Assembly: GCF_038561935.1 (NCBI RefSeq)
Contig: NZ_CP102770.1
Location: forward strand, 3,534,001 to 3,598,000
DNA from: Myxococcus stipitatus
GTDB taxonomy: Bacteria > Myxococcota > Myxococcia > Myxococcales > Myxococcaceae
Direction: 5' to 3'
Length of the DNA: 64,000 nucleotides
In this document: piece by piece, positions 1 through 64,000 of the stretch
Layout: every line of letters starts with the position of its first letter
How positions within the stretch are numbered: the first letter of the stretch is position 1
Program-made: the position numbers and the translations under genes
The notes under the pieces: model-generated
Seen by the model: only the letters and a program-made list of their open reading frames with translations
What the model was told of the DNA's origin: nothing
Databases searched by the model: none

Positions 1-21
1 TGACGCCCTGCGGCGCGCGTG

Positions 22-51
22 AAGGGACGAGGTGGAGGCGCCTCGTCCCTT
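22..51 (+). terminator. Intrinsic terminator-like hairpin
   Basis: An 11-bp perfect stem (arms 22-32 and 41-51) encloses an 8-nt loop and is followed by TTTGCTTGC. It lies ahead of the first gene and probably ends transcription of a gene left of the window. The T-tract is short, so efficiency is uncertain. Confidence 0.6.
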
Positions 52-114
52 TGCTTGCTGGATGGAGTCAACGCTTCGTTGGATGGGGGGACGTGCATTA
101 TCTTTTCGCCCCCC

Positions 115-2019
115 ATGAGCCAGTCCTCTCCTCCCTCGACTCCCAGTCCCAGCGCGGCCCACGGCGGCCCGCCCCCTGACGCCCACTCCCCAGCGCCCGG
201 GGTTTCGGCGGAGACGGACCCGGAGCGGTACTGGCTCAAGAACGTGTATCAGGGGGGCTCGCGGCAGCTCACCGTGCGCGCCGTCATCGCCGGCATGTTG
301 ATTGGCGCGGTGATGTGTCTGTCCAACCTGTACGTCATCCTCAAGACGGGCTGGAGCCTGGGCGTCACCATCACCGCGTGCATCCTCGCCTTCGCGGTGT
401 TCGGCACGCTGCGCTCGCTGCGCGTGCTGAAGAACGACTTCACGGCGCTGGAGAACAACGCCATGGGCTCGGTGGCGTCCGCCGCCGGCTACATGACGGG
501 CGGTGGCAACATGGCCGCCGTCCCGGCGCTGCTCATGCTCACCGGCGCGCTGCCCCCGTCGGGCTGGCTGGTGGTGTGGTTCGCCGTCATCTCCGCGCTG
601 GGTGTCTTCGCCGCCATCCCCATCAAGCGCCAGCTCATCAACATCGAGGCGCTCCCGTTCCCCACCGGCACCGCCACCGCGGAGACCATCCGCGCGCTGC
701 ACGGCCACGGTGAGGTGGCGCGCCGCAAGTCGCGGCTGTTGACGGGCGCGGGTGTCATCGGCGCGTTCCTGGTGGTGCTGCGCGACGCGCGCTTCACGTG
801 GCTGACCAACATCCCGGACAAGGTGAGCCTGCCCTTCACCATGCTGGGCAAGAAGGCCTCGTCGTGGACCCTGTCGCTCGACTTCAGCCTGCTGATGGTG
901 GGCGCCGGCGCGCTGGTGAGCTTCAAGACGGGCTGGTCCATGCTGCTGGGCGCGGTGCTCGCGTATGGCTTCCTGGCGCCGGCCATGGTGGCGCAGGGCG
1001 AAATCGCCGAGGTGACGTACAAGGCCATCAACTCGTGGATGGTGTGGACGGGCTCGGCGCTGCTGGTGTCGTCCGGCCTCTTGTCCTTCGCGTTCCAGTG
1101 GCGCAGCGTGGCGCGCTCCTTCAAGGCGCTCTCGGGGCTGTTCGGTGGCAAGCGCTCCGGCGAGGAGGAGCAGGACCCGCTGGCGGGCATCGAGTGCCCT
1201 CCGTCCTGGTTCCCCCTGGGCTTCGCGGTGCTGGGCCCCGTGGCCGTGTTCCTGATGGCCCACCTGTTCCAGATTCCGTGGTGGGCGGGCGTGCTGGCGC
1301 TGCCCCTGGCGGTGGTGATGGGCGTCATCGCCAGCCGCGTCACGGGTGAGACGGACACCACGCCCACCAAGGCGCTGGGCCCCGTCACGCAGCTCATCTT
1401 CGGGGGCCTGGCGCCGGGGAACATCCCCGCCAACGTGATGAGCGCCAACGCCACGGGCGGCGTGGGGTTGCACGCGGCGGACCTGCTGACGGACCTGAAG
1501 TCCGGCTGGCTGTTGGGCGCCAACCCGCGTCAGCAGTTCATCGCGCAGCTGTTCGGCGTGGTGGCGGGCGCGGCGGTGGTGGTGCCGGTGTTCAACATCC
1601 TGATTCCCACGCCGGACGTGCTGGGCTCGGTGGACTTCCCCGCGCCGGCGACGATGGTGTGGGCGGGCGTGTCCAAGCTGCTGGCCACGGGCGTGGCGGC
1701 GATGCCCGTCTCGGCGCGCTGGGGCGCGACGTGCGGCGCCACGCTGGGCATCACCCTGGTGCTGCTGGAGCGGTGGGCGCCGTCGAAGCTGAAGGCCTAC
1801 ATTCCTTCCGCGGCGGGCTTCGGGCTGGCCATCGTCATCCCCGCGTCCAGCTCCATCGCCTTCTTCATCGGCGCGGCCATCGCGGAGTTCCTGCGGCGCA
1901 AGAAGCCCGCGCTCGCGGAGGCGACGGTGCTGCCGGTCTCGTCGGGCTTCATCGCCGGCGAGAGCTTGTTGGGCATCGGCATCGCCATGCTGAAGGCGTT
2001 CGGGATGATGCCCAAGTAG
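115..2019 (+). CDS. OPT/YSL-family oligopeptide transporter
   Basis: A 634-residue polytopic inner-membrane protein of the OPT superfamily, which imports small peptides or metal chelates by secondary transport. The N-terminal ~45 residues are Pro/Ser-rich and probably cytoplasmic. They are followed by 'YQGGSRQLTVRAVIAGMLIG', a motif typical of the bacterial OPT branch, and about a dozen hydrophobic segments up to the C-terminus. The ATG at 115 was chosen because the upstream in-frame extension to 19 runs through the hairpin at 22-51. The gene stands alone; its neighbour points the other way. Family assignment is firm, but the substrate cannot be told from sequence. Confidence 0.88.
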   Translation: MSQSSPPSTPSPSAAHGGPPPDAHSPAPGVSAETDPERYWLKNVYQGGSRQLTVRAVIAGMLIGAVMCLSNLYVILKTGWSLGVTITACILAFAVFGTLRSLRVLKNDFTALENNAMGSVASAAGYMTGGGNMAAVPALLMLTGALPPSGWLVVWFAVISALGVFAAIPIKRQLINIEALPFPTGTATAETIRALHGHGEVARRKSRLLTGAGVIGAFLVVLRDARFTWLTNIPDKVSLPFTMLGKKASSWTLSLDFSLLMVGAGALVSFKTGWSMLLGAVLAYGFLAPAMVAQGEIAEVTYKAINSWMVWTGSALLVSSGLLSFAFQWRSVARSFKALSGLFGGKRSGEEEQDPLAGIECPPSWFPLGFAVLGPVAVFLMAHLFQIPWWAGVLALPLAVVMGVIASRVTGETDTTPTKALGPVTQLIFGGLAPGNIPANVMSANATGGVGLHAADLLTDLKSGWLLGANPRQQFIAQLFGVVAGAAVVVPVFNILIPTPDVLGSVDFPAPATMVWAGVSKLLATGVAAMPVSARWGATCGATLGITLVLLERWAPSKLKAYIPSAAGFGLAIVIPASSSIAFFIGAAIAEFLRRKKPALAEATVLPVSSGFIAGESLLGIGIAMLKAFGMMPK

Positions 2020-2052
2020 CACGCGAGGCCCGTCCGGGCGCCTCGGGTTTCT

Positions 2053-2964
2053 TCAGTCCACCTTGGACGTGGAGAACGAGGCGCCCGCGATGAAGCGGAA
2101 CGTGGGCGTGTCCATGCCCGCGCCCACGCCCGGGCCGCCCATCACGTAGAGGTCCAGCCAGGGCAGCGCGTGCCGGCGGATGGCGATGAGCAGCTCCGCG
2201 CCCACGCGGCCGTCGCCCAGCGGAACACCCACGAGCATGCTCAGCTCGCCGCGCGTCGTCTCACCCGCGCGCGACGTCACCGTGGCCCCCAGCCGCAGCT
2301 CGTTGCCAATCCTGTCCAGCTTCTCGGAGGACACCGGCGCCAGGTCCCGCTCTTCGCGCAGGAGCACGCCGACCTCGCCGCCCATCTGCCACATCTCCCC
2401 CAGGTAGCCGAGCTGGAGGCTGGGGTGCAGCGCGTACTTGTCCCGCGCGAGCAGGTCCTCGGTGCCCACGGGGAGGGCGCCCGAGACGTCGAACGCCAGC
2501 TGGAAGCCCTGCTCCTGCCGCACCAGCGCCGCGCGAGCCCCCACCCACGGCGCGCCCAGGCCGCTGCCGTTGGGCGGCGCGAAGCCCATGAGCTCCTTGC
2601 CACCCTGGCTGACGATGAAGGGGACCTCCACGTCCAGCTGCAGCCAGTCGAGCAAGCCGATGGCCGCCGTCACGTCCATCGTGAACTTGTTCTCCACCAG
2701 GCCCGTGCCGTCCGAGGGCTCCCAGCGCGTCTGGAACTTGAAGGGGAGCTGCTCGTAGTGGCCCTGGACGGAGACGCGCACCATGCCCGCGGGCATCGTG
2801 CGCCCGGTGCCGACCACCAGGGAGCCCAGCGCCGCCGGGTCCAGCTCCAGCCGCTGCAGGTTGAAGCTCGGCAGCTTGGAGGTCTGAGCGGAGGCCGCGG
2901 TGGGCACGGCCAGGGCAAGAGGAAACATCGCGGACAGCAACGCAAGCGCGGGCCGGAACGACAC
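2053..2964 (-). CDS. Secreted beta-barrel-like outer-membrane protein
   Basis: A 303-residue protein with a clear Sec signal peptide (hydrophobic to about residue 26, ending AASA-Q). The mature part consists of alternating hydrophobic/polar strands rich in Gly and aromatic residues and ends in a strand-like stretch. This suggests an outer-membrane barrel similar to the barrel halves of myxobacterial OmpA-like proteins, but no OmpA peptidoglycan-binding domain is present. The start is GTG at 2964 with AAGGAG six bases upstream. It is transcribed divergently from the permease gene at 3252. The specific function is unknown. Confidence 0.6.
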   Translation of the reverse strand: MSFRPALALLSAMFPLALAVPTAASAQTSKLPSFNLQRLELDPAALGSLVVGTGRTMPAGMVRVSVQGHYEQLPFKFQTRWEPSDGTGLVENKFTMDVTAAIGLLDWLQLDVEVPFIVSQGGKELMGFAPPNGSGLGAPWVGARAALVRQEQGFQLAFDVSGALPVGTEDLLARDKYALHPSLQLGYLGEMWQMGGEVGVLLREERDLAPVSSEKLDRIGNELRLGATVTSRAGETTRGELSMLVGVPLGDGRVGAELLIAIRRHALPWLDLYVMGGPGVGAGMDTPTFRFIAGASFSTSKVD

Positions 2965-3251
2965 GACGACTCCTTCAGTGAATCAGGGGATAAATTCGAA
3001 CCTGTCGCATGGTGGCAATAGTCACGCAAGTGGCCCCACAACTCGCCCTTCCCAGGCAAGTATCGAGGCGCTGATTCATCGTCAGGCTTGACGACGCGTG
3101 CCTCCAGATTCTCCCTGACTCGCGGTGCTGTCTGTTCCCATCGCGGGTCCCATTCATGGGAAAGCGAATCCGTTCTTGGGAATCGCAAAGGGTTTCGTAA
3201 TCACAGGCAAGCACTGGCCGTAGGGCTCGAACCCTCCAGCCAGGAGTTTCC

Positions 3252-5709
3252 GTGGCCGTCCTCCTCGAGGATCTTCGGTACGCCGTCCGGTTGTTGCTCA
3301 AGAGCCGGGGCTTCGCCGCCGTCTCCATCCTCACGCTGGCGCTGGCCATCGGGGCGAACACCGCCATCTTCAGCGTCGTGTACGGCGTGTTGCTGCGTCC
3401 GCTGCCGTACCCGGAGCCGGAGCAGCTGGTCCAGGTGGAGCGAGTGAGCGAGCAGGGCCGGAGCGCCGTCCACTCCATCGGCCAGTACGTGCAGATGACG
3501 GCGGAGGGCTCTCCCTTCGCGCAGGTCGCGGCGCATGAGCTGCTTCCTGCGGGCTTCAACCTCGTGGGGGATGGGCTGCCGGAGCGCCTGTCGGGCATCC
3601 GGGTGACGCGCGGCTTCTTCGACACCTTCGGGACGCGGCCCCTGCTGGGGCGCGGCTTCCTCCCCGAGGAGGATGTCGTCGGCGGTCCGCGCGTGGTGGT
3701 GCTGAGCCATGCGCTGTGGCTGCGCCGCTTCGGGGGCGCGCCGGACATCATCGGCCGCTCCATCCCCCTCAACGACGAGCCCTACACGGTGGTGGGCGTG
3801 GCGGCCGAGTCCTTCCGCTATCCCCGCGAGGCCCAGCTGTGGGTGCCCGCGCAGCTGGACCTGACGAATGACGAGGACTCCAGCTTCCTCGGCGTCACCG
3901 GGCGGCTGCGCCAGGGGCTGTCCGAGGAGGGCCTGAGCGCGTCGCTGGTGTCGCTGGGGCAGCGGCTGCGCGCGGACAAGCCGCAGCTGCTGAGCGCGAA
4001 GGAGCGCTTCGTCGCCGTGGACTTGAAGACGTACCTGGCGGGAGACCTGCGGCTCGCGTTGTGGGTGCTGCTGGGGGCGGTGGGGCTGGTGCTGCTCATC
4101 GCGTGTGTGAACCTGGCCAACCTGCAACTGGCGAGGTCCGCGTCGCGGCAGCGGGAGCTGGTGGTGCGCGCGGCGCTGGGGGCCGCGCCCCGGCGGCTGG
4201 TGCGACAGCTGCTCACGGAGAGCCTGCTGCTGTCCATGCTGGGGGGGAGGGCTGGGCATCCTGCTGGCGGAGCTGGCGCTGCCCGCGCTCCTGGCCCTGG
4301 CGCCCGAGGGGCGCTTGGGTGAAGGCGCGGAGGTGGGGCTCCACGGCGCGGTGTTGATGTTCTCGGTGGTGGTGTCGCTGCTGACGGGCGTGCTCTTCGG
4401 GTTGCTGCCCGCCTGGCAGGCCTCGCGGCCGGACCTCCAGGACGCGCTGAGGCAGGGCGCGCAGCGGGCGACGGCGGGGCCGGGCAGTGGACGGACGCGC
4501 ACGGTGCTGGTGGTGGGGCAGGTGGCGCTCGCGGTGGTGCTGCTCGTGGGCGCGGGGCTGCTCATCCGGGGCTTCGGCTCGCTGCGAGAGGTGCGACCGG
4601 GCTTCGACAGCAACGGCGTGCACGTGCTGAAGCTGTCCTTGCCGGACGGGCGTTACGGCGCCCCCGCGGCGCTGGATCGCTTCCACCAGCAGGTGGAGGA
4701 GCGGGTGCGCGCGCTGCCGGGCGTGAAGGCGGCGGGCTTCACCCCCGCGCTGCCCATGGAGCTGGGGCCGAGCCTGAGCTTCGCCATCGAGGGGAAGTAC
4801 GAGGGCCGCGAGGATGGGGCCGGCGTGGGGCATGGCGAGTACCGCGCGGTGTCGCCGGGGTACTTCCCGACGCTGGGGCTGAAGCTCGTGCGCGGCCGGC
4901 TGCTCGCGGACACGGACCGGGCGGAGGCTCAGCCGGTGGTGGTCATCAACGAGACGGCGGCGCGCAAGTACTGGCCGGGCGAGGACCCGGTGGGCAAGAG
5001 CATCCGCGTGGCGTACGGGGTGCCGTCGCTGCGAGACACCGAGCCGCGCCTCGTGGTGGGGGTGGTGTCGGACGTGCGCGAGAAGGGGTTGGGCGCGGAC
5101 GTGCCGTCGGTGTTGTACGTGGCCTCGGGACAGGCGGGCGCGGTGCTCACGGGGATGATGGTGCGAGGGCTTCCGCAGAACCTGCTGGTGCGCGCGTCGG
5201 GCAGCCATGCGGCGCTCGTGGCGGCGGTGAAGCAGGAGCTGCGGGCGGTGGACTCGCGGCAGCCGGTGTCCCGGACGCTGACGCTGACGGACTTCGTGGC
5301 GGGCACGCTGGGCTCGCAGCGCTTCAACATGGTGCTCTTGGGGTTGATGGCCGCGCTGGCGCTGGTGCTGGCCGCGGTGGGCATCTACGGGGTGCTGTCC
5401 TATCTGGTGAGCCAGCGCACGCGGGAGATGGGCGTGCGGCTGGCGCTGGGCGCGACGCGCACGGAGGTGGTGCGCCTGGTGCTGCGTCAGGGCCTGGGCG
5501 CGGTGGGCCTGGGCGTGGCGCTGGGGGTCGTGGGCGCGCTGGGGCTGACGCGCCTGGTCTCCGGGCTGGTGCACGGCGTGAGCGCGCTGGACCCGTGGGC
5601 GTTCGCCGCCGCGCCGCTGCTCCTGCTCGGCGTGGGGTTCGTCGCCACGTGTGTGCCGGCCCTGCGCGCCTCGCGCGTGGACCCCATCATCGCGCTCAAG
5701 TACGACTGA
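3252..5709 (+). pseudogene. ADOP/MacB-type ABC permease, interrupted by a frameshift
   Basis: Two open frames, 3252-4322 and 4315-5709, together make one 818-residue permease if a single G is removed from the 7-G run at 4241-4247. After that correction the reading continues '[15 protein letters not shown]' without a break. The N-terminus ('[17 protein letters not shown]') and the internally duplicated FtsX/MacB layout, with transmembrane bundles and periplasmic MacB_PCD domains, are typical of the ADOP family of large orphan permeases. The start is GTG 3252 with AGGAG at 3242. No ATPase gene is adjacent, as is usual for ADOPs. The break may be a sequencing error, a real null mutation or slippage at the homopolymer. 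Confidence 0.8.
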
Positions 5710-5728
5710 TGCACTTGGGGGCGGGCGC

Positions 5729-7663
<1,935 letters not shown>

Positions 7664-7689
7664 GGTGTCTGTGTCTCCTGGAAAGGCGA

Positions 7690-7719
7690 AAGGCGCCCCT
7701 CACTGAAGAGGAGCGCCTT
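7690..7719 (-). terminator. Terminator downstream of the EF-G gene
   Basis: A 12-bp stem with one mismatch (arms 7690-7701 and 7708-7719) and a 6-nt loop. Read on the minus strand it is followed by TTTCGCCTTTCC. It sits just after the EF-G stop codon and before the uup start, so it probably separates the two transcripts. Confidence 0.65.
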
Positions 7720-7750
7720 CCTTACAGCCTGGACGAGGACAACGCGCGGA

Positions 7751-9865
7751 CTACTTGCGCGCCGCGGCCTCGGCCGCCTGCTTCTCCTTGTACGCGGCCA
7801 TCAGGGCCTCGGACTCGTTGCGGGGCACCGGCGTGTACTTGGCGAACTCCATCGTGAACTCGCCCTTGCCCTGCGTCGCGGAGCGAAGGTCCGTGGAGTA
7901 GCCGAACATCGTGTTCAGCGGAACCTCGGCCACCGCCGTCACGTAGCCCTCGGCGGTCTCCGTGGAGAGGATGGTGCCGCGGCGCTGGTTGAGCTGGCCG
8001 ACGACGGAGCCCTGGAAGTCTTCGGGCGCCGTGACTTCCACCTTCATCATCGGCTCGAGGATGATGGGCTTCGCGGCGGCGTAGCCCTCACGGAAGCCCA
8101 TGATGGACGCCGTCTTGAACGCCATTTCGGACGAGTCGACCGCGTGGAACGCGCCGTCGTTGATGACGACGCGAACACCGACGACGGGGAAGCCGATGAG
8201 GCTGCCCTTCTTGACGGCCTCGGCGAAGCCCTTGTCGCACGCGGGGATGAACTCGCGCGGAATCGAGCCACCGACGATGTCGTCCACGAACTCGTACTGC
8301 TGCACGGCGTCCGAGGGCAGCGGCTCGATGTAGCCGCACACGCGCGCGAACTGACCGGAACCACCGGTCTGCTTCTTGTGCGTGTAGAAGAACTCGCCCT
8401 TCTGGCTGATGGTCTCGCGGTAGGCCACCTGGGGCTTACCCGCCTTGACCTCGCACTGGTACTCGCGCTTCATGCGCTCGATGTAGATCTCCAGGTGCAG
8501 CTCACCCATGCCGCGGATGATGGTCTGACCGGACTCTTCATCGCGGTGCACGCGGAAGGTGGGGTCTTCCTTCGTGAAGCGGTTGAGCGCCTTGGAGAAG
8601 TTCTGCAGCGCCGAGCGGTCCTTGGGCTCCACGGCGAGCGAAATCACCGCGTCCGGGACGTGCATGGACGTCATCGTGTAGTTCACCGAGCCGTCGGTGA
8701 ACGTGTCGCCGGAGGCGCACTCGATGCCGAACAGCGCGACGATGTCGCCGGCCGTGGCCTCGTTGATGTCGTCCATCTTGTTGGAGTTCATCCGGACGAT
8801 GCGCGGAACCTTGACCTTCTTCTGGTTCACCTGGTTGACGATGAAGTCACCCTTGGACACGCGGCCCTGGTAGACGCGCATGTACGTGAGCTGACCGTAG
8901 CGACCGTCCTCCAGCTTGAACGCCAGACCGACGAAGGGCTTCTCCGGGTCCGACTCGAGGATGACCTTCGCCTCGTTGTTCTTCTGGTCCAGCGCCTCGT
9001 TGGTCGCCTCCTTGGGGTTCGGGAGGTAGCCACAGACGGCGTTCAGGAGCAGCTGCACGCCCTTGTTCTTGTAGGCGGAGCCGCACATGACCGGCGTCAT
9101 CTTCAGGGCGATGGTGGCCCGGCGGATGGCGGCGATGATGGCGTCGTTCGGGATGACACCGTCGGACAGGAACAGCTCGCCGAGCTGGTCGTCGACCTCG
9201 GCCACGCCCTCGATCATCTGCTGACGGCGGGCCTTGGCCTCGTCCAGCAGCTCGGCGGGGATCTCCTCCTCGCGGACCTTCTCGCCGTTCTCACCGTCGA
9301 AGTAGAACGCCTTCATCTGGATGAGGTCGACCAGGCCCTTGAAGCGGTCCTCGGCGCCGATGGGCAGCTGCAGCTTGACGGGGTGGTGCGCCAGCTTCTC
9401 CTTCAGCTGCGCGGCCACGCGGTCATAGTTCGCGCCAGCGCGGTCCATCTTGTTGACGAACGCGATGCGCGGAACGCGGTAGCGCTTCATCTGCCGGTCC
9501 ACCGTGATGGACTGGGACTGGACGCCGGACACCGAGCAGAGCACCAGGATGGCGCCGTCGAGAACGCGCAGGGAGCGCTCCACCTCGATGGTGAAGTCCA
9601 CGTGTCCCGGCGTGTCGATGAGGTTGATGTTGAAGTCGCCCCACATCGCGTACGTCGCGGCGGACTGGATGGTGATGCCCTTCTCACGCTCCAGGTCCAT
9701 CGAGTCCATGACCGCGCCCACGCCGTCCTTGCCGCGGACCTCGTGGATCTCATGGATCTTGCCCGTATAGAACAGGATGCGCTCGGAGAGCGTCGTCTTG
9801 CCCGAGTCGATGTGGGCGGAGATACCGATGTTTCGAATCTTCTCGATGGGTGCGTTGGCGGCCAC
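7751..9865 (-). CDS. fusA: Elongation factor G, spd/mitochondrial-like subtype
   Basis: A 704-residue translational GTPase driving ribosomal translocation. G1 is 'AHIDSGKTT', where canonical bacterial EF-G usually has AHIDAGKTT; then come G3 'DTPGH', G4 'NKMD' and a G5-like 'GSA'. Domains II-V follow in normal order and length. The Ser in G1 and the surrounding residues resemble mitochondrial EF-G1 and the spdEFG1 group of spirochaetes, planctomycetes and deltaproteobacteria. The start is GTG 9865, preceded by AAGGA; the open frame reaches 9931 but the extension lacks conserved sequence. It is monocistronic and not in an rpsL-rpsG-tuf operon, which suggests that another EF-G gene lies elsewhere. 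Confidence 0.93.
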
Positions 9866-10030
9866 GATCCGGTCCTTCTTCTCTATGAATGTGCCTGACG
9901 GAACAGAGCAGGCGGGGCCCTTACTTCCCACGGGACTAGGTTTCCAGCCAAATCCGCATGAGGGTGGAGTCCTATACTCCTACCTTTGATTACAGTCCGG
10001 GCTCCTGCAAATATAAACCAAGACCCGAGT

Positions 10031-10044
10031 GCTCGCTGGCGAGC
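10031..10044. promoter_or_regulatory. Short perfect inverted repeat in divergent promoter region
   Basis: GCTCGC and GCGAGC flank a 2-base centre in the 214-bp gap between the EF-G gene and the small gene at 10080. The gap also holds an AT-rich stretch (about 9965-10020). The repeat could be a regulator site or a leader hairpin; no clear -35/-10 pair was identified. Confidence 0.3.
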
Positions 10045-10079
10045 GGCCCGGGACCGATTTCTTGAGAGGTGCATGAACC

Positions 10080-10442
10080 ATGAGTGCGAGCGAAAACTTC
10101 TCCGTGGCCCGAGCCTGGCTGCACGCCTTCAACGCCCATGACGTGGAGGCGCTGGTGGCCCTCTACGCCGAGGACTGCACCCACACCTCGCCCAAGATCC
10201 GGGTGCTGCACCCGGAGACGGGCGGCAAGCTGGTGGGCCGGCAGGCCCTGGGGAAGTGGTGGAGGGAGGCCATCGCCCGGCTGCCCGGCCTGCGCTACGA
10301 GGAGACGGCGCTGACGGCGGACGGGGAGCGCGTCTTCATGGAGTACCTGCGCCACGCGCCGGGCGAGGCGCCCATGCCGGTGGCGGAGGTGCTGGAGGTG
10401 CGCGGGGGGAGGATTGTCGCCTCGCGCGTGTACCACGGTTGA
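10080..10442 (+). CDS. SnoaL/NTF2-like protein
   Basis: A 120-residue cytoplasmic protein. The pattern 'WLHAFNAHDVEALVALYAEDC' near the N-terminus, an alpha-helix then strand with Asp, is typical of SnoaL-like folds, cone-shaped pockets used by ketosteroid isomerase-like enzymes and by many non-catalytic binders. The length fits one domain. The start is ATG 10080 with AGAGGTG upstream. It is transcribed divergently from the EF-G gene and is followed 57 bases later by another small gene on the same strand. The ligand or reaction is unknown. Confidence 0.75.
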   Translation: MSASENFSVARAWLHAFNAHDVEALVALYAEDCTHTSPKIRVLHPETGGKLVGRQALGKWWREAIARLPGLRYEETALTADGERVFMEYLRHAPGEAPMPVAEVLEVRGGRIVASRVYHG

Positions 10443-10499
10443 TGGGGCTTCCCGCCCGGGGAATGGGCTAGGGTGGCGGCGCGGCAGAGGAGGATGGAC

Positions 10500-10811
10500 G
10501 TGGCGACGAACCCCAGCGCCTTCGACAAGGACTTCGGCTACCTGATGCCCTTCCTGGACAAGGTGGCCGCCGCCGCGGCCGGCCTGGAGGATGCCTCCGC
10601 CCGCGAGGAGCTCACCCGGCTCATGGCGGAGGAGAAGGCCCGCTGGGCGCGTGCCCAGGAGCTGCTGCGAGGCGCCTCCGGGGCTTCGTCCCCCGGCGTC
10701 CGGGCTCCCCCGGCGGAGGCGCGCGTGGATCAGCCTCCTCCTGGCGCCCCCGCGGGCCTCACGGTGGGAAGCCTGCGCGGGGTGGCGCCGGTGAAGTCCC
10801 GGCGCCGCTGA
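10500..10811 (+). CDS. Hypothetical small protein
   Basis: A 103-residue protein of no family I recognise. The first ~60 residues are predicted helical (Ala/Glu/Arg-rich) and the last ~40 are Pro/Ala/Gly-rich and probably disordered. GTG 10500 was chosen because AGAGGAGG at 10486-10493 lies six bases upstream. An in-frame ATG is absent there, and the ATG at 10494 is out of frame and abuts the ribosome-binding site. It follows the SnoaL-like gene and converges on the transhydrogenase gene with 15 bp between stops. Confidence 0.6.
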   Translation: MATNPSAFDKDFGYLMPFLDKVAAAAAGLEDASAREELTRLMAEEKARWARAQELLRGASGASSPGVRAPPAEARVDQPPPGAPAGLTVGSLRGVAPVKSRRR

Positions 10812-10826
10812 AGGAGGCCGCGGACC

Positions 10827-12233
10827 TCAGACGGTGCCGTGCTTGAGGTGGTCCATCGCGTCGAAGGTGGCCGCCTTGTACGCCTCTGTGAGCGTCGGGT
10901 AGTTGAAGCAGGTCTCCAGGAAGAGCCGCGCGGTGGAGCCGGTGAGCATGGCCACCAGGCCCACGTGGACGAGCTCCGAGGCCTGCTCTCCCAGGACATG
11001 GACGCCCAGCAGCTTGAGGCTCTCCCGGTGGAAGAGCAGCTTCAGCATCCCGCACATCTCCCCGATGATCTGCCCGCGCGGGTTGGTGGAGAACGGGGCG
11101 CGTCCGGCCACGTACGGGATGCCCTTGGCGCGCAGCCCTTCCTCCGTCTCCCCGGCCATGGAGACCTCGGGGATGGTGTAGATGCCGTAGGGCAGGATGG
11201 TGGGCATGCGGGTGGGGCCGCCCAGGCCGAACGCGTGCTCCACCGCGATGCGCGCCTGGTCCATGGACGTGGAGGCCAGCGCGGGAAAGCCGATGACGTC
11301 GCCCACCGCGTAGATGTGGGGCACGGACGTCTGGTAGCCGGGGCCCACCTCCACCTGGCCTCGTGAGCCCAGCTTCACGCCCAGCCGCGCGAGCCCTAGG
11401 CCCTCCGTGTTCGCGCTGCGCCCGGAGGCCACCAGCACCTGGTCCGTGGCGACCTCCTCCCCCGAGGACAGCGTCAGGCGGATGGGCGTCTCGCACGCGG
11501 AAGGCACCTCCAGCTTCTCCACCGACTGGCCGAAGCGCATGCGGATGCCCAGGGCCTCCATGCGCTGGGCGAGCAGCGCGGAGAACTCGTCGTCGAGGAA
11601 GGGCAGCAGCTCCGGGCGCATCTCCACCAGCGTCACCGGGATTCCCAGCGCGGCGAACATGCACGCGTACTCACAGCCGATGACGCCCCCTCCGACGACG
11701 ACGAGCGAGGTGGGCAGCCGGCCAATCTCCAGCACCTCGTCCGAGTCGTGAACGCGCGGGTCGTCGAAGGGATAGATGGGCGGACGGAAGGGCGTGGAGC
11801 CGGTGGCCACCAGGATGAAGGCGCCCTTCAGGTGCAGGTCGGGCTGGCCCTGCCGCGTCACCCGCACGGTGTGCTCGTCCACCAGCGAGCCCGTGCCCAG
11901 CACCACCTGGACGCCGTGTCGCTCGAGGTTGCCCGCGATGCGCGCGCGCTCCATGTCCTTCACCCGCCGCTCGCGGAAGAGGAAGTCGGCGACGGTGGCC
12001 TCGTGGCGCAGCGTCGTCTCCACGCTGTAGAGGCCGCGGGCCTTGAGGCCGGAGAGGTGCAGCGACGTCTCCCGCAGCGTCTTGGAGGGCAGGGTGCCCG
12101 TGTTCGCCGCCGTGCCTCCCAACACGGGCTCGCGCTCCACCACCGCGACGCGCTTGCCCGCGAGGGCCGCCTGCACCGCCCCCCACTCACCGGCCGGGCC
12201 GGAGCCAATCACCACCAGGTCGAAGTCCACCAT
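10827..12233 (-). CDS. sthA: Soluble pyridine nucleotide transhydrogenase
   Basis: A 468-residue flavoprotein of the disulfide-reductase fold that moves reducing equivalents between NADPH and NAD+ in the cytoplasm. FAD-binding 'GSGPAG' lies at residues 10-15 and the second dinucleotide motif 'GGGVIGCEYA' near residue 180; a dimerisation domain follows. The usual redox-active CxxxxC is replaced by 'NTGTLPSKTLRE', the hallmark that separates SthA from lipoamide dehydrogenase and glutathione reductase. The length matches the E. coli enzyme. It sits 36 bp downstream of the hydrolase gene on the same strand and may be co-transcribed. Confidence 0.92.
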   Translation of the reverse strand: MVDFDLVVIGSGPAGEWGAVQAALAGKRVAVVEREPVLGGTAANTGTLPSKTLRETSLHLSGLKARGLYSVETTLRHEATVADFLFRERRVKDMERARIAGNLERHGVQVVLGTGSLVDEHTVRVTRQGQPDLHLKGAFILVATGSTPFRPPIYPFDDPRVHDSDEVLEIGRLPTSLVVVGGGVIGCEYACMFAALGIPVTLVEMRPELLPFLDDEFSALLAQRMEALGIRMRFGQSVEKLEVPSACETPIRLTLSSGEEVATDQVLVASGRSANTEGLGLARLGVKLGSRGQVEVGPGYQTSVPHIYAVGDVIGFPALASTSMDQARIAVEHAFGLGGPTRMPTILPYGIYTIPEVSMAGETEEGLRAKGIPYVAGRAPFSTNPRGQIIGEMCGMLKLLFHRESLKLLGVHVLGEQASELVHVGLVAMLTGSTARLFLETCFNYPTLTEAYKAATFDAMDHLKHGTV

Positions 12234-12269
12234 GGGGGGAAGGTACGCGAGGCCCCTCCGCCTTTGAAG

Positions 12270-14072
12270 TCATGGCTGCAGATGTTCCATGAAGAAGAGC
12301 GCTGTCTTCCGCATGACCTCGCGCGAACTCTCCACGTCATCGACCAGCTCGAACGAGTGATGGCCCTCGGGAAGCTCTTCCAGCGTGAGGGGGACTCCCT
12401 TGGCGCGGGCCTGCTTCACGAAGTCGTCGAGGACGGCATTGAGCCCGGGGGCATCCCGGCCCGCGCGCACCACGAGGAAGGGCGGCGACTGGGGGCCATT
12501 GACGGCCTTCAGCCCCTCGATGGGGAGGCTGCCCGTGGGGACGCCCTCGGCTCCGAGCAGGGGGTACCACGCCACCGCGCAGCGCAACCAGGCGGGGGGC
12601 GCCTTGCGCAGTGCGGGTGCCAGGCCCCACAGCCCGCCCGCGGACATGGCCATCACGCAGAGGTGGTCTCCATCGAGCTTCTCCGTAGCTGCCTGCTTGC
12701 GCACGAAGGTCAGCGCCGCGTCCATCCGCTTCTGGAGCTCGGGGGCCCCGGTGAACCACTTCGTCCGTTCGGCGCCGGTGGCTGGAGAGCCCAGCTCCAC
12801 GAGGACCACCGCGAAGCCTTGCGAGGCGAGCCACCGGGCCTGCCCGGTGAATGCGGGCAGGTCCCTCACGAAGGGCACCAGGTCCGGATGCATCATGCCG
12901 TGCGCCAGGACCACCACGGGCACGGGGCCCAGGAACGTGTTCACGGGCAGGTAGATGTCCAGCTTGTAGTCGCGTCCGCCCGAGCGGGTGTACGTGAGGC
13001 CTCGACGCACCGGGAGCTCCTCCATCCCGGGGATGGTGAGGACGGGGCGCGTCTTGGCCCACTCGGGGAGCGGCGTGTTCGTGGGCCCCGGAAGTGTCGG
13101 AGCGGAAATCATCGGCGGACCGACGGCATGCACCTCCGCGAAGCCCAGGTGGGTGCGCAGCCACTGCGCCCTGTCTCGGCGAGCGGCGTCACTCAGCTCG
13201 TGCCCGCCTTCGTAGAACTTGGCGAGCTTGGGCTGCGTGGCCGCGTCGATGAACGCGGTGACCTGCGCGGTGGTGACCCACGGGTCCGAGCGGCCGTACT
13301 GGAAGAAGAGGGCTCGAGGCGCCGCGTCGCTGACGCCCACCACTCCGTCCACGACAGCCAGCTTCCGGGCATGCGCGGCGAAGTCCTCCTGGGAGAGCTG
13401 GCCCTCGAGCTGCTTCCGGGTCTCGGTCTCCACCTCGAGCACGCTCCGCGAGTAGTCGCCCACGCCATTCATCAGGACGAACGCGCGCAGCCGAGGCTCG
13501 ACGCCCGCGAGGGCCCCGCCCACCATGGCCCCCACGCTGTGGCCGACGTAGCCCAGCCGCTGTGCGTCGACCTCGGGCCGGGACGCGAGCAGGTCCACGC
13601 CGCGCCGCAGCTCCACCATCATCCTCACGAGGGTGTCAGGCAGGGCCGTGCCCTGGAGCGAGGCGCGCCAGGGCTCGGGGCGCACGTGCGGCGCATCCAC
13701 GAGCAGGGACACCACACCCGAGCGCGCCAGGGAGAGGGCCTCGTCGAGGAACTCGTTCTTCGTGCCCTGGCCCCAGTGCTGGAAGGTGACACCCGCGAAG
13801 GGCCCCGCGCCCGGTGGCGTGACGAGGTAGGCCGGGACGCGCCCACCCTTCGGGCTGGCATAGGTCAGCTCCGTCACGGTGAGGTCGCCGCGCTTCTGGT
13901 TGCGGACAATCTTCACGTCCAGCGGCGCCTTCGCGTCGTACTCCGTGATGCGTCGGAGCTCCGCGCGCAGCGTGGGGAGGTCCGGTCTGCCATCCGCCGC
14001 GGAGGTGGGGAGTGCGCAGAGCACGGCCATCAGGGGAATGAGCCAGGGGGCTGGGCGAAGGGTCCGGGTCAT
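12270..14072 (-). CDS. Secreted protein with two alpha/beta-hydrolase domains
   Basis: A 600-residue protein with a Sec signal peptide ('WLIPLMAVLCALPTSAAD') and two tandem alpha/beta-hydrolase domains. The first holds nucleophile elbow 'GHSVGAM' and the second 'AMSAGGLWG'; both have a late His in plausible position ('GGHELS', 'EGHHSFE'), so both may be active. The second domain resembles dienelactone hydrolases and acyl-peptide esterases. The start is ATG 14072; the in-frame extension to 14177 overlaps the upstream gene and lacks a signal peptide at its N-terminus. It lies 25 bp after the beta-helix lipoprotein gene, suggesting co-transcription. Substrate unknown. Confidence 0.75.
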   Translation of the reverse strand: MTRTLRPAPWLIPLMAVLCALPTSAADGRPDLPTLRAELRRITEYDAKAPLDVKIVRNQKRGDLTVTELTYASPKGGRVPAYLVTPPGAGPFAGVTFQHWGQGTKNEFLDEALSLARSGVVSLLVDAPHVRPEPWRASLQGTALPDTLVRMMVELRRGVDLLASRPEVDAQRLGYVGHSVGAMVGGALAGVEPRLRAFVLMNGVGDYSRSVLEVETETRKQLEGQLSQEDFAAHARKLAVVDGVVGVSDAAPRALFFQYGRSDPWVTTAQVTAFIDAATQPKLAKFYEGGHELSDAARRDRAQWLRTHLGFAEVHAVGPPMISAPTLPGPTNTPLPEWAKTRPVLTIPGMEELPVRRGLTYTRSGGRDYKLDIYLPVNTFLGPVPVVVLAHGMMHPDLVPFVRDLPAFTGQARWLASQGFAVVLVELGSPATGAERTKWFTGAPELQKRMDAALTFVRKQAATEKLDGDHLCVMAMSAGGLWGLAPALRKAPPAWLRCAVAWYPLLGAEGVPTGSLPIEGLKAVNGPQSPPFLVVRAGRDAPGLNAVLDDFVKQARAKGVPLTLEELPEGHHSFELVDDVESSREVMRKTALFFMEHLQP

Positions 14073-14097
14073 GGCGTGCCTCGGTTCTCGATGGGGG

Positions 14098-15903
14098 TCA
14101 GGGGCGCGGGCCGTAGGCGGGCAGGGGCGCTCCCACTTCATGGGCGCCAAGGTCGGGCGCGGAGCCGCTGAAGTCATCCGTGATGTTGGGGAGGGCGATG
14201 CCCGCGTTCTCCACGGCCGAGCCCGCTCCAGGCCGCAGGTCGGGCGCGGCGTACAGCGTCATGGGGGCGGACGGATAGGCGACGGTGGAGGCGAACACAC
14301 CGAGGTCCACCTGCACGGCGTGTCTCTCGGTGGTGCTGGAGCGAAGGGCACTCAGGCTCGAGAGCGGGGTTGCACCCCACGTGGCGCCGAAGGTGCCGGA
14401 CGTGGAGCCGAAGCCGTCATGGTCCAGGTCGGCGTTGGCTGTCACCAGGGTGGGAAGGTGGAGCACGCGCCCGGCGGCGTTGCCGCTGCTGTAGCCGCCG
14501 AACGAGCCACCCGGGCCACCGAGGAACAGGTTGTTGCGCGCGTAGAGGTTCGACACGGGAGTGTCCGCGTAGATGCCGAAGCCGTCGCCGTGCTTCACCA
14601 CGGTGTTGTGCAGGAGCACGTCACCGGAGCTGCCCCGGTAGAGTTTGAAGGCGACGTGGACCGCGTTGTAGACGGCGTTGCGGACGAAGTAGGTCGGCCC
14701 GCCGAGTCCCGGCTGGGACGACAAGGCGATGAAGTTGTTGGTGAGGCGATTGCCGAGGATGCGGCAGTTGTGGAAGCAGAAGTCCGCCTCGATGCCATCG
14801 TCCGCGTTGCCGATGAGGTCGTTGCCGACGATGTCGATGCTGTACTGGTCCTTCGCGTCGGAGTCCTCGAGGAGCGAGATGCCATCGCGGAAGCCCGACA
14901 CGCGATTGTTCATGATGACGTGGCCGGGGCCCGTGACACAGATGCCCTCGCCAAGGTTGTTGCCGTTGACGCCGAGCGAGGACTCCGCCCACTGCGTGAC
15001 GCCTGTCACCACGTTGTCCGCGATGTATGCATTCTCCGCGCGGAGGAAGGTGACGACGGCGTCACCGTTGTTGGCCGAAGTGGCGTTGACGGTGGAGCGC
15101 GTCAGCGCGAAGTGATTCGTGCCGTTGAAGCGCAGGCGGCCGTTGATGGTGACCCGGTCGAAGTGGACGTAGCGCTGGTTGAACAGGTTGATGGGGCCGG
15201 TGAGCACGGTGCCCGTGGTGCCGCGCAGGACGATGGGCTTGCCCTCGGTGCCGCTGCGTGACCAGTCGAAGGCGCCATAGGTTCCAGGGCCCAGCTCGAG
15301 GATGTCACCGGGCTGGGCGCTCGCGGCGACGGCGGCGAAGGTGGACGGGGTCACGGCCTTGGTGGGCGCTCCCGCCATGGGCGCGGGCACGGCTCGGGTG
15401 GCGACCGTCTCGGTCCTCGTGGTGCCACCGCCGTCCGGGTCGCGCAGCGTGAGCTCCACCTCGTAGCGTGTCCCGGGCTGGAGACCGAAGATGCTTCCCG
15501 AGTGGCGCCGCCCCCAGCCGAAGCCTTCGTTGTCGCCCTCGGCGATGCGGCGCAGGGGCATGGCCTGCCGCCAGGTGCTCTCGCCCTCGGCGCGATAGCG
15601 GACGGTGACGGAGCTGTTGGCGTTCTCGTCCCCCGTGATGGGCCACTCGACGGTCAGGTGCTGCAACGTCGGAAAGGGAAACTGGACCGCCCCGGCGAAG
15701 ACGGCTCCCGGACAGGCAACGCCCCCATCGCCACAGGTCGCCGGGGGATGCCCGCCGTCTGGACGAGGGGACGCATCGGGTGTGCCCGAGCCATCCGGTG
15801 AGCCTGCATCACCACGGTCTTGATTCGACTCACCTCCGCCACAGGCCACGCAGAGGAGGACGAGCGCGAGCTGACACCCACGAAGGCGAGCGGGACGATT
15901 CAT
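14098..15903 (-). CDS. Lipoprotein with right-handed parallel beta-helix
   Basis: A 601-residue protein with a lipoprotein signal ('LLCVAC' lipobox, Cys near residue 21) and an Asp/Gly/Ser/Pro-rich linker. A fibronectin-III-like domain (about residues 75-165, 'GTRYEVELTLRDPDGG') precedes a parallel beta-helix from about residue 190 to 500, with repeated N-asparagine-ladder turns such as 'NNRVSGF', 'GNDLIGNADDGIE' and 'NRLTNNF'. Such helices bind or cleave polysaccharides (NosD/CASH and pectate-lyase-like folds). It is probably surface- or periplasm-anchored. It is the first gene of a likely two-gene unit with the hydrolase. No catalytic residues could be assigned. Confidence 0.75.
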   Translation of the reverse strand: MNRPARLRGCQLALVLLCVACGGGESNQDRGDAGSPDGSGTPDASPRPDGGHPPATCGDGGVACPGAVFAGAVQFPFPTLQHLTVEWPITGDENANSSVTVRYRAEGESTWRQAMPLRRIAEGDNEGFGWGRRHSGSIFGLQPGTRYEVELTLRDPDGGGTTRTETVATRAVPAPMAGAPTKAVTPSTFAAVAASAQPGDILELGPGTYGAFDWSRSGTEGKPIVLRGTTGTVLTGPINLFNQRYVHFDRVTINGRLRFNGTNHFALTRSTVNATSANNGDAVVTFLRAENAYIADNVVTGVTQWAESSLGVNGNNLGEGICVTGPGHVIMNNRVSGFRDGISLLEDSDAKDQYSIDIVGNDLIGNADDGIEADFCFHNCRILGNRLTNNFIALSSQPGLGGPTYFVRNAVYNAVHVAFKLYRGSSGDVLLHNTVVKHGDGFGIYADTPVSNLYARNNLFLGGPGGSFGGYSSGNAAGRVLHLPTLVTANADLDHDGFGSTSGTFGATWGATPLSSLSALRSSTTERHAVQVDLGVFASTVAYPSAPMTLYAAPDLRPGAGSAVENAGIALPNITDDFSGSAPDLGAHEVGAPLPAYGPRP

Positions 15904-15964
15904 GTTTCCCGAGCTTGCCAGGAGTACGGGCTTGCTGCGAGCACCGCCCCCTCCGTCATCGGCG

Positions 15965-15985
15965 CCGAAGCAGCGGGGGCTTCGG
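15965..15985 (-). terminator. Possible hairpin terminator after the pseudouridine synthase gene
   Basis: A 7-bp perfect stem (15965-15971 with 15979-15985) around a 7-nt loop, just beyond the stop codon of the minus-strand gene. There is no T-tract, so it could equally be a weak or Rho-assisted end. Confidence 0.3.
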
Positions 15986-15995
15986 AGGCGCGCGG

Positions 15996-16808
15996 CTACT
16001 CTTTCGGCTCGGCCGTCGCGGCCCGTCCGTCGTAGCGCAGTCCTTCGCGGACCTCGTCGTCGGTGAGGAGGCGGAACGTGCCCTCGGGAATGCCGAGCAG
16101 CTCCACGCTCCCCACGGCCTCGCGGTGGAGCGCGCGCACGGGGAGCCCCACGGCCCCGAGCATCCGCTTCACCTGGTGATGGCGGCCCTCGGTGAGGGTG
16201 ACTTCGACGGTGTGCTCATCGCGTACGCGCACCTGGGCGGGGCGGGCCGGGCCATCATCGAGCGTCATGCCCTTTCGCAGCGGCTCCACGCGCGCGTCGT
16301 CGGCGGTGCTGAAGACGGTGGCCACGTACCGCTTGGGCAGGTGCGTGTCCGGGGACGTGGCGTGGGCGACGAGCTTGTCGTCGTTGGTGAAGAGCAGGAG
16401 GCCCGTGGAGTCCACGTCGAGCCGCCCCACCGCGTGCCACGTGTAGCCGGCGAGGCTCGCGGGGAGCTGGGGCAGGAGCACCTCGAAGACGGTGCCCGTG
16501 CGGTGCTGGCGCGCGGTGGAGGACAGCACCCCCGCGGGCTTGTGGAAGGCGAGCACTCGCGTGGTCGGAGCGGACAGCTCGATGACCCGGCCATCCACGC
16601 GCACGGTGGCGCCGGGCGGGACGGGCGCGAGGGCCATCTTCGCGACGCGGCCGTTGATGGTGACGCGGCCGGCGTTGATGGCGGCCTCGGCCTCGTCCTG
16701 GGGGAACACGCCGGCTCGGGCGAGCGCGCGCGACAGCCAGTCCGGCTTCTCCTTGCCCTCCCAGCGTTGGTGGCGCGGTGGCTTGGTCTTGTCGGGCTTG
16801 CGTGTCAT
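15996..16808 (-). CDS. RsuA/RluB-family pseudouridine synthase
   Basis: A 270-residue rRNA-modifying enzyme. An N-terminal S4 RNA-binding domain ('WLSRALARAGVFPQDEAEAAI', about residues 24-80) precedes the synthase domain with catalytic-Asp motif 'GRLDVDSTGLLLFTND'. The motif 'EGRHHQVKRM' near the C-terminus is also typical of the RsuA/RluB/RluE/RluF family. It isomerises one or a few uridines in rRNA. The exact position (16S U516 or 23S helices) cannot be assigned without alignment. The gene stands alone on the minus strand, divergent from the protease gene. Confidence 0.88.
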   Translation of the reverse strand: MTRKPDKTKPPRHQRWEGKEKPDWLSRALARAGVFPQDEAEAAINAGRVTINGRVAKMALAPVPPGATVRVDGRVIELSAPTTRVLAFHKPAGVLSSTARQHRTGTVFEVLLPQLPASLAGYTWHAVGRLDVDSTGLLLFTNDDKLVAHATSPDTHLPKRYVATVFSTADDARVEPLRKGMTLDDGPARPAQVRVRDEHTVEVTLTEGRHHQVKRMLGAVGLPVRALHREAVGSVELLGIPEGTFRLLTDDEVREGLRYDGRAATAEPKE

Positions 16809-16932
16809 GGGGCTCCAGAGGGGAGCGGCGTCATATCACTCCCGCTCGCGAGGGGTGGGGCATCTCGGAGCCGACCGTTCACGGATGCGACGCGAGGGCC
16901 CACCGAGTGTCGGGTGCAAGGCGTGGGAGCCC

Positions 16933-16974
16933 TGACACGTCATCCTGGTGCCCCGCGTCCTCGCTGACGTGTCA
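16933..16974. promoter_or_regulatory. Perfect 10-bp inverted repeat, candidate double operator
   Basis: TGACACGTCA (16933-16942) and its exact reverse complement (16965-16974) are separated by 22 bp. Each arm is itself almost palindromic (TGAC-2-GTCA), so this reads as two operator-like sites whose centres are 32 bp apart, about three helical turns. It lies about 90 bp upstream of the serine-protease start, in a 238-257 bp divergent intergenic region, and could control either gene. Confidence 0.55.
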
Positions 16975-17065
16975 ACACCGTGCCGCGAGCAGGGGCTCTC
17001 CCTCGAAGAGGGGTGGCGCGTCACTTGCTATTGCGTCCCGGTGTCACATGAAACAGGAGGGCGCT

Positions 17066-17989
17066 TTGCGCTTCGTGAGTGGAGTGATTGTCGCGGTGGG
17101 GCTGCTGGGCTGTGGTGGCGCGGAACACGAGCTGTCGCGGGTCGACGCGGTGGGCGGCGCGGAACAGGAGATCGTGGGGGGAGTCGAGGCGCGTCCAGGC
17201 AGCCATCCGTGGATCGTCAGCCTGCAACAGGGGCACGGCCATTTCTGTGGGGGCTCACTCATCCGGGCGGGCAATCGTGCCGAGACCGACATCGTTGTCA
17301 CCGCGGCGCACTGCATCGACGACGGATGGACCGGCGTCACGGTGTCCGCGGGAGCCCATGACATGCGCCGCCCCTCCGCAGGTCAGCTCTCGGTCCGAGT
17401 GGCCCAAGCGGTCGCTCACCCGAGATACAATCCGGACACGATGTTGAATGATATCGCCGTCCTCAAGCTCGAACGACCCATCAAGCTCGGGAGTTCGACG
17501 TGTGGCATCAGCTCGGTGCCCATGCGTCCCAACTTGAAGACGCAGGCCGCGACCGCTGGCTCTCAAATCATGACCGTGTGTCTCCCTCAGGCTGGCGAGT
17601 CGGTCCCGGACAACACGATGACCATGGTCGCGGGATGGGGGATGACGGTAGAGGGGGGATACGAGCTCTCTCCCGTCCTGCTGCAGGTGGCTGTTCCCAT
17701 CATCAACTCCCAAGCCCTGGCAGAGATGTACGGGGCGGAGGGCTTCCAAGTCGACTCGGCCGCGATGCTCGGGGCTGGGTATCGCGAAGGGGGCAAGGAT
17801 TCCTGTCAGGGTGACAGCGGCGGGCCACTGGTCGTCAAGAATGGGGAGAAGTACGTGCTCCAGGGCATCTCGAGCTTTGGCATGGGCTGCGCGCGGGAAA
17901 GTCTCCCTGGCGTCTACACGCGAGTCTCCAACTACGTCCCGTGGATCAATCAGCAGGTGCGCATCCTCAGCAGCTTGGCGGGCCTGTGA
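17066..17989 (+). CDS. Trypsin-like serine protease, lipoprotein
   Basis: A chymotrypsin-fold (S1A) protease of about 307 residues. The N-terminus has a short hydrophobic signal ending in lipobox 'LLGC', then mature-enzyme motif 'IVGGVEARPGSHPW'. Catalytic His is in 'VTAAHC', Asp in 'LNDIAVLKL' and Ser in 'GDSGGPL'. Asp six residues before the Ser ('KDSCQGDSGGP') predicts trypsin-like cleavage after Arg/Lys. A propeptide of about 20 residues precedes IVGG, so activation by cleavage is likely. TTG 17066 was chosen because AGGAGG lies five bases upstream; an in-frame ATG at 17048 without a ribosome-binding site is the alternative. Probably secreted for prey or protein degradation. Confidence 0.85.
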   Translation: MRFVSGVIVAVGLLGCGGAEHELSRVDAVGGAEQEIVGGVEARPGSHPWIVSLQQGHGHFCGGSLIRAGNRAETDIVVTAAHCIDDGWTGVTVSAGAHDMRRPSAGQLSVRVAQAVAHPRYNPDTMLNDIAVLKLERPIKLGSSTCGISSVPMRPNLKTQAATAGSQIMTVCLPQAGESVPDNTMTMVAGWGMTVEGGYELSPVLLQVAVPIINSQALAEMYGAEGFQVDSAAMLGAGYREGGKDSCQGDSGGPLVVKNGEKYVLQGISSFGMGCARESLPGVYTRVSNYVPWINQQVRILSSLAGL

Positions 17990-18051
17990 GCGCGGGCCCG
18001 GTCGAGTCCCAGCGGGAAGTGTCCTCGCCGGACCACTGAGACGGGGATGCA

Positions 18052-19098
18052 GTGGCGACGGGCGGCCCCACGGCGCATGCTGCCCATCGCCCCATGACTG
18101 CTCGCGCTGGAACGCCCCCCGTTCGTGACGTGCCCCGGATGCATCCGCTGGATGGCTTCGTCTCCTCGCTGTCCAGCGGCTCCCTGTTTCGAGAGGGCTG
18201 GGGGGATGAGCAGCCCTTCGGTGGGACGCCCCTGACGTCGCTGCTGGCTCCGAGCGTCAGTCCCATCGAGGTGACATGGTCCGCGGAGCAGCCGCTGGGC
18301 CGCCGCCGGTTCCAGGACGGTGTGTTCGCGTCGCCGTGGACCGCGCTGCCCTCCGAGGTCCGCCAGGGGAGGGTGCGCTGGCTCTCCTCGGGGAGAGGTC
18401 CTCGCCGGGATGCATGTGTGGTGCTCGCGGCGTCGAGAGATGAGGGCTATCGCCTCCGGACCTGGCTCTTCGCGCCGCTGGTCGACGAGGGCATGGACCT
18501 CTTCTTCCTGGAGAATCCCTTCTACGGAGCGCGGCGCGCCACGGGGCAGCGAGGGCCTCACATCCGCACGGTGAGCGAGCAGCTCCACATGAACATCGCC
18601 ACCATCGAGGAGGCGCGAGGCCTGGTCGCGCACGCGAGGCGTCAGGGCTATGAGCGTGTCGCGGTGGCGGGCTACAGCATGGGGGGCTACATGGCGGCGC
18701 TGTCGGCCGCGACGATGCCCGAGCCCGTGGGGGTCGCGGCGCTCGCGGCGGGGGCGTCTCCCGCACCTGTCTTCACGAAGGGCGTTCATGGCCGCTCCAT
18801 CGACTTCAAGAAGCTGGGCGGCTCAAAGGATGAAACGGCCGCGAGGGCCCGCCTCGCGACGCTCCTGGACATGGCGAATGCGTGCCTGCTGCCGCCTCCC
18901 ATGAAGCCGGGGGCCGCCATCATCGTCGCGTGTGAGCGGGACGGGTTTGTTCCCATCTCGGAGTCGCGGGCGCTTCACGCGCACTGGGCCGGCAGCGAGC
19001 TGCGGGTCCTGGACGCGGGACACATCTCGGCGATTCTCACGTCGGGCTCGGCGCTTCGAGCCGCGCTCCGGGACGCCGTGCATCGCTCGGGCGAGTGA
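18052..19098 (+). CDS. ABHD18-like alpha/beta hydrolase
   Basis: A 348-residue protein resembling the ABHD18/DUF2048 group of alpha/beta hydrolases. The nucleophile elbow is 'GYSMGGYMAAL' (about residue 205), and 'CERDGFVP' and 'DAGHISAIL' supply likely acid and His residues near the C-terminus. No signal peptide or membrane segment is evident, so it is probably cytoplasmic. The start is uncertain: GTG 18052 opens the frame, while ATGs at 18094 and 18139 are also in frame and none has a strong ribosome-binding site. It follows the protease gene by 62 bp. Substrate unknown. Confidence 0.75.
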   Translation: MATGGPTAHAAHRPMTARAGTPPVRDVPRMHPLDGFVSSLSSGSLFREGWGDEQPFGGTPLTSLLAPSVSPIEVTWSAEQPLGRRRFQDGVFASPWTALPSEVRQGRVRWLSSGRGPRRDACVVLAASRDEGYRLRTWLFAPLVDEGMDLFFLENPFYGARRATGQRGPHIRTVSEQLHMNIATIEEARGLVAHARRQGYERVAVAGYSMGGYMAALSAATMPEPVGVAALAAGASPAPVFTKGVHGRSIDFKKLGGSKDETAARARLATLLDMANACLLPPPMKPGAAIIVACERDGFVPISESRALHAHWAGSELRVLDAGHISAILTSGSALRAALRDAVHRSGE

Positions 19099-19244
19099 CG
19101 CCTTCCCGTACGCCGTCTCGAGGACAGGCCCCGCGCGCGGCATCCCGGACCGAGGTGGTCGCTCCGCCCGGATGTGTCGCGGCGGGCTTTGCGGTCCGCG
19201 GGCCCACTCGCGCAGCCTGCGCCCGTCCGTCCACAGGAGCCCTC

Positions 19245-20237
19245 ATGTCCCGTCTCCTCGCCTGCCTCGTCCTTGTCTCGTTCTCCGCTGCCGCCTCCGA
19301 GCGTGCACCAGTGCCTCGCCGGCCCGTGCACACGTACTCCATCGTCGCCCGGGACCCGGTGACAGGGGACCTGGGCGTCGCCGTGCAGTCCCACTGGTTC
19401 TCCGTGGGCAGCACCGTGCCGTGGGCCGAGGCTGGCGTCGGCGCGGTCGCCACCCAGTCCTTCGTGGACCCGACCTACGGCAAGCTCGGCTTGGACTTCA
19501 TGCGCGCCGGACGCAGTGCCCCGGAGACCCTCAAGGGCCTGCTCGCCGCGGATGTCGCCAGTGACGTGCGTCAGGTCGGCATGGTGGACGCGCAGGGCCG
19601 AGTCGCCGCGCACACCGGCAAGAACAACATCACCGCCGCGGGCCACCTCGTGGGCGAGGGCTTCACCGTCCAGGCGAACATGATGGAGAAGGACACCGTC
19701 TGGCCCGCGATGGCCAAGGCCTACCGCGACGCGAAGGGGGACCTCGCCGAGCGCATGCTCATGGCGCTCGAAGCCGCCGAGGCCCAGGGCGGCGACATCC
19801 GGGGCAAGCAGTCCGCCGCCATCATCGTCGTGTCCGGAAAGGCCACCGGTCGTCCCTGGGCGGACCGCCGCTTCGACCTGCGCGTCGAGGACCACCCCGA
19901 GCCCCTCAAGGAGCTCCGCCGCCTCATCACCCTCCAGCGTGCCTACAACGCGATGAACGAGGGAGACCTCGCCCTCGAGCGCAAGGACACGGACGGCGCC
20001 CTCGCCGCGTACTCCACCGCCGCGAAGCTCGCGCCCGGCAACGCGGAGATGCTCTTCTGGCACGCCATCTCGCTCGTGGGCCTTGGCCGCGTGGATGAAG
20101 CGATGCCCCTGCTGAACAAGGCCTACGCCGCGGACCCGCGCTGGAAGGACCTCGTCACCCGACTGCCCGCCGCGGGCCTCCTCCCCAACGACGCGAAGCT
20201 CCTGGGGCGTCTCACCGGAGCGAAGGCCACGCGGTAG
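19245..20237 (+). CDS. Secreted DUF1028 protein with C-terminal TPR-like region
   Basis: A 330-residue protein with a signal peptide ('LACLVLVSFSAAAS') and a DUF1028 domain (about residues 28-225). The domain starts 'HTYSIVARDPVTGDLGVAVQSHW' in part and has a Ntn-hydrolase-like fold of unknown reaction. The C-terminal ~95 residues form one or two TPR-like helical pairs ('GALAAYSTAAKLAPGNAEMLFWHA'). ATG 19245 has AGGAG seven bases upstream; the longer frame from 19095 has no support. A hairpin follows at 20259-20289. Function is unknown beyond the family. Confidence 0.8.
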   Translation: MSRLLACLVLVSFSAAASERAPVPRRPVHTYSIVARDPVTGDLGVAVQSHWFSVGSTVPWAEAGVGAVATQSFVDPTYGKLGLDFMRAGRSAPETLKGLLAADVASDVRQVGMVDAQGRVAAHTGKNNITAAGHLVGEGFTVQANMMEKDTVWPAMAKAYRDAKGDLAERMLMALEAAEAQGGDIRGKQSAAIIVVSGKATGRPWADRRFDLRVEDHPEPLKELRRLITLQRAYNAMNEGDLALERKDTDGALAAYSTAAKLAPGNAEMLFWHAISLVGLGRVDEAMPLLNKAYAADPRWKDLVTRLPAAGLLPNDAKLLGRLTGAKATR

Positions 20238-20258
20238 CCGAGCAAGGGCGCGGACGCC

Positions 20259-20289
20259 GAGCCCTCCCCCTCGGTGGGGCAGGGGGCTC
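20259..20289 (+). terminator. Possible terminator after the DUF1028 gene
   Basis: The outer stem GAGCCC/GGGCTC plus an inner CCCC/GGGG pairing form a hairpin with a small internal loop, 22 bp after the stop codon. There is no strong T-tract. Confidence 0.4.
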
Positions 20290-20341
20290 GTGCACTTGTG
20301 GGCGCCTCGCGCGATGCAGAGGTTTCCAGGACGAGGTGCCC

Positions 20342-20566
20342 ATGCGTTCTCCCCTGGCCCCGCTGCTCGCGTTGACCCTCCCGCTCCTGGCCCTGGCCCA
20401 GTCGCCGCCGGACATGGCGCTCCCTCGGGAGCCCAGTGCGACGAGCATCTGGTACTGGGTGGCGCTCCTGGTCCTGGCCGCCGCCGTGTTCGCGTGGGTG
20501 GTGGTGCGGCTCAACCAGAAGCGCAGAGGTCCTCCCGGGCCTCCGAGGTCCGCTCGCTCCTACTAG
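20342..20566 (+). CDS. Small membrane protein
   Basis: A 74-residue protein with an N-terminal hydrophobic segment that may be a signal peptide ('APLLALTLPLLALAQ'), a short Pro-rich linker, one transmembrane helix ('WYWVALLVLAAAVFAWVVV') and a basic tail. The ATG at 20342 has GAGG upstream. The family is not recognised. Its stop codon abuts the stop codon of the convergent trmJ gene with no intervening base. Confidence 0.6.
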   Translation: MRSPLAPLLALTLPLLALAQSPPDMALPREPSATSIWYWVALLVLAAAVFAWVVVRLNQKRRGPPGPPRSARSY

Positions 20567-21289
20567 CTAGCCGGGCGGACGATTCTTCCGCAGCGTGTGC
20601 ATCGCGGCCAGCCACAGCCGCGCCTCCTTGCGCGTGAGCCGTGAGCGGCGCAGGGGCGCGAAGAGGTCCCGGAGCCCCGTGCGCCCGGGCTGCTCGTCGA
20701 TGAGGAAGCCTCCCGATGTCAGCACCTCGCCCAGCGTCGACTCCACCTGCGCCAGCTCCGTGTCCGTGGCCGCCACTGGGAGGGGGCCGGGCGGCGGTGC
20801 CTGTTGCTCCAGCGTGGCCACGCGGACCTCATAGGCATACAGCAGCACGGCCTGCGCCAGGTTGATGGAGGGCTGCTCCGGCGCGGTGGGCACCGCGGAC
20901 AGGTCATGACAGCGCTCCACCTCCGCGTTGGTCAGCCCGCTGCGCTCATCCCCGAAGACCACCGCCACGGTGCCCTGGGCCGCGCGTGACACCAGCTCCT
21001 CGCCCACCGCGCGCGGCGGCAACCGACGCTTCCCCTCCACCTTGCGCGAGCTGGTCCCCACCACCCAGACACAGTCGGCGATGGCCTCGTCCAGCGTCGC
21101 CGCCCTGCGGGCTCCCTCCAGGACGTCCTCGGCATGGACCGCCAGCCGGCGCGCGGGCGTCAAATCCTCCACCTCGGGCGTCACCCAGACCCAATCCGAC
21201 AGACCGCAGTTCTTGAGCGCGCGAGCCGCGGCACCCAGGTTCTCCGCGTTGCGCGGACGCATCAGGACAAAACGAACGGGCAGCACCAT
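20567..21289 (-). CDS. trmJ: TrmJ-type tRNA 2'-O-methyltransferase
   Basis: A 240-residue SPOUT (TrmH/SpoU) methyltransferase, which forms a trefoil knot and uses S-adenosylmethionine. The N-terminal 'RFVLMRPRNAENLGAAARALKN' in part and the SAM-site motifs 'VVFGDERSGLTNAE' and 'PSINLAQAVLLYAYE' are those of TrmJ, which 2'-O-methylates nucleotide 32 in the tRNA anticodon loop. The length is typical. An alternative would be another TrmH-family rRNA/tRNA methylase, but the NAENLGAAARA start favours TrmJ. It is transcribed divergently from the macroglobulin gene. Confidence 0.87.
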   Translation of the reverse strand: MVLPVRFVLMRPRNAENLGAAARALKNCGLSDWVWVTPEVEDLTPARRLAVHAEDVLEGARRAATLDEAIADCVWVVGTSSRKVEGKRRLPPRAVGEELVSRAAQGTVAVVFGDERSGLTNAEVERCHDLSAVPTAPEQPSINLAQAVLLYAYEVRVATLEQQAPPPGPLPVAATDTELAQVESTLGEVLTSGGFLIDEQPGRTGLRDLFAPLRRSRLTRKEARLWLAAMHTLRKNRPPG

Positions 21290-21333
21290 GCGCGCGGCAC
21301 CTTACCGCCTTCCGGGCCTGGGGCCCTGCGCCG

Positions 21334-21362
21334 TTGACCCGGACTCGGGGCCCTCCTATAGC
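21334..21362 (+). promoter_or_regulatory. Sigma70-like promoter for the macroglobulin-pbpC operon
   Basis: TTGACC (21334-21339), a 17-bp spacer and TATAGC (21357-21362) give a good housekeeping promoter match (5/6 and 4/6) in otherwise GC-rich sequence. It lies about 190 bp upstream of the start codon at 21552, implying a long leader. No start-site data are available. Confidence 0.5.
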
Positions 21363-21551
21363 GTGACGCCATCGACCGCTGGGTGAGCACTCGGAGGCCA
21401 CCAAGAGTGTGGCTCCGGATACACCATGTGGGCACCGGGACGCGCGGGGGACGCACCGGGGCCGTGGGCAGTCGGCCTCACCCCCCTCGGCTTCCGACGT
21501 GTGCGGTGTCGGCACGTCATGTGAAAAACAGGCGGCATCCTCGGAGGAACC

Positions 21552-24500
21552 ATGGGTTCGCAGTCCGTCGTCACGACCTCGCCACCTCGCGCATGGCGCG
21601 CGAGCGGGCTCTTCGCGCTGCTCCTGGCGGGCACCGCGCTCACGGGCTGTAAGAAAGAGGGAGAGCCCGCGGCCGCGACGCCGTCGGCCACCACCGGAAC
21701 CCCGACCACCTCCGCGCCGCTCGCCGCGGGGGAGGACGCGGGAACCCCCGCCGTCGCGACGCCGGAGCCCGTCAAGCCGGAGTCCCTCAACCCCATCATC
21801 CGCACACTGGGCGCCGAGGGCTCGCTGCCCGAGGGCCTCGTCGTCGAGCTGGCGCGGTCGCTGAGCCCGCACGACAACAGCTCGATGCCCGGCACGGCCT
21901 ACACGCTGACGCCCCAGGTTGCCGGGCATCTGAGCTGGACCGGCGGGTCCACGCTCACCTTCAAGCCCCAGTCCGGCGCCTTCGCCTTCGGGACCGAGTA
22001 CACCTTCTCGCTCGATGCGCTCCGGACCGAGGGCGGCGTGGTGAATCCTCCCGCGCCGGGGGCATGGACCTACAAGTTCACCACGCCCGCGTTCCGCTTC
22101 GTCCGCTTGCGGCCGATGCAGGTCGAGGTCGGCAAGCAAACGGCCGTGGTGGACGTCGAGTTCACGGGGCCGGTGGACGCGAACTCCCTGCGCGCTCGCG
22201 CGACCTTCCAGGTCGGCGGTGAGACTGTGTCCTCCGTGACCTGGCGCACCGTCCCCGAGTTCCGGAACGTCGCCAACGCCGTGCTCACCCATCCGGGCAT
22301 CAAGCCGGGGGCGCAGGTCCGCTTCGCGCTCTCCCAGGGGCTTTCCTCCTCGGTGGACTCGAAGGCGGTCGCCCCCTCGGCGGAAGCATCCGTCGTCCTG
22401 CGGAGTGGAAAGCGCCTCGACATCACCAGCATCAAGCGCGACGAGGGCGCCCTGGGCTTCTTCCTGGAGGTCTCCTGCCGCGATGTGGACATGGGCGAGG
22501 CGCTGAGCACCCGGTCCAACGATGAATACGACTCGTACTACTGGGACTCTCGCAACCGGGGCTGCGTGCTGGATGACGCCATGGCGGAGTCGGCCATCCG
22601 CGTGTCTCCGCCGGTCAAGGTCTCGGTGATTCCCGCGCGGCGCGGCTTCCGCATCTTCGGCGACTTCAAGCGGGGCACGTACACGGTGCGCATCGCCGGC
22701 GGCGCCACGTCCGTGGGCGGAGGCACGCTGCTGGCGGACTTCGAGCGGGGCATCACCATCCCCGCGAGGAAGCCGCAGCTCTCGTTCTCCTCGGCGGGTC
22801 GCTACCTGCCGCGCAGCGCGTGGCGGAACCTGCCGCTCCAGCACCTCAACCTCGACAGCGTGGAGCTCACCGTCCGCAACGTGCCGCCGGAGAACCTGGT
22901 CTTCTGGATGAGCGACGACGAGCGGGAGACCGCGGACGAGCGCACCTCCAACGTGGTGGTGAAGAAGACGCTGTCGCTCCAGTCGCCGGTGGACACCCTG
23001 GCCACCACCTACGTGGACGTGGCCACCCTGGTGCCCGCGACGACGCGGGGCCTGGTGGAAGTCTCCGTGAAGAAGAACGGCCTGGAGGCAGCCTCGCGCA
23101 TCCTCCTCACGGACCTGAGCCTCGTCGCCAAGCGCGGAGGCCCCGTGCCCGGCTCCACGGACCAGGGAGAGGTCTGGGTGTGGGCGCTCGGCATGGAGAG
23201 CACCGACCCGGTGTCGGGGGTCGAGGTGTCGCTGGTGAAGAAGAGCGGGCAGTCGGTGGCCCGCTGTGTCACCAAGGGCGCGGATGGGTGCGTGCTCCGC
23301 GTGCCCGCGCCGGGCGCGGATGACAGCGCGCCTTTCGCCCTCATCGCCCGCCAGGGCGAGGAGCTGACGTACCTCAAGTACAGCGAGCTGGGGACGGAGA
23401 TCGCCAACTCGGACGTGCAGGGTGAGCCGTACCGTTCCGAGAAGGCCTACCGCGCCTCCCTCTGGTCGGACCGGGGCGTGTACCGGCCGGGCGACACCGC
23501 GCACCTGGCCGCGGTGCTGCGCGGCGTGAACGACCTGGCGCCGCCCGCGGACATGCCGGTGGAGCTGGTGGTGATGGACCCGCGTGAGCGGGAGCTGAAG
23601 AAGGTGCCGCTGAAGACGAACGACGCGGGCCTCGTGTCGCTCGACGTGCCCTTCGAGGCGTTCCAGGACACGGGCCGCTACCGCGTGACGCTGAAGGTGG
23701 CGGACCGGGAGGTGGCCTCGTACGGCTTCAACGTGGAGGAGTTCGTCCCGGAGCGGATGAAGGTGACCGCGGCCGCGCAGGCCCCGGGCTACGTGCAGGG
23801 CGTGGAGATTCCCGTCGCGGTGGAGGCCGCCTACCTCTTCGGTGGCTCCGCCGAGGGCAGCCCCGTGGAGCTCAACTGCCGGCTGCTGCCGTCGGACTTC
23901 AAGCCGAAGGAGAACGCGCAGTTCACCTACGGCCTGTGGCGGCAGGACGGCAAGGAGCCTCGCCCCGTCACGCTGGGGCAGGCGAAGGGCACGCTCGATG
24001 CGAAGGGCCAGGCGTTGATCAACTGCCCCGCTCAGGCGGCCATGGGCGGGCTGCGCGGCGCCGCGAAGCTCAGCGCGCTGGCCAGCGTCTTCGAGTCGGG
24101 CAGTGGCCGCTCCACGGTGAACGAGGCCAGCGTGCCCGTGCACCCGGAGCGCTACTACGTGGGCCTGCAGGCCAGCACCACGAAGGTGCGGGAGGGCAAG
24201 CCGTTCACGGTGCAGGGCGTGGTGGTGGACTGGGACGGGAAGCTCGCGGGTGCGTCGCTGGCGCCCCAGTCCGTGGAGGTGGAGTACGTCCGGCTGGAGG
24301 AGGAGTACGGCTTCACCTACGACGAGGACGAAGGCTACGACCGCTACCAGCGCTTCCTGCGGCCGATGCGGGAAGGCCGCGTCACGGCGAAGGTGTCGGG
24401 AGGCCGCTTCAACGTCACCGTGACGCCCGGCGCGGATTCCGCGGGCTATCTGGTGCGCGTGCGCTCCGGCAACGCGCAGACGGACCTGGAGCTGGAGGGC

Positions 24501-27305
24501 GAGGGCCGCTACTACTGGTGGGGTGGGGGCTCGCGCGTGGAGCAGACGCCGCGTCCGCTCAAGCCCACGTCGCTGGACATCTCCGTCCCGGCGCAGGCTC
24601 GGGTGGGCCAGCCGTTCACCGTGAAGGTCAAGGCGCCCTACAAGGGCCGGATGCTCTTCACCGTGGAGACGGACCGGGTCCTCGCCACCGAGTGGAAGGC
24701 CGTGGAGCCGGGCGAGGTGACGTGGAGCTTCACGCCCAAGGAGTTCGCCCCCAACATCTACGTGAGCACCTTCCTGGTGAAGGACCCGCATCTCGAGTCC
24801 GCCGAGGCGTTCATGCCGGACCGCGCGTTCGGCATCTCCAGCGTGACGCTGGAGCCCGTGGACTTCACGCAGACGGTGACGATGAACGTGCCCAAGGAGG
24901 TCCGCTCCAACGACACGCTCACGGTGGACCTGGACCTGGGCACGCTGGAGGGCGCGACCTACGCCACGGTGGCGGTGGTGGACGAGGGCATCCTCTCCCT
25001 CACGCGCTTCCAGAGCCCCGACCCCATCAAGCAGCTCTTCACCAAGCGCGCCCTCGGCGTGGGGACCTTCGAGACCATCGGCTGGACGCTGCTGGTTGCT
25101 CCGGGGGGCAACTCCCGCTCCACGGGTGGCGACGCGGAAGGAGACGCGAGCGGCCGGGTGCAGCCCGTCAAGCCCGTGGCGCTGTGGAGCGGCGTGGTGC
25201 CGGTGCCCGCGAACGGCAAGCTGCGCGTGCCCTTCAAGCTGCCGCAGTACCGGGGCGCGGTGCGGGTGATGGCGGTGACGGCCGGGGCCAAGAGGGTGGG
25301 GCGTGCGAGCGCGCAGGTGCTCGTGCGAGACCCGCTGGTGCTCCAGACGACGCTGCCGCGCTTCCTCACGCAGAACGATGAAATCCAGGTGCCCGTCTTC
25401 ATCACCAACCTGTCCGGAAAGCCGCAGGACGTGAAGGTGACGCTGACCGCGGAGTCGCTCCCGGTGCCAGGGCTCGAGATGCCCTCCACGGGCACGTCTC
25501 CGTTGCAGCTGCTGGGCAAGAACGAGGGCCGGGCGCGGGTGGAGGACGGCAAGTCCACGACCTTCGTCTTCCAGGCGCGCGCGGTGCAGTCGGTGGGCGC
25601 GGCGCGGCTGAGTGTCGTGGTGGAGGGCGGTGGGTACACGTCGAAGGAGTCGCTGGACGTGCCGCTGTCTCCCGCGGGGCCGCGTGAGCGACGCGTGCAG
25701 CGCATCGAGCTTGCGGGGGGCGTGACGGATGTCTCGAAGTACCTCCAGGGGTGGACGCCGACGACGGAGCGCTCCACGTTGTGGGTGACGACCAATCCGT
25801 ATGCGCAGTCGCTCCAGCACCTCTCGTACCTGGCGCGCTACCCGTATGGCTGCGTCGAGCAGACGACGTCCTCGACGCGCCCGCTGCTCTTCGTGTCGGA
25901 GCTGGTGGACAACATCGACCCCACGCTCACGCAGGGCGGCACGCTGGCGGACATGGTGACGTCCGGCATCAACCGGGTGCTGTCCATGCAGACGCCGTCG
26001 GGCGGCTTCGGCTACTGGCCAGGCTCCACGGACCCGGTGGAGTGGGGCACCGCGTACGCGACGCACATGCTGCTGGACGCGCAGAAGCAGAAGTACCTGG
26101 TGCCGCAGGACCGGCTGAACGACGCGCTCAAGTGGATGGGCGACACGCTCAACACCTACGAGGGGCGGGAGCTGCGCACGAGCGGCTACCACGAGAGCGC
26201 GGAGGCCTACATGCACTACGTGCTGGCGCTGTCCGGCAAGGGCCGCAAGGCGCGGGTGCAGAAGCTGGTGGAGGCGCTGGCGGTGAAGGCGAAGGCCAAG
26301 GCGCTGGCGAGCCAGGAGCGTGAGGAGGACTACATGCTCAAGGCCGCGCTGTATCTCTCCGGAGACCGCCGCTACGAGAAGGAGCTGCGCAACCCGGACC
26401 TGTCGCCCGTCACCGACGAGCGGAACAACTCGTGGTCCTTCTACTCGGACCGTCGCCGACGCGGCTTCATGTTGAGCACCTTCCAGGACCTGTTCGGCAA
26501 CGACGCCGCGGGAGAGCCCCTGGCGGCGATGGTGGCCGAGTCGCTCCAGTCGCACCCGAGCGGCTGGTACACGACGCAGGAGCTGGTCTGGGGCATCACG
26601 GGCCTGGGCAAGCGACTGAAGGGGGTGTCCTCGCAGTTCACCGCGCCGGTGTTGACGGTGGATGGCAAGGCGGTGGCGGCGCAGCAGAACAAGGCGTCGC
26701 GCGCGTCGGACCGCACGTGGTCGCTGGCTCGGGCCAGCGAGCGCAAGCAGCTCCAGCTCGACGTGAAGGCGAAGGACGAGGGCAAGCTGTACCTCGTGCT
26801 GAGCAGCGAGGGAGTGCGCTCGGAGGGCCCGGTGCGCATGGGCGGTCAGGGCCTGGTGCTGACGCGCACGTACCGCAAGCAGGACGGCTCGGAGCTGAAC
26901 CTGAATGCGTCGCCGGTGGCGCTGGCGGAGCTCATCTACGTGGAGCTGGAGCTGAAGAACACCACGGGTGAGCGGGTGCAGAACCTCGCGCTGGTCGACC
27001 GGTTGCCCGCGGGCTGGGAGATCGAGAACGCGCGGCTGGGCCGTGGCGGCTCGGTGGACTGGGTGTCCGGAGACGCGCTGTGGGTGCCCGACTACGTGAA
27101 CATCCGCGATGACCGGATGGAGGTCTTCGGTGCGCTCAACGCGAAGGAGTCGAAGAAGGTCGTCTACGCGGTGCGCGCGGTGACGGCGGGGGCCTTCACG
27201 CTCCCGACGGCGGAGGTCGAAGCCATGTACGACCCGCGCATCTGGGCGCGCGAGGCGGGCGGCACGGTGCGAGTGTCCGGCCCGTGGAAGGACAGCCTGC
27301 TCTGA
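21552..27305 (+). CDS. Bacterial alpha-2-macroglobulin (MG2 family) lipoprotein
   Basis: A 1917-residue periplasmic lipoprotein. The N-terminus has a signal with lipobox 'ALTGC' followed by an Ala/Thr/Pro linker (about residues 35-75). Macroglobulin domains follow, then the thioester motif 'GCVEQTTS' (Cys at residue 1434) inside an alpha-toroid rich in paired helices. These proteins trap proteases that reach the periplasm: cleavage of the bait region exposes the Cys-Gln thioester. It matches the E. coli YfhM type, and the length fits a large member. Start ATG has GGAGGA upstream. The next gene, pbpC, begins one base after its stop, so the two are co-translated. Confidence 0.92.
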   Translation: MGSQSVVTTSPPRAWRASGLFALLLAGTALTGCKKEGEPAAATPSATTGTPTTSAPLAAGEDAGTPAVATPEPVKPESLNPIIRTLGAEGSLPEGLVVELARSLSPHDNSSMPGTAYTLTPQVAGHLSWTGGSTLTFKPQSGAFAFGTEYTFSLDALRTEGGVVNPPAPGAWTYKFTTPAFRFVRLRPMQVEVGKQTAVVDVEFTGPVDANSLRARATFQVGGETVSSVTWRTVPEFRNVANAVLTHPGIKPGAQVRFALSQGLSSSVDSKAVAPSAEASVVLRSGKRLDITSIKRDEGALGFFLEVSCRDVDMGEALSTRSNDEYDSYYWDSRNRGCVLDDAMAESAIRVSPPVKVSVIPARRGFRIFGDFKRGTYTVRIAGGATSVGGGTLLADFERGITIPARKPQLSFSSAGRYLPRSAWRNLPLQHLNLDSVELTVRNVPPENLVFWMSDDERETADERTSNVVVKKTLSLQSPVDTLATTYVDVATLVPATTRGLVEVSVKKNGLEAASRILLTDLSLVAKRGGPVPGSTDQGEVWVWALGMESTDPVSGVEVSLVKKSGQSVARCVTKGADGCVLRVPAPGADDSAPFALIARQGEELTYLKYSELGTEIANSDVQGEPYRSEKAYRASLWSDRGVYRPGDTAHLAAVLRGVNDLAPPADMPVELVVMDPRERELKKVPLKTNDAGLVSLDVPFEAFQDTGRYRVTLKVADREVASYGFNVEEFVPERMKVTAAAQAPGYVQGVEIPVAVEAAYLFGGSAEGSPVELNCRLLPSDFKPKENAQFTYGLWRQDGKEPRPVTLGQAKGTLDAKGQALINCPAQAAMGGLRGAAKLSALASVFESGSGRSTVNEASVPVHPERYYVGLQASTTKVREGKPFTVQGVVVDWDGKLAGASLAPQSVEVEYVRLEEEYGFTYDEDEGYDRYQRFLRPMREGRVTAKVSGGRFNVTVTPGADSAGYLVRVRSGNAQTDLELEGEGRYYWWGGGSRVEQTPRPLKPTSLDISVPAQARVGQPFTVKVKAPYKGRMLFTVETDRVLATEWKAVEPGEVTWSFTPKEFAPNIYVSTFLVKDPHLESAEAFMPDRAFGISSVTLEPVDFTQTVTMNVPKEVRSNDTLTVDLDLGTLEGATYATVAVVDEGILSLTRFQSPDPIKQLFTKRALGVGTFETIGWTLLVAPGGNSRSTGGDAEGDASGRVQPVKPVALWSGVVPVPANGKLRVPFKLPQYRGAVRVMAVTAGAKRVGRASAQVLVRDPLVLQTTLPRFLTQNDEIQVPVFITNLSGKPQDVKVTLTAESLPVPGLEMPSTGTSPLQLLGKNEGRARVEDGKSTTFVFQARAVQSVGAARLSVVVEGGGYTSKESLDVPLSPAGPRERRVQRIELAGGVTDVSKYLQGWTPTTERSTLWVTTNPYAQSLQHLSYLARYPYGCVEQTTSSTRPLLFVSELVDNIDPTLTQGGTLADMVTSGINRVLSMQTPSGGFGYWPGSTDPVEWGTAYATHMLLDAQKQKYLVPQDRLNDALKWMGDTLNTYEGRELRTSGYHESAEAYMHYVLALSGKGRKARVQKLVEALAVKAKAKALASQEREEDYMLKAALYLSGDRRYEKELRNPDLSPVTDERNNSWSFYSDRRRRGFMLSTFQDLFGNDAAGEPLAAMVAESLQSHPSGWYTTQELVWGITGLGKRLKGVSSQFTAPVLTVDGKAVAAQQNKASRASDRTWSLARASERKQLQLDVKAKDEGKLYLVLSSEGVRSEGPVRMGGQGLVLTRTYRKQDGSELNLNASPVALAELIYVELELKNTTGERVQNLALVDRLPAGWEIENARLGRGGSVDWVSGDALWVPDYVNIRDDRMEVFGALNAKESKKVVYAVRAVTAGAFTLPTAEVEAMYDPRIWAREAGGTVRVSGPWKDSLL

Positions 27306-27306
27306 C

Positions 27307-29679
27307 ATGCGCCGCTTCCGCCATCTCCTGAAGAAGCTGGGTTGGACCGCCGTGGGGGTGTTGAGCCTCCTGGCGGTGGGGGTGGCGGCGGCGTGGTGGG
27401 TGCCGCTGCCGTCGCGCCTCACGGCGGCGCCCTCCGTGGTGATGGAGTACCGGGATGGGACAGCGGCGCATGTGTTCCTCGCGCCGGATGAGCGGTGGCG
27501 AATCGCCGCGCCGGTGGAGCGAATCGACCCGGCGTACGTCCGTGCGCTGCTGGCGCTGGAGGACAAGCGCTTCTATTCACACCTGGGAGTGGACCCGCTC
27601 GCGGTGGCGCGAGCCGCCGCGCTGAATGTGACGCGGGGGAGGAGGGTGTCGGGAGCGTCGACGTTGACGATGCAGCTGGTGCGGGTGCTGGAGCCGCGCC
27701 CGCGCACGTTTGTGTCGAAGGTGGTGGAGTCGTTCCGTGCGGTGCAGCTGGAGCTGAGGCTGACGAAGGAGGAGGTGCTGGCGGCGTACCTCCAGTTCGT
27801 GCCGTACGGGCGAAACGTGGAGGGAGTGGAGGCGGCGGCGCTGGCGTACTTCGGGCACACGGCGGCGCACCTGAGTCCCGCGGAGATTGCGACGCTGCTG
27901 GCGGTGCCGCAGAACCCGAACCGCCGGTTTCCGGTGCGGGAGAACGAGGAGAGGCTGAGGGCGGCGCGGGACGAAGTGGCGCGGAGGCTCCTGGAGGTGG
28001 AGGCACTGCCGAGAGGGCCGGAGGGGGCGAGTGTCTCGAAGGAGCAGGTGCTGGAGGAGGTGCGCGCCTCCTCGGTGCCACGGGAGATGAAGGCGTTTCC
28101 ACGGGAGGCGCCGCATGCGGCGGTGTGGTTGAGGGGCCAGCGTCCGGGGCAGGCGCTGCTGCGGACGACGTTGGACGCGGGGACGCAGCGGCTGGTGGAG
28201 AGGCTGATGATGGATGCGGCGGTGACGCTGCTGCCGAAGGGAATCCACAACGGGACGGCGGTGGTGGTGGACCGGGAGCAAGGGGACGTGCTCGCGTTGG
28301 TGGGGAACTTCGACTTCTTCGACGAGAAGCACGGAGGGCAGATTGCGGGCTTCGCGACGCCGCGCTCTCCGGGCTCGACGCTCAAGCCGCTGCTGTATGC
28401 GATGGGCATCGACCTGGGGATGGTGGGGCCGGAGCAGCTCGTAGCGGACATCCCCACGACGTATGGCGGCTACACCCCGCGCAACTTCGACGGCCGCTTC
28501 CTGGGGTTGGTGCGGCTGGAGTACGCGTTGTCTCAATCGCTCAACATGCCCTTCGTGAGGCTGTTGGAGCGGGTGGGCGTGGAGCGCTTCCTGGGGGCGC
28601 TGCGGGCGTCCGGTGCCACCAGCCTGGTCGCGGAGCCGGGGCACTACGGCCTGTCGGCGGCGGTGGGAGGCATCGAGATGACGCCGATGGAGGTGGCCGG
28701 TGTGTACGTCGCGCTGGCGGGAGATGGGCGGACGCGGCCCCTGCGGGTGTTGGAGGAAGGCCAGCCCAGGGAGGCGTCGGTGGAGGTGATGTCACCCGGG
28801 GCGGCGTGGCTGACGCGCAAGGGCTTGGCGCTTCGGGACCGGCCCGACTTCCCCGAGCGGCGTCGGCTGACGGGGTTGCCCGCGCGGGTGCACTGGAAGA
28901 CGGGGACGAGCTTCGGGCACCGGGATGCGTGGGCGGTGGGCTCGGGGCCTCGGCATACGGCGGTGGTGTGGCTGGGGAACTTCGACCACTCGCCCAGCGT
29001 GCACCTGGTGGGCGCGGATGCGGCGGGCCCGGTGCTGTTCGACATCCTGGAGGGCGTGGGGCCTCGGGGCCGCTCGTTGCCGGACGAGGACGTGAACGCC
29101 CCGAATGACCTGATGCGCGTGGAGGTGTGCGCGTACTCGGGACACCTGCCGACGGATGCGTGTACGCAGCGCAAGGAGGTCTACGCGAGGCGCACCGCGG
29201 TGCCCACCGTGCACTGTCCCTATCACCAGCGGGTGGAGGTGGATGTGGCCACGGGGCTCGCGGTGGGGCCGACGTGCCGCGCGGGACGCGAGACCGAGTC
29301 GCGAGTCTTCGTCACCTGGCCCGCGACCATCCGCCGCTGGCTGGAGGAACAACATCGCCGCCTGCCCGAGCCCCCCGCGGCGGCGCCCGGCTGTGAGCCC
29401 GGAGGGGAGCGGGCGGCTCCGAGCATCGTCTCGCCGGGGGCGGGTCACATCACCCTGCTGATTCCGGGCGTGCCTCCGGAGAAGCAGGAACTGCCGCTGG
29501 AGGCGGAGGCTTCGCACGAGCGGGCGCTCACGTGGTTCGTCGACGGAGCGCTGCTGGGCACCGCGCGCGCGGACGAGCGCATGTGGTGGACGCCGTCCGT
29601 GGGGACCCACGAAATCCTCGTCACGGATGACCGAGGACTCACCGCGAAGCGCACGCACGTCGTCCGCGAGCGCCGCTAG
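27307..29679 (+). CDS. pbpC: Penicillin-binding protein 1C
   Basis: A 790-residue class A PBP. One N-terminal transmembrane helix (residues 12-32) precedes a GT51 glycosyltransferase domain with 'EDKRFYSHLGVD' and 'STLTMQLVR'. The transpeptidase domain has SxxK 'SPGSTLKP', SxN 'SQSLNMP' and 'KTGTS'. A C-terminal BiPBP_C domain (about residues 690-790) is characteristic of PBP1C. It polymerises and cross-links peptidoglycan in the periplasm. Pairing with a macroglobulin gene is the conserved yfhM-pbpC arrangement, thought to couple protease defence with wall repair. Its stop overlaps the convergent CotH-family gene by four bases. Confidence 0.94.
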   Translation: MRRFRHLLKKLGWTAVGVLSLLAVGVAAAWWVPLPSRLTAAPSVVMEYRDGTAAHVFLAPDERWRIAAPVERIDPAYVRALLALEDKRFYSHLGVDPLAVARAAALNVTRGRRVSGASTLTMQLVRVLEPRPRTFVSKVVESFRAVQLELRLTKEEVLAAYLQFVPYGRNVEGVEAAALAYFGHTAAHLSPAEIATLLAVPQNPNRRFPVRENEERLRAARDEVARRLLEVEALPRGPEGASVSKEQVLEEVRASSVPREMKAFPREAPHAAVWLRGQRPGQALLRTTLDAGTQRLVERLMMDAAVTLLPKGIHNGTAVVVDREQGDVLALVGNFDFFDEKHGGQIAGFATPRSPGSTLKPLLYAMGIDLGMVGPEQLVADIPTTYGGYTPRNFDGRFLGLVRLEYALSQSLNMPFVRLLERVGVERFLGALRASGATSLVAEPGHYGLSAAVGGIEMTPMEVAGVYVALAGDGRTRPLRVLEEGQPREASVEVMSPGAAWLTRKGLALRDRPDFPERRRLTGLPARVHWKTGTSFGHRDAWAVGSGPRHTAVVWLGNFDHSPSVHLVGADAAGPVLFDILEGVGPRGRSLPDEDVNAPNDLMRVEVCAYSGHLPTDACTQRKEVYARRTAVPTVHCPYHQRVEVDVATGLAVGPTCRAGRETESRVFVTWPATIRRWLEEQHRRLPEPPAAAPGCEPGGERAAPSIVSPGAGHITLLIPGVPPEKQELPLEAEASHERALTWFVDGALLGTARADERMWWTPSVGTHEILVTDDRGLTAKRTHVVRERR

Positions 29680-31457
29680 CGAACCTCCCACCCCTTGTCC
29701 CCGCGCAGGTACTGCTGGCCCGTGGGCAGCTCGCCGTAGAACAGGAGGTCTTTCACGCCGATGACGGACTTCCCATCGAACAGCCCCACCTCGCCCTTGG
29801 GGGCGAGCCGGATGCCCAGCTCCGCCAGCTTCAGCCGCACGCGCTTGCCCGGTGCCACCGACACCGGGGGCAGCACCGCGCCCAGGGGCGGCCGGGCCAG
29901 GGTGGGCGCATGCTCACCGCCCGCCAGGCTCACCCGGAGGTTGGTGGTCAGCACCATGCCCTTGAGCGACAGCTCCACGTCGCCGCGGTTTCCAATCTCC
30001 ACCCAGCCAGCGGCGGGGTCGAACGCCTCGAACACCAGCGGCGATATCCGCGCCTCCATCCGAGCCCAGTCCTTCTGCACGAAGGCTCGGCGCTCCTTCA
30101 CGAAGCGCTTCATGTACTCGCGGCCCGCGGCGAACCGGCCGTGGTCCATGTGCGGGTCGGCGCGCATGTCGTTGTCGATGAGCCGGTGCAGCTTGTCGAT
30201 GTACGGGTCCATCACCGCGGGCGTGAACAGCTCCTCCATCGCCTTCGTGAGCCGGGCCCCCAGCCGCTCCCGCAGCTCGGGGTGCATCACCACGCGCGTG
30301 CCCAGGTTGGAGAAGACGGGCAGGTAGCCTGGATACGAGCCCGTCTCCAGCTTGCGCTGCTGATACATCTTGTCCACCCACGCGTCCGTCAGGGTGAAGT
30401 TGAACAGCGGGTGGCGCATGTTGTTGCTGCTCCCGCGCATGTCCTCCTCGGTCGCGGGGTACCACCAGCGCGCATCCACGTTGTTCAAGTCCCACGGGAC
30501 ATAGGACCACTTCGCCACCGCGCGGTCGTAGAGGAAGTAGCTCTCCGAGTCCTCCACGAAGTTGTTCGACATCAGCGCGTCCAACACCATGGAGCGCAGG
30601 TAGTGCTCCAGCTGGAGGTTCTTCTCGAGCGCCGCGGGGAGGTCGGGCTCCGGCGTGTGGTTGATGACGTCCAGCATGGCGACGAGCTGGTCGTTCGACT
30701 CCCGCTCATTCGTCTTCTTCGTCCACTCCCCCTGGTACGGCACCCGCCACGTCTTGAGCTCACAGTCCTTCCACCCACAGCGGTAGATGGTCGCGTCCGT
30801 GTCGGCGAAGTCGTGGGCCTTGAGGAACGCCTTGTTCACCTGCTCGATATCCAGGAACACGCCCTCGTAGCGGCCGTTGAGCTTGAGGCGCACGTACTTG
30901 GCTCGGGGCGCGGGCACGCGCATCGCGGCGAGCAGGTCGAACGCAATCTTCTCCGCCAGCATGGAGGCGTCCGCGTACTCCGCCACCAGGTTGAGCGAGG
31001 TGCGCCCCTCGAAGCGGACGTTCTTCTCGAAGCTCACGTTCCAGCTCTTCTTCGGGAACGAGCGCGCGGAGGCGCCGCGCAGCCGCACCTTGACGGGGTA
31101 GGCCGTCCCCTGCGCCTTGAAGACGGCGTCCTGCTCCGGCGTCCAGATGTCCGCCTCGAAGCGCCGCATGGCGGCCTCGGGGATGATGAGCTCGTACTCC
31201 TGCACGCTCGCCTGGACGGCGGGCAACTCGAAGCGCCGCTGGACCTCCGTCTCCTGGGGAGGGGGCTCCACCGGCGGAGGCGGCTGCACGGGAGGCGGGG
31301 GTGGCGGCTGGACGGGCGGCGGTGGGGGCTCCGGCGGGCGCGGGGGCGGCTCTTCCGCGGCGGGAGGCGTTGGCTGGACGGAGGTGGACGGTGCTCCAGA
31401 ATCGCAAGCCCACATCCACATCACTGGAAGACAGAGCAAGAGTCGTGAGCGTGTCAT
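29676..31457 (-). CDS. CotH-kinase family lipoprotein
   Basis: A 593-residue lipoprotein (lipobox 'MWAC') with a long Pro-rich linker of repeated PPPP/VQPP units (about residues 25-75), likely to span the wall or reach from the membrane. The CotH domain (about residues 85-460) shows 'RLRGASARSFPKKSWNVSF', 'GVFLDIEQVNKAFL' and the metal-site-like 'WSYVPWDLNNVD'. CotH proteins are atypical secreted protein kinases, first known from Bacillus spore coats. A C-terminal ~110-residue domain resembles a lamin-tail-like beta fold ('WVEIGNRGDVELSLKG'). ATG 31457 was chosen to begin the signal peptide. Its target is unknown. Confidence 0.82.
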   Translation of the reverse strand: MTRSRLLLCLPVMWMWACDSGAPSTSVQPTPPAAEEPPPRPPEPPPPPVQPPPPPPVQPPPPVEPPPQETEVQRRFELPAVQASVQEYELIIPEAAMRRFEADIWTPEQDAVFKAQGTAYPVKVRLRGASARSFPKKSWNVSFEKNVRFEGRTSLNLVAEYADASMLAEKIAFDLLAAMRVPAPRAKYVRLKLNGRYEGVFLDIEQVNKAFLKAHDFADTDATIYRCGWKDCELKTWRVPYQGEWTKKTNERESNDQLVAMLDVINHTPEPDLPAALEKNLQLEHYLRSMVLDALMSNNFVEDSESYFLYDRAVAKWSYVPWDLNNVDARWWYPATEEDMRGSSNNMRHPLFNFTLTDAWVDKMYQQRKLETGSYPGYLPVFSNLGTRVVMHPELRERLGARLTKAMEELFTPAVMDPYIDKLHRLIDNDMRADPHMDHGRFAAGREYMKRFVKERRAFVQKDWARMEARISPLVFEAFDPAAGWVEIGNRGDVELSLKGMVLTTNLRVSLAGGEHAPTLARPPLGAVLPPVSVAPGKRVRLKLAELGIRLAPKGEVGLFDGKSVIGVKDLLFYGELPTGQQYLRGDKGWEVR

Positions 31458-31766
31458 CACTCCGTGTTGAGCAAGGTGCATGCCTTCGACGGGGGGACTT
31501 GCACCGCGCGGAAGTGAACGTTGCCAGCGTGCGGAAGGGCCGAAAGACAGCTCATGGATGAAAGGGATTTCCCTCCCTGGGCCGGTTCAGGGGGCCCACG
31601 AGGGCAGGGGGCCCGCCGCGCGCTCAACACGTCCTGTGCTCTCGCGTGGTGCAGGCGGGCGGGCGGGGACGTCGCTGGAATCCATCCCCCGCTGTTCCCG
31701 GCGCGGTGGGGCGAACCTAGCTTCAATGAGGAGAGGGGAGTGCCCAGAGAGAGGGAGTCGCCCGCG
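31458..31766. other. 309-bp divergent intergenic region
   Basis: Between the CotH-family gene and the DUF2892 gene. It has no convincing open frame. A GGGATTTCCC element sits in the middle (about 31566-31577) and a purine-rich stretch (GAGAGAGGGAG) serves as ribosome-binding site for the right-hand gene. No clear promoter hexamers were found. Confidence 0.5.
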
Positions 31767-32234
31767 ATGGAGACCTGGAACCAGTCGTCGGATTCGGCCC
31801 GCAGTCACACGCCGGTGATGGTGAACCGGCGCATCGACGAGCATGTGGAAGCGTGCGTGCGGCACATGGCGACGCGTGCGGACCGCCCTGAGATGAGTCG
31901 CTACCTCCAGCGCCTGGAGCGCGAGTGGGACCTCAACCGCGCCGTCATGGTGGCGACGGCGGCGCTGGGGGCGCTGGGGCTGTTGCTCGGCAAGAAGGAT
32001 GGCGGCCGGTGGCGCGTGCTCAGCGGCGTCGCGGCCGCGGCCCTCCTCCAACACGGCGTCTTCGGCTTCGGGCCCTTGTCCGGTCCCCTGCGCGCGCTAG
32101 GCGTCCGCACGCGCCGGGAGATCGACCTGGAGAAGTTCGCCATCAAGGCGCTGCGCGGTGACTTCGAGCGCATCCCCAACGACGGCGGCCCCATGGCCCG
32201 GGCCAACGCGGCGCTGGTGGCCGCGCAGTCCTGA
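31767..32234 (+). CDS. DUF2892 (YgaP-like) membrane protein
   Basis: A 155-residue protein. The N-terminal ~65 residues are hydrophilic with conserved charged helices, then two hydrophobic segments ('MVATAALGALGLLL' and 'RVLSGVAAAALLQHGVFGFGP') typical of DUF2892, a small inner-membrane module found alone or fused to rhodaneses. A basic C-terminal tail follows. ATG 31767 has GAGGGAG nine bases upstream. It converges on the peptidase-propeller gene, with a strong hairpin between the two. The function is unknown. Confidence 0.7.
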   Translation: METWNQSSDSARSHTPVMVNRRIDEHVEACVRHMATRADRPEMSRYLQRLEREWDLNRAVMVATAALGALGLLLGKKDGGRWRVLSGVAAAALLQHGVFGFGPLSGPLRALGVRTRREIDLEKFAIKALRGDFERIPNDGGPMARANAALVAAQS

Positions 32235-32243
32235 GGTGATGCG

Positions 32244-32276
32244 GCCCCCGCTCGCCCGGAAGGTGGGAGCGGGGGC
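32244..32276. terminator. Bidirectional hairpin terminator
   Basis: A 10-bp perfect GC stem (32244-32253 with 32267-32276) between two convergent genes, able to act for both transcripts. The T-tract is lacking on both sides. Confidence 0.6.
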
Positions 32277-32288
32277 GTCCTCGAGTCC

Positions 32289-35200
32289 TCAGTGCCGAGG
32301 CGCGGTGTAGCCACCGCCCACGGCGGGCACCAACGCGGGAGACGCGGGCTGGGGCGCGCTGTTGTTCGCCGCGCCCGTGTTCGCCTGGTCGAAGAAGCCG
32401 TTGAGCCCGGCGATGCCCAGCGAGAAGTTCGTCACCCAGCCCGAGTCGGGCTTGCCCGCCTTCGCGCCGATGTCGAGCGGCCGCGCGAAGTGCAGCCGCA
32501 TCAGCAAGGGCCCCAGCGCCACGTTCACGCCGACGGCGGCGTCCAGCACACGGTGGTTCCACAAATCCCGCGAGCTGTTGCCCACGCCACCCACGTCGAT
32601 GCCGGCCACGGCCTCCAGGTCGCTGAGGAAGGCCACGCGGATGATGTCATTGAGTGGCAGCTGCAATTCCAGTGTGGAGTAGGCGAAGTGCCGTCCGAGC
32701 AGCCACCGCTCGTCGCCGAAGTTCACGCCGCGCAGGGTGTCGAACGAGGACAGGAAGTAGGAGCGCGCGTAGCGTCCCCCCAGCGTCGTGCCGGCGCCGC
32801 CGCGCAGGAACAGGTTCGTGCGGCCGTAGATGGGGAAGTAGCGCTCCGCGTCCAGGCGGAAGTTGCCGTAGGCCTGGTCATCGAAGGGCTGGGCACCCAA
32901 CGTGGTCTCCAGGAGCACGGAGCTGCCGGACAGGGGGCCGGTGGCGTAGTGGTACTTGAGGCTGTCGTAGCCGATCTGCCCGCTCAACTCCATCTGGAAG
33001 CGGATGGCCTTGTTCTTCGCGTTCCACACCGACAGCAGCTCGCGGTTCGCCTCGTTGCGGTCGGGGAAGAACAGGTAGAACTCGGTCGGGTCGTCCAGGA
33101 AGTACTTGGTGCCGCCCAGGCTCAGGTCCGCCTGCACGAAGAGGAAGGTGCTCAGCGGGTAGCGCAGGCTGCCGACGGCGCCGAAGTACCGCTCCGCGGA
33201 CGTGAAGAAGACGGGCAGGTCGTCGAAGGTCTGGTCCACGCGGAAGCGCAGCGACTGGAACAAGCCGCCGCCCTTCGTCGTGCGTCCCTCGTCGTTGATG
33301 TAGAGCAGGTAGCCGTCCGTCAGGTCGAAGCTGCCGTACACCGCCAGGGTGAGGATGAACTGGTGGTCGCGCATCTTGTCGCTCGCCGCCGCGAAGAGCT
33401 GGCCGACGAAGCCGCCGCCGCCCGCGCCCGCGAAGCCGAAGATGGGACCGAACTCCAGGTTCTGGCGGGCGAAGGGCTGGTAGGCCAGGGCATCCGTCAG
33501 GGGCCGCACCGCCAGCGGGTTGGGCGGCTCGGGCGGAGGCTCCGGGGCCACGTCGAGCGCCAGCATGCGCGGAGGCCGGAGCACCGCGGGTTTGCGCTCA
33601 CCCGACACGTGGAAGAGCATCCACAGGCTGCCCTCGGGGCCTGGGCCCGGCTCGAACACGCCCGTGGTCAGGTCCGTGCGGCGGACGATGCGGCCGTCGG
33701 CCATGAGCTCGTGCAGGTCCGAGCTGCTGTTGTTGAACGCGGTGAAGAACACACGTCCGTCCGACAGCGCGAGGGGGTCCGCGTGGTCTCGCTCCTCGCT
33801 CGTCAGACGCTCCACCTGGCGGGGCGCGTCCAGCTTCACGCGGAAGAGGTTGAACTTGCGGTGGGACGTGGCGTCGGACGAGAAGATGATGCCCGCGGGA
33901 CCCCAGGTGACCTGCCGCTCCGAGAACACGTCATCGGTGAGCTGCAGCGGCTTGGCGTCCGTGCCCGCCTCCAGGTCGATGACGTACACGTCGCGCAGGC
34001 CGTCATCCTTGATGCCGATGAAGGCCACGTAGCGGCCGTCCGGAGACATGGCCGGTGAGTACGCCGCCAGCAGGCCGTGCTTGTCGATGCGGTACGTCTT
34101 GCGCCCGCCCAGCGACAGCTCCACCTGGGTGCCCACCTCGCGGTCGATGCCGGTGCGGATGGGGTTGCGGCGCACGAGCACGTCCTGGGCGCGCTTCTCC
34201 ACGGTGTGCTTGTAGTCCTGCACGTAGATGACGTCGCGCCCGGTGACCTCGGCGATGAAGGCCAGCTTGTCCGGCGACAGCGCGAAGCTGCGGCCGGAGA
34301 TGGGGTGCAGCGACTCCATGCCGGGCACGCCGTCACCGGCGACCTTCAGCGACTTGTCCGCGTCGCGAGGGTCCATCAGGTACAGCCGGCTCTCACCCGT
34401 CTCCGGGACGATGGTGCGCACCGCGAGCACCGTGCCGTCCGGCGAGCTGCTCATCGCGGTGATGTAGCCCGGCGCCTTGTCGAGCAGGTCCAGCGCGGGC
34501 GAGGACTGCTCCGAGCTGAGATACGTCTTGTAGGCGCGGCGCTTCAGCCAGTTCTCGAAGCGCGCGGACAGCCGCTTCGGGTCATCGCCCGTCAGCCGCT
34601 CCAGCAGCTCCTCGAACTTGAGCGCCGGCGAGTCCTTGGAGCCACCCGCCAGCCGAGGAGACTCCTCGAGCACGCGCTGGATGAAGCCCTTGCCGTACTC
34701 CTCCTCGAGGAAGGCCACGCGCACCTGGCCCACCTTGTAGATCCACAGGTAGCCGTAGGGCCCGGGCGAGAAGAAGTCGAGGAAGGCGTAGCCCTTGTAG
34801 AGGTCCGGGTTGACGAGCAGGTCCCGCACCAGCATCTCCGCCTCGGGGTCCATGCCCCGCTTGGCGTAGAACTCGGCGATACCTTCGATGAACCACAGCG
34901 GAATCGCCTGGAGCGGATCTCCAAACACCTTGGCCTGCTCCGCCACGGTGCGCGTCTTCTGGATGGTGAACTGGTGCGCCAGCTCGTGGGTGCTGATCTC
35001 CTCGAAGAGCCGGTGGTCGCCCAGGTACGGAAGTGTCAGCTTCAGGTCCTCGGTGCTGGTCACACCCAGCGTTCCCTCGGAAAGAGGGAAGAGGTTGGTC
35101 TGCAGGAACTCCTGGTAGCTGCTGTAGAGGATGTAGGGGAAGGTCTCCGTGGGGACGTACTGAAAGGTGTCCACCAGGTACCGGTAGGCTTCCTCGATGA

Positions 35201-35798
35201 GGGGCGCGGCGCGCTCGGCGACCATGCGCTCGCGCTCGTAGAAGTAGAAGCGCACGCCGCCGGCCTTGGCGCCCAGCGACTTCGCATAGGTGTAGTTGAA
35301 GCCGCCGTCCGGCGAGCCGCCGTCGGGCGCGGCGCCGAACACGCTCCCGGAGAGGGAGGGCGTGGGCCCGCCGTCCTCGGCGCCGGGGCCGCTCGCGGCG
35401 ACGCCCGTGGCGGGGGGCCCCGAGTCCTCGCCGCTGGTGGCCACCACGCCCGCATCGGGCGTCCCGGCGTCGTCGGCTCCCGCGAGCTGCGGGGTCGGGC
35501 TGGGGGACAGGGTGGGGGAGGAGCCCGCGGGCGCCTCGGCCTGCACGGTGGGCGGCGCGGTGGGGGGCGTGGAGACATCCCCGGGCGCGGCGGGAGGCTG
35601 GTCGTGAGCCGTCCTTTCCGGAGGCTTGGCGACGCCGGTGGCATCGGGGCCGACAAGGATGTCGACATGCCGCCACTCGAACTCGAAGCTGTTCACGGGC
35701 GTCTTGCCTGGGCGGCGAGGCACGACGAAGACCTGAGCCAGCGCCAGCTCGGGCAGGAGCAGCGCCAGCGCGGCGGCGGCGAGGAGACGGGGGTTCAC
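32289..35798 (-). CDS. Secreted peptidase-MA / beta-propeller / barrel protein
   Basis: A 1169-residue protein in four parts. A signal peptide ('LLAAAALALLLPELALAQ') leads into a Pro/Ala/Asp low-complexity linker (about residues 55-160). A gluzincin peptidase-MA domain has 'STHELAHQFTIQ' and the downstream Glu in 'WFIEGIAEFYAKRG'. Next comes a TolB-like propeller with PD40 blades such as 'MSPDGRYVAFIGI' and 'SSPDGTVLAVRT' (about 470-800). The C-terminal ~380 residues form a likely outer-membrane barrel. GTG 35798 was chosen for its signal peptide and AAGAGGTGA upstream. The architecture suggests a surface-anchored metalloprotease; the partner is unknown. Confidence 0.8.
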   Translation of the reverse strand: MNPRLLAAAALALLLPELALAQVFVVPRRPGKTPVNSFEFEWRHVDILVGPDATGVAKPPERTAHDQPPAAPGDVSTPPTAPPTVQAEAPAGSSPTLSPSPTPQLAGADDAGTPDAGVVATSGEDSGPPATGVAASGPGAEDGGPTPSLSGSVFGAAPDGGSPDGGFNYTYAKSLGAKAGGVRFYFYERERMVAERAAPLIEEAYRYLVDTFQYVPTETFPYILYSSYQEFLQTNLFPLSEGTLGVTSTEDLKLTLPYLGDHRLFEEISTHELAHQFTIQKTRTVAEQAKVFGDPLQAIPLWFIEGIAEFYAKRGMDPEAEMLVRDLLVNPDLYKGYAFLDFFSPGPYGYLWIYKVGQVRVAFLEEEYGKGFIQRVLEESPRLAGGSKDSPALKFEELLERLTGDDPKRLSARFENWLKRRAYKTYLSSEQSSPALDLLDKAPGYITAMSSSPDGTVLAVRTIVPETGESRLYLMDPRDADKSLKVAGDGVPGMESLHPISGRSFALSPDKLAFIAEVTGRDVIYVQDYKHTVEKRAQDVLVRRNPIRTGIDREVGTQVELSLGGRKTYRIDKHGLLAAYSPAMSPDGRYVAFIGIKDDGLRDVYVIDLEAGTDAKPLQLTDDVFSERQVTWGPAGIIFSSDATSHRKFNLFRVKLDAPRQVERLTSEERDHADPLALSDGRVFFTAFNNSSSDLHELMADGRIVRRTDLTTGVFEPGPGPEGSLWMLFHVSGERKPAVLRPPRMLALDVAPEPPPEPPNPLAVRPLTDALAYQPFARQNLEFGPIFGFAGAGGGGFVGQLFAAASDKMRDHQFILTLAVYGSFDLTDGYLLYINDEGRTTKGGGLFQSLRFRVDQTFDDLPVFFTSAERYFGAVGSLRYPLSTFLFVQADLSLGGTKYFLDDPTEFYLFFPDRNEANRELLSVWNAKNKAIRFQMELSGQIGYDSLKYHYATGPLSGSSVLLETTLGAQPFDDQAYGNFRLDAERYFPIYGRTNLFLRGGAGTTLGGRYARSYFLSSFDTLRGVNFGDERWLLGRHFAYSTLELQLPLNDIIRVAFLSDLEAVAGIDVGGVGNSSRDLWNHRVLDAAVGVNVALGPLLMRLHFARPLDIGAKAGKPDSGWVTNFSLGIAGLNGFFDQANTGAANNSAPQPASPALVPAVGGGYTAPRH

Positions 35799-35986
35799 GA
35801 AGGTCACCTCTTGGGTGGGGTACTGACGAGACAGGTGCTTTCTAGGAGGCTCGCTCTCGAAGCTGAGCCTATACAAGCGTCTCGTGGAAATCCTTGGGTT
35901 TACTTGCCTGGCGGTGGGAGTTGGCGCTGGGGAGGGTTGCGCGTAGTGCTTTTGTTGAATGCCAACGCCCGATATGGATACGGGCC

Positions 35987-37429
35987 ATGAGACGCTTCTA
36001 CCTACTGAGCAGCACGCTGGTCCTCGCCCTGGGTTGCGGCAAGGACGACAACTCCAAGAACAAGGCGGAGTGTCATCTTGCCGCCATCAACCTGTCGGCC
36101 TGTCAGCGTTCGACGCTCGCGCAGGTGCAGCGCTCGGGTGTGTGGAACGTCAACGTCGACTTGAACGACGGGACGGGCTCCGCCGGCGCGCTGCGGATGA
36201 CGGGCGGCGCCGGGCCGCTCATGTTCAACATGCCGGTGACGGAGCAGGAGTCCAACGAGGACACGCTCTACCTGGCGTCGGAGAGCCTGGACACCTTCAA
36301 CCGGAAGGTGCGCTTCGCGCTCGCCGGGTGTGAAGGGACCGCGCCGGACAAGATGCGGGGCAAGTTCCGTCGGTGCGTGGACGGCGAGCTGGATCTGGAG
36401 GGCACGTTCAGCGCGGCGCGGCTCGGGCGGCGCGCGAATGAGGCCGAGGCGTCGGGGCTGGAGCTGGTGAAGGAGATCGCGCTGCCGCGCGGTTCCGCGT
36501 CGGAGCTGGCGGTGGTGGGCGGCTACGCCTACGTCCCCGCGGGCAAGGAAGGGCTCTTCGTCTACGACGTGCGCAATCCCGCCGAGGCGAGGAAGGTGGG
36601 CGAGTACAAGCCGTCGGATGACACCTACTTCGACGTGGCGGCGTCGGGGACGCTGCTCTACGTGGCGAGCCAGAAGAGCGGCCTGGTCATCTACAGCGTC
36701 GAGGACCCGGCGAACCCCAAGCCCCTGCGCTCGCTGACGCAGCCGTCGGTGGTGTTCGAGACGCTGTCGGTGGAGGGCAACTTCCTGGTGGCGGGCTCGC
36801 CCTCGCCCAACGGAGAGATCCTGGTCTTCGAATTGACGAATCCGGCGGAGCCGAAGCTGGCGGACCGCTACTTCGTCGAGGGCGCCGAGCCGAGCGCCAG
36901 CGAGGTTCCCCGTGAGGTGAAGGTCTTCGGTGACCGGCTGTACGCGAGCATGTGGACGTTCGGCCTCACGGTGTCGGACTTCACGAAGCCGTCGGACCCG
37001 AAGCTGTTGGGCCGCTACAGCGGCGCTCCGTCGCGCGGGTTGGCGGTGGGCAACGTGGGGGGCCGCCTGCTGGCGTTCTCGGGCGGCGAGGACTGGGGTG
37101 CGTACCTGAGCGTGCTGGACGTGGTGAACCCCGCGAACATCCTCCAGGTGGGGACGTTCCGGCTCCGGGATGAGGTCTCCATCCGCGCGATGGCGCTGTC
37201 GGGGTCCAAGCTCTACGTCGCGTACTACCAGGATGGTCTGCGGGTCCTGGACGTGAGCAACCCGGGCGACGTGCGTCAGCTGGCCTACTACAACACGTGG
37301 CGCGAGACCGACGCCAACCGCGGAGGCTCGTTCTTCGAGGGCCTCACCAACGTGGTGGTGCCGGGCGATGGGTACATCTACGCGACGGAGTCGTCGCGTG
37401 GCCTGCTCATCTTCCGCGAGACGAACTGA
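35987..37429 (+). CDS. LVIVD-repeat beta-propeller lipoprotein
   Basis: A 480-residue lipoprotein (lipobox 'LALGC', Cys near residue 17). The first ~150 mature residues are unassigned with four Cys. From about residue 165 a propeller is built of LVIVD-type repeats, each with the pattern V-x-D-x-x-N-P-x-x-P: 'FVYDVRNPAEARKVG', 'VIYSVEDPANPKPLR', 'LVFELTNPAEPKLAD', 'TVSDFTKPSDPKLLG', 'SVLDVVNPANILQVG' and 'RVLDVSNPGDVRQLA'. Such propellers act in cell-surface binding. ATG 35987 begins the signal peptide. A strong hairpin follows the gene. Confidence 0.82.
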   Translation: MRRFYLLSSTLVLALGCGKDDNSKNKAECHLAAINLSACQRSTLAQVQRSGVWNVNVDLNDGTGSAGALRMTGGAGPLMFNMPVTEQESNEDTLYLASESLDTFNRKVRFALAGCEGTAPDKMRGKFRRCVDGELDLEGTFSAARLGRRANEAEASGLELVKEIALPRGSASELAVVGGYAYVPAGKEGLFVYDVRNPAEARKVGEYKPSDDTYFDVAASGTLLYVASQKSGLVIYSVEDPANPKPLRSLTQPSVVFETLSVEGNFLVAGSPSPNGEILVFELTNPAEPKLADRYFVEGAEPSASEVPREVKVFGDRLYASMWTFGLTVSDFTKPSDPKLLGRYSGAPSRGLAVGNVGGRLLAFSGGEDWGAYLSVLDVVNPANILQVGTFRLRDEVSIRAMALSGSKLYVAYYQDGLRVLDVSNPGDVRQLAYYNTWRETDANRGGSFFEGLTNVVVPGDGYIYATESSRGLLIFRETN

Positions 37430-37441
37430 CGTGGGACTCGT

Positions 37442-37467
37442 GAGGCGCCTCGCCTTCGAGGCGCCTC
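37442..37467. terminator. Strong bidirectional terminator hairpin
   Basis: An 11-bp perfect stem (37442-37452 with 37457-37467) and a 4-nt loop, placed between two convergent genes. Each arm contains the palindrome GAGGCGCCTC, so cruciform formation is also possible. Confidence 0.7.
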
Positions 37468-37495
37468 GCTGAGACTCGAGACGTGACGCAACACC

Positions 37496-38818
37496 TCATG
37501 GCGTGAGCAGCGAGTTGCCCGTGCCAGAGCGCCCCAGGCTGGCACCGCGCGCGAGGCTGAGCTCCATGCCCGCATCCTGGAGGGCGACCCGCGCGGCGTA
37601 GGTGTCACTGCGCGCCGCCGCGTCGCGAGCCAGGTTGATGAGCGCGCGTGCGCGTTCCGCATGGACGGTGACGTTGCCTTGCCCGAACTCCGAGGCGCTG
37701 GCGCGGATGTCCGCGAAGGCGCTGTCGGCGTAGTCCAGGGCGTTGTCGACATCGTTGTCGCCCTGTTGCAGCGCCGCGTCCGCCGCGAGCATCCACTCCC
37801 CAGCGCTCTGCAACATCGAGAGGCGCTGCTGGCGGGACTGCTCGGTCTCGACGGCGCGGTTTCCGAACGTGTCGACCTGCTCCTGCGTGGCTTGAGCATT
37901 CTGCTCAATCGCGTCATCCCGCGCGCTGAGCTCTGTTTCGAGCTGGTTGACGCGCTGGCGGAGTTGCTCCACTTCCGCGGCACTCGCTTGGGGAGGGGGC
38001 GCCGCGGGCTGTGTCGTCTCCGGACCGGGCGCGGCTCCCGTGGGTGCATCAGTCCCCGCTGTCACATTCCCAGGGGCCTGCTGCTGAGGTTGCGTTGTGC
38101 CCGACGCGGCGCCGGACAGGTTCTCGGATGTGCCTGCTCCACCCGTGCCGGAGGTCGTCCCAGGTGGACTCGTGGGAGCTTCACTCGTGCCGGACGACAG
38201 CTCCTCCGTGGGAGTCGTCGAGCTGCTCATCCCCGAGCCGCCCGAGGCCTGTGGGCTGCCGGCCTGTTCCTCCGCCGTCGGGCCGAAGCCGCCCAGCGTG
38301 TCCTGTGCGGCTTCGCTCACACCCGAGCCGCCCGTCGCTGGCGATTCCGACGGCTGCGCGGGTTGTGGGGTGGCGCCGCTCGAGCCCGAGCCACCCACTC
38401 CTGGCGCTTGGGTGTCCGAGGCTGTTCCAGCCGGGGGTGTCTGAGCCGTGCCCTGGGGTCCGGCTTCCTCCGACTCCTCTGGTTCGGGAATGGGGGCGGG
38501 GATGGGTTGATAACGCTGATACGTCTCGTGGATGGCGACATCGCCCGAGCTCGCCGGGGCCTGGCCATCCGGGAGGGCGGGCGTGATTTCAAAGCCTCCC
38601 CCATACGAGCCCGAGGCAGGGCTCGCGCCTCCGGGCATCTGCTGGATGACGAAGTTGGGAGGCAGCCAGGCGCCCTCCGCCTCCTCGGCGGCCTGCTCGT
38701 TGGAGTCCCGCAGGGCGCGTGCGGAGTCGTCCCGGACCGACGGGTCCAAGGGCGAAGGGTACTCGCTGCTGACTTGCGCCAGGCTCAAGCTGGCGACGAT
38801 GGCGATCCACGGGTGCAT
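37496..38818 (-). CDS. Secreted low-complexity protein
   Basis: A 440-residue protein with a short signal-like N-terminus ('WIAIVASLSLAQ') but no recognised catalytic domain. Residues about 75-280 are rich in Gly, Ser, Thr, Pro and Ala with repeated 'GGSG' and 'GTSE' units and are probably disordered. A coiled coil follows ('EVEQLRQRVNQLETELSAR', about 285-340), then a helical C-terminal domain (about 345-440) with 'RARALINLARDAAARSD', which recalls DUF4398-type helical bundles. It is probably periplasmic or envelope-associated. It is flanked by terminators, so it is monocistronic. Confidence 0.6.
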   Translation of the reverse strand: MHPWIAIVASLSLAQVSSEYPSPLDPSVRDDSARALRDSNEQAAEEAEGAWLPPNFVIQQMPGGASPASGSYGGGFEITPALPDGQAPASSGDVAIHETYQRYQPIPAPIPEPEESEEAGPQGTAQTPPAGTASDTQAPGVGGSGSSGATPQPAQPSESPATGGSGVSEAAQDTLGGFGPTAEEQAGSPQASGGSGMSSSTTPTEELSSGTSEAPTSPPGTTSGTGGAGTSENLSGAASGTTQPQQQAPGNVTAGTDAPTGAAPGPETTQPAAPPPQASAAEVEQLRQRVNQLETELSARDDAIEQNAQATQEQVDTFGNRAVETEQSRQQRLSMLQSAGEWMLAADAALQQGDNDVDNALDYADSAFADIRASASEFGQGNVTVHAERARALINLARDAAARSDTYAARVALQDAGMELSLARGASLGRSGTGNSLLTP

Positions 38819-38924
38819 GCACCCAGGATGTCCACGGGATGAACCTTCCAGCAGCTCACGGAGTCGCAGAGGCCTCGCCCGCCCGCTCGCTGGACACCCG
38901 GTCTCCTCCTCCCTGGAAATACAA

Positions 38925-38956
38925 GGGACCGCGCCCCCGAGTGACGGGACGCGGTC
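38925..38956 (-). terminator. Terminator at the end of the export operon
   Basis: An 8-bp GC stem (38925-38932 with 38949-38956) extended by inner CCCG/CGGG pairs. Read on the minus strand it is followed by CTTGTATTT. It lies 30 bp after the barrel-gene stop, closing the operon that starts near 46.1 kb. Confidence 0.65.
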
Positions 38957-38986
38957 CTGGACGCATCGAGGAAGGTGAAGTGAGTC

Positions 38987-40606
38987 CTAGAGGCTGATGC
39001 GCAGGCCCACGCCCAGCTCGAAGGTGGGGGCCGGAATCGTGAAGGCCTTGATGGTCTCTCCGTTGAGGTCGAACTCCGGCACGGAGAAGCCCATGCGGAA
39101 CTCACCGCCCTTGTGGCCGTAGTGGACGGCGCCGTACGCCTCCATCGTCAGGTAGCTGAGCGCGCGGTGAGTCACGTTGAGCCGGCTGATGTACGACTTG
39201 TCCGAGAGGTTCCCGAGCGTGAACAGGTTGATGGACGTGCGCTCGAGCGGACCGGGGTCGTTGAGGAACAGGTACGCGGACGTGTAGTGCTGGCCCATGT
39301 ACAGCGGCTGGAAGGCGTCCTGCACGATGAGGTAGGGGTAGCCCAGCGAACTCGTGTAGCCGGTGGAGTTGTAGAAGTACTCCACGCCAATCACCGCCAG
39401 GTCATTGTCGCCGTATCCGAAGCTGTAGTTGGCGCCCGCCGTCACCTGGGGCGTGAGGCCAGAGGGGACATAGGTCTCCACCTGCGCCCTGCCATGGATG
39501 ATGTCGTCCAAGGACGAGCCTTCGGGGAGCCGGTACAGCGGACGCTCCGTGCCCTTCTTGAGTCCCACCTCGCCGTAGACATCGATGGGGCCCAGGGCCG
39601 AGGACACGTCGAACCCGAAGCGGGGCTTGCGGCCACGTTGAGCCACGGCGCTGAGGGCCATCTCCGCGGGGCCCACGACGACCTCGGCGCGCAGTGCTCC
39701 ACCGATGCGGCTGAGCCGGTTGACCGGGCCCGCGCTTGCCACGGTGGGGATGCCGCCGGTGTTGTCGAGCAGGGCGCCCGCGTCGGTGCCCAGGTCATCC
39801 ATCACCGCGATGCCGTAGAAGTTCCAGCCCTTCGACTCCCAGGGGACATGGACCTTCACCATGGACACGCCGGTGCGCAGGTCCACGAAGGCCAGCGGAT
39901 TGCGCCGCTGCGGTGACAGGAAGTCGGTGGGGTTCCAGATCTGCGCCGAGCCCCACTTCACGTGCTGCTTGCCGATGGTGAAGAACACCGTCCGGTCGAA
40001 GTCGAAGCGGAGCCAGGCCTGGTCCAGCAGCACGCGGGGGTTGGGGGGCGCATTGGCGTCCGTCGCCGTGGCCACGGTGGGGTCGTAGCTCAACCGCCCC
40101 ACCACGAACCCGCGCAGCCGCTCCATGGGCCGGGCATCGAAGTACCCGTCCACCAGCGTGGGCGCGGCGAACGACGTGTTGCCGAACGACGTGCCTTCCG
40201 TCGCGGCCGCGAAGCCGCGCAGGTAGAACTGCCCGCCAATCTGCAGCGGGTCGTTCACCGCCTCGTCGGAGTCGAAGGCACTGCGAGTCCCCGGCCCCGA
40301 CAGGGCGTTTCCATCCCGGTCCCCTGGTTCCGGAGGCGCCTCCGTCAGCGAGGGCTGCCGCTCCACCGCATCGCCCGTGTTGCTGGCGTCGGCGTTCGCG
40401 GACGGCGCGGGCTCCTCGCCGAACAGCGCGTCCTCACTGGGGCGGTCCGACGACGGCGCCGTCGTCGGAGTGTCCGCCTGAGCGGGCTTCTCATCGCCTC
40501 CGCCGAACAGCGAGTTCTCATCCGGCCGCTCGGACTGACCGAGCGCGGCGGTGCCGGCGAGGGCCACGGTCAGCGCCGTGGCCACGGTGAGCGTGCGCGA
40601 GTTCAT
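38987..40606 (-). CDS. Outer-membrane barrel protein of the export operon
   Basis: A 539-residue protein. A signal peptide ('VATALTVALAGTAALGQ') is followed by an acidic, Asp/Glu/Pro-rich region of about 100 residues with a repeated 'E-D/N-(A/S)-LFG' element ('ENSLFGGGD', 'EDALFGEEP'). The remaining ~400 residues look like a porin-type barrel with aromatic girdles, including 'FTIGKQHVKWGSAQIWNPTDF', and end in a strand-like 'FELGVGLRISL'. The ATG overlaps the upstream LolA-like gene's stop (ATGA), so they are coupled. A role as the outer-membrane exit of this ABC system is inferred from position. Confidence 0.7.
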   Translation of the reverse strand: MNSRTLTVATALTVALAGTAALGQSERPDENSLFGGGDEKPAQADTPTTAPSSDRPSEDALFGEEPAPSANADASNTGDAVERQPSLTEAPPEPGDRDGNALSGPGTRSAFDSDEAVNDPLQIGGQFYLRGFAAATEGTSFGNTSFAAPTLVDGYFDARPMERLRGFVVGRLSYDPTVATATDANAPPNPRVLLDQAWLRFDFDRTVFFTIGKQHVKWGSAQIWNPTDFLSPQRRNPLAFVDLRTGVSMVKVHVPWESKGWNFYGIAVMDDLGTDAGALLDNTGGIPTVASAGPVNRLSRIGGALRAEVVVGPAEMALSAVAQRGRKPRFGFDVSSALGPIDVYGEVGLKKGTERPLYRLPEGSSLDDIIHGRAQVETYVPSGLTPQVTAGANYSFGYGDNDLAVIGVEYFYNSTGYTSSLGYPYLIVQDAFQPLYMGQHYTSAYLFLNDPGPLERTSINLFTLGNLSDKSYISRLNVTHRALSYLTMEAYGAVHYGHKGGEFRMGFSVPEFDLNGETIKAFTIPAPTFELGVGLRISL

Positions 40607-41385
40607 CGGCTCTTGCTCTCGAGCCACGCCTTGGTGAAGAGGTTTGCCTCCAGCGAGCGCAGGTCCACCGACTTGATGAGGACGATGGTGGAGTTGGCCT
40701 TCTCCACCTCGTCGTAGAAGCGGATCTCCTCGGGGTACCAGACGTCGGCGCCCTTGGACTCGCTGAAGACCTTCTTCCAGCGCGGGTAGAGCGCGGTGCG
40801 CATCAGGCGGCCGGACAGCGCGTACTCCTCGCGCTTGAGGATGTTGTTCGTGTCCTTGTCCACCCACAGCTTCACGACGGGGTAGGCCACGTCGATGTTG
40901 GGCTTCACCTTCAGGTTCAGCTTGTGGGCCGTGTACTTGCCCAGCTTGGCCTCGCCCTCGTAGGTCGGGTCGAACTCCTCGGCCAGACGGGACTCGTCGA
41001 AGTCGGCGCGGCGGCTGTCGGTGCCCGCGATGCGCTCGCGCTCCGTGCGCCGCTCCCACTTGCCCACGTTGGGGTCGTAGCTCCAGAGGTTCTTGTCCAG
41101 CCGCAGGTAGCCCTTGCCGGCCTCCGTCTTGGGCTTGCTGAAGAGGATCATCAGCTTGTCGTCGGCGTCGCGCCGGTAGACGAAGCCCTCGCGGACGTTG
41201 TCCGTTTTGTCCTTCTCCTTCTGCTCCAGGTAGATGTGCGCCTTGTAGTCGCCACCGTTGCGCTGCCGGTCGTCGATGACCGAGAGGATCTGCACCATGG
41301 CGGCTGGCTCGAGGGCCAGTGCCACGGGCGCGGACAGGAGGGCCACGGACACCGCCGCGGCGGACAGCAGATTCTTGAGGCTCAT
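40603..41385 (-). CDS. LolA-like outer-membrane lipoprotein-sorting protein
   Basis: A 260-residue secreted protein (signal 'LLSAAAVSVALLSAPVALA') of the LolA/LppX-like family annotated as outer membrane lipoprotein-sorting proteins. Motifs are 'LMILFSKPKTEAGKGYLRLDKNLWSYDPNVGKW' (read in parts) and 'LKVKPNIDVAYPVVKLWVDKDTN'. The fold is a half-barrel with a hydrophobic cavity that ferries lipids or lipoproteins through the periplasm. It lies five bases after the permease stop and overlaps the barrel gene by four, fitting a shuttle between permeases and outer membrane. Cargo unknown. Confidence 0.8.
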   Translation of the reverse strand: MSLKNLLSAAAVSVALLSAPVALALEPAAMVQILSVIDDRQRNGGDYKAHIYLEQKEKDKTDNVREGFVYRRDADDKLMILFSKPKTEAGKGYLRLDKNLWSYDPNVGKWERRTERERIAGTDSRRADFDESRLAEEFDPTYEGEAKLGKYTAHKLNLKVKPNIDVAYPVVKLWVDKDTNNILKREEYALSGRLMRTALYPRWKKVFSESKGADVWYPEEIRFYDEVEKANSTIVLIKSVDLRSLEANLFTKAWLESKSR

Positions 41386-41390
41386 GGATA

Positions 41391-42692
41391 TCACCCGATG
41401 TGGTGCATCGCCGTCACGGGCTTGAGGCGCGCGGCGAGGAAGGAAGGAATCAGTGAGATGAGCGTGGTGCAGCCGGTGATGAACACCATGGCGCCCAGGA
41501 CGGAGCCCGCGTTCACGACGAGGTGCAGTCGGTCCGACATGATGAACATCGCCGCGGCCTCCGGCACGCCCACGTGAGCCGCGTCCACGGCCACGCACAC
41601 GACAAAGCCGATGATGGCCCCCGCGAGCGTGCCCAGCGCGCCGAGCGTCATCGCCTCGAAGAGGAACATCACCATCACCCGGGTGCGCTGCATGCCGATG
41701 GCGCGCAGCGTGCCAATCTCACGCGTGCGCTCCCGGATGGCGATCCACAGCGTGTTCATGATGCCCACGCCGATGATGACGAGCAGCACGAAGGTGAGGA
41801 TGCCCGTCAACCCGTTGAGCGCCTTGAGCGTCCAGGTGATGAAGGACATCTCGTCCTCCCAGTTGGTGATGTCCAGCTTCTGGCCCGTCCACTCCTCGCG
41901 GTTGACCACGTCGAACTTGAACCAGAACGCACGCGGGTCGTTGTCCATGAGGGTGTAGCCCGCGTCCGTCAGCAACTGGCGCACCCGGGCCTGCACCTGG
42001 GCCATCTGCTTGAGGTCCTTGAGGTACAGGAAGATGGCGCCCGTGGAGTCGTCGCGAAGCTGGTACAGGGCGCGCAGCGTCTGCGAGGGCACGTAGACGT
42101 TGAAGTCGCTCATCATGCCCACGTCCGCGGCGATGGCCGCCACGCGCACGTCCACGGTGTTGTTGGTGCCGCGCATCGTGGGGGCGGCGATGGTGACGAT
42201 GTCGCCGACCTTCACCTCGAGCCGCTTGGCCTGCTTCTCGAAGATGAGCACGGTGTTCGGCTGTGCCAGGTCGTCCATGGAGCCGGAGCGCACCTGCAGG
42301 ACCTGGCGGAAGCCGGGCTCGTCCTTGACGTCGATGCCGCCGACGCCCACCTGCGAGGAGGTCTTCTCGCTGACGAGCTTGGCCCAGCCGCGCCCGCGCT
42401 GGACGGCGTAGTCGAGCTCCGGCACTTCCTTGCGGACCAGCTCGAGGATCTTCGGGTAGGCGGTCACCACCGGCGCGGCCTGGCCGGAGGTGATCTTGTA
42501 GAAGCCCGCCACGTTGACGTGGCCGGTGCCCAGGGTGGTGGCGGACCGGAGCATGGTCTCCTCCATCCCCTGGGACAGCCCCATGAGGATGACGAGCAGC
42601 GCGGTGACGCCGGCGATGGCCCCGCCCAGCAGCAGCGTGCGCCGCCGGTGGGTGCCCAGGTTTCGGAATGCGATGAGGAAGAGCTGGAACAT
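41391..42692 (-). CDS. FtsX/MacB-type ABC permease 1
   Basis: A 433-residue inner-membrane permease with the LolC/MacB layout. One N-terminal helix ('LLGGAIAGVTALLVILMG') is followed by a ~230-residue periplasmic MacB_PCD-like domain and three C-terminal helices. The FtsX motif 'RERTREIGTLRAIGMQRTRV' lies after the second helix. It pairs with the ATPase at 44807-45556 and permease 2; heterodimeric pairs of this type extract lipoproteins or export small molecules. It is separated from the upstream gene by four bases, indicating tight coupling. Confidence 0.85.
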   Translation of the reverse strand: MFQLFLIAFRNLGTHRRRTLLLGGAIAGVTALLVILMGLSQGMEETMLRSATTLGTGHVNVAGFYKITSGQAAPVVTAYPKILELVRKEVPELDYAVQRGRGWAKLVSEKTSSQVGVGGIDVKDEPGFRQVLQVRSGSMDDLAQPNTVLIFEKQAKRLEVKVGDIVTIAAPTMRGTNNTVDVRVAAIAADVGMMSDFNVYVPSQTLRALYQLRDDSTGAIFLYLKDLKQMAQVQARVRQLLTDAGYTLMDNDPRAFWFKFDVVNREEWTGQKLDITNWEDEMSFITWTLKALNGLTGILTFVLLVIIGVGIMNTLWIAIRERTREIGTLRAIGMQRTRVMVMFLFEAMTLGALGTLAGAIIGFVVCVAVDAAHVGVPEAAAMFIMSDRLHLVVNAGSVLGAMVFITGCTTLISLIPSFLAARLKPVTAMHHIG

Positions 42693-42696
42693 GGCC

Positions 42697-44805
42697 TTAC
42701 TCGTCCGTCTGCATGGCCTGCAGCGGCGACACGCGCGTCGCGAGGAACGCGGGGTAGAAGGTGGAGATGGCGGACACCACGAGGACGATCACGAGCGCGG
42801 CGATGAGGTTGCCGGCGCTCAACGTGGGGTACAGCCGGGGACCGGAGAAGAAGAAGTAGAGCGCCTCGTTGTTCGCGGGGATGCCGCTGGAGCCCAGCAT
42901 GCTCATGATGCCGCTGCCGACCAGCGCGCCTCCCGCGCCGAAGACCAGGCCCAGGAGCACGGTCTCCACCAGCACCATGCTCAGGATGAAGGAGCGCTGC
43001 GCGCCAATGGCTCGCATCGTCCCCACCTCGCGCACCCGCTGGAGCGTGGCCATCATCATCGCGTTGTTGATGATGACCAGGGCGACGACGAAGATGATGA
43101 ACACGGCGAAGTACAGCACCAGCTTCGCCAGCAGCACGAACTGGCCGATGAAGCCCGCAGCCTGTTGCCATGACGCCGCCCGCAGCTTCATCCCCGCGTC
43201 GGTGCCCACCTGCTTGAGCTCCTCCATCGTCTGCTGGAGCTTCGTCGGGTCCTTGAGGATGACGGCCGTGCTGAGCACCACGCCCTGTTCAATCTCCTCC
43301 TGGGAGTAGACCCGGGCCACCTGGTCCTCGCGGTGCATCGCGCCCTGGGTGCCCTCGAAGGCCTTGGTGTCGTCGACGATGCCCGTCGCCGCCTCCGCCA
43401 CCAGCGTGTTGCCACTGTCCTCGCCGAACAGCGCGTCCTCGGCGCTGGCGCGGTCCACCGCCTTGATGCCGCTGTTCTTCTGGAGCTCGGCGATCTCCGC
43501 CTTCCGGTCCGGGCTGAGGTAGCCGTAGAGGTCCCGGAAGGTCATCAGGTCCATCAGGTTGATGAGACCCGCCATGGTGGACTTCTCCAGGCCCTTGAAC
43601 TGGTAGGTGCCATAGACCTTCACGTTGACGCTCTGCACGTAGCCGGTGCGCGTGAAGGCGCTGATGGTGAGGCTGTCGCCCATGCGCAGGCGGTACAGGT
43701 CCAGCAGCGGGGCCAGCTCCGCGTAGAACTGCTGGTAGCGCGTGTCGAAGTTCTCGTCCGTGGTGGTGAAGAACTCGGGCAGGAGCTTGTCCAGGGTGGA
43801 CTCCTTGCTGCCGAGCACCTTCTGGAGCCGCTCCACCGCCTGGCGCGTCTTGACGGGGTCCAGTTGGAAGATGATTTCACGCGTCTGGGTCTGGTTCTCC
43901 TTCACCCAGCGCTGCATCTGCGGGTCCGTGGCGATGAGCTTCCCGTTGAGGTCCCGCTCCGTCTTGATGTTGTCCAGGCGGAACGCCGTCTTGAGCTTGA
44001 AGAAGTTCTCGTAGAAGAACTTGGAGACGAGCATGCCGCGCTTGCCCTTCGGCACGGCCTCTCCGTCCACGATCTCCATGCGGTCGAACGTGCGCTGGAA
44101 CGTGTCCAGGTCCGTGCCCACGTAGCGCAGCTCCAGCAGGTCGCCGTCCGGCAACTGCGGGGCGATGCGGTTCTCCAGGAACTCCAGCGAGGCGAACGGG
44201 TCCGCGTCGAAGCCGTCCCAGAACGCGTCGGTGCGAGCGCGGGCGAGCGCCTCCACCTCCATGGGGTCCACGGCGGCCTCGGTGAGCACCTTCTGGCTGT
44301 TGGCCCGCTGCTTCTCCATGAGGGCGACAATCTGGCGGACGTGGGCCTTGACGCTGTCGATGCTCTCCTTGAGGGCAGGGGTCTCTCCCTGCTCCGCGCG
44401 CTTCTTGTAGAGGTCCCGGAGCCGCGCGAGCGTCAGGTCCACGGTGTTGCCGGAGGTGATGAGCGCGCTGCTGGTGCCCATGGGCACCACCGTCTTCACG
44501 TTGGGGTGCTTCTCCAGGACGGGCCTGACGCGGCTGAAGTCAGCCAGCACCGTCAGGTCCGGCTCACCGCTCATGCCGCCGTACAGGCTCAGCTCGTCCT
44601 TGGACTCGTCCGAGTAGACCTGGATGTGGCCGGCCACGCTGCCGATGATGCTGCGGCTCATCGAGCCGTCGATGCTGTCGAGCAGCGCGCCGCCCACGAC
44701 CACGAGCAGCGTGCCGAAGAAGATGATGCCGCCGATGAGGATGTTGATCTTGCTGGTGAACAGGTTGCGGAAGGCCACCTGCAGCAGCAACCGGAGCTGC
44801 CCCAT
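42697..44805 (-). CDS. FtsX/MacB-type ABC permease 2, large periplasmic domain
   Basis: A 702-residue permease. One N-terminal helix ('INILIGGIIFFGTLLVVVGGAL') is followed by a periplasmic region of roughly 480 residues, unusually long for the family, then three C-terminal helices. The motif 'RVREVGTMRAIGAQRSFIL' marks the FtsX domain. The large insert is helical and charged in part ('SIDSVKAHVRQIVALMEKQR') and has no recognised family. It probably forms the platform contacting the LolA-like protein. Co-encoded with its ATPase one base upstream. Confidence 0.83.
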   Translation of the reverse strand: MGQLRLLLQVAFRNLFTSKINILIGGIIFFGTLLVVVGGALLDSIDGSMSRSIIGSVAGHIQVYSDESKDELSLYGGMSGEPDLTVLADFSRVRPVLEKHPNVKTVVPMGTSSALITSGNTVDLTLARLRDLYKKRAEQGETPALKESIDSVKAHVRQIVALMEKQRANSQKVLTEAAVDPMEVEALARARTDAFWDGFDADPFASLEFLENRIAPQLPDGDLLELRYVGTDLDTFQRTFDRMEIVDGEAVPKGKRGMLVSKFFYENFFKLKTAFRLDNIKTERDLNGKLIATDPQMQRWVKENQTQTREIIFQLDPVKTRQAVERLQKVLGSKESTLDKLLPEFFTTTDENFDTRYQQFYAELAPLLDLYRLRMGDSLTISAFTRTGYVQSVNVKVYGTYQFKGLEKSTMAGLINLMDLMTFRDLYGYLSPDRKAEIAELQKNSGIKAVDRASAEDALFGEDSGNTLVAEAATGIVDDTKAFEGTQGAMHREDQVARVYSQEEIEQGVVLSTAVILKDPTKLQQTMEELKQVGTDAGMKLRAASWQQAAGFIGQFVLLAKLVLYFAVFIIFVVALVIINNAMMMATLQRVREVGTMRAIGAQRSFILSMVLVETVLLGLVFGAGGALVGSGIMSMLGSSGIPANNEALYFFFSGPRLYPTLSAGNLIAALVIVLVVSAISTFYPAFLATRVSPLQAMQTDE

Positions 44806-44806
44806 G

Positions 44807-45556
44807 TCAGTGACCCTCCGCGCCCGCGGCCATCGCCCGCTTCGCCTCGGTCGGGGTGAGCCGGTCCAGGAACTTCCCGTCCGCCAGGCGCACCACGGCG
44901 TTAGCGTGGCTCATCACCTTGGCGTCATGGGTGGAGAAGATGAAGGTGGTGCCCTCCTTCTGGTTGAGCTCCTTCATCAGGTCGATGATGTGCTGGCCCG
45001 TCACCGAGTCCAGGTTGGCGGTGGGCTCGTCCGCGAGCACCAGCTGGGGCCGCGTGACGAGCGCGCGCGCCACGGCGACGCGCTGACGCTGGCCGCCGGA
45101 CAGCTCGTTGGGGCGGTGCTTGGCGTGGTTGGCCAGGCCCACCTGCTCCAGGAGCTGCATCACGCGCTCGTGGCGCTGGGCCTTGTCCAGCTTGCGCTGG
45201 AGCAGCAGGGGGAACTCCACGTTCTGGAAGACGCTGAGCACCGACACCAGGTTGAAGCTCTGGAAGATGAAGCCGATGGTGTGCAGGCGCAGGTGCGTCA
45301 GCTGTCGCTCGCTGAGCTTCTTCGTGTCCTGCCCGGCCACGCTGACCACGCCCGTGGTGGCGGTGTCCACGCAGCCGATGAGGTTGAGCAGGGTCGTCTT
45401 GCCGCTTCCGGACGGGCCGGCGATGGAGATGAACTCACCAGGGTGCACCTGGAGATCCACGCCGCGCAGCGCCGGGACGACCACCTTGCCCAAGGTGTAG
45501 TCCTTGGTGACGTTGCTGATGGAGACGATGGGAGAGTGGGGGACTGCGGCGTTCAT
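44807..45556 (-). CDS. LolD-like ABC ATPase
   Basis: A 249-residue ABC ATPase of the LolD/MacB group. Walker A is 'GPSGSGKTT', the Q-loop region 'IGFIFQSFNLV', signature 'LSGGQRQRVAVARAL', Walker B 'LVLADEPTANLDS' and H-loop 'FSTHDAKVM'. It powers the two FtsX-type permeases downstream. ATG 45556 overlaps the regulator's stop (ATGA, 45553-45556) and is preceded by AAGGA. Gene order regulator-ATPase-permease-permease-sorting protein-barrel suggests one functional unit. Confidence 0.9.
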   Translation of the reverse strand: MNAAVPHSPIVSISNVTKDYTLGKVVVPALRGVDLQVHPGEFISIAGPSGSGKTTLLNLIGCVDTATTGVVSVAGQDTKKLSERQLTHLRLHTIGFIFQSFNLVSVLSVFQNVEFPLLLQRKLDKAQRHERVMQLLEQVGLANHAKHRPNELSGGQRQRVAVARALVTRPQLVLADEPTANLDSVTGQHIIDLMKELNQKEGTTFIFSTHDAKVMSHANAVVRLADGKFLDRLTPTEAKRAMAAGAEGH

Positions 45557-46053
45557 GCGGTGCGTCCTTTCGATGCCTTGGGGGTGCGGGGCGAGGGGCG
45601 GGCGCGGCGTGAGGCGCGCCACCGCTCGGCGATCCCAGCCATTTCGGCCAGGTAGAAATCACAGAAGTCCGCCGCGTCTCGCAGGTGCTGCCGGGTCGCG
45701 AGCTGCGGCGTGGCCAGGGCCTCCTGGCACAGACGGACGAACGCCTTGACGCTGTCCTCCGCCGTGCGCAGGCGCGACTCCCAGCCGTCGCTGTTGACGA
45801 CGTAGTAGTGCTGTCGGTCTCCAGGGACGCTGACGGGGTCCACCAGCCCGATGCTCATGATGGCCCGGATGTTGGTGGAGACGGAGGCGGCGCTCACCTT
45901 GAGCACGCGGGCGATCTGCTGGAGCGACAGCGGCTCGTCCGCCAGCATCAGGAGCCCGTGGATGCGCCCGCTGATGCGGGTACTGCCCTGCCGCTCGAAG
46001 TACAGCCCCATCGACTCGATGAAGCGCTGCTCCGCGGCGCTCAGTTCCTTCAT
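45553..46053 (-). CDS. GbsR/MarR-type transcriptional regulator
   Basis: A 166-residue DNA-binding protein. The winged helix-turn-helix (about residues 20-85: 'LMLADEPLSLQQIARVLKVSAASVSTNIRAI') and the 'GDRQHYYVV' wing match the GbsR branch of MarR regulators. The C-terminal helices 'LRDAADFCDFYLAEMAGIAERW' probably dimerise. ATG 46053 was preferred because GGAGG lies five bases upstream; an in-frame ATG at 46077 has its nearest GGAGG 14 bases away. It heads the export operon and lies just downstream of the palindrome at 46140-46159, so self-regulation is likely. Confidence 0.85.
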   Translation of the reverse strand: MKELSAAEQRFIESMGLYFERQGSTRISGRIHGLLMLADEPLSLQQIARVLKVSAASVSTNIRAIMSIGLVDPVSVPGDRQHYYVVNSDGWESRLRTAEDSVKAFVRLCQEALATPQLATRQHLRDAADFCDFYLAEMAGIAERWRASRRARPSPRTPKASKGRTA

Positions 46054-46121
46054 CCCGGCCTCCGTTCCACCCGACATGGCCGAGCGCGACGGACCTCCGC
46101 CTGGGCCAGGGTGGCCTCCCG

Positions 46122-46150
46122 CATCTAGTTCGTTCAGAGCATTCAGTCAA
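46122..46150 (-). promoter_or_regulatory. Sigma70-like promoter of the export operon
   Basis: On the minus strand TTGACT (46150-46145), a 17-bp spacer and TAGATG (46127-46122). The -35 matches 5/6 and the -10 3/6. It gives a ~60-nt leader to the regulator start. The -35 lies inside the palindrome at 46140-46159, a repressor-type arrangement. Confidence 0.55.
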
Positions 46151-46159
46151 TACTGAATG
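46140..46159. promoter_or_regulatory. Perfect palindromic operator candidate
   Basis: CATTCAGT and ACTGAATG are exact reverse complements around a 4-bp CAAT centre. This 20-bp site is AT-rich against the GC-rich background and covers the -35 element of the operon promoter. It is the natural binding site for the GbsR/MarR-type protein encoded next to it. Confidence 0.7.
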
Positions 46160-46203
46160 AAGTGAACGACGCGCTCCGCGTGGGGCCGTGGGGCGGAAAA
46201 GAA

Positions 46204-46240
46204 GAGAGGGCCCCGGACCTGCGCGGTCGGGGGCCCTCTC
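46204..46240 (-). terminator. Strong intrinsic terminator
   Basis: A 16-bp stem with one mismatch (46204-46219 with 46225-46240) and a 5-nt loop. On the minus strand it is followed by TTCTTTTCC. It ends transcription of the small secreted protein gene at 46282-46815 before the operon promoter. Confidence 0.8.
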
Positions 46241-46281
46241 CATCCCTCCCAGGGAGGGGTGTGATGCTTCACGGGAGCACG

Positions 46282-46815
46282 TCAGTACGTGTCGGGTTGG
46301 GTGCTCTTGTTGCCGCTGTCGGAGTCACCCATGTCGCGGTCCTTGTCCGCGTCCATGCCCGAGCCCCCGGTGCCATCGTTGATGGAGGAGTCCGGCGACA
46401 TGACGTCCTTGCCCGTCCCGCCCGTGCCGGACAGGGAGATGCTCTTGGCCATGTTCTTGGTCTCCTTCACCTCGAAGCTGGCGCGGATCTCCTGTCCCTC
46501 CTTGAGGTCCTTGGCCTTCTTGAGGGTCGGGTCGGTGAACATGGTGCTCTTGTCGATGTCGAGCGTCACCACCGCGCCCTGGGCGTCCTGGACGAAGACC
46601 TTGCTGCTCTCGGCCTTCACCACCTTGCCGCTCAGTTCCTTCTGCCCCATGGCGGAGCCCATGGTGGACCCGGAGCCCCCCATGGAGGTGTCATGCTGCA
46701 TGCTGCCCGAACTGCCTTGCGGCTGCGGCTGCGGCTTGTTCGGGTCGTCCTTCGCCAGGGCCGAGCCAGAGCCCAGCAGAGCCAGCGCCGCGCAAATCCC
46801 AACGAGCTTCTTCAT
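46282..46815 (-). CDS. Small secreted protein with OB-like domain
   Basis: A 177-residue protein with a signal peptide ('LVGICAALALLGSGSALAK'). A Gln/Ser/Gly-rich linker precedes a ~75-residue domain ('GKVVKAESSKVFVQDAQGAVVTLDI...EGQEIRASFEVKE') that reads like a DUF5666-type OB-fold, and a disordered acidic tail closes the protein. Starting at ATG 46815 puts AGGAG eight bases upstream and a signal peptide at the N-terminus. It is monocistronic, with its own terminator. The function is unknown; binding of a periplasmic ligand is possible. Confidence 0.65.
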   Translation of the reverse strand: MKKLVGICAALALLGSGSALAKDDPNKPQPQPQGSSGSMQHDTSMGGSGSTMGSAMGQKELSGKVVKAESSKVFVQDAQGAVVTLDIDKSTMFTDPTLKKAKDLKEGQEIRASFEVKETKNMAKSISLSGTGGTGKDVMSPDSSINDGTGGSGMDADKDRDMGDSDSGNKSTQPDTY

Positions 46816-47078
46816 GGGAGAGTCTCCTGTGTGAGTGCCACGGAGGGGTGCGTGGTGTGCGGTGTCCCTCCGCTGGTCCACAAGCTAGGTGCGCCGCTCG
46901 AAGCGGACAGGGCAGGGGGAGCAAGGTCGCCACGTGCCCGTTCCCTCTCCTGCCGGTAGGGCGGGGGCCCGGGCAGGCAGCAGGCGGCTTGATGGCGGGC
47001 GGCCTTTTCCCCTAGCGTCACGCGGGCAAGCGTCCGCCGGCCTTCCGGCCGTGGACCCGACAGGAGCCCCTCTCCGAG

Positions 47079-47354
47079 ATGCCCCCCTCCACCAAGCCGT
47101 CCGCCCCCGCGCAGGAGCTTCCCGCGCCCTCGTACCCCGCAATCGAGTCGCTCCTGGAGGACACCCCGGCCGAGGACGTCCGCGCCCTGTTCTCCCCCGT
47201 GAAGGAGGGCCTGGCGGGCCTCAAGGGCCCCAAGGTGGAGGTCGGCAAGAAGGTCCAGGTCGCCGTGGCCCACGCCGAGCAGCTCCTGGAGGTGCTGGTG
47301 GACACCCGTGAACGGCTGATCGCCGAGTCCAAGGGGGCCAAGGGTCGGAAATGA
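47079..47354 (+). CDS. Small protein at the left edge of the T3SS cluster
   Basis: A 91-residue protein with a Pro/Ala-rich N-terminus and an amphipathic helical C-terminal half ('VQVAVAHAEQLLEVLVDTRERL'). The family is not recognised. It precedes the needle-like gene, the position held by the small co-chaperone SctE in Yersinia/Pseudomonas-type loci (yscE-F-G), but no sequence evidence of homology is visible. It could equally be unrelated to secretion. The ribosome-binding site is weak. Intervening sequence to 47487 carries the FliA-like -10 element. Confidence 0.45.
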   Translation: MPPSTKPSAPAQELPAPSYPAIESLLEDTPAEDVRALFSPVKEGLAGLKGPKVEVGKKVQVAVAHAEQLLEVLVDTRERLIAESKGAKGRK

Positions 47355-47414
47355 CGAGGTTTCCCCTGGACGTCGCGAATTTTCGCCAGAGAGAGGCAAC
47401 TGGCGGGGCGCCGG

Positions 47415-47422
47415 ACCGATAA
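47415..47422 (+). promoter_or_regulatory. FliA/WhiG-type -10 element upstream of the needle-like gene
   Basis: ACCGATAA matches the flagellar-sigma -10 consensus GCCGATAA in 7 of 8 positions, about 65 bp before the start codon. The -35 region (about 47396-47403) matches TAAAGTTT poorly. The cluster encodes its own FliA-type sigma factor 1.5 kb downstream, which makes the match more meaningful. Confidence 0.4.
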
Positions 47423-47486
47423 TGGGGAAAAGAGCACTGGATCATCCAGAGCCTCTGTCAACTTCTCGCAGCGCCTGGAGGATGTA

Positions 47487-48056
47487 ATGGCGAAGATCGA
47501 CAACATGATGGGCCCCAGCGTCCGGCTTTCGACCCACGTCACGACGGCGCGGCAGACTCCGAACACGGGCTTTGGCGCGCGTCTCCAGAACGGCCTGAAC
47601 AGCGCCGCGGGCGCCGTGGGCACGGGCGTGGGCGCGGTGGCGGGCATGATTCCCGGCGGGCAGATTGTGTCCGCGGCCGTCTCCTCGGTTCACACCCTGT
47701 CCAACTCCAGCGGCTCGGGCGCGGGCCCCTACGCGGGCGTGATGAGCACGGCGGTGGGCATGGGCGGCGGCGGCGTGGCGCCTTCCGTGGGCGGCGCGGG
47801 CGTGGGCGTCAGCGGCGTGACGGGCGGTCTGGGCGGCGGCGTGGCTGGCATGGGCGGCAACCCCGTGAGCCCCAACGGCAGCGCGGCTGACAGCGTCAAC
47901 GGCAACTTCTCGCTGAATCAGATGGCGGCGGAGAACTCGAAGCTGCTGAACCTCCAGGCGGCCATCCAGCAGGAGTCGCAGACGTTCACGGCGATTTCCA
48001 ACGTGATGAAGTCGCGGCACGATTGCATCAAGAACTCCATCAGCAACGTCCGCTGA
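47487..48056 (+). CDS. Needle (SctF)-like T3SS protein with Gly-rich N-terminal region
   Basis: A 189-residue protein with no signal peptide. Residues about 40-140 are Gly/Ala/Val/Ser-rich and probably flexible. The last ~45 residues ('ENSKLLNLQAAIQQESQTF' onward to a terminal 'KNSISNVR') form an amphipathic helix in the pattern of needle-subunit C-termini: N-x-x-LL-x-LQ, a Ser/Asn turn, then K-x-x-x-x-x-IK-x-I-x-x-x-R. Ordinary SctF proteins are about 80 residues, so this would be a much extended version. An effector or tip protein is an alternative. GGAGG precedes the start by five bases. It is followed by a TPR chaperone gene. Confidence 0.5.
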   Translation: MAKIDNMMGPSVRLSTHVTTARQTPNTGFGARLQNGLNSAAGAVGTGVGAVAGMIPGGQIVSAAVSSVHTLSNSSGSGAGPYAGVMSTAVGMGGGGVAPSVGGAGVGVSGVTGGLGGGVAGMGGNPVSPNGSAADSVNGNFSLNQMAAENSKLLNLQAAIQQESQTFTAISNVMKSRHDCIKNSISNVR

Positions 48057-48146
48057 GCCCTCGGGGCCACGCGGGCGCGAGCCCGGAGGGGAGGGAGGCG
48101 GCGCCGCTTCCCTCCACACCGGGCGAGGAAAGGAAGAGCGAAGTCC

Positions 48147-48581
48147 ATGGCGGAGAGCGTCTCGGAGATCTCGAACAGCCTGGTTCCCCTCGGGCGCCAG
48201 CAGGCCATGGTGTTGCTGGAGGCCGGCTACCTGTGGCTGGACATGGGTCAGTTCGACAAGGCGAAGGAGATCTTCTCTGGCGCCGCGGCGCTGATGCCCA
48301 AGAGCGAGGTGCCGCAGCTGGGCCTGGGTGCGGTGGAGTTCGCGCAGGGTCGGCACGACAAGGCGCTGCAGGCGTACCGCTCCGCGCAGCGGCTGGCGCC
48401 GCAGGCCTCGCTGCCTCGGGCCCACGTGGGCGAGGCTCTCCTGTTCCTGGGCAAGGTCCCGGAAGCCCTGAAGGAGCTCAAGGCGGCCATCGACCTGGAG
48501 CCCGAGGGTGATGGGGCCCGTCTGGCGCAGGCGCTCATCCAGGCGAAGGAAGCGGGGGTCCTGCCTCCCGCGAAGAAGTAG
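48147..48581 (+). CDS. TPR chaperone of the T3SS (SctG position)
   Basis: A 144-residue all-helical protein with three tetratricopeptide-like repeats: 'AGYLWLDMGQFDKAKEIFSGA', 'LGAVEFAQGRHDKALQAYRSA' and 'VGEALLFLGKVPEALKELKAA'. T3SS loci carry TPR chaperones for the needle (SctG) and for translocators (SycD type). Gene order (F-G-H-I-J) suggests it serves the needle-like protein encoded immediately upstream. It has no signal peptide, so it is cytoplasmic. The strong ribosome-binding site AGGAAAGGAAG lies before the ATG. Confidence 0.7.
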   Translation: MAESVSEISNSLVPLGRQQAMVLLEAGYLWLDMGQFDKAKEIFSGAAALMPKSEVPQLGLGAVEFAQGRHDKALQAYRSAQRLAPQASLPRAHVGEALLFLGKVPEALKELKAAIDLEPEGDGARLAQALIQAKEAGVLPPAKK

Positions 48582-48603
48582 GGGCAGGAGGAGAGGTTCA
48601 CCC

Positions 48604-48999
48604 ATGGCTGTCGGTGGCGTTGGACGAGGAGGCGGGAAGGGGCGCGCCGGTGGCGCGAAGGGGGCGTCGTCCGCGGGCCCCACGGGGGGCGCGGGCTTCG
48701 GCGCCCGGGTGGACAAGTCGGAATCACTGGTGGGCGTCTCGGGTCTGGTAGGCTCCAGCAACGTCCAGGGCCCCCAGGCCGCGGATCCCGTCGCCGCTCA
48801 GGCGAAGGCCATCGCCCGCGGGTTGAAGAATGGGGGCTTCAAGAGCAAGGAAGAGGCGACCCGGGCGTTGGTCGCCGAAGTCTTGAAGGAGAAGCTGCGC
48901 ATGAAGTCTTCCTCCCTCACCACGAAGATCGCGGACGCCTTGCAGGATGACCCGAGGCTGAACCAGGTACTCGAGCGGCTGTGGTCCAAGGCCGAGTGA
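48604..48999 (+). CDS. Unassigned T3SS-cluster protein
   Basis: A 131-residue protein not assigned to a family. Residues 1-70 are rich in Gly/Ala/Ser; the C-terminal ~55 residues are predicted helical ('EEATRALVAEVLKEKLRMKSS' then 'IADALQDDPRLNQVLERL'). The N-terminal part shares a 'GFGAR' motif with the needle-like protein. It sits where SctH/YscH or an accessory export protein would be found. The start has AGGAGGAGAGG upstream. It may be a secreted substrate or regulator of the system. Confidence 0.5.
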   Translation: MAVGGVGRGGGKGRAGGAKGASSAGPTGGAGFGARVDKSESLVGVSGLVGSSNVQGPQAADPVAAQAKAIARGLKNGGFKSKEEATRALVAEVLKEKLRMKSSSLTTKIADALQDDPRLNQVLERLWSKAE

Positions 49000-49006
49000 G
49001 CAGCGC

Positions 49007-49843
49007 TTGCCACTGGGCGAAGACAGAAAGGCCATTCTCACCAAGTACGGCCCCTACGTTCGGTCCCTCGCGGCGACCGTGCGCAAGCAGTTCAACGCCC
49101 AGCTCGAGCTGGACGAGCTGCTGGCCTACGGACAGATAGGCCTCCTGGAAGCAGCGGAGCGGTTCGACCCGAAGGTTGGCGCCAACTTCCTGACCTTCGC
49201 CCACTACCGCATCAAGGGCGCCATCTTCGACGGCCTGAGGAAGATGGGGGTGTTGCGGGGTTCGGACGCGCGAAACGCGTTCGTGGGAGAGCGGGCGGCG
49301 GCGTATCTGGGCAATTTGTCGGACCGCGAGTCGGGTTCAAGCAACCGCGGCAGCTCATTCGACGATGATGTCAGTGACATCTCGGATGCGGTGCAGGGGT
49401 TGGCGATGGTGTTCGCCTCCAGTCTGGAGGGGGCGGACAGCTCCGGGTACACGGATGAGTCCCTTCCGGCCGATGTCCGGCTGGAGATGGAGCAGCTGAA
49501 GACGCGGGTGCGGGCGGCGATCGAGAAGCTCCCCGAGAAGGAGCGCAAGCTCCTCCAGGGGTATTACTTCCAGGGCAGGACGCTGGAAGATGCCGGGGCG
49601 GAAATCGGGCAGTCGAAGAGTTGGGCCTCGCGGCTTCATGCGCGAGCCATCGACCGGCTCAAGGAACTCTTGAACGAGGAGGAGGAACTCCCTCCCACCT
49701 CGACGGATGCAAGGAGGCTGTCACATGGCGGGTCCGATGGCGGGCGTCTCCGCGGCGCAGGTGGCTCAGCAAAAGCTGCAGGATCAGAGCGTCCAGCAGA
49801 CGAACAAGCAGGGCGTGTCGAAGTTCGACGGAGTTCTCGCTGA
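49007..49843 (+). CDS. FliA/WhiG-type sigma factor
   Basis: A 278-residue alternative sigma-70-family factor. Region 2 ('ELDELLAYGQIGLLEAAERFDP...FLTFAHYRIKGAIFDGLRKM', about residues 33-80) is very like FliA and WhiG. Region 4 ('LPEKERKLLQGYYFQGRTL' and 'SKSWASRLHARAIDRLKELL') is at about residues 170-225. The linker contains a ~45-residue Ser/Asp-rich insertion. The start is TTG 49007, the only upstream candidate that keeps the frame. The last ~40 residues are Gly/Arg-rich and overlap sctI by 119 bases in another frame. It probably directs transcription of T3SS genes. Confidence 0.85.
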   Translation: MPLGEDRKAILTKYGPYVRSLAATVRKQFNAQLELDELLAYGQIGLLEAAERFDPKVGANFLTFAHYRIKGAIFDGLRKMGVLRGSDARNAFVGERAAAYLGNLSDRESGSSNRGSSFDDDVSDISDAVQGLAMVFASSLEGADSSGYTDESLPADVRLEMEQLKTRVRAAIEKLPEKERKLLQGYYFQGRTLEDAGAEIGQSKSWASRLHARAIDRLKELLNEEEELPPTSTDARRLSHGGSDGGRLRGAGGSAKAAGSERPADEQAGRVEVRRSSR

Positions 49844-50276
49844 CAAGGCGCAGGGCGCCGGTCAGGTCGACGCGACCCAGGGTGTGAACAAGGCCCAGGC
49901 GACCCAGAAGACGGACGCCGTGCGCCAGGTGGAGACCGTCAACAAGACGGAGAAGGCCGCCCTCAACAAGGTGAACGCCGCCGCCACCCAGCCGGTGTCC
50001 GCGAAGGCCGCCGAGCCCGTTGCCGCCAAGACGGAGACGGGGAAGACGGGCAAGACCTCCGACATGATGTCGCAGGTGATTGGCGACCTGGAGAAGGGCC
50101 AGGGCAACCTGGAGAAGATCATCTCCCAGGCCTCCAGCGGCAAGCAGTTCTCCAACGCCGAGCTGCTCTCGCTCCAGGCGTCCATGTATCAGTACACGCA
50201 GCAGTTGGACCTGACGAGCAAGGTGGTGGAGAAGGCCACCACGGGTCTCAAGGACGTCGTCAAGACGCAGGTCTGA
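49725..50276 (+). CDS. sctI: T3SS inner-rod protein SctI
   Basis: A 183-residue protein. The first ~125 residues are Gln/Lys/Ala/Thr-rich and probably unstructured. The last ~40 ('LLSLQASMYQYTQQLDLTSK' and 'VVEKATTGLKDVVKTQV') match the conserved C-terminus of YscI/HrpB/PrgJ inner-rod proteins, which start needle assembly inside the basal body. Family members are usually 80-150 residues, so the N-terminus is long. ATG 49725 is fixed by AAGGAGG seven bases upstream. It begins within the sigma-factor gene. Confidence 0.82.
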   Translation: MAGPMAGVSAAQVAQQKLQDQSVQQTNKQGVSKFDGVLADKAQGAGQVDATQGVNKAQATQKTDAVRQVETVNKTEKAALNKVNAAATQPVSAKAAEPVAAKTETGKTGKTSDMMSQVIGDLEKGQGNLEKIISQASSGKQFSNAELLSLQASMYQYTQQLDLTSKVVEKATTGLKDVVKTQV

Positions 50277-50306
50277 TTCACTCCACGTCCTCGGTGGCGC
50301 TTGACG

Positions 50307-50341
50307 AAGGGCGACCTCTCCTGGTTGGAGGGGGCGCCCTT
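50307..50341 (+). terminator. Terminator between sctI and sctJ
   Basis: Arms 50307-50321 and 50327-50341 pair in 14 of 15 positions with a 5-nt loop, and CCGCGTTTT follows. It separates the needle/sigma/rod group from the basal-body genes, or attenuates read-through. Confidence 0.75.
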
Positions 50342-50378
50342 CCGCGTTTTCCGAGGCCCTAGTAAGCTCCCTCCGCCC

Positions 50379-51191
50379 ATGATTCGCCGACCGCAAGCGT
50401 TCGCCGCCCCGCTTCTCGCCCTCGTGCTCGTGACGGGCTGTCACATCGAGCTCCAGCACGAGTTGAGCGAGGCGGACGCGAACGAAATCTACGTCCTGCT
50501 CAGCAAGAACGGCATCAACGCGAAGAAGGAGAAGGAGGAGGGTGGCAACGAGGTGCGGTTCATGATCACCGTGCCCAAGACCGACGCCGCCGAAGCCGCG
50601 GAGCTGCTCAAGCTCAACTCGCTTCCCCGACCGGTGGAGAAGGGCCTGTCCCACTTCGCCAAGGGAAGCATGGTCCCCACCGCCACGGAGGAGCGCGCGA
50701 TGCTCCTGAAGGCCATGGCGGGTGAGGTCTCCAACGCGCTCAACCAGATTGACGGGGTGCTGGAGGCTCGCGCCATCGTCAGCGTGCCGGAGAACAACGA
50801 CCTGACGCAGCCGGAGAACAAGCCGCTGCCGTCCGCGTCCGTGTTCATCAAGTACCGCGTGGGCGAGGGAGGCAAGGCGCCCATCGACGAGGCCCGGGTG
50901 AAGGAGTTCGTCGCCGCCGCGGTGCCGGAGCTGAAGCCGGAGGCGGTGCGGGTGTTGATGACGGCCGCGCAGGGACCCAAGGCGGAGAAGACGGACGAGA
51001 ACCGTCAGCAGGACGTGCTGGGGCTGCGGATGACCGCGTCGAGCGCCGGCCAGTTCAAGCTGATGATGGGCGGCGTGGGCCTGCTGATGGCGCTGATGAT
51101 GGGCCTGACCGTGTGGTCGATGACGCGAGGGGGTGGTGGCTCTCCCGCGCCCAAGACGGGACGTCCCCGCGTTCGCCCCCCCGAGGCCTGA
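50379..51191 (+). CDS. sctJ: T3SS inner-ring lipoprotein SctJ
   Basis: A 270-residue protein. The lipobox 'VTGC' closes a short signal, followed by two ring-building domains of the YscJ/FliF type. The first carries 'LSEADANEIYVLLSKNGINA' in part, and 'ALNQIDGVLEARAIVSVPENN' with 'SASVFIKYR' is diagnostic for the second. A C-terminal transmembrane helix ('GGVGLLMALMMGLTVWSM', about residues 225-245) and a basic tail follow. It forms the inner-membrane ring of the basal body. The length and topology match injectisome SctJ rather than the longer flagellar FliF. Confidence 0.9.
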   Translation: MIRRPQAFAAPLLALVLVTGCHIELQHELSEADANEIYVLLSKNGINAKKEKEEGGNEVRFMITVPKTDAAEAAELLKLNSLPRPVEKGLSHFAKGSMVPTATEERAMLLKAMAGEVSNALNQIDGVLEARAIVSVPENNDLTQPENKPLPSASVFIKYRVGEGGKAPIDEARVKEFVAAAVPELKPEAVRVLMTAAQGPKAEKTDENRQQDVLGLRMTASSAGQFKLMMGGVGLLMALMMGLTVWSMTRGGGGSPAPKTGRPRVRPPEA

Positions 51192-51262
51192 CGCCTTTCG
51201 CCCCTCCCGGTGGGGCGTCTTCTTTCTCCCAGCGGGCGTCCGTGGGGCCCGCGAGGTGACGT

Positions 51263-53479
51263 TTGGACTCGTTCTTCACCTCGCTCAGCAAGCGCCAGAG
51301 CATGTTGCTCCTGACCGCCGTCACCTTCGGTGGCCAGGAGAGCTTGGGGGCGATGGAGCACCTTCCGGCGGAGGAGGGGGACCTGCTGCGCCATCGTGCG
51401 CAGGAGCTCCTCCAGATTCCGCGCGACAAGCGCATCCCCGCGCTGGTGCAGGAAATCAAGCGGCTGGTGAAGGACCGCCGAGGCCAGCTGTGGGGCGCGG
51501 AGCCGGAGCGTCTGGCCGCACTGCTGCAGCGTGAGCGCGGGGCGCTGATGGAGATCGTCCTCCGCGCGCTCCCCGCTGCGCTGGCGGAGGCAGTGCGAGG
51601 GCACCTGCCGCCCACCCGCGTGAAGCTCACCCGCGAGGTGCGGCCGCAGATCCTCGACATCGTCCGGTGGAAGCTGGAGGAGACGCTGGCCCGTGAGTCG
51701 GGGGCCTCGCAGTCGGCCGGCTTCAAGTTCGCCGACGTGCTCATGCTTCAGCAGCGGGAGCTGCTCACGGTGTGTGACAGGTTGGGCGCGCGGGTCCTCG
51801 GTCCGGCCCTGGCGGGCCTGCCCGACGCGGAGCGGGAGGCGCTGTTCGAGCCCTTGCCTCCGGACCTGAAGCTGCTCGCCACCAAGTCCGTGGCGGCGAA
51901 CGCGCCGCGCAAGCTGCCCGAGGAGGACGCGCGGGCGCAGCTGGAGCTGCATGACGGGTTGAAGAATCCCGCGGGCTCCATCCGGAGCGCGGGTGTGCAG
52001 CGGCTGGCGCGTGCGTGTGTGGCCCAGTCCCCTGAGTTCGCCGCGCGCATGCTGGAGAAGTACCGGGGCGAGTTTGGCGGGTTGATCGCGAAGTGGGTGC
52101 GCGAGGAGCGCATCCGCCCGACGGCGCGCGGGGACGGTGGTCGTACCGACATCGTCATGGACCTGGAGCGGCTGGCTTCGCGGGGGCTCATCGAGCGTCC
52201 CGTGCGCCTGGCGACCCCTCCGCCTCCGCGTCAGTCCGCGGTGCTTCCGCCGCCTCCGGGCGCCCGCAAGGCCGCCGCGGCCGCGCAGCAGGCCTCCAGT
52301 GGCGCTCCGGCCCGTGAGGCCCCTGCCGCCCAGCGCGAGGCCCCTGCGGCGCCTCGCGAGGCCTCGGGTGCGCCAGCTCGCGCCCCGGCCGCGGCTGCTC
52401 GCACGGGTGTCCCAGGCGCGTCTCGTGCGCCGGGAAGGGCCGGCGCCGCCAGTCGCCAGCCTCAAGCGGCTGAGCCCGCGGCGCGCCGTGACTTCATGGC
52501 GGAGCGTGCCGCGAGGAGCGCGGGCGCGATGTCCAGCCGCGAGCCCGCGCGTCCCAAGGACGGCGCCGCGGATGGATCCGCGATGCACCGCATGCCTGCC
52601 CGGCGCGATGCCACGTCGGCCTCGCCGGCTCCGGGGGCGCCACGCGGCACCTCGGCCGGTGCTCGACGCGAGCCCGGCGCGGGTGGGGCACGGAGAGAGG
52701 GCGAGGGTCCCGAGCCCCGGGCCAGCCGAGCAGGGGGCGCGGATCCTCAGGGCGCTCGCATCGGACCTCCCCCCTCGCGCCTGGGTGGGGCACGTCCTCG
52801 TCCCTCGGCACCAGCAGGGGAGGGCGAGTCCGCGACGCCTCCCGCGCGGGATGGCTCGCGGATCGGAGCCGCGCCGGAGGGCTCGCGAGTGCAGCGCTCG
52901 GCGGATGGGTCCCGCGTGGGTGCGGCGCCCGATGGTTCGCGAGTGCAGCGCTCGGCGGATGGGTCCCGCGTGGGTGCGGCGCCCGATGGTTCGCGCGTAC
53001 AGCGCTCGGCGGACGGGTCTCGCGTGGGCGCGGCGCCGGAGGGCTCGCGCGTGCAGCGCTCGGCGGATGGCTCTCGCGTGGGTGCGGCGCCGGAGGGCTC
53101 TCAAGTTCAGCGCTCCCCGGAGGGGTCTCGCGTCCAGCGCCAGCCCGAGGACGCCTCCCGCTCGTCGCGTGTCCGGCTTCGGCCGGAGCAGAACGCGGCC
53201 CAGGCGGAGCCGGAGGAGGGGTCTCGCGTGTTCCGTTCTCGCTCCTCGGTCAGCATCAGCTCCGTCCGGGTGGACCCAGCCCTGGAGGGCCAGCGCCAGC
53301 AGGAGCGGCCGCCCAGGGTGTTGGCTGGCCGCTCAACGACTTCCCCCGGGTCACATCCTCCGGCGGGAGGGCGTGAGGAGGGGACGTCCGTGCAGCGCCG
53401 CCCCCGCTCCCCGAGTGATTCGGACCGGCCCGCGTCTTCCGGTCCCGGAGGGCGTGGACCGCGGGGCGGAACGCGCTAG
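51263..53479 (+). CDS. FliG-like / SctK-position protein with tandem-repeat tail
   Basis: A 738-residue protein between sctJ and sctL, the slot of SctK. The first ~330 residues are helical with FliG-like signature phrases ('LGAMEHLPAEEGDLLRHRAQE', 'EIVLRALPAALAEAVRGHLP'). From about residue 330 it is Ala/Pro/Arg-rich and disordered, including five near-perfect 18-residue repeats (residues 530-619) of type D-G-S-R-V-G-A-A-P-D/E-G-S-R-V-Q-R-S-A. The start is TTG 51263 with GAGGTGA just upstream. A cytoplasmic docking role for SctJ and the sorting platform is inferred; the repeats have no known function. Confidence 0.65.
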   Translation: MDSFFTSLSKRQSMLLLTAVTFGGQESLGAMEHLPAEEGDLLRHRAQELLQIPRDKRIPALVQEIKRLVKDRRGQLWGAEPERLAALLQRERGALMEIVLRALPAALAEAVRGHLPPTRVKLTREVRPQILDIVRWKLEETLARESGASQSAGFKFADVLMLQQRELLTVCDRLGARVLGPALAGLPDAEREALFEPLPPDLKLLATKSVAANAPRKLPEEDARAQLELHDGLKNPAGSIRSAGVQRLARACVAQSPEFAARMLEKYRGEFGGLIAKWVREERIRPTARGDGGRTDIVMDLERLASRGLIERPVRLATPPPPRQSAVLPPPPGARKAAAAAQQASSGAPAREAPAAQREAPAAPREASGAPARAPAAAARTGVPGASRAPGRAGAASRQPQAAEPAARRDFMAERAARSAGAMSSREPARPKDGAADGSAMHRMPARRDATSASPAPGAPRGTSAGARREPGAGGARREGEGPEPRASRAGGADPQGARIGPPPSRLGGARPRPSAPAGEGESATPPARDGSRIGAAPEGSRVQRSADGSRVGAAPDGSRVQRSADGSRVGAAPDGSRVQRSADGSRVGAAPEGSRVQRSADGSRVGAAPEGSQVQRSPEGSRVQRQPEDASRSSRVRLRPEQNAAQAEPEEGSRVFRSRSSVSISSVRVDPALEGQRQQERPPRVLAGRSTTSPGSHPPAGGREEGTSVQRRPRSPSDSDRPASSGPGGRGPRGGTR
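52850..53119 (+). repeat. Five in-frame 54-bp tandem repeats
   Basis: Units start at 52850, 52904, 52958, 53012 and 53066; each encodes 18 residues (type DGSRVGAAPDGSRVQRSA), with an internal half-repeat 'xGSRV'. The unit length is a multiple of three, so copy number can change without breaking the gene. A degenerate sixth unit follows. Confidence 0.9.
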
Positions 53480-53503
53480 CATCCGGCGCGCAAGGAGCGG
53501 CGC

Positions 53504-54178
53504 ATGGCGATCGGCAAGGTGATCAAGGGAGATGGGACGGCCGACTCGTCCCTCGTGACGGAGCGGCCGGTGCTGCGGCCCCCGCGCGCGGGGGTGATGA
53601 ACGCGGAGGTCTTCGAGGCGCGGCAAGGAGCCCAGGCCATCCTCGAGGACGCCCAGCGCGAGAAGGAGCGCATCCTCGCGGAGGCGCAGCGCGAGCGGGA
53701 GGAGCTGCTGGCGAAGACGCGCGAGCAGGGGCGGCAGGAGGGCCTGGCCCAGGCCACGGAGATCATCCTCCGCGCGAAGCTCCAGGCTGGGGAGATCCTC
53801 GGCTCGTACGAGAAGGACGTCATCGCGCTGGGGCTGCGCGTCGGCGAGAAGATCATCGGCCGGAGCCTGGAGAAGGACCCGGACCTGATGCTGGAGCTGT
53901 GCGCGGCGGCCATCGACAACCTGCGCAGCGCCCGCTCCATGATTCTGCGGGTCCACCCCAAGACGGCGGCCGTGCTCCGGGCCAAGAAGCCCGTGCTGAT
54001 GGAGCTCATCGGCCGCGCGGTGGATGTCGCCATCAAGGAGGACCCGGAGGTTGCTCCGGTGGGCTGCATCGTCCAGACGGAGTTCGGCACCGTGGACGCG
54101 CAGCTCCCGACGCAGCTCGAGATGCTCCAGAGCGTGTTGTTGCCGGACCAGAACGGCCCGAAGGAAGGCCCGGCCTGA
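53504..54178 (+). CDS. sctL: T3SS ATPase regulator SctL (FliH-like)
   Basis: A 224-residue cytoplasmic protein. A Glu/Arg-rich coiled coil (about residues 45-105: 'AQREKERILAEAQREREELL') precedes the FliH/YscL C-domain ('LGLRVGEKIIGRSLEKDPDLM', 'LRVHPKTAAVL', 'DPEVAPVGCIVQTEFGTVDA'). SctL dimers bind SctN and the SctQ sorting platform. The length is typical. ATG 53504 lies 24 bases after the preceding stop and 25 bases separate it from sctN. Confidence 0.9.
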   Translation: MAIGKVIKGDGTADSSLVTERPVLRPPRAGVMNAEVFEARQGAQAILEDAQREKERILAEAQREREELLAKTREQGRQEGLAQATEIILRAKLQAGEILGSYEKDVIALGLRVGEKIIGRSLEKDPDLMLELCAAAIDNLRSARSMILRVHPKTAAVLRAKKPVLMELIGRAVDVAIKEDPEVAPVGCIVQTEFGTVDAQLPTQLEMLQSVLLPDQNGPKEGPA

Positions 54179-54203
54179 TCCGCGGCGGGAAGGAAGCACG
54201 TCC

Positions 54204-55517
54204 ATGGCCATCGACCTCTCGCATTACTTCGACCTCATCAAGGACGCGCAGACCGTCCGCGTCCGGGGCCGCGTCACCGAGCTGACGGGCCTCATCATCA
54301 AGGCGAGCGTCCCCAACGTCCGCGTGGGCGAGCTGGTGCTCATCAAGAGCCGCTCCCGTGGCTCCGTGAAGGCGGAGGTCGTGGGTTTTCAGGGGGATGA
54401 GGTGATGCTCATGCCCCTGGGCGAGCTGTACGGCATCGGCCCGGACAGTGAAGTCATCCCCACCGGCAAGCCCCTGAGCATCAAGTGTGGCGAGGCGCTC
54501 CTGGGGCGCGTGCTCAACGGCATCGGCGAGCCGATGGACGGCAGCGCGCTGCCCGAAGAGGGCCTCATCGACTGGTCCGTGGACCGCGACTGTCCGGACC
54601 CGTTCACCCGTCAGCGCATCGAGCGGCCGCTGCCCCTGGGCGTGCGCTGCATCGACGGACTGCTCACCGTGGGCGAGGGCCAGCGCGTCGGACTCTTCGC
54701 CGGCTCCGGCGTCGGCAAGTCCACGCTGATGGGACAGATAGCGCGCAACACCCAGGCCGACCTGTGCGTCGTGGCGCTCATCGGCGAGCGTGGTCGCGAA
54801 GTGCGAGAGTTCATCGAAGACGCGATGGGCGAGGAGGGCATGAAGCGCTCCGTGCTGGTCTGCGCGACCTCCGACCAGCCCAGCCTCGTGCGTCTGCGCG
54901 CCGCGTACGTCGCCACGGCCATCGCCGAGTACTTCCGCGAGCGCGGCGGCAACGTCCTCTTCATGCTCGACACCGTCACGCGTCTGGCGCGTGCCCAGCG
55001 TGAGATTGGCCTCGCGGTGGGCGAGCCCCCGGCCCGTCAAGGCTACCCGCCGAGTGTGTTCTCCATGCTGCCGCGCATCCTGGAGCGCACGGGCAACTCG
55101 GCGAAGGGCAAGTGCACCGCCATCTACACGTGCCTCGTGGCCGGCGGTGACATGGAAGAGCCCATCGCCGACGAAGTCCGCGGTATTCTCGACGGTCACT
55201 TCATCCTCAACCGCGCGCTGGGTGAGCGGAACCAGTGGCCCGCGATGGACGTGCTGGCCAGCCTCAGCCGTGTGATGAGCGGCATCGTCAGCAAGGAGCA
55301 CAAGAAGGCGGCGGGGAAGCTGCGCGAGACGCTCTCCACCTACGAGAAGCAGCGCGACCTCATCCTGCTGGGCGCCTACCAGTACGGGACGGACCCCCGC
55401 ACCGACTACGCCATCGACAAGTACGACGCCATCATCGACTTCCTCAAGCAGGACACCCACTCCAACTCCGGCTTCGAGGAGACGGTGGAGCAGCTGGTGG
55501 CGTTGTTCGAGGAGTGA
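54204..55517 (+). CDS. sctN: T3SS ATPase SctN
   Basis: A 437-residue AAA/F1-type hexameric ATPase that unfolds and feeds substrates to the export gate. Walker A is 'GLFAGSGVGKST' (about residues 163-174), Walker B 'VLFMLDTVTR', and the 'GERGREVREFIED' catalytic-Glu region is present, as are the family motifs 'PPARQGYPPSVFSMLPRILER' (in part) and 'DEVRGILDGHFILNR'. It resembles FliI and SctN about equally by eye; context decides SctN. ATG 54204 is preceded by AGGAAG. The reading frame continues upstream to 54024 but that part overlaps sctL. Confidence 0.94.
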   Translation: MAIDLSHYFDLIKDAQTVRVRGRVTELTGLIIKASVPNVRVGELVLIKSRSRGSVKAEVVGFQGDEVMLMPLGELYGIGPDSEVIPTGKPLSIKCGEALLGRVLNGIGEPMDGSALPEEGLIDWSVDRDCPDPFTRQRIERPLPLGVRCIDGLLTVGEGQRVGLFAGSGVGKSTLMGQIARNTQADLCVVALIGERGREVREFIEDAMGEEGMKRSVLVCATSDQPSLVRLRAAYVATAIAEYFRERGGNVLFMLDTVTRLARAQREIGLAVGEPPARQGYPPSVFSMLPRILERTGNSAKGKCTAIYTCLVAGGDMEEPIADEVRGILDGHFILNRALGERNQWPAMDVLASLSRVMSGIVSKEHKKAAGKLRETLSTYEKQRDLILLGAYQYGTDPRTDYAIDKYDAIIDFLKQDTHSNSGFEETVEQLVALFEE

Positions 55518-55591
55518 GCCCGGCCCGGAGGTGGAATCCGGCCACGGGACGGGGGTACACCTCGCCGAATCCGGGGTAGGATGGGTGGACC

Positions 55592-56080
55592 ATGCCCCCG
55601 TACCGGTTGCAGACCCTGCTGGACATGCGTGCCCGGGCCAAGGAGGAGGCCGAACAGGCCTTCTCCGACGCCATCAAGGCCCTGGAGCGGGAGAAGGCGG
55701 AGCTCCAGCGGCTGATGGACGAGCTGGAGCGGCGCAAGCGCGAGCGCAAGGAGAAGGTGGCCGCCTACCTCAAGGAGGTCATGGCCAAGGGCGCTGGCAT
55801 CAACGGCATGAACATGATGGGCCGCTTCGAGGAGCGCCTGAAGGACGAAGAGGCGCAGGTGGCGCTGGAGGTGGAGCGCCAGCGTGAAGCGGTGAAGGTG
55901 GCCGAGCGGGTCGTGGAGCAGCGGCGGCGGGAGATGGCCGAAGCGGCCAAGGAGCTCAAGGCCATCGAGAAGCACAAGGAGACCTGGCAGAAGCAGGTGA
56001 AGTACGAGCGCCAGCAGCGCGAGGAGCTCAACCAGGAGGAGATTGGCAACGCCTTGTTCCTGGCTCGCCAGCGCAAGTAA
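55592..56080 (+). CDS. sctO: T3SS stalk protein SctO (FliJ-like)
   Basis: A 162-residue coiled-coil protein, almost entirely helical and rich in Glu/Lys/Arg. 'YRLQTLLDMRARAKEEAEQAF' at the N-terminus and 'KHKETWQKQVKYERQQREELNQEE' (read in parts) near the C-terminus are typical of FliJ/YscO, the central stalk that links the ATPase to the export gate. A Gly/Met-rich break at about residues 68-78 forms the hairpin turn. It follows sctN as in other T3SS operons. Confidence 0.85.
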   Translation: MPPYRLQTLLDMRARAKEEAEQAFSDAIKALEREKAELQRLMDELERRKRERKEKVAAYLKEVMAKGAGINGMNMMGRFEERLKDEEAQVALEVERQREAVKVAERVVEQRRREMAEAAKELKAIEKHKETWQKQVKYERQQREELNQEEIGNALFLARQRK

Positions 56081-56113
56081 CCTGCCGCCACCCTTTCCCT
56101 CGGGAACGATGTC

Positions 56114-57007
56114 ATGAGCCGAGTCGACGACGACCGTGAAGCAGCGCGCCTGGCCGAGCGCATAATGCAGGAGAAGAAGATCGCCGAGGGCCAGGCGAAG
56201 AAGCGCCAGGAGGGTGCGTCCGCCTTCCAGAAGCTGATGCAGCCCCAGGCCCAGCCTCAGGCGACAGCTCCGGCTCCCGCCCCCCAGACGCCGGGTGCCT
56301 TCGCCCGTCAGGTGCTGGCCAAGGCCACCCAGCAGGGGAAGGCCTTCGGTGAGCAGGCCCAGCAGCCTCGCGCGGATGGCAACCCCGGGGGCCTGTCCCA
56401 GATGCAGCGCCGGGCGGACACCGGTGCCGCGGAGGGCCGCTCCGGCTCGCGCGCCGCGGACTCCAAGGAGGAGAAGCGCACCTCCGAGACGCGCGACAAG
56501 GACCTGAGCAAGGCGGAGACCGCGCTGGGACAGGTCAACGCGGAGAAGGGCGCGGTCATCCGGGCCGAGAACGACGCGAGCGGTGGCAAGGGCAGTGGCG
56601 GCGGTGGCAAGGACAAGAAGGAGGGCGGTGGTGGCGCGGAGATGGCGCCGGGCTTCCGCTTCAATCCCGCGCTGATGGCGCCGGTGCCGGTGGCCAAGCC
56701 CAAGGACACGGCGGGCTCCGAGCGGCTGCGCGCCATGGCCAGCGAGATTGCCCAGAAGATTGTCGAGCGCGTGCGCGTGGGCACCAACGCCGCGGGCCTG
56801 GCCGAGTTCCAGATCGACCTGCGCGGTGACGTGCTCAGCGGTCTGTCCATCAAGGTGAGCGCGAGGAACGGGAAGATTTCGGCCACCTTCAGCGGCACCA
56901 ACCGCGACGTGCTGAAGATGCTCGAGGAGCAGAGTGAAGGGCTGCGCACCGCGCTGGGAGGCCGTGGCCTGAAGCTGGAGACGGTCCGCTTCGAGGCCAA
57001 GACATGA
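56114..57007 (+). CDS. sctP: Needle-length regulator SctP (FliK-like)
   Basis: A 297-residue protein. Residues about 1-190 are Gln/Pro/Ala/Lys-rich and probably extended, as in ruler proteins. The C-terminal ~90 residues ('FQIDLRGDVLSGLSIKVSARNGKI' in parts, then 'LEEQSEGLRTALGGRGL') match the FliK/YscP T3S4 domain, which contacts SctU to switch substrate specificity. The stop overlaps the sctQ start by four bases (ATGA). The short ruler region suggests a short needle if it measures length. Confidence 0.82.
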   Translation: MSRVDDDREAARLAERIMQEKKIAEGQAKKRQEGASAFQKLMQPQAQPQATAPAPAPQTPGAFARQVLAKATQQGKAFGEQAQQPRADGNPGGLSQMQRRADTGAAEGRSGSRAADSKEEKRTSETRDKDLSKAETALGQVNAEKGAVIRAENDASGGKGSGGGGKDKKEGGGGAEMAPGFRFNPALMAPVPVAKPKDTAGSERLRAMASEIAQKIVERVRVGTNAAGLAEFQIDLRGDVLSGLSIKVSARNGKISATFSGTNRDVLKMLEEQSEGLRTALGGRGLKLETVRFEAKT

Positions 57008-58437
57008 GCGTGGAGCCGGACGACGAAGGTCCCGGCATGCACGAGCGGACGATGCTGGTGGACCTCCGCCAGCTCAAGCCGCTGCGGGCCCCTCCTGTCG
57101 AGCAGCCCCCCGAAGAGCCCGTCGCGGCCCCGGAACCCGCCGCGGAGGACCCGGACACCCTCGACCAGGTGGCGCGAAGCTGGGCGCCGTTCACCTTCAA
57201 GGGCCTGGAGAAGGTGTCCAAGGCCCAGGGGCAGTTGGCGCATCGGATGCGCTGGCTGACGCCCTCGGAGGGGACGCTCGCCCAGATATCCGCGCGCCTG
57301 AAGGGGCTCTTCGACGCCGAGGTGCGGCTGTCGCTGGAGTCGGTGCAGGTGCGGCCCATGGAGGAGCTGCGCCGCTTCCTCGGAGACCCGACGTTCCTCG
57401 CGGTGCTGGCGCCCGGCGCGCTCCAGGGGCGCGCGGTGCTGGAAGTGGAGCTGGCCCTGGCCCACACGGCCGTGGACCTGCTCCTGGGCGGCGCGGGCGA
57501 GACGGTGGGCCTGCGGCCGCTGACGGACATCGAAGAAGGGGTGATGGGGTACGTCGTCCTGGAGTCGCTGAGGGTGCTGGTGCCCGCGCTTCAGGCGGGG
57601 GTGCCTCGGCCCAGGCTGGACGGCGTCGCGCGGGGCGTGGACGAGGTGTCCGCGCGCCTGGGCGACGAGGCCCCCATGCTGACGGTGCACCTGAACGCCA
57701 ACCTGGGGCCGCATGTCGGCATGGTCCGGCTGGTGGTGCCCTCGGCGGTGCTGGCGGCGGCGGAGCCGGCGGTGGCGAGCGTCCAGCGCAACGCGCTCAA
57801 GAAGGCGGACATGGCGGCGCACGCGGGCCGGCTGTCCGCGGTGCGAAGCTGGCTGCGGGCGGAGATTGGCACCGCGGAGCTGACCACCCACGACCTGGCG
57901 AGCCTGCGCGTCAAGGACGTCGTCCTGGTGGACGTGCTGTCGGCGCGGCCGGACCGGGGCGAGCCGGGCACGGCGCAGCTTCGCGTGGGCACCGGACGCG
58001 CCGGGCGCGCCGAGGCCGAGGTATTCGTCGACGAGGACGGGCACTACAAGGCCCGCATCGTCGACATCATCCCCGGGGAGTCGGGGAACCCGCGCTCGGC
58101 CACCGAGGAGGGTGGGGGACGGGATGAGGAAGAGGACTTCACCAATCCGGAGCTGGACGTTCCTCCGGAGCTCGAAGGGGCGCCCTTGGACGACGTGAAC
58201 AAGCCGGATGGAAGCGACCTGCTGGGCGACTTGCCGCTGCAGATCGCCGTGGAGCTCGCGCGCATCCCCGTCACCGCCGAGCAGGTGGTGGGCATGCGGG
58301 CCGGCCAGGTCATCGAGCTGGGCCGGGGGCCCGGCGAGCCGGTGGAGCTCTCCATCAACGGCAAGGTGGTGGCCCGGGGTGAGCTGGTGGAGATGGAAGG
58401 CCAGCTGGGCGTCCGCGTCACGAACCTGGCGGGCTGA
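57004..58437 (+). CDS. sctQ: T3SS sorting-platform protein SctQ (FliM/FliN-like)
   Basis: A 477-residue cytoplasmic protein. A Pro/Glu-rich N-terminus and a FliM-middle-like region (about residues 100-280, 'LELALAHTAVDLLLGGAGE') are followed by a first SpoA domain (about 290-350). The C-terminal second SpoA domain ('PLQIAVELARIPVTAEQVVGM', 'VELSINGKVVARGELV') ends at the C-terminus. Organisation is SctQ-like, one long protein rather than separate FliM and FliN. It forms the cytosolic platform with SctK and SctL. Confidence 0.88.
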   Translation: MSVEPDDEGPGMHERTMLVDLRQLKPLRAPPVEQPPEEPVAAPEPAAEDPDTLDQVARSWAPFTFKGLEKVSKAQGQLAHRMRWLTPSEGTLAQISARLKGLFDAEVRLSLESVQVRPMEELRRFLGDPTFLAVLAPGALQGRAVLEVELALAHTAVDLLLGGAGETVGLRPLTDIEEGVMGYVVLESLRVLVPALQAGVPRPRLDGVARGVDEVSARLGDEAPMLTVHLNANLGPHVGMVRLVVPSAVLAAAEPAVASVQRNALKKADMAAHAGRLSAVRSWLRAEIGTAELTTHDLASLRVKDVVLVDVLSARPDRGEPGTAQLRVGTGRAGRAEAEVFVDEDGHYKARIVDIIPGESGNPRSATEEGGGRDEEEDFTNPELDVPPELEGAPLDDVNKPDGSDLLGDLPLQIAVELARIPVTAEQVVGMRAGQVIELGRGPGEPVELSINGKVVARGELVEMEGQLGVRVTNLAG

Positions 58438-58462
58438 GGCCCCCGAAGCAAGCGGGCGACAG

Positions 58463-58484
58463 CGGGCCTCCGGCGGGGGGCCCG
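58463..58484 (+). terminator. Weak hairpin between sctQ and the FliO-like gene
   Basis: A 6-bp GC stem (58463-58468 with 58479-58484) in the 86-bp gap, followed by TCCTTTGC. It may attenuate rather than end transcription. Confidence 0.25.
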
Positions 58485-58523
58485 TGGCGGTCCATCGTCC
58501 TTTGCACTAGCCTCGCACCTTCC

Positions 58524-59213
58524 ATGGCAGTCCTTCGTAACCCCCTCATGCGCCTGACCCTGGGCGCCTCGCTGGTGTTCTCACCGCTCACCGTGCTGGC
58601 CCAGGCTCCCGCCGCGCCCGCGCCGGGTGCCGCGCCCGCGCCTTCGCCTACCCCCGTCGTGGCGCCCCCAAGCGACGCGACGCCACCCCCCGCGTCCGCC
58701 CAGGCCCCCACGGGTACCCAGGCCGCCACGGGGGGCCAGGTCGCGGGCGCACCCGCGACGAAGCCCCCGAGCGAGGAGCCCCAGTGGGAGGACCCCCTGG
58801 CGGGGACTCCGGCGGCGACGGAAGAGCCGGAGAGCATGGGGTGGATGCTGCTGCGGACGGTGCTGGTGCTGGGGGCGGTGGTGGCCTCCATCTACCTGAC
58901 GCTGAACGTGGGGTTGCGCCGGCTGATGGGGCTTCAGGGCGCCTCGCCGGGGCGGCAGACGGTGGTGTCGGTGGTGGAGCGGCTGCCTCTGGACCCGAAG
59001 CGGCAGCTGTTCGTGGTGAAGGCCGCGGACGAGTACCTGCTGGTGGGTGGCGGCGAGTCGGGCCTGCAGTTGCTGTCGAAGCTGGACACGGAGGCGGTGG
59101 AGCGCATTCGCGCGCAGCGCCCTCAGACGAACGTGGTACCCCTCAGCCCTTTTCTCCAGAAGCTTCTTTCCCGCCGCTCCGGGGGCTCGTCGTCCCAGCC
59201 CCCCGGCGCCTGA
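58524..59213 (+). CDS. FliO-like export-apparatus assembly protein
   Basis: A 229-residue membrane protein. A signal-like N-terminus ('LTLGASLVFSPLTVLAQ') and a Pro/Ala-rich periplasmic linker precede one transmembrane helix ('MLLRTVLVLGAVVASIYLTL', about residues 110-130). The cytoplasmic domain ('VVSVVERLPLDPKRQLFVVKA' and 'EYLLVGGGESGLQLLSKLD') has the FliO pattern. FliO helps assemble the FliP ring in flagella and is normally missing from injectisomes. It lies immediately upstream of sctR, exactly as fliO precedes fliP. Recognition rests on short motifs plus position. Confidence 0.78.
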   Translation: MAVLRNPLMRLTLGASLVFSPLTVLAQAPAAPAPGAAPAPSPTPVVAPPSDATPPPASAQAPTGTQAATGGQVAGAPATKPPSEEPQWEDPLAGTPAATEEPESMGWMLLRTVLVLGAVVASIYLTLNVGLRRLMGLQGASPGRQTVVSVVERLPLDPKRQLFVVKAADEYLLVGGGESGLQLLSKLDTEAVERIRAQRPQTNVVPLSPFLQKLLSRRSGGSSSQPPGA

Positions 59214-59226
59214 TGGCACCTGTCCC

Positions 59227-60051
59227 GTGAACGCCCAAGCTCCCGCCCGCTCCCGCCTTCCACGCGTCCCGCCCTGGCTGTTCGCGGCCGTCGCGTCGTT
59301 GCACCCCTTCATCGCGCTCGCGGACAAGAAGCGCTCCGCGATGGTCCCGGAGGCCGTGGCCAATGAGGCGGTGAGCAGCGACTCGTTCACCTCGCGGCCG
59401 CTCATCCTCATCCTCGCGCTGGCGGCCATGGGCCTGGTGCCCTTCGCGCTGATGATGGTGACGAGCTTCGTGAAGATTTCGGTGGTGCTCTCCATCGTCC
59501 GCTCGGCGCTGGGCACCCAGCAGATTCCGCCCACCCAGGTGATTACCGGGCTGGCCGTCATCCTCACCGTCTACATCATGGCGCCCGTGGGCACGGCCAT
59601 GTACCGGGCGGCGGAGATCGACGTCTGGGCGAAGGGCCCGGGGGTCTTCTCCTCCTCCACGGTGGGCTCGCTGCTCGAGGGCGCCAACAAGTCCAAGGAG
59701 CCGCTGCGCGCGTGGCTGATGAAGAAGGTGACGGTGAAGGACCGCTCGCTCTTCTACAACCTGGCCAAGAAGATGCGGACGGGCGAGGACCGCGAGTCGG
59801 TGCAGAGCCAGGACTTCATGGTCATCGTCCCGGCCTTCGTCGTCTCCGAATTGAAGGAGGCCTTCCAGATTGGCTTCCTCCTCTTCGTCCCGTTCATCGT
59901 CATCGACATGGTGGTGGCCAACATCCTCCTGGCGCTGGGCATGCACATGCTGTCGCCCACCACCATCTCCATGCCCTTCAAGCTCCTCCTCTTCGTCCTG
60001 GTGGATGGCTGGTACCTCATCGCCAAGGGCCTGGTCGTCGGCTACCTGTAG
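59227..60051 (+). CDS. sctR: Export-gate protein SctR (FliP-like)
   Basis: A 274-residue inner-membrane protein of the SctR/FliP family, forming the entrance of the export channel. An N-terminal signal-peptide-like segment ('PPWLFAAVASLHPFIALA') precedes four hydrophobic segments; 'MMVTSFVKISVVLSIVRSALG' and 'SELKEAFQIGFLLFVPF' are diagnostic. A cleaved signal is usual in flagellar FliP but not in injectisome SctR. The start is GTG 59227, since the upstream in-frame part overlaps the FliO-like gene; the ribosome-binding site is weak, suggesting translational coupling. Confidence 0.92.
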   Translation: MNAQAPARSRLPRVPPWLFAAVASLHPFIALADKKRSAMVPEAVANEAVSSDSFTSRPLILILALAAMGLVPFALMMVTSFVKISVVLSIVRSALGTQQIPPTQVITGLAVILTVYIMAPVGTAMYRAAEIDVWAKGPGVFSSSTVGSLLEGANKSKEPLRAWLMKKVTVKDRSLFYNLAKKMRTGEDRESVQSQDFMVIVPAFVVSELKEAFQIGFLLFVPFIVIDMVVANILLALGMHMLSPTTISMPFKLLLFVLVDGWYLIAKGLVVGYL

Positions 60052-60064
60052 GAAGAAGGCACCC

Positions 60065-60328
60065 ATGAACCAGCTCACGTTCATCACCCAGGAGGCGCTG
60101 TTCCTGGTGCTCGTGGTGTCGGCCCCGCCGGTGCTGATGAGCCTCCTGGTGGGCTTCATCATCTCGCTGTTCCAGGCCACCACGCAGATTCAGGAGCAGA
60201 CGCTCACCTTCGCGCCCAAGGTCATCATCGTCTTCGGCGTGCTGGCCATGACGGGGCCGTGGATTGGAAGCCAGCTGATGCGCTTCACCTTCCACGTCTT
60301 CGACCGGTTCCCCGCGCTCATCAAATGA
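60065..60328 (+). CDS. sctS: Export-gate protein SctS (FliQ-like)
   Basis: An 87-residue protein with two transmembrane helices ('ALFLVLVVSAPPVLMSLLVGFI' in part and 'IIVFGVLAMTGPWIGSQLM'). The motif 'SLFQATTQIQEQTLTFAPK' is the hallmark of SctS/FliQ. Four copies surround the SctR-SctT complex. It starts 13 bases after sctR and overlaps sctT by four bases (ATGA). Confidence 0.93.
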   Translation: MNQLTFITQEALFLVLVVSAPPVLMSLLVGFIISLFQATTQIQEQTLTFAPKVIIVFGVLAMTGPWIGSQLMRFTFHVFDRFPALIK

Positions 60329-61143
60329 ACGCCGCGGACCTTGTGTCCGAGCTGGCTGCTCGGACGAACTTCTCCGCCGCCATCTTCACGGTCGCCCTGC
60401 TCATGTGCCGGGTGATGCCGGTGCTCATCTTCAGCCCGTTCCTGGGCGGTGAGGTGGTGCCCACGGAGATGAAGATGGGCATCGGGCTGACGCTGGCCAT
60501 GGTGCTCTATCCCTCCATCGCCGGCTCCGTCACCACCATCCCCCTGAGCGCGCTGCCCTACATCGCGCTGATGGCCAAGGAGGTCTTCATCGGCTTCTCC
60601 ATGGCGTTCATCGTCAACGGGGTGTTCGAGGCGGCCCGCGTCGCCGGCACCCTCGCGGACACCATGGCGGGCAGCAACAACGCCCAGCTCTACGTGCCGC
60701 AGCTCGGCCAGCAGGTGTCGCTGTTCTCCAACCTCAAGGTGCAGATGGCCGTGGTGCTGTTCCTCACCCTGGACGGCCACCACCTGGTCATCCAGGCGCT
60801 GGCGGACAGCCTCACCACGGTGCCCCTGGATGGCTTCCCGCGCTTCAGCCAGGGCGCGTGGACCTACTTCGACGTCCTGATTCGCGTCTTCGCGGACATG
60901 CTCCGCATCAGCATGGCGCTGGCGGCTCCCGCCGTGCTGGCCACCTTCCTGACGGACGTGGCGCTGGGCGCCATCAACCGCGTGGCGCCGCAAATCCAGG
61001 TGTTCTTCATCTCCATGTCCATCAAGCCGCTCGTCGGCGTGCTCATCACCTTCCTGGTGCTGGGCGCGCTCCTGGGCCGCATGCAGGACGAACTGGCCAT
61101 CATGCTGCGGACGCTCAGGGACGCGCTGCGGCTGCTGGCCTGA
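60325..61143 (+). CDS. sctT: Export-gate protein SctT (FliR-like)
   Basis: A 272-residue polytopic inner-membrane protein with about six hydrophobic segments. 'FTVALLMCRVMPVLIFSPFLG', 'EVFIGFSMAFIVNGVFEAARVAG' (in part) and 'DVALGAINRVAPQIQVFFISM' are characteristic of SctT/FliR, which closes the export gate with SctR and SctS. The ATG overlaps the sctS stop. The next gene, sctU, begins 24 bases later. Confidence 0.92.
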   Translation: MNAADLVSELAARTNFSAAIFTVALLMCRVMPVLIFSPFLGGEVVPTEMKMGIGLTLAMVLYPSIAGSVTTIPLSALPYIALMAKEVFIGFSMAFIVNGVFEAARVAGTLADTMAGSNNAQLYVPQLGQQVSLFSNLKVQMAVVLFLTLDGHHLVIQALADSLTTVPLDGFPRFSQGAWTYFDVLIRVFADMLRISMALAAPAVLATFLTDVALGAINRVAPQIQVFFISMSIKPLVGVLITFLVLGALLGRMQDELAIMLRTLRDALRLLA

Positions 61144-61167
61144 GCCTCCTATCCGGAACGCGCGCCC

Positions 61168-62247
61168 ATGTCGGACGAGAGTGGAGACAAAACAGAAGAA
61201 CCGTCGCAGAAGAAGCTCGACGACTCTCGCAAGAAGGGTCAGGTCTGGAAGAGCAAGGACCTAAGCGGCGTGGCCGTGCTGGTGGTGGGGCTGGGGGCCC
61301 TGAAGTCCTCGTGGGACACCGTGGAAGAGGAGATGGTCAAGCTCTTCCACTTCAGCTTCGACCACATGGCGCGGGGCGATGACCTGTCGGACGCCACGGG
61401 CCAGCTGCTCTACCTGGGGCTGCGGGCGCTGCTGCTCGTGACGTTGCCGGTGGTCGCGGGCAGCGCGGTGGTGGGTGGGTTGATGGAGTTCCTGCAGGTG
61501 GGCTCCCTCTTCACCATGGACCCGCTCATGCCCAAGCTGGACAAGCTCAACCCGCTGGCCGGGTTGAAGAACATGTTCAGCAAGAAGTCGCTGGTGGAGA
61601 TGCTCAAGAACCTCATCAAGATCTCCGTCACCGCCTACGTCGTCTACGGCGTGGTTCGCGACGCGATGCCCTTGGTGGTGGAGACCGTCCGCCAGGACAC
61701 ACGCACCATCATGGTCATCATGGGGGAGCTGGTGACCCGCGTGGCGACCCGCGTCGCGCTGCTCTTCGTCCTCTTCGGCATCTTCGACGTCTGGTGGCAG
61801 CGCAAGTCCTTCATGAAGGACATGATGATGACGAAGGACGAGGTGAAGAAGGAGTACAAGGAGAGCGAAGGCGACCCGCACCACAAGGCCAAGCGCAAGG
61901 AGCTCCACCACGAAATCATGGAGGGCGCGCAGATGGAGTCGGTGCGGGACGCGGACGTCATCGTCACCAACCCGGACCACGTGGCCGTCGCGCTCAAGTA
62001 CGACCGGGAGAAGGACGGCGCGCCCCGGGTGCTGGCGAAGGGAATCGACCACAAGGCCGAGCGCATCAAGGGCATCGCCCGCGAGCAGGACGTCCCCACG
62101 CTGCGCAACGTGCCCCTGGCCCACGCGCTCCTCCGGGTGGAGGTGGGACACGAGGTGCCCGAGGAGCTCTATGACGCGGTGGCCGAGGTCCTCAACTTCG
62201 TCTACGAGCTGAAGAACGGCGGCCAGGCGCCCGCGGCGCGCGCGTGA
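61168..62247 (+). CDS. sctU: Export switch protein SctU (FlhB-like)
   Basis: A 359-residue protein. A four-helix membrane domain (about residues 30-215) is followed by a cytoplasmic domain with the autocleavage motif as 'NPDH' (residues 268-271) instead of the usual NPTH. The Asn-Pro bond that splits and the following 'VAVALKYDREKDGAPRV' are intact. SctU switches the system from rod/needle to later substrates. The C-terminal sequence from the motif to 'AEVLNFVYEL' is nearly repeated in the next gene. The start has no strong ribosome-binding site but a conserved N-terminus 'GDKTEEPSQKKLDDSRKKGQ'. Confidence 0.92.
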   Translation: MSDESGDKTEEPSQKKLDDSRKKGQVWKSKDLSGVAVLVVGLGALKSSWDTVEEEMVKLFHFSFDHMARGDDLSDATGQLLYLGLRALLLVTLPVVAGSAVVGGLMEFLQVGSLFTMDPLMPKLDKLNPLAGLKNMFSKKSLVEMLKNLIKISVTAYVVYGVVRDAMPLVVETVRQDTRTIMVIMGELVTRVATRVALLFVLFGIFDVWWQRKSFMKDMMMTKDEVKKEYKESEGDPHHKAKRKELHHEIMEGAQMESVRDADVIVTNPDHVAVALKYDREKDGAPRVLAKGIDHKAERIKGIAREQDVPTLRNVPLAHALLRVEVGHEVPEELYDAVAEVLNFVYELKNGGQAPAARA

Positions 62248-62293
62248 CGTGGCCGGGTGTGGCTAGAATCCCCTCGATTGAGCGGAGCCCCTC

Positions 62294-62575
62294 ATGAGTG
62301 ACGACGCCGAAATCGCCATCGCGCTGAAGTACGACAAGGAGAAGGACAGCGCCCCGCGCGTGGTGGCCAAGGGACTGCGGCTCAAGGCGGAGAAGATTCG
62401 CGCCATCGCCAAGGAGCACAACATCCCCATCATGCGCAACGTGCCCCTGGCCAACGCGCTGTACCGGGTGGAGGTGGGGCAGGAAGTGCCCGAGGAGCTC
62501 TACGACGCGGTGGCCGAGGTCCTCAACTTCATCTACGAGCTCCAGCGCGAGCAGGCGGCCGCCGGCGGCCGGTAG
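62294..62575 (+). CDS. Free-standing FlhB C-terminal-domain paralog (FlhX-like)
   Basis: A 93-residue cytoplasmic protein that aligns with the SctU C-terminal part just after the cleavage site: 'AIALKYDKEKDSAPRVVAKG', 'AIAKEHNIPIMRNVPLANAL', 'EELYDAVAEVLNFIYEL'. The NPxH motif itself is missing. Its 3' DNA is almost identical to the end of sctU, so it arose by duplication or has been homogenised. Free FlhB_CC domains (FlhX) occur in some flagellar systems, where they may substitute for the cleaved peptide. Start ATG 62294. Confidence 0.85.
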   Translation: MSDDAEIAIALKYDKEKDSAPRVVAKGLRLKAEKIRAIAKEHNIPIMRNVPLANALYRVEVGQEVPEELYDAVAEVLNFIYELQREQAAAGGR

Positions 62576-62601
62576 GCAAGGGGGGCTGGACGGCCCCTGC
62601 C
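62575..62601 (+). terminator. Possible terminator after the FlhX-like gene
   Basis: An imperfect hairpin, GGCAAGGGG... with ...CCCCTGCC, beginning at the stop codon, followed by TTCCT. One bulge is needed. Confidence 0.35.
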
Positions 62602-62628
62602 TTCCTGGGGTGAACTTCGGAGTCCACG

Positions 62629-63108
62629 ATGGCCAGAATCAATAATCAGCCCCCCAATCCATCCCTGTGGCCCTGGGGGGGACCCCGCAGTGTCCGTGAG
62701 CGTCTGGTCGACCCGTCCCAGGTCGACCGCAAGAAGCTGCGCAAGACGGGCAACCCCAAGAACCCGGCCCTCGCCTCGTCGGCGCTCCTGGACTTCATCG
62801 GTCCGGCGCACTCGTCGGAGGAACTGCGCCTGCCGTTGCCTCCTCACCCGGGGGGCCATGACGCCGACCTGGAGGGCTTCAGCGACAGGCCCCACCTGGC
62901 GAGCGTGGCGGGGCGGGGGAGCGATGAGACCCGCATGCTGATGGACCGCGGGCTGGCTCGCATCAACGCGTCGCCGGACCGCCTGGAGCGCCTCAAGGCG
63001 CTGCTCCAGCGCGAGGCCTCCATGCTCACCCTGGTGGACCAGGTGAACGAGGAGACCAAGGAGATCATCCGGCGCATGTGGGCCGAGCAGAAGGACGAGG
63101 GTTACTAG
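62629..63108 (+). CDS. Unassigned T3SS-cluster protein
   Basis: A 159-residue protein of unknown family, hydrophilic without a signal peptide. Residues 1-90 are Pro/Arg/Ser-rich, while the C-terminal third is helical ('ERLKALLQREASMLTLVDQV', 'NEETKEIIRRMWAEQKDEG'). It lies between the FlhX-like gene and a SycD-like chaperone gene and ends four bases before the latter. GGAG lies seven bases before the ATG. It may be a secreted substrate or a cytosolic partner of the chaperone. Confidence 0.55.
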   Translation: MARINNQPPNPSLWPWGGPRSVRERLVDPSQVDRKKLRKTGNPKNPALASSALLDFIGPAHSSEELRLPLPPHPGGHDADLEGFSDRPHLASVAGRGSDETRMLMDRGLARINASPDRLERLKALLQREASMLTLVDQVNEETKEIIRRMWAEQKDEGY

Positions 63109-63112
63109 CGCC

Positions 63113-63577
63113 ATGCCGGAGGACCCTCAGGACGAGGCCCAGTTGCAGGCCCGGCTCCAGCGCTGGGCGGATGGAAAGGCCACCCTGCGAGACGTGCGGG
63201 GCTATTCCAACGATGAGCTCTACGCCATCGCCAAGACGGCCTACTTCTTCTTCTACCAGGGCCGCATCAACGAGGCCCGCACGCTCTTCCAGGGCCTGTA
63301 TGCCGTCAGCCCCACCGACGGCTATTTCGCCAAGGCCCTGGGCGTCGTGGAGATGGCGGCAGGCAACGGCCAGGGCGCCCTGGCCGCCTTCGATGTCGCC
63401 GCCAAGCTGTCTCCGCAGGACCCGTCCGTCTACGTCGGGCGCGCGGAGGTCCGGTTGGCCCTGGGACAGAAGACCCAGGCCATGGACGACCTGCGACGCG
63501 CCGCGGCGATGACCCCGGCGGATGACCCCGTGATTCGCAAGGCGGGTGCGATGCTCACGGCGCTTTCCCGCCGTTGA
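63113..63577 (+). CDS. SycD/LcrH-type TPR chaperone
   Basis: A 154-residue TPR protein with the layout of class II T3SS chaperones: 'GYSNDELYAIAKTAYFFFYQG', 'EARTLFQGLYAVSPTDGYF', 'LGVVEMAAGNGQGALAAFDVA', 'YVGRAEVRLALGQ'. In pathogens SycD holds the two hydrophobic translocators before secretion. It is cytoplasmic. No translocator gene is recognised nearby, so its client may be the next, incomplete gene or one outside the window. It starts four bases after the preceding gene. Confidence 0.8.
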   Translation: MPEDPQDEAQLQARLQRWADGKATLRDVRGYSNDELYAIAKTAYFFFYQGRINEARTLFQGLYAVSPTDGYFAKALGVVEMAAGNGQGALAAFDVAAKLSPQDPSVYVGRAEVRLALGQKTQAMDDLRRAAAMTPADDPVIRKAGAMLTALSRR

Positions 63578-63597
63578 GTACGCCACATTTCTCCTCG

Positions 63598-63642
63598 GGA
63601 CTCGCCATCAAACCTGGATAGGTGAGTCCGGAACAGTCTGTT
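63598..63642. promoter_or_regulatory. Inverted repeats upstream of the last gene
   Basis: Two elements lie in the 120-bp gap. A 9-bp inverted repeat with one G-T wobble pairs 63598-63606 with 63621-63629, and AACAGTCTGTT (63632-63642) is a perfect odd palindrome. They could be a terminator for the chaperone gene plus an operator for the next gene. Confidence 0.35.
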
Positions 63643-63697
63643 AGGCTTGCCCCCCGTTCACCCCAACCCTCTTAGTGGAGAGGTGGAGAGTCATTCG

Positions 63698-64000
63698 ATG
63701 AGCACGCAGAAGCCGAAAGTCGGGCCGATGCCTCCGGAGCCCGCGGAGCTCGTTGCCAAGCGAGAGAAGCTGCTGATTGAGCTGGAGGCCCAGTCCAAGA
63801 CGGCCCAGGGCACCTACCTCCAGGTCGTCCGCACCATGAAGATGCTGGTGTCGTCCACCGTGCCGGGGACTCCGTTCGACGAGCGGCTCTACGGTGACGT
63901 GTCGAGCGCTCTCCAGCGCTTCATGGCGGACCCCATCTTCCCCGTGCCGCCCATTCTGGGACTGGTGGTGTCCTACCTGTCCGAGCGTCTGAACACCTAC
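63698..64000 (+). CDS. Incomplete unassigned gene at the right edge
   Basis: An open frame from ATG 63698 to the window end with no stop (101 codons seen), preceded by GGAGAGGTGGAGAG. The visible part is soluble: a helical, charged N-terminus ('ELVAKREKLLIELEAQSKTAQG') and 'YGDVSSALQRFMADPIF'. No signal peptide, transmembrane helix or recognisable family. Position after a SycD-like chaperone makes a secreted client or another T3SS component plausible, but nothing more can be said. Confidence 0.6.
   Translation, partial: MSTQKPKVGPMPPEPAELVAKREKLLIELEAQSKTAQGTYLQVVRTMKMLVSSTVPGTPFDERLYGDVSSALQRFMADPIFPVPPILGLVVSYLSERLNTY

Follow-up and report, generated by a model that had tools for sequence, protein, structure and literature searches.

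Why does a gene of the FliO family, a flagellar assembly factor, stand in a non-flagellar secretion locus, and what does its product do there? The question arises from the window, by which we mean the whole 64,000-nucleotide stretch of Myxococcus stipitatus DNA that was analysed (contig NZ_CP102770.1, positions 3,534,001 to 3,598,000). An initial annotation, made from the sequence alone, had pointed to a fliO gene in this stretch, placed directly before sctR. Statements about published work refer to the available text of the sources cited.

A FliO homologue upstream of sctR

The open reading frame runs from an ATG start to a TGA stop, and this start is backed by several relatives whose N-termini share the conserved 'MAV...'. 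Residues 131–212 of the product matched the Pfam FliO family with an E-value of 2.7e-11 and a score of 43.8 bits, twice the curated cut-off (22 bits), and no family besides FliO was found in the Pfam scan at E ≤ 0.01. The sole match in an NCBIfam scan was FliO_TIGR (TIGR03500; E 7e-13, 48.4 bits). The latter score lies under the equivalog cut-off of 55.25 bits, so the protein is a member of the FliO family and, by that rule, not a flagellar FliO. A six-frame search of the 10.17-Mb genome with the FliO profile gave only two matches, this ORF and C1:7850543–7850764, both directly upstream of a sctR. Since there are only two matches genome-wide, the FliO identity of the ORF is not a matter of chance. 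In the window, 13 nt separate the fliO stop from the GTG start of sctR at 59227. The 229-residue protein is a genuine FliO homologue, and both the family and the position named in the initial annotation were upheld.

The other genomic match belongs to a second non-flagellar secretion system of shorter extent (stretch L003, C1:7840001–7859900), composed of SctV, U, T, S and R, FliO, SctQ, SctJ and a SctI-like protein. Its FliO is divergent and scores 27.4 bits. SctN was sought in this 19.9-kb stretch and was not found there. The FliG/SctK position of the second system is occupied by a 223-residue protein that matched no Pfam family.

The FliO homologue of the window starts with a hydrophobic stretch (19-residue hydropathy window at residues 8–26), continues with a linker rich in Pro and Ala, and then has a strongly hydrophobic segment (residues 104–132). 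The conserved block that had been noticed behind the transmembrane helix is also evident in alignment A1, in which E152, L156, R160, L172 and G175 hardly vary. The 34 rows of A1 are 27 of the 30 long-type FliO sequences and all 7 flagellar ones, with the 5 short rows left out. The C-terminal LSPFLQKLLSRR motif is kept in most long-type rows of A1 and also in alignment A4. In the AlphaFold2 model, which was built with the 34-row alignment, strands span residues 148–155, 161–167, 170–177 and 180–187, and helices span residues 189–198 and 209–218. The pLDDT per ten-residue block was 91–92 over residues 151–190 and 84–92 over residues 151–200, and it was 46–68 in the blocks of the first 100 residues. 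The modelled region of residues 105–198 corresponds to the FliO core as published, a single transmembrane helix with a small cytoplasmic antiparallel sheet (PMC12403147), and this agrees with FliO in the structural comparison proposed for residues ∼110–200. A PDB search with the FliO alignment and profile found no relative, and a Foldseek search with the model gave a best E-value of 0.45, its top rows being taken up by 40–50-residue fragments of large unrelated enzymes. The dN/dS ratio of the core, calculated from dN and dS in five comparisons, was ∼0.07–0.31, and the N-terminal 100 residues had a dN above that of the core in all five. The core is under purifying selection.

FliO has been reported in both non-flagellar type III secretion systems (T3SSs) of Myxococcus xanthus (PNAS 2025, PMC12403147), so its occurrence here is not new. 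Like the two M. xanthus proteins (WP_020477618.1 and WP_216608840.1; PMC12403147), the protein described here is a homologue of FliO that belongs to a non-flagellar T3SS in the Myxococcota. The record that we compared instead of these accessions, from M. xanthus AM003 (L083), contains the same fliO–sctR pair with 83% identity in the FliO core; apart from the species, nothing essential differs. That FliO is usually absent from injectisomes, as the initial annotation stated, was the standing view until 2025, but FliO has now been published for exactly this group. With flagellar FliO of Salmonella and other bacteria, the protein has in common the transmembrane helix and small sheet, a gene directly before fliP, and the profile match. 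It differs from flagellar FliO in its non-flagellar context, its score below the TIGR03500 equivalog cut-off and its long Pro/Ala-rich N-terminal region. Our results confirm the 2025 report in another species by gene order, structure and selection: FliO is not purely flagellar.

The secretion locus and its distribution

The genes of the locus are arranged in the order SctI-like, SctJ, FliG-like, SctL, SctN, YscO-like, FliK-like, SctQ, FliO, SctR/S/T/U and a second FlhB C-terminal domain (Table 1). Past the end of the window (stretch L004), they are joined by SctV and by an FHA/YscD-like gene on the opposite strand. The core set SctJ, L, N, Q, R, S, T, U and V is present in conserved order, which places the locus among the 'long' T3SS/T3SS* loci. 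The non-flagellar character ascribed to the cluster at the outset agrees with this content: the window has the SctI-like, SctJ, SctQ, SctN, YscO-type stalk and SctR/S/T/U genes, and SctV follows shortly after its end. A Flg_bb_rod search of the genome gave no match, and judged by this search the genome is not counted as flagellum-encoding; the flagellar families covered genome-wide were this one, FliO and FliG_C. The T3SS* of M. xanthus was reportedly first described by Thiery et al. in 2022. By gene content, the locus appears to correspond to this predation system (mxan_2434–2464), or 'Myxo long' non-flagellar T3SS (Abby & Rocha 2012), with which it shares SctJ, L, N, Q, R, S, T, U and V, the SctI-like gene and, next to sctV in the opposite orientation, the FHA/YscD-like gene. 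Unlike the T3SS* and 'Myxo long' system as published, for which neither FliG nor a needle homologue is listed in the available text, the locus in the window contains a FliG homologue and a probable relative of needle subunits.

Table 1. Positions in the window of the genes of the secretion locus and of the parts of the FliO homologue.
Feature	Position	Strand	Basis
Needle-family (SctF-like) C-terminal domain gene	47487..48056	+	Member of needle-like family, alignment A2
TPR protein adjoining needle-like gene (possible chaperone)	48147..48581	+	Pfam TPR families
sctI-like inner rod gene	49707..50276	+	Pfam T3SS_basalb_I E 6.3e-6, 27.0 bits, below cut-off 32.4
sctJ (start uncertain)	50301..51191	+	Pfam YscJ_FliF E 2.6e-20
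FliG homologue (FliG_M + FliG_C), long low-complexity tail, sctK position	51263..53479	+	Profiles, model
sctL (FliH family)	53504..54178	+	Pfam FliH E 2.2e-14
sctN ATPase	54204..55517	+	NCBIfam TIGR02546 653.7 bits, above cut-off
YscO-type stalk gene	55592..56080	+	Pfam YscO-like E 4e-49
FliK/SctP-like gene, C-terminal Flg_hook-like domain	56114..57007	+	Pfam Flg_hook 29.2 bits, just below cut-off 29.8
sctQ, FliM-like + FliN-like C-terminal domain	57004..58437	+	Pfam FliM 52.3 bits, FliMN_C; NCBIfam SctQ above cut-off
fliO-family gene	58524..59213	+	229 aa; Pfam PF04347, NCBIfam TIGR03500
FliO transmembrane helix, residues 105–134	58836..58925	+	AlphaFold helix 105–134; hydropathy peak
FliO beta-sheet domain and next helix, residues 148–198	58965..59117	+	Model; conserved block in A1
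FliO C-terminal LSPFLQKLLSRR motif, residues 207–218	59142..59177	+	A1, A4; model helix 209–218
sctR (FliP family)	59227..60051	+	GTG start; Pfam FliP E 5.4e-68
sctS (FliQ family)	60065..60328	+	Pfam Bac_export_3 E 3.4e-28
sctT (FliR family)	60325..61143	+	Pfam Bac_export_1 E 3.5e-55
sctU (FlhB family)	61168..62247	+	Pfam Bac_export_2 E 4.4e-116; NCBIfam SctU above cut-off
Stand-alone FlhB C-terminal-domain gene	62294..62575	+	Pfam Bac_export_2 positions 260–335, E 1.2e-29

The stand-alone gene for an FlhB/SctU cytoplasmic domain right after sctU recurs in the long loci of relatives. Three TPR proteins flank the locus (48147–48581, 63113–63577 and L004:2381–2860) and are possible chaperones of exported subunits; the 60 matches shown from a PDB search with the first of them were all generic TPR proteins. 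A Pfam scan of the window ORFs at 47079–47354 and 46282–46881 found no family.

FliO is present in 55 of the 59 genomes of the family. Across the phylum, it was detected in 130 of 156 genomes, and flagellar rod proteins were detected in 35 of 156. All rod-positive genomes but one (34/35; the exception is G087) also contain FliO, so 96 of the 156 have FliO without a rod match, and among these 96 the gene neighborhood was seen for panel members only. Flg_bb_rod matched in 9 of 30 genomes of the family and gave no match in the other 21, that of the window included. The panel comprised 42 FliO-carrying loci selected for FliO (30 long, 5 short and 7 flagellar), made up of the window locus, L003 and 40 wider loci that were picked from the FliO matches to span genera. 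In every one of the 42, the gene for FliP/SctR comes after that for FliO in the same orientation, at a distance of −85 to 47 nt. The 30 long-type FliO records include Myxococcus, Pyxidicoccus, Corallococcus, Archangium, Citreicoccus and Hyalangium, and seven flagellated relatives carry a flagellar FliO plus a separate T3SS FliO.

When compared with hhalign, the long-type FliO and the flagellar FliO of the same family aligned with a probability of 95.8 (E 7.9e-9); the probability was 2.9 for long versus short FliO and 30.2 for short versus flagellar FliO. In the SctR/FliP tree, the 7 flagellar rows are split from the 35 non-flagellar ones at 100/100 by a very long branch, which carries a long-branch warning and may be an artefact. 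The 5 short rows lie among the long ones, in a fork of 33 rows (100/100), but their place is unsure because their branch corresponds to 4.54 changes per column. The reading of the window's cluster as a degraded flagellum was rejected on the basis of the missing rod genes and of this split between SctR and flagellar FliP. Over 30 loci, the distances of FliO are correlated with those of SctR (r 0.83). Some of the FliO matches (G081, G082, G090, G092, G095 and G161, five of them in family f3) contain one internal TGA, which possibly reflects a gene overlap or a frameshift.

Possible role of FliO in SctR ring assembly

Salmonella FliO is described as a scaffold for the FliP ring that is not part of the finished gate (PMC5542437; PMC5542435), and it becomes dispensable once FliP is overexpressed (PMC5542437). 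Because the homologue in the window has the same gene position, fold and partner as Salmonella FliO, the best account is that it helps to build the SctR ring of the T3SS*. We assign a probability of roughly 0.75 to the reading that the ORF encodes a FliO-family protein of a 'long' non-flagellar T3SS locus, most likely acting as an SctR assembly scaffold. By analogy with Salmonella FliO, we infer a scaffold step in which FliO would be made just before SctR, would bind SctR subunits in the inner membrane and would help them to form a ring, on which SctS, SctT and SctU would then assemble. Canonical injectisomes assemble SctR rings without FliO, so such a scaffold would not be strictly needed. 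No published experiment on the FliO protein of the window was found in the literature consulted. The T3SS* of M. xanthus is required for prey lysis and acts with the Kil pilus (PMC12075869; PMC10433427), and by analogy, from gene content, homology and this literature, the system in the window may have a role in prey lysis as well.

The FliO homologue could instead have become a lasting part of the secretion apparatus. One way would be a periplasmic stretch that ties the export gate to the Kil/Tad pilus or else to peptidoglycan. Such a part would suit a T3SS* that is described as having no known outer-membrane component and as acting with the Kil pilus (PMC12075869, PMC10433427), and LysM or AMIN domains are found on FliO of some Myxococcota (PMC12403147). 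However, the N-terminal stretch of the present protein is low in complexity and diverges faster than the core (dN, 5/5 comparisons), and Pfam finds no domain besides FliO, which makes a permanent part rather unlikely. It is considerably harder to see FliO as a functionless remnant of a flagellar ancestor. Non-flagellar systems are described as lacking FliO (PMC5542437), and the protein would thus be dispensable, but it precedes sctR in 42 of 42 loci (which were selected for FliO), it is retained in 55 of the 59 family genomes, and the dN of its core is well under dS. That the ORF belongs to some other small membrane family and resembles FliO by chance, as the unconserved N-terminal half and the lack of any FliO structure found for comparison might allow, is scarcely credible given that FliO is the sole match in Pfam and FliO_TIGR the sole match in NCBIfam, with no non-FliO family in either, and that the FliO profile is specific genome-wide.

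FliG-like and needle-like components

The scaffold reading accounts for a protein already reported in this type of system; the FliG homologue and the needle-like family, not FliO, are the new part. The product of 51263–53479 stands between sctJ and sctL, and in flagellar gene order fliG lies between fliF and fliH. Pfam FliG_C scored 27.1 bits against it without the low-complexity tail and 23.0 bits with the tail (cut-off 23.3). In alignment A3, which contains 23 of the 28 FliG-like rows, FliG_C was matched by all 23 aligned relatives at E ≤ 0.1 (best 4.2e-11), MgtE_N by 8 and FliG_M by 3. A PDB profile search with the family placed FliG on top (1lkv with E 1.2e-5, 4fhr and 3ajc). The predicted model of the protein has a pLDDT of 81, and the first 13 rows of a Foldseek search with it were FliG or C-ring/motor complexes containing FliG, with a best E-value of 0.012 and no match at E ≤ 0.001. 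Rows 1–13 of VIA-align were likewise FliG or C-ring complexes, four of them titled merely as C-ring or motor complexes. They covered model residues 73–315, with residues 1–72 outside, and had Z-scores of 5.7–10.4 (3.4 in row 14); according to the tool's note, values below ∼13 are not decisive for helical models. The rmsd was 10–18 Å in the long alignments, which would fit a hinged protein, and 2.1 Å over 71 residues with 4fq0_C, a chain of a FliG–FliM complex.

In 30 whole genomes, the FliG_C profile gave 28 listed matches, 9 of them strong ones in the nine rod-positive genomes. Another 13 are the FliG-like gene of the examined long T3SS loci, with 10 above the cut-off, and 6 are neither at these loci nor among the nine strong ones. 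The same search of the window's genome gave no match at E ≤ 0.001. The identification of the product of 51263–53479 as a FliG homologue with middle and C-terminal domains is strongly supported. Placed at the SctK position, it may join the SctJ ring to the FliM/FliN-like SctQ.

The needle-like family consists of small proteins or C-terminal domains. Counted with a family profile that was derived from the very loci examined, it occurs in 27 of 29 long loci and in all 5 short ones, and in none of the 7 flagellar loci. There are up to six copies per locus, for example in relatives such as L055, and the genome of the window has copies at 47487–48056, L004:1455–1670 and L003:14049–14537. No needle-like ORF was found within the examined stretch of the two remaining long loci (L048 and L064); the genome of L048 has a needle-profile match ∼3 kb beyond sctJ, outside that stretch. 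The Pfam profile T3SS_needle_F (PF09392; cut-off 29.4) scored 14.3 bits (E 0.047) against 47487–48056 and 14.7 bits against the L004 member. In alignment A2, which contains 34 of 36 distinct needle-like tails (64 ORFs), it was matched by 16 of the 34 members at E ≤ 0.1 (best 2.3e-8), and NCBIfam III_needle was matched by 4 of the 34 at the same threshold. Ten members were also scanned singly in Pfam: one was above the cut-off (L040, 34.5 bits), four gave weak matches (E 0.003–0.065), and five had no needle match, the M. xanthus member (L083) included. Other weak Pfam matches (HrpF, HSBP1, WXG100 and others) indicate that short helical sequences attract noise.

Thirteen PDB chains matched the family profile at E ≤ 0.034. 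Eleven of these are named PrgI (one fused to SipD), MxiH or 'needle protein', with E-values from 1.5e-4 to 0.034, and PrgI is a needle subunit. The best match was to a chain of 43 residues, 7y6c_F (E 5.4e-7), which its entry names a needle-protein co-chaperone and not a needle, and one further match is a fusion of lethal factor and a T3SS protein. A reversed-sequence control found no PDB match, which is a weaker test because the control comprised 7 rows versus 34 in the real query. The curated needle profile, run against the 30 whole genomes at E ≤ 0.1, matched 20 times in 12 of them, once above the cut-off. Of these matches, 12 map to a long T3SS locus or fall within ∼3.5 kb of sctJ, in stretches of some tens of kilobases within genomes of 2–12 Mb; they come from 11 of the 12 genomes. 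At E ≤ 0.1, this profile gave no match in the genome of the window. A Synechococcus control genome, in which we know of no T3SS, also gave a needle-profile match. Judging from the sequences, the needle-like family is likely homologous to T3SS needle subunits, and SctF-family subunits could build a periplasmic or prey-directed filament. The ORFs at 47079–47354, 47487–48056 and 48147–48581 were also considered as a trio resembling yscE, yscF and yscG, a reading that we do not adopt, as only 47487–48056 has support from a needle-system profile.

Abby & Rocha (2012) describe the myxobacterial systems as having no FliG and no SctF, and add that SctF should have been detected if present. In the available text of a review, the T3SS* has no needle homologue (PMC10433427), and the system is termed needleless in later papers (PMC12075869, PMC10433427). 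In the titles and abstract openings of the open-licence literature, we found no report of FliG or a needle protein in a Myxococcus T3SS. We lean towards the view that the T3SS* is neither needleless nor devoid of flagellar rotor parts, and that with FliO, a FliG homologue and SctF-family subunits, the latter encoded more than once in many species, it would represent a living intermediate between flagellum and injectisome. If this is true, the way in which the T3SS* moves proteins towards prey becomes testable on named genes, and the needle-like genes would be candidates for a filament in the predation machine, of which the literature calls the delivery step unknown (PMC10433427). Myxobacterial systems form the deepest non-flagellar T3SS branch and anchor an account of injectisome origin that assumes that they lack FliG and SctF (Abby & Rocha 2012). 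If both are present, the ancestor would have retained both a needle-type filament and a switch-like platform made up of FliG, FliM/N and FliO, and the position once taken by FliG may now be that of SctK.

M. xanthus AM003 (L083) has two needle-like ORFs downstream of sctR, both encoded on the opposite strand; the contig end truncates one of them. One genome in which no rod protein was matched also has a clear FliG_C match of 71 bits outside the long T3SS locus (G010:C22:149693–150010).
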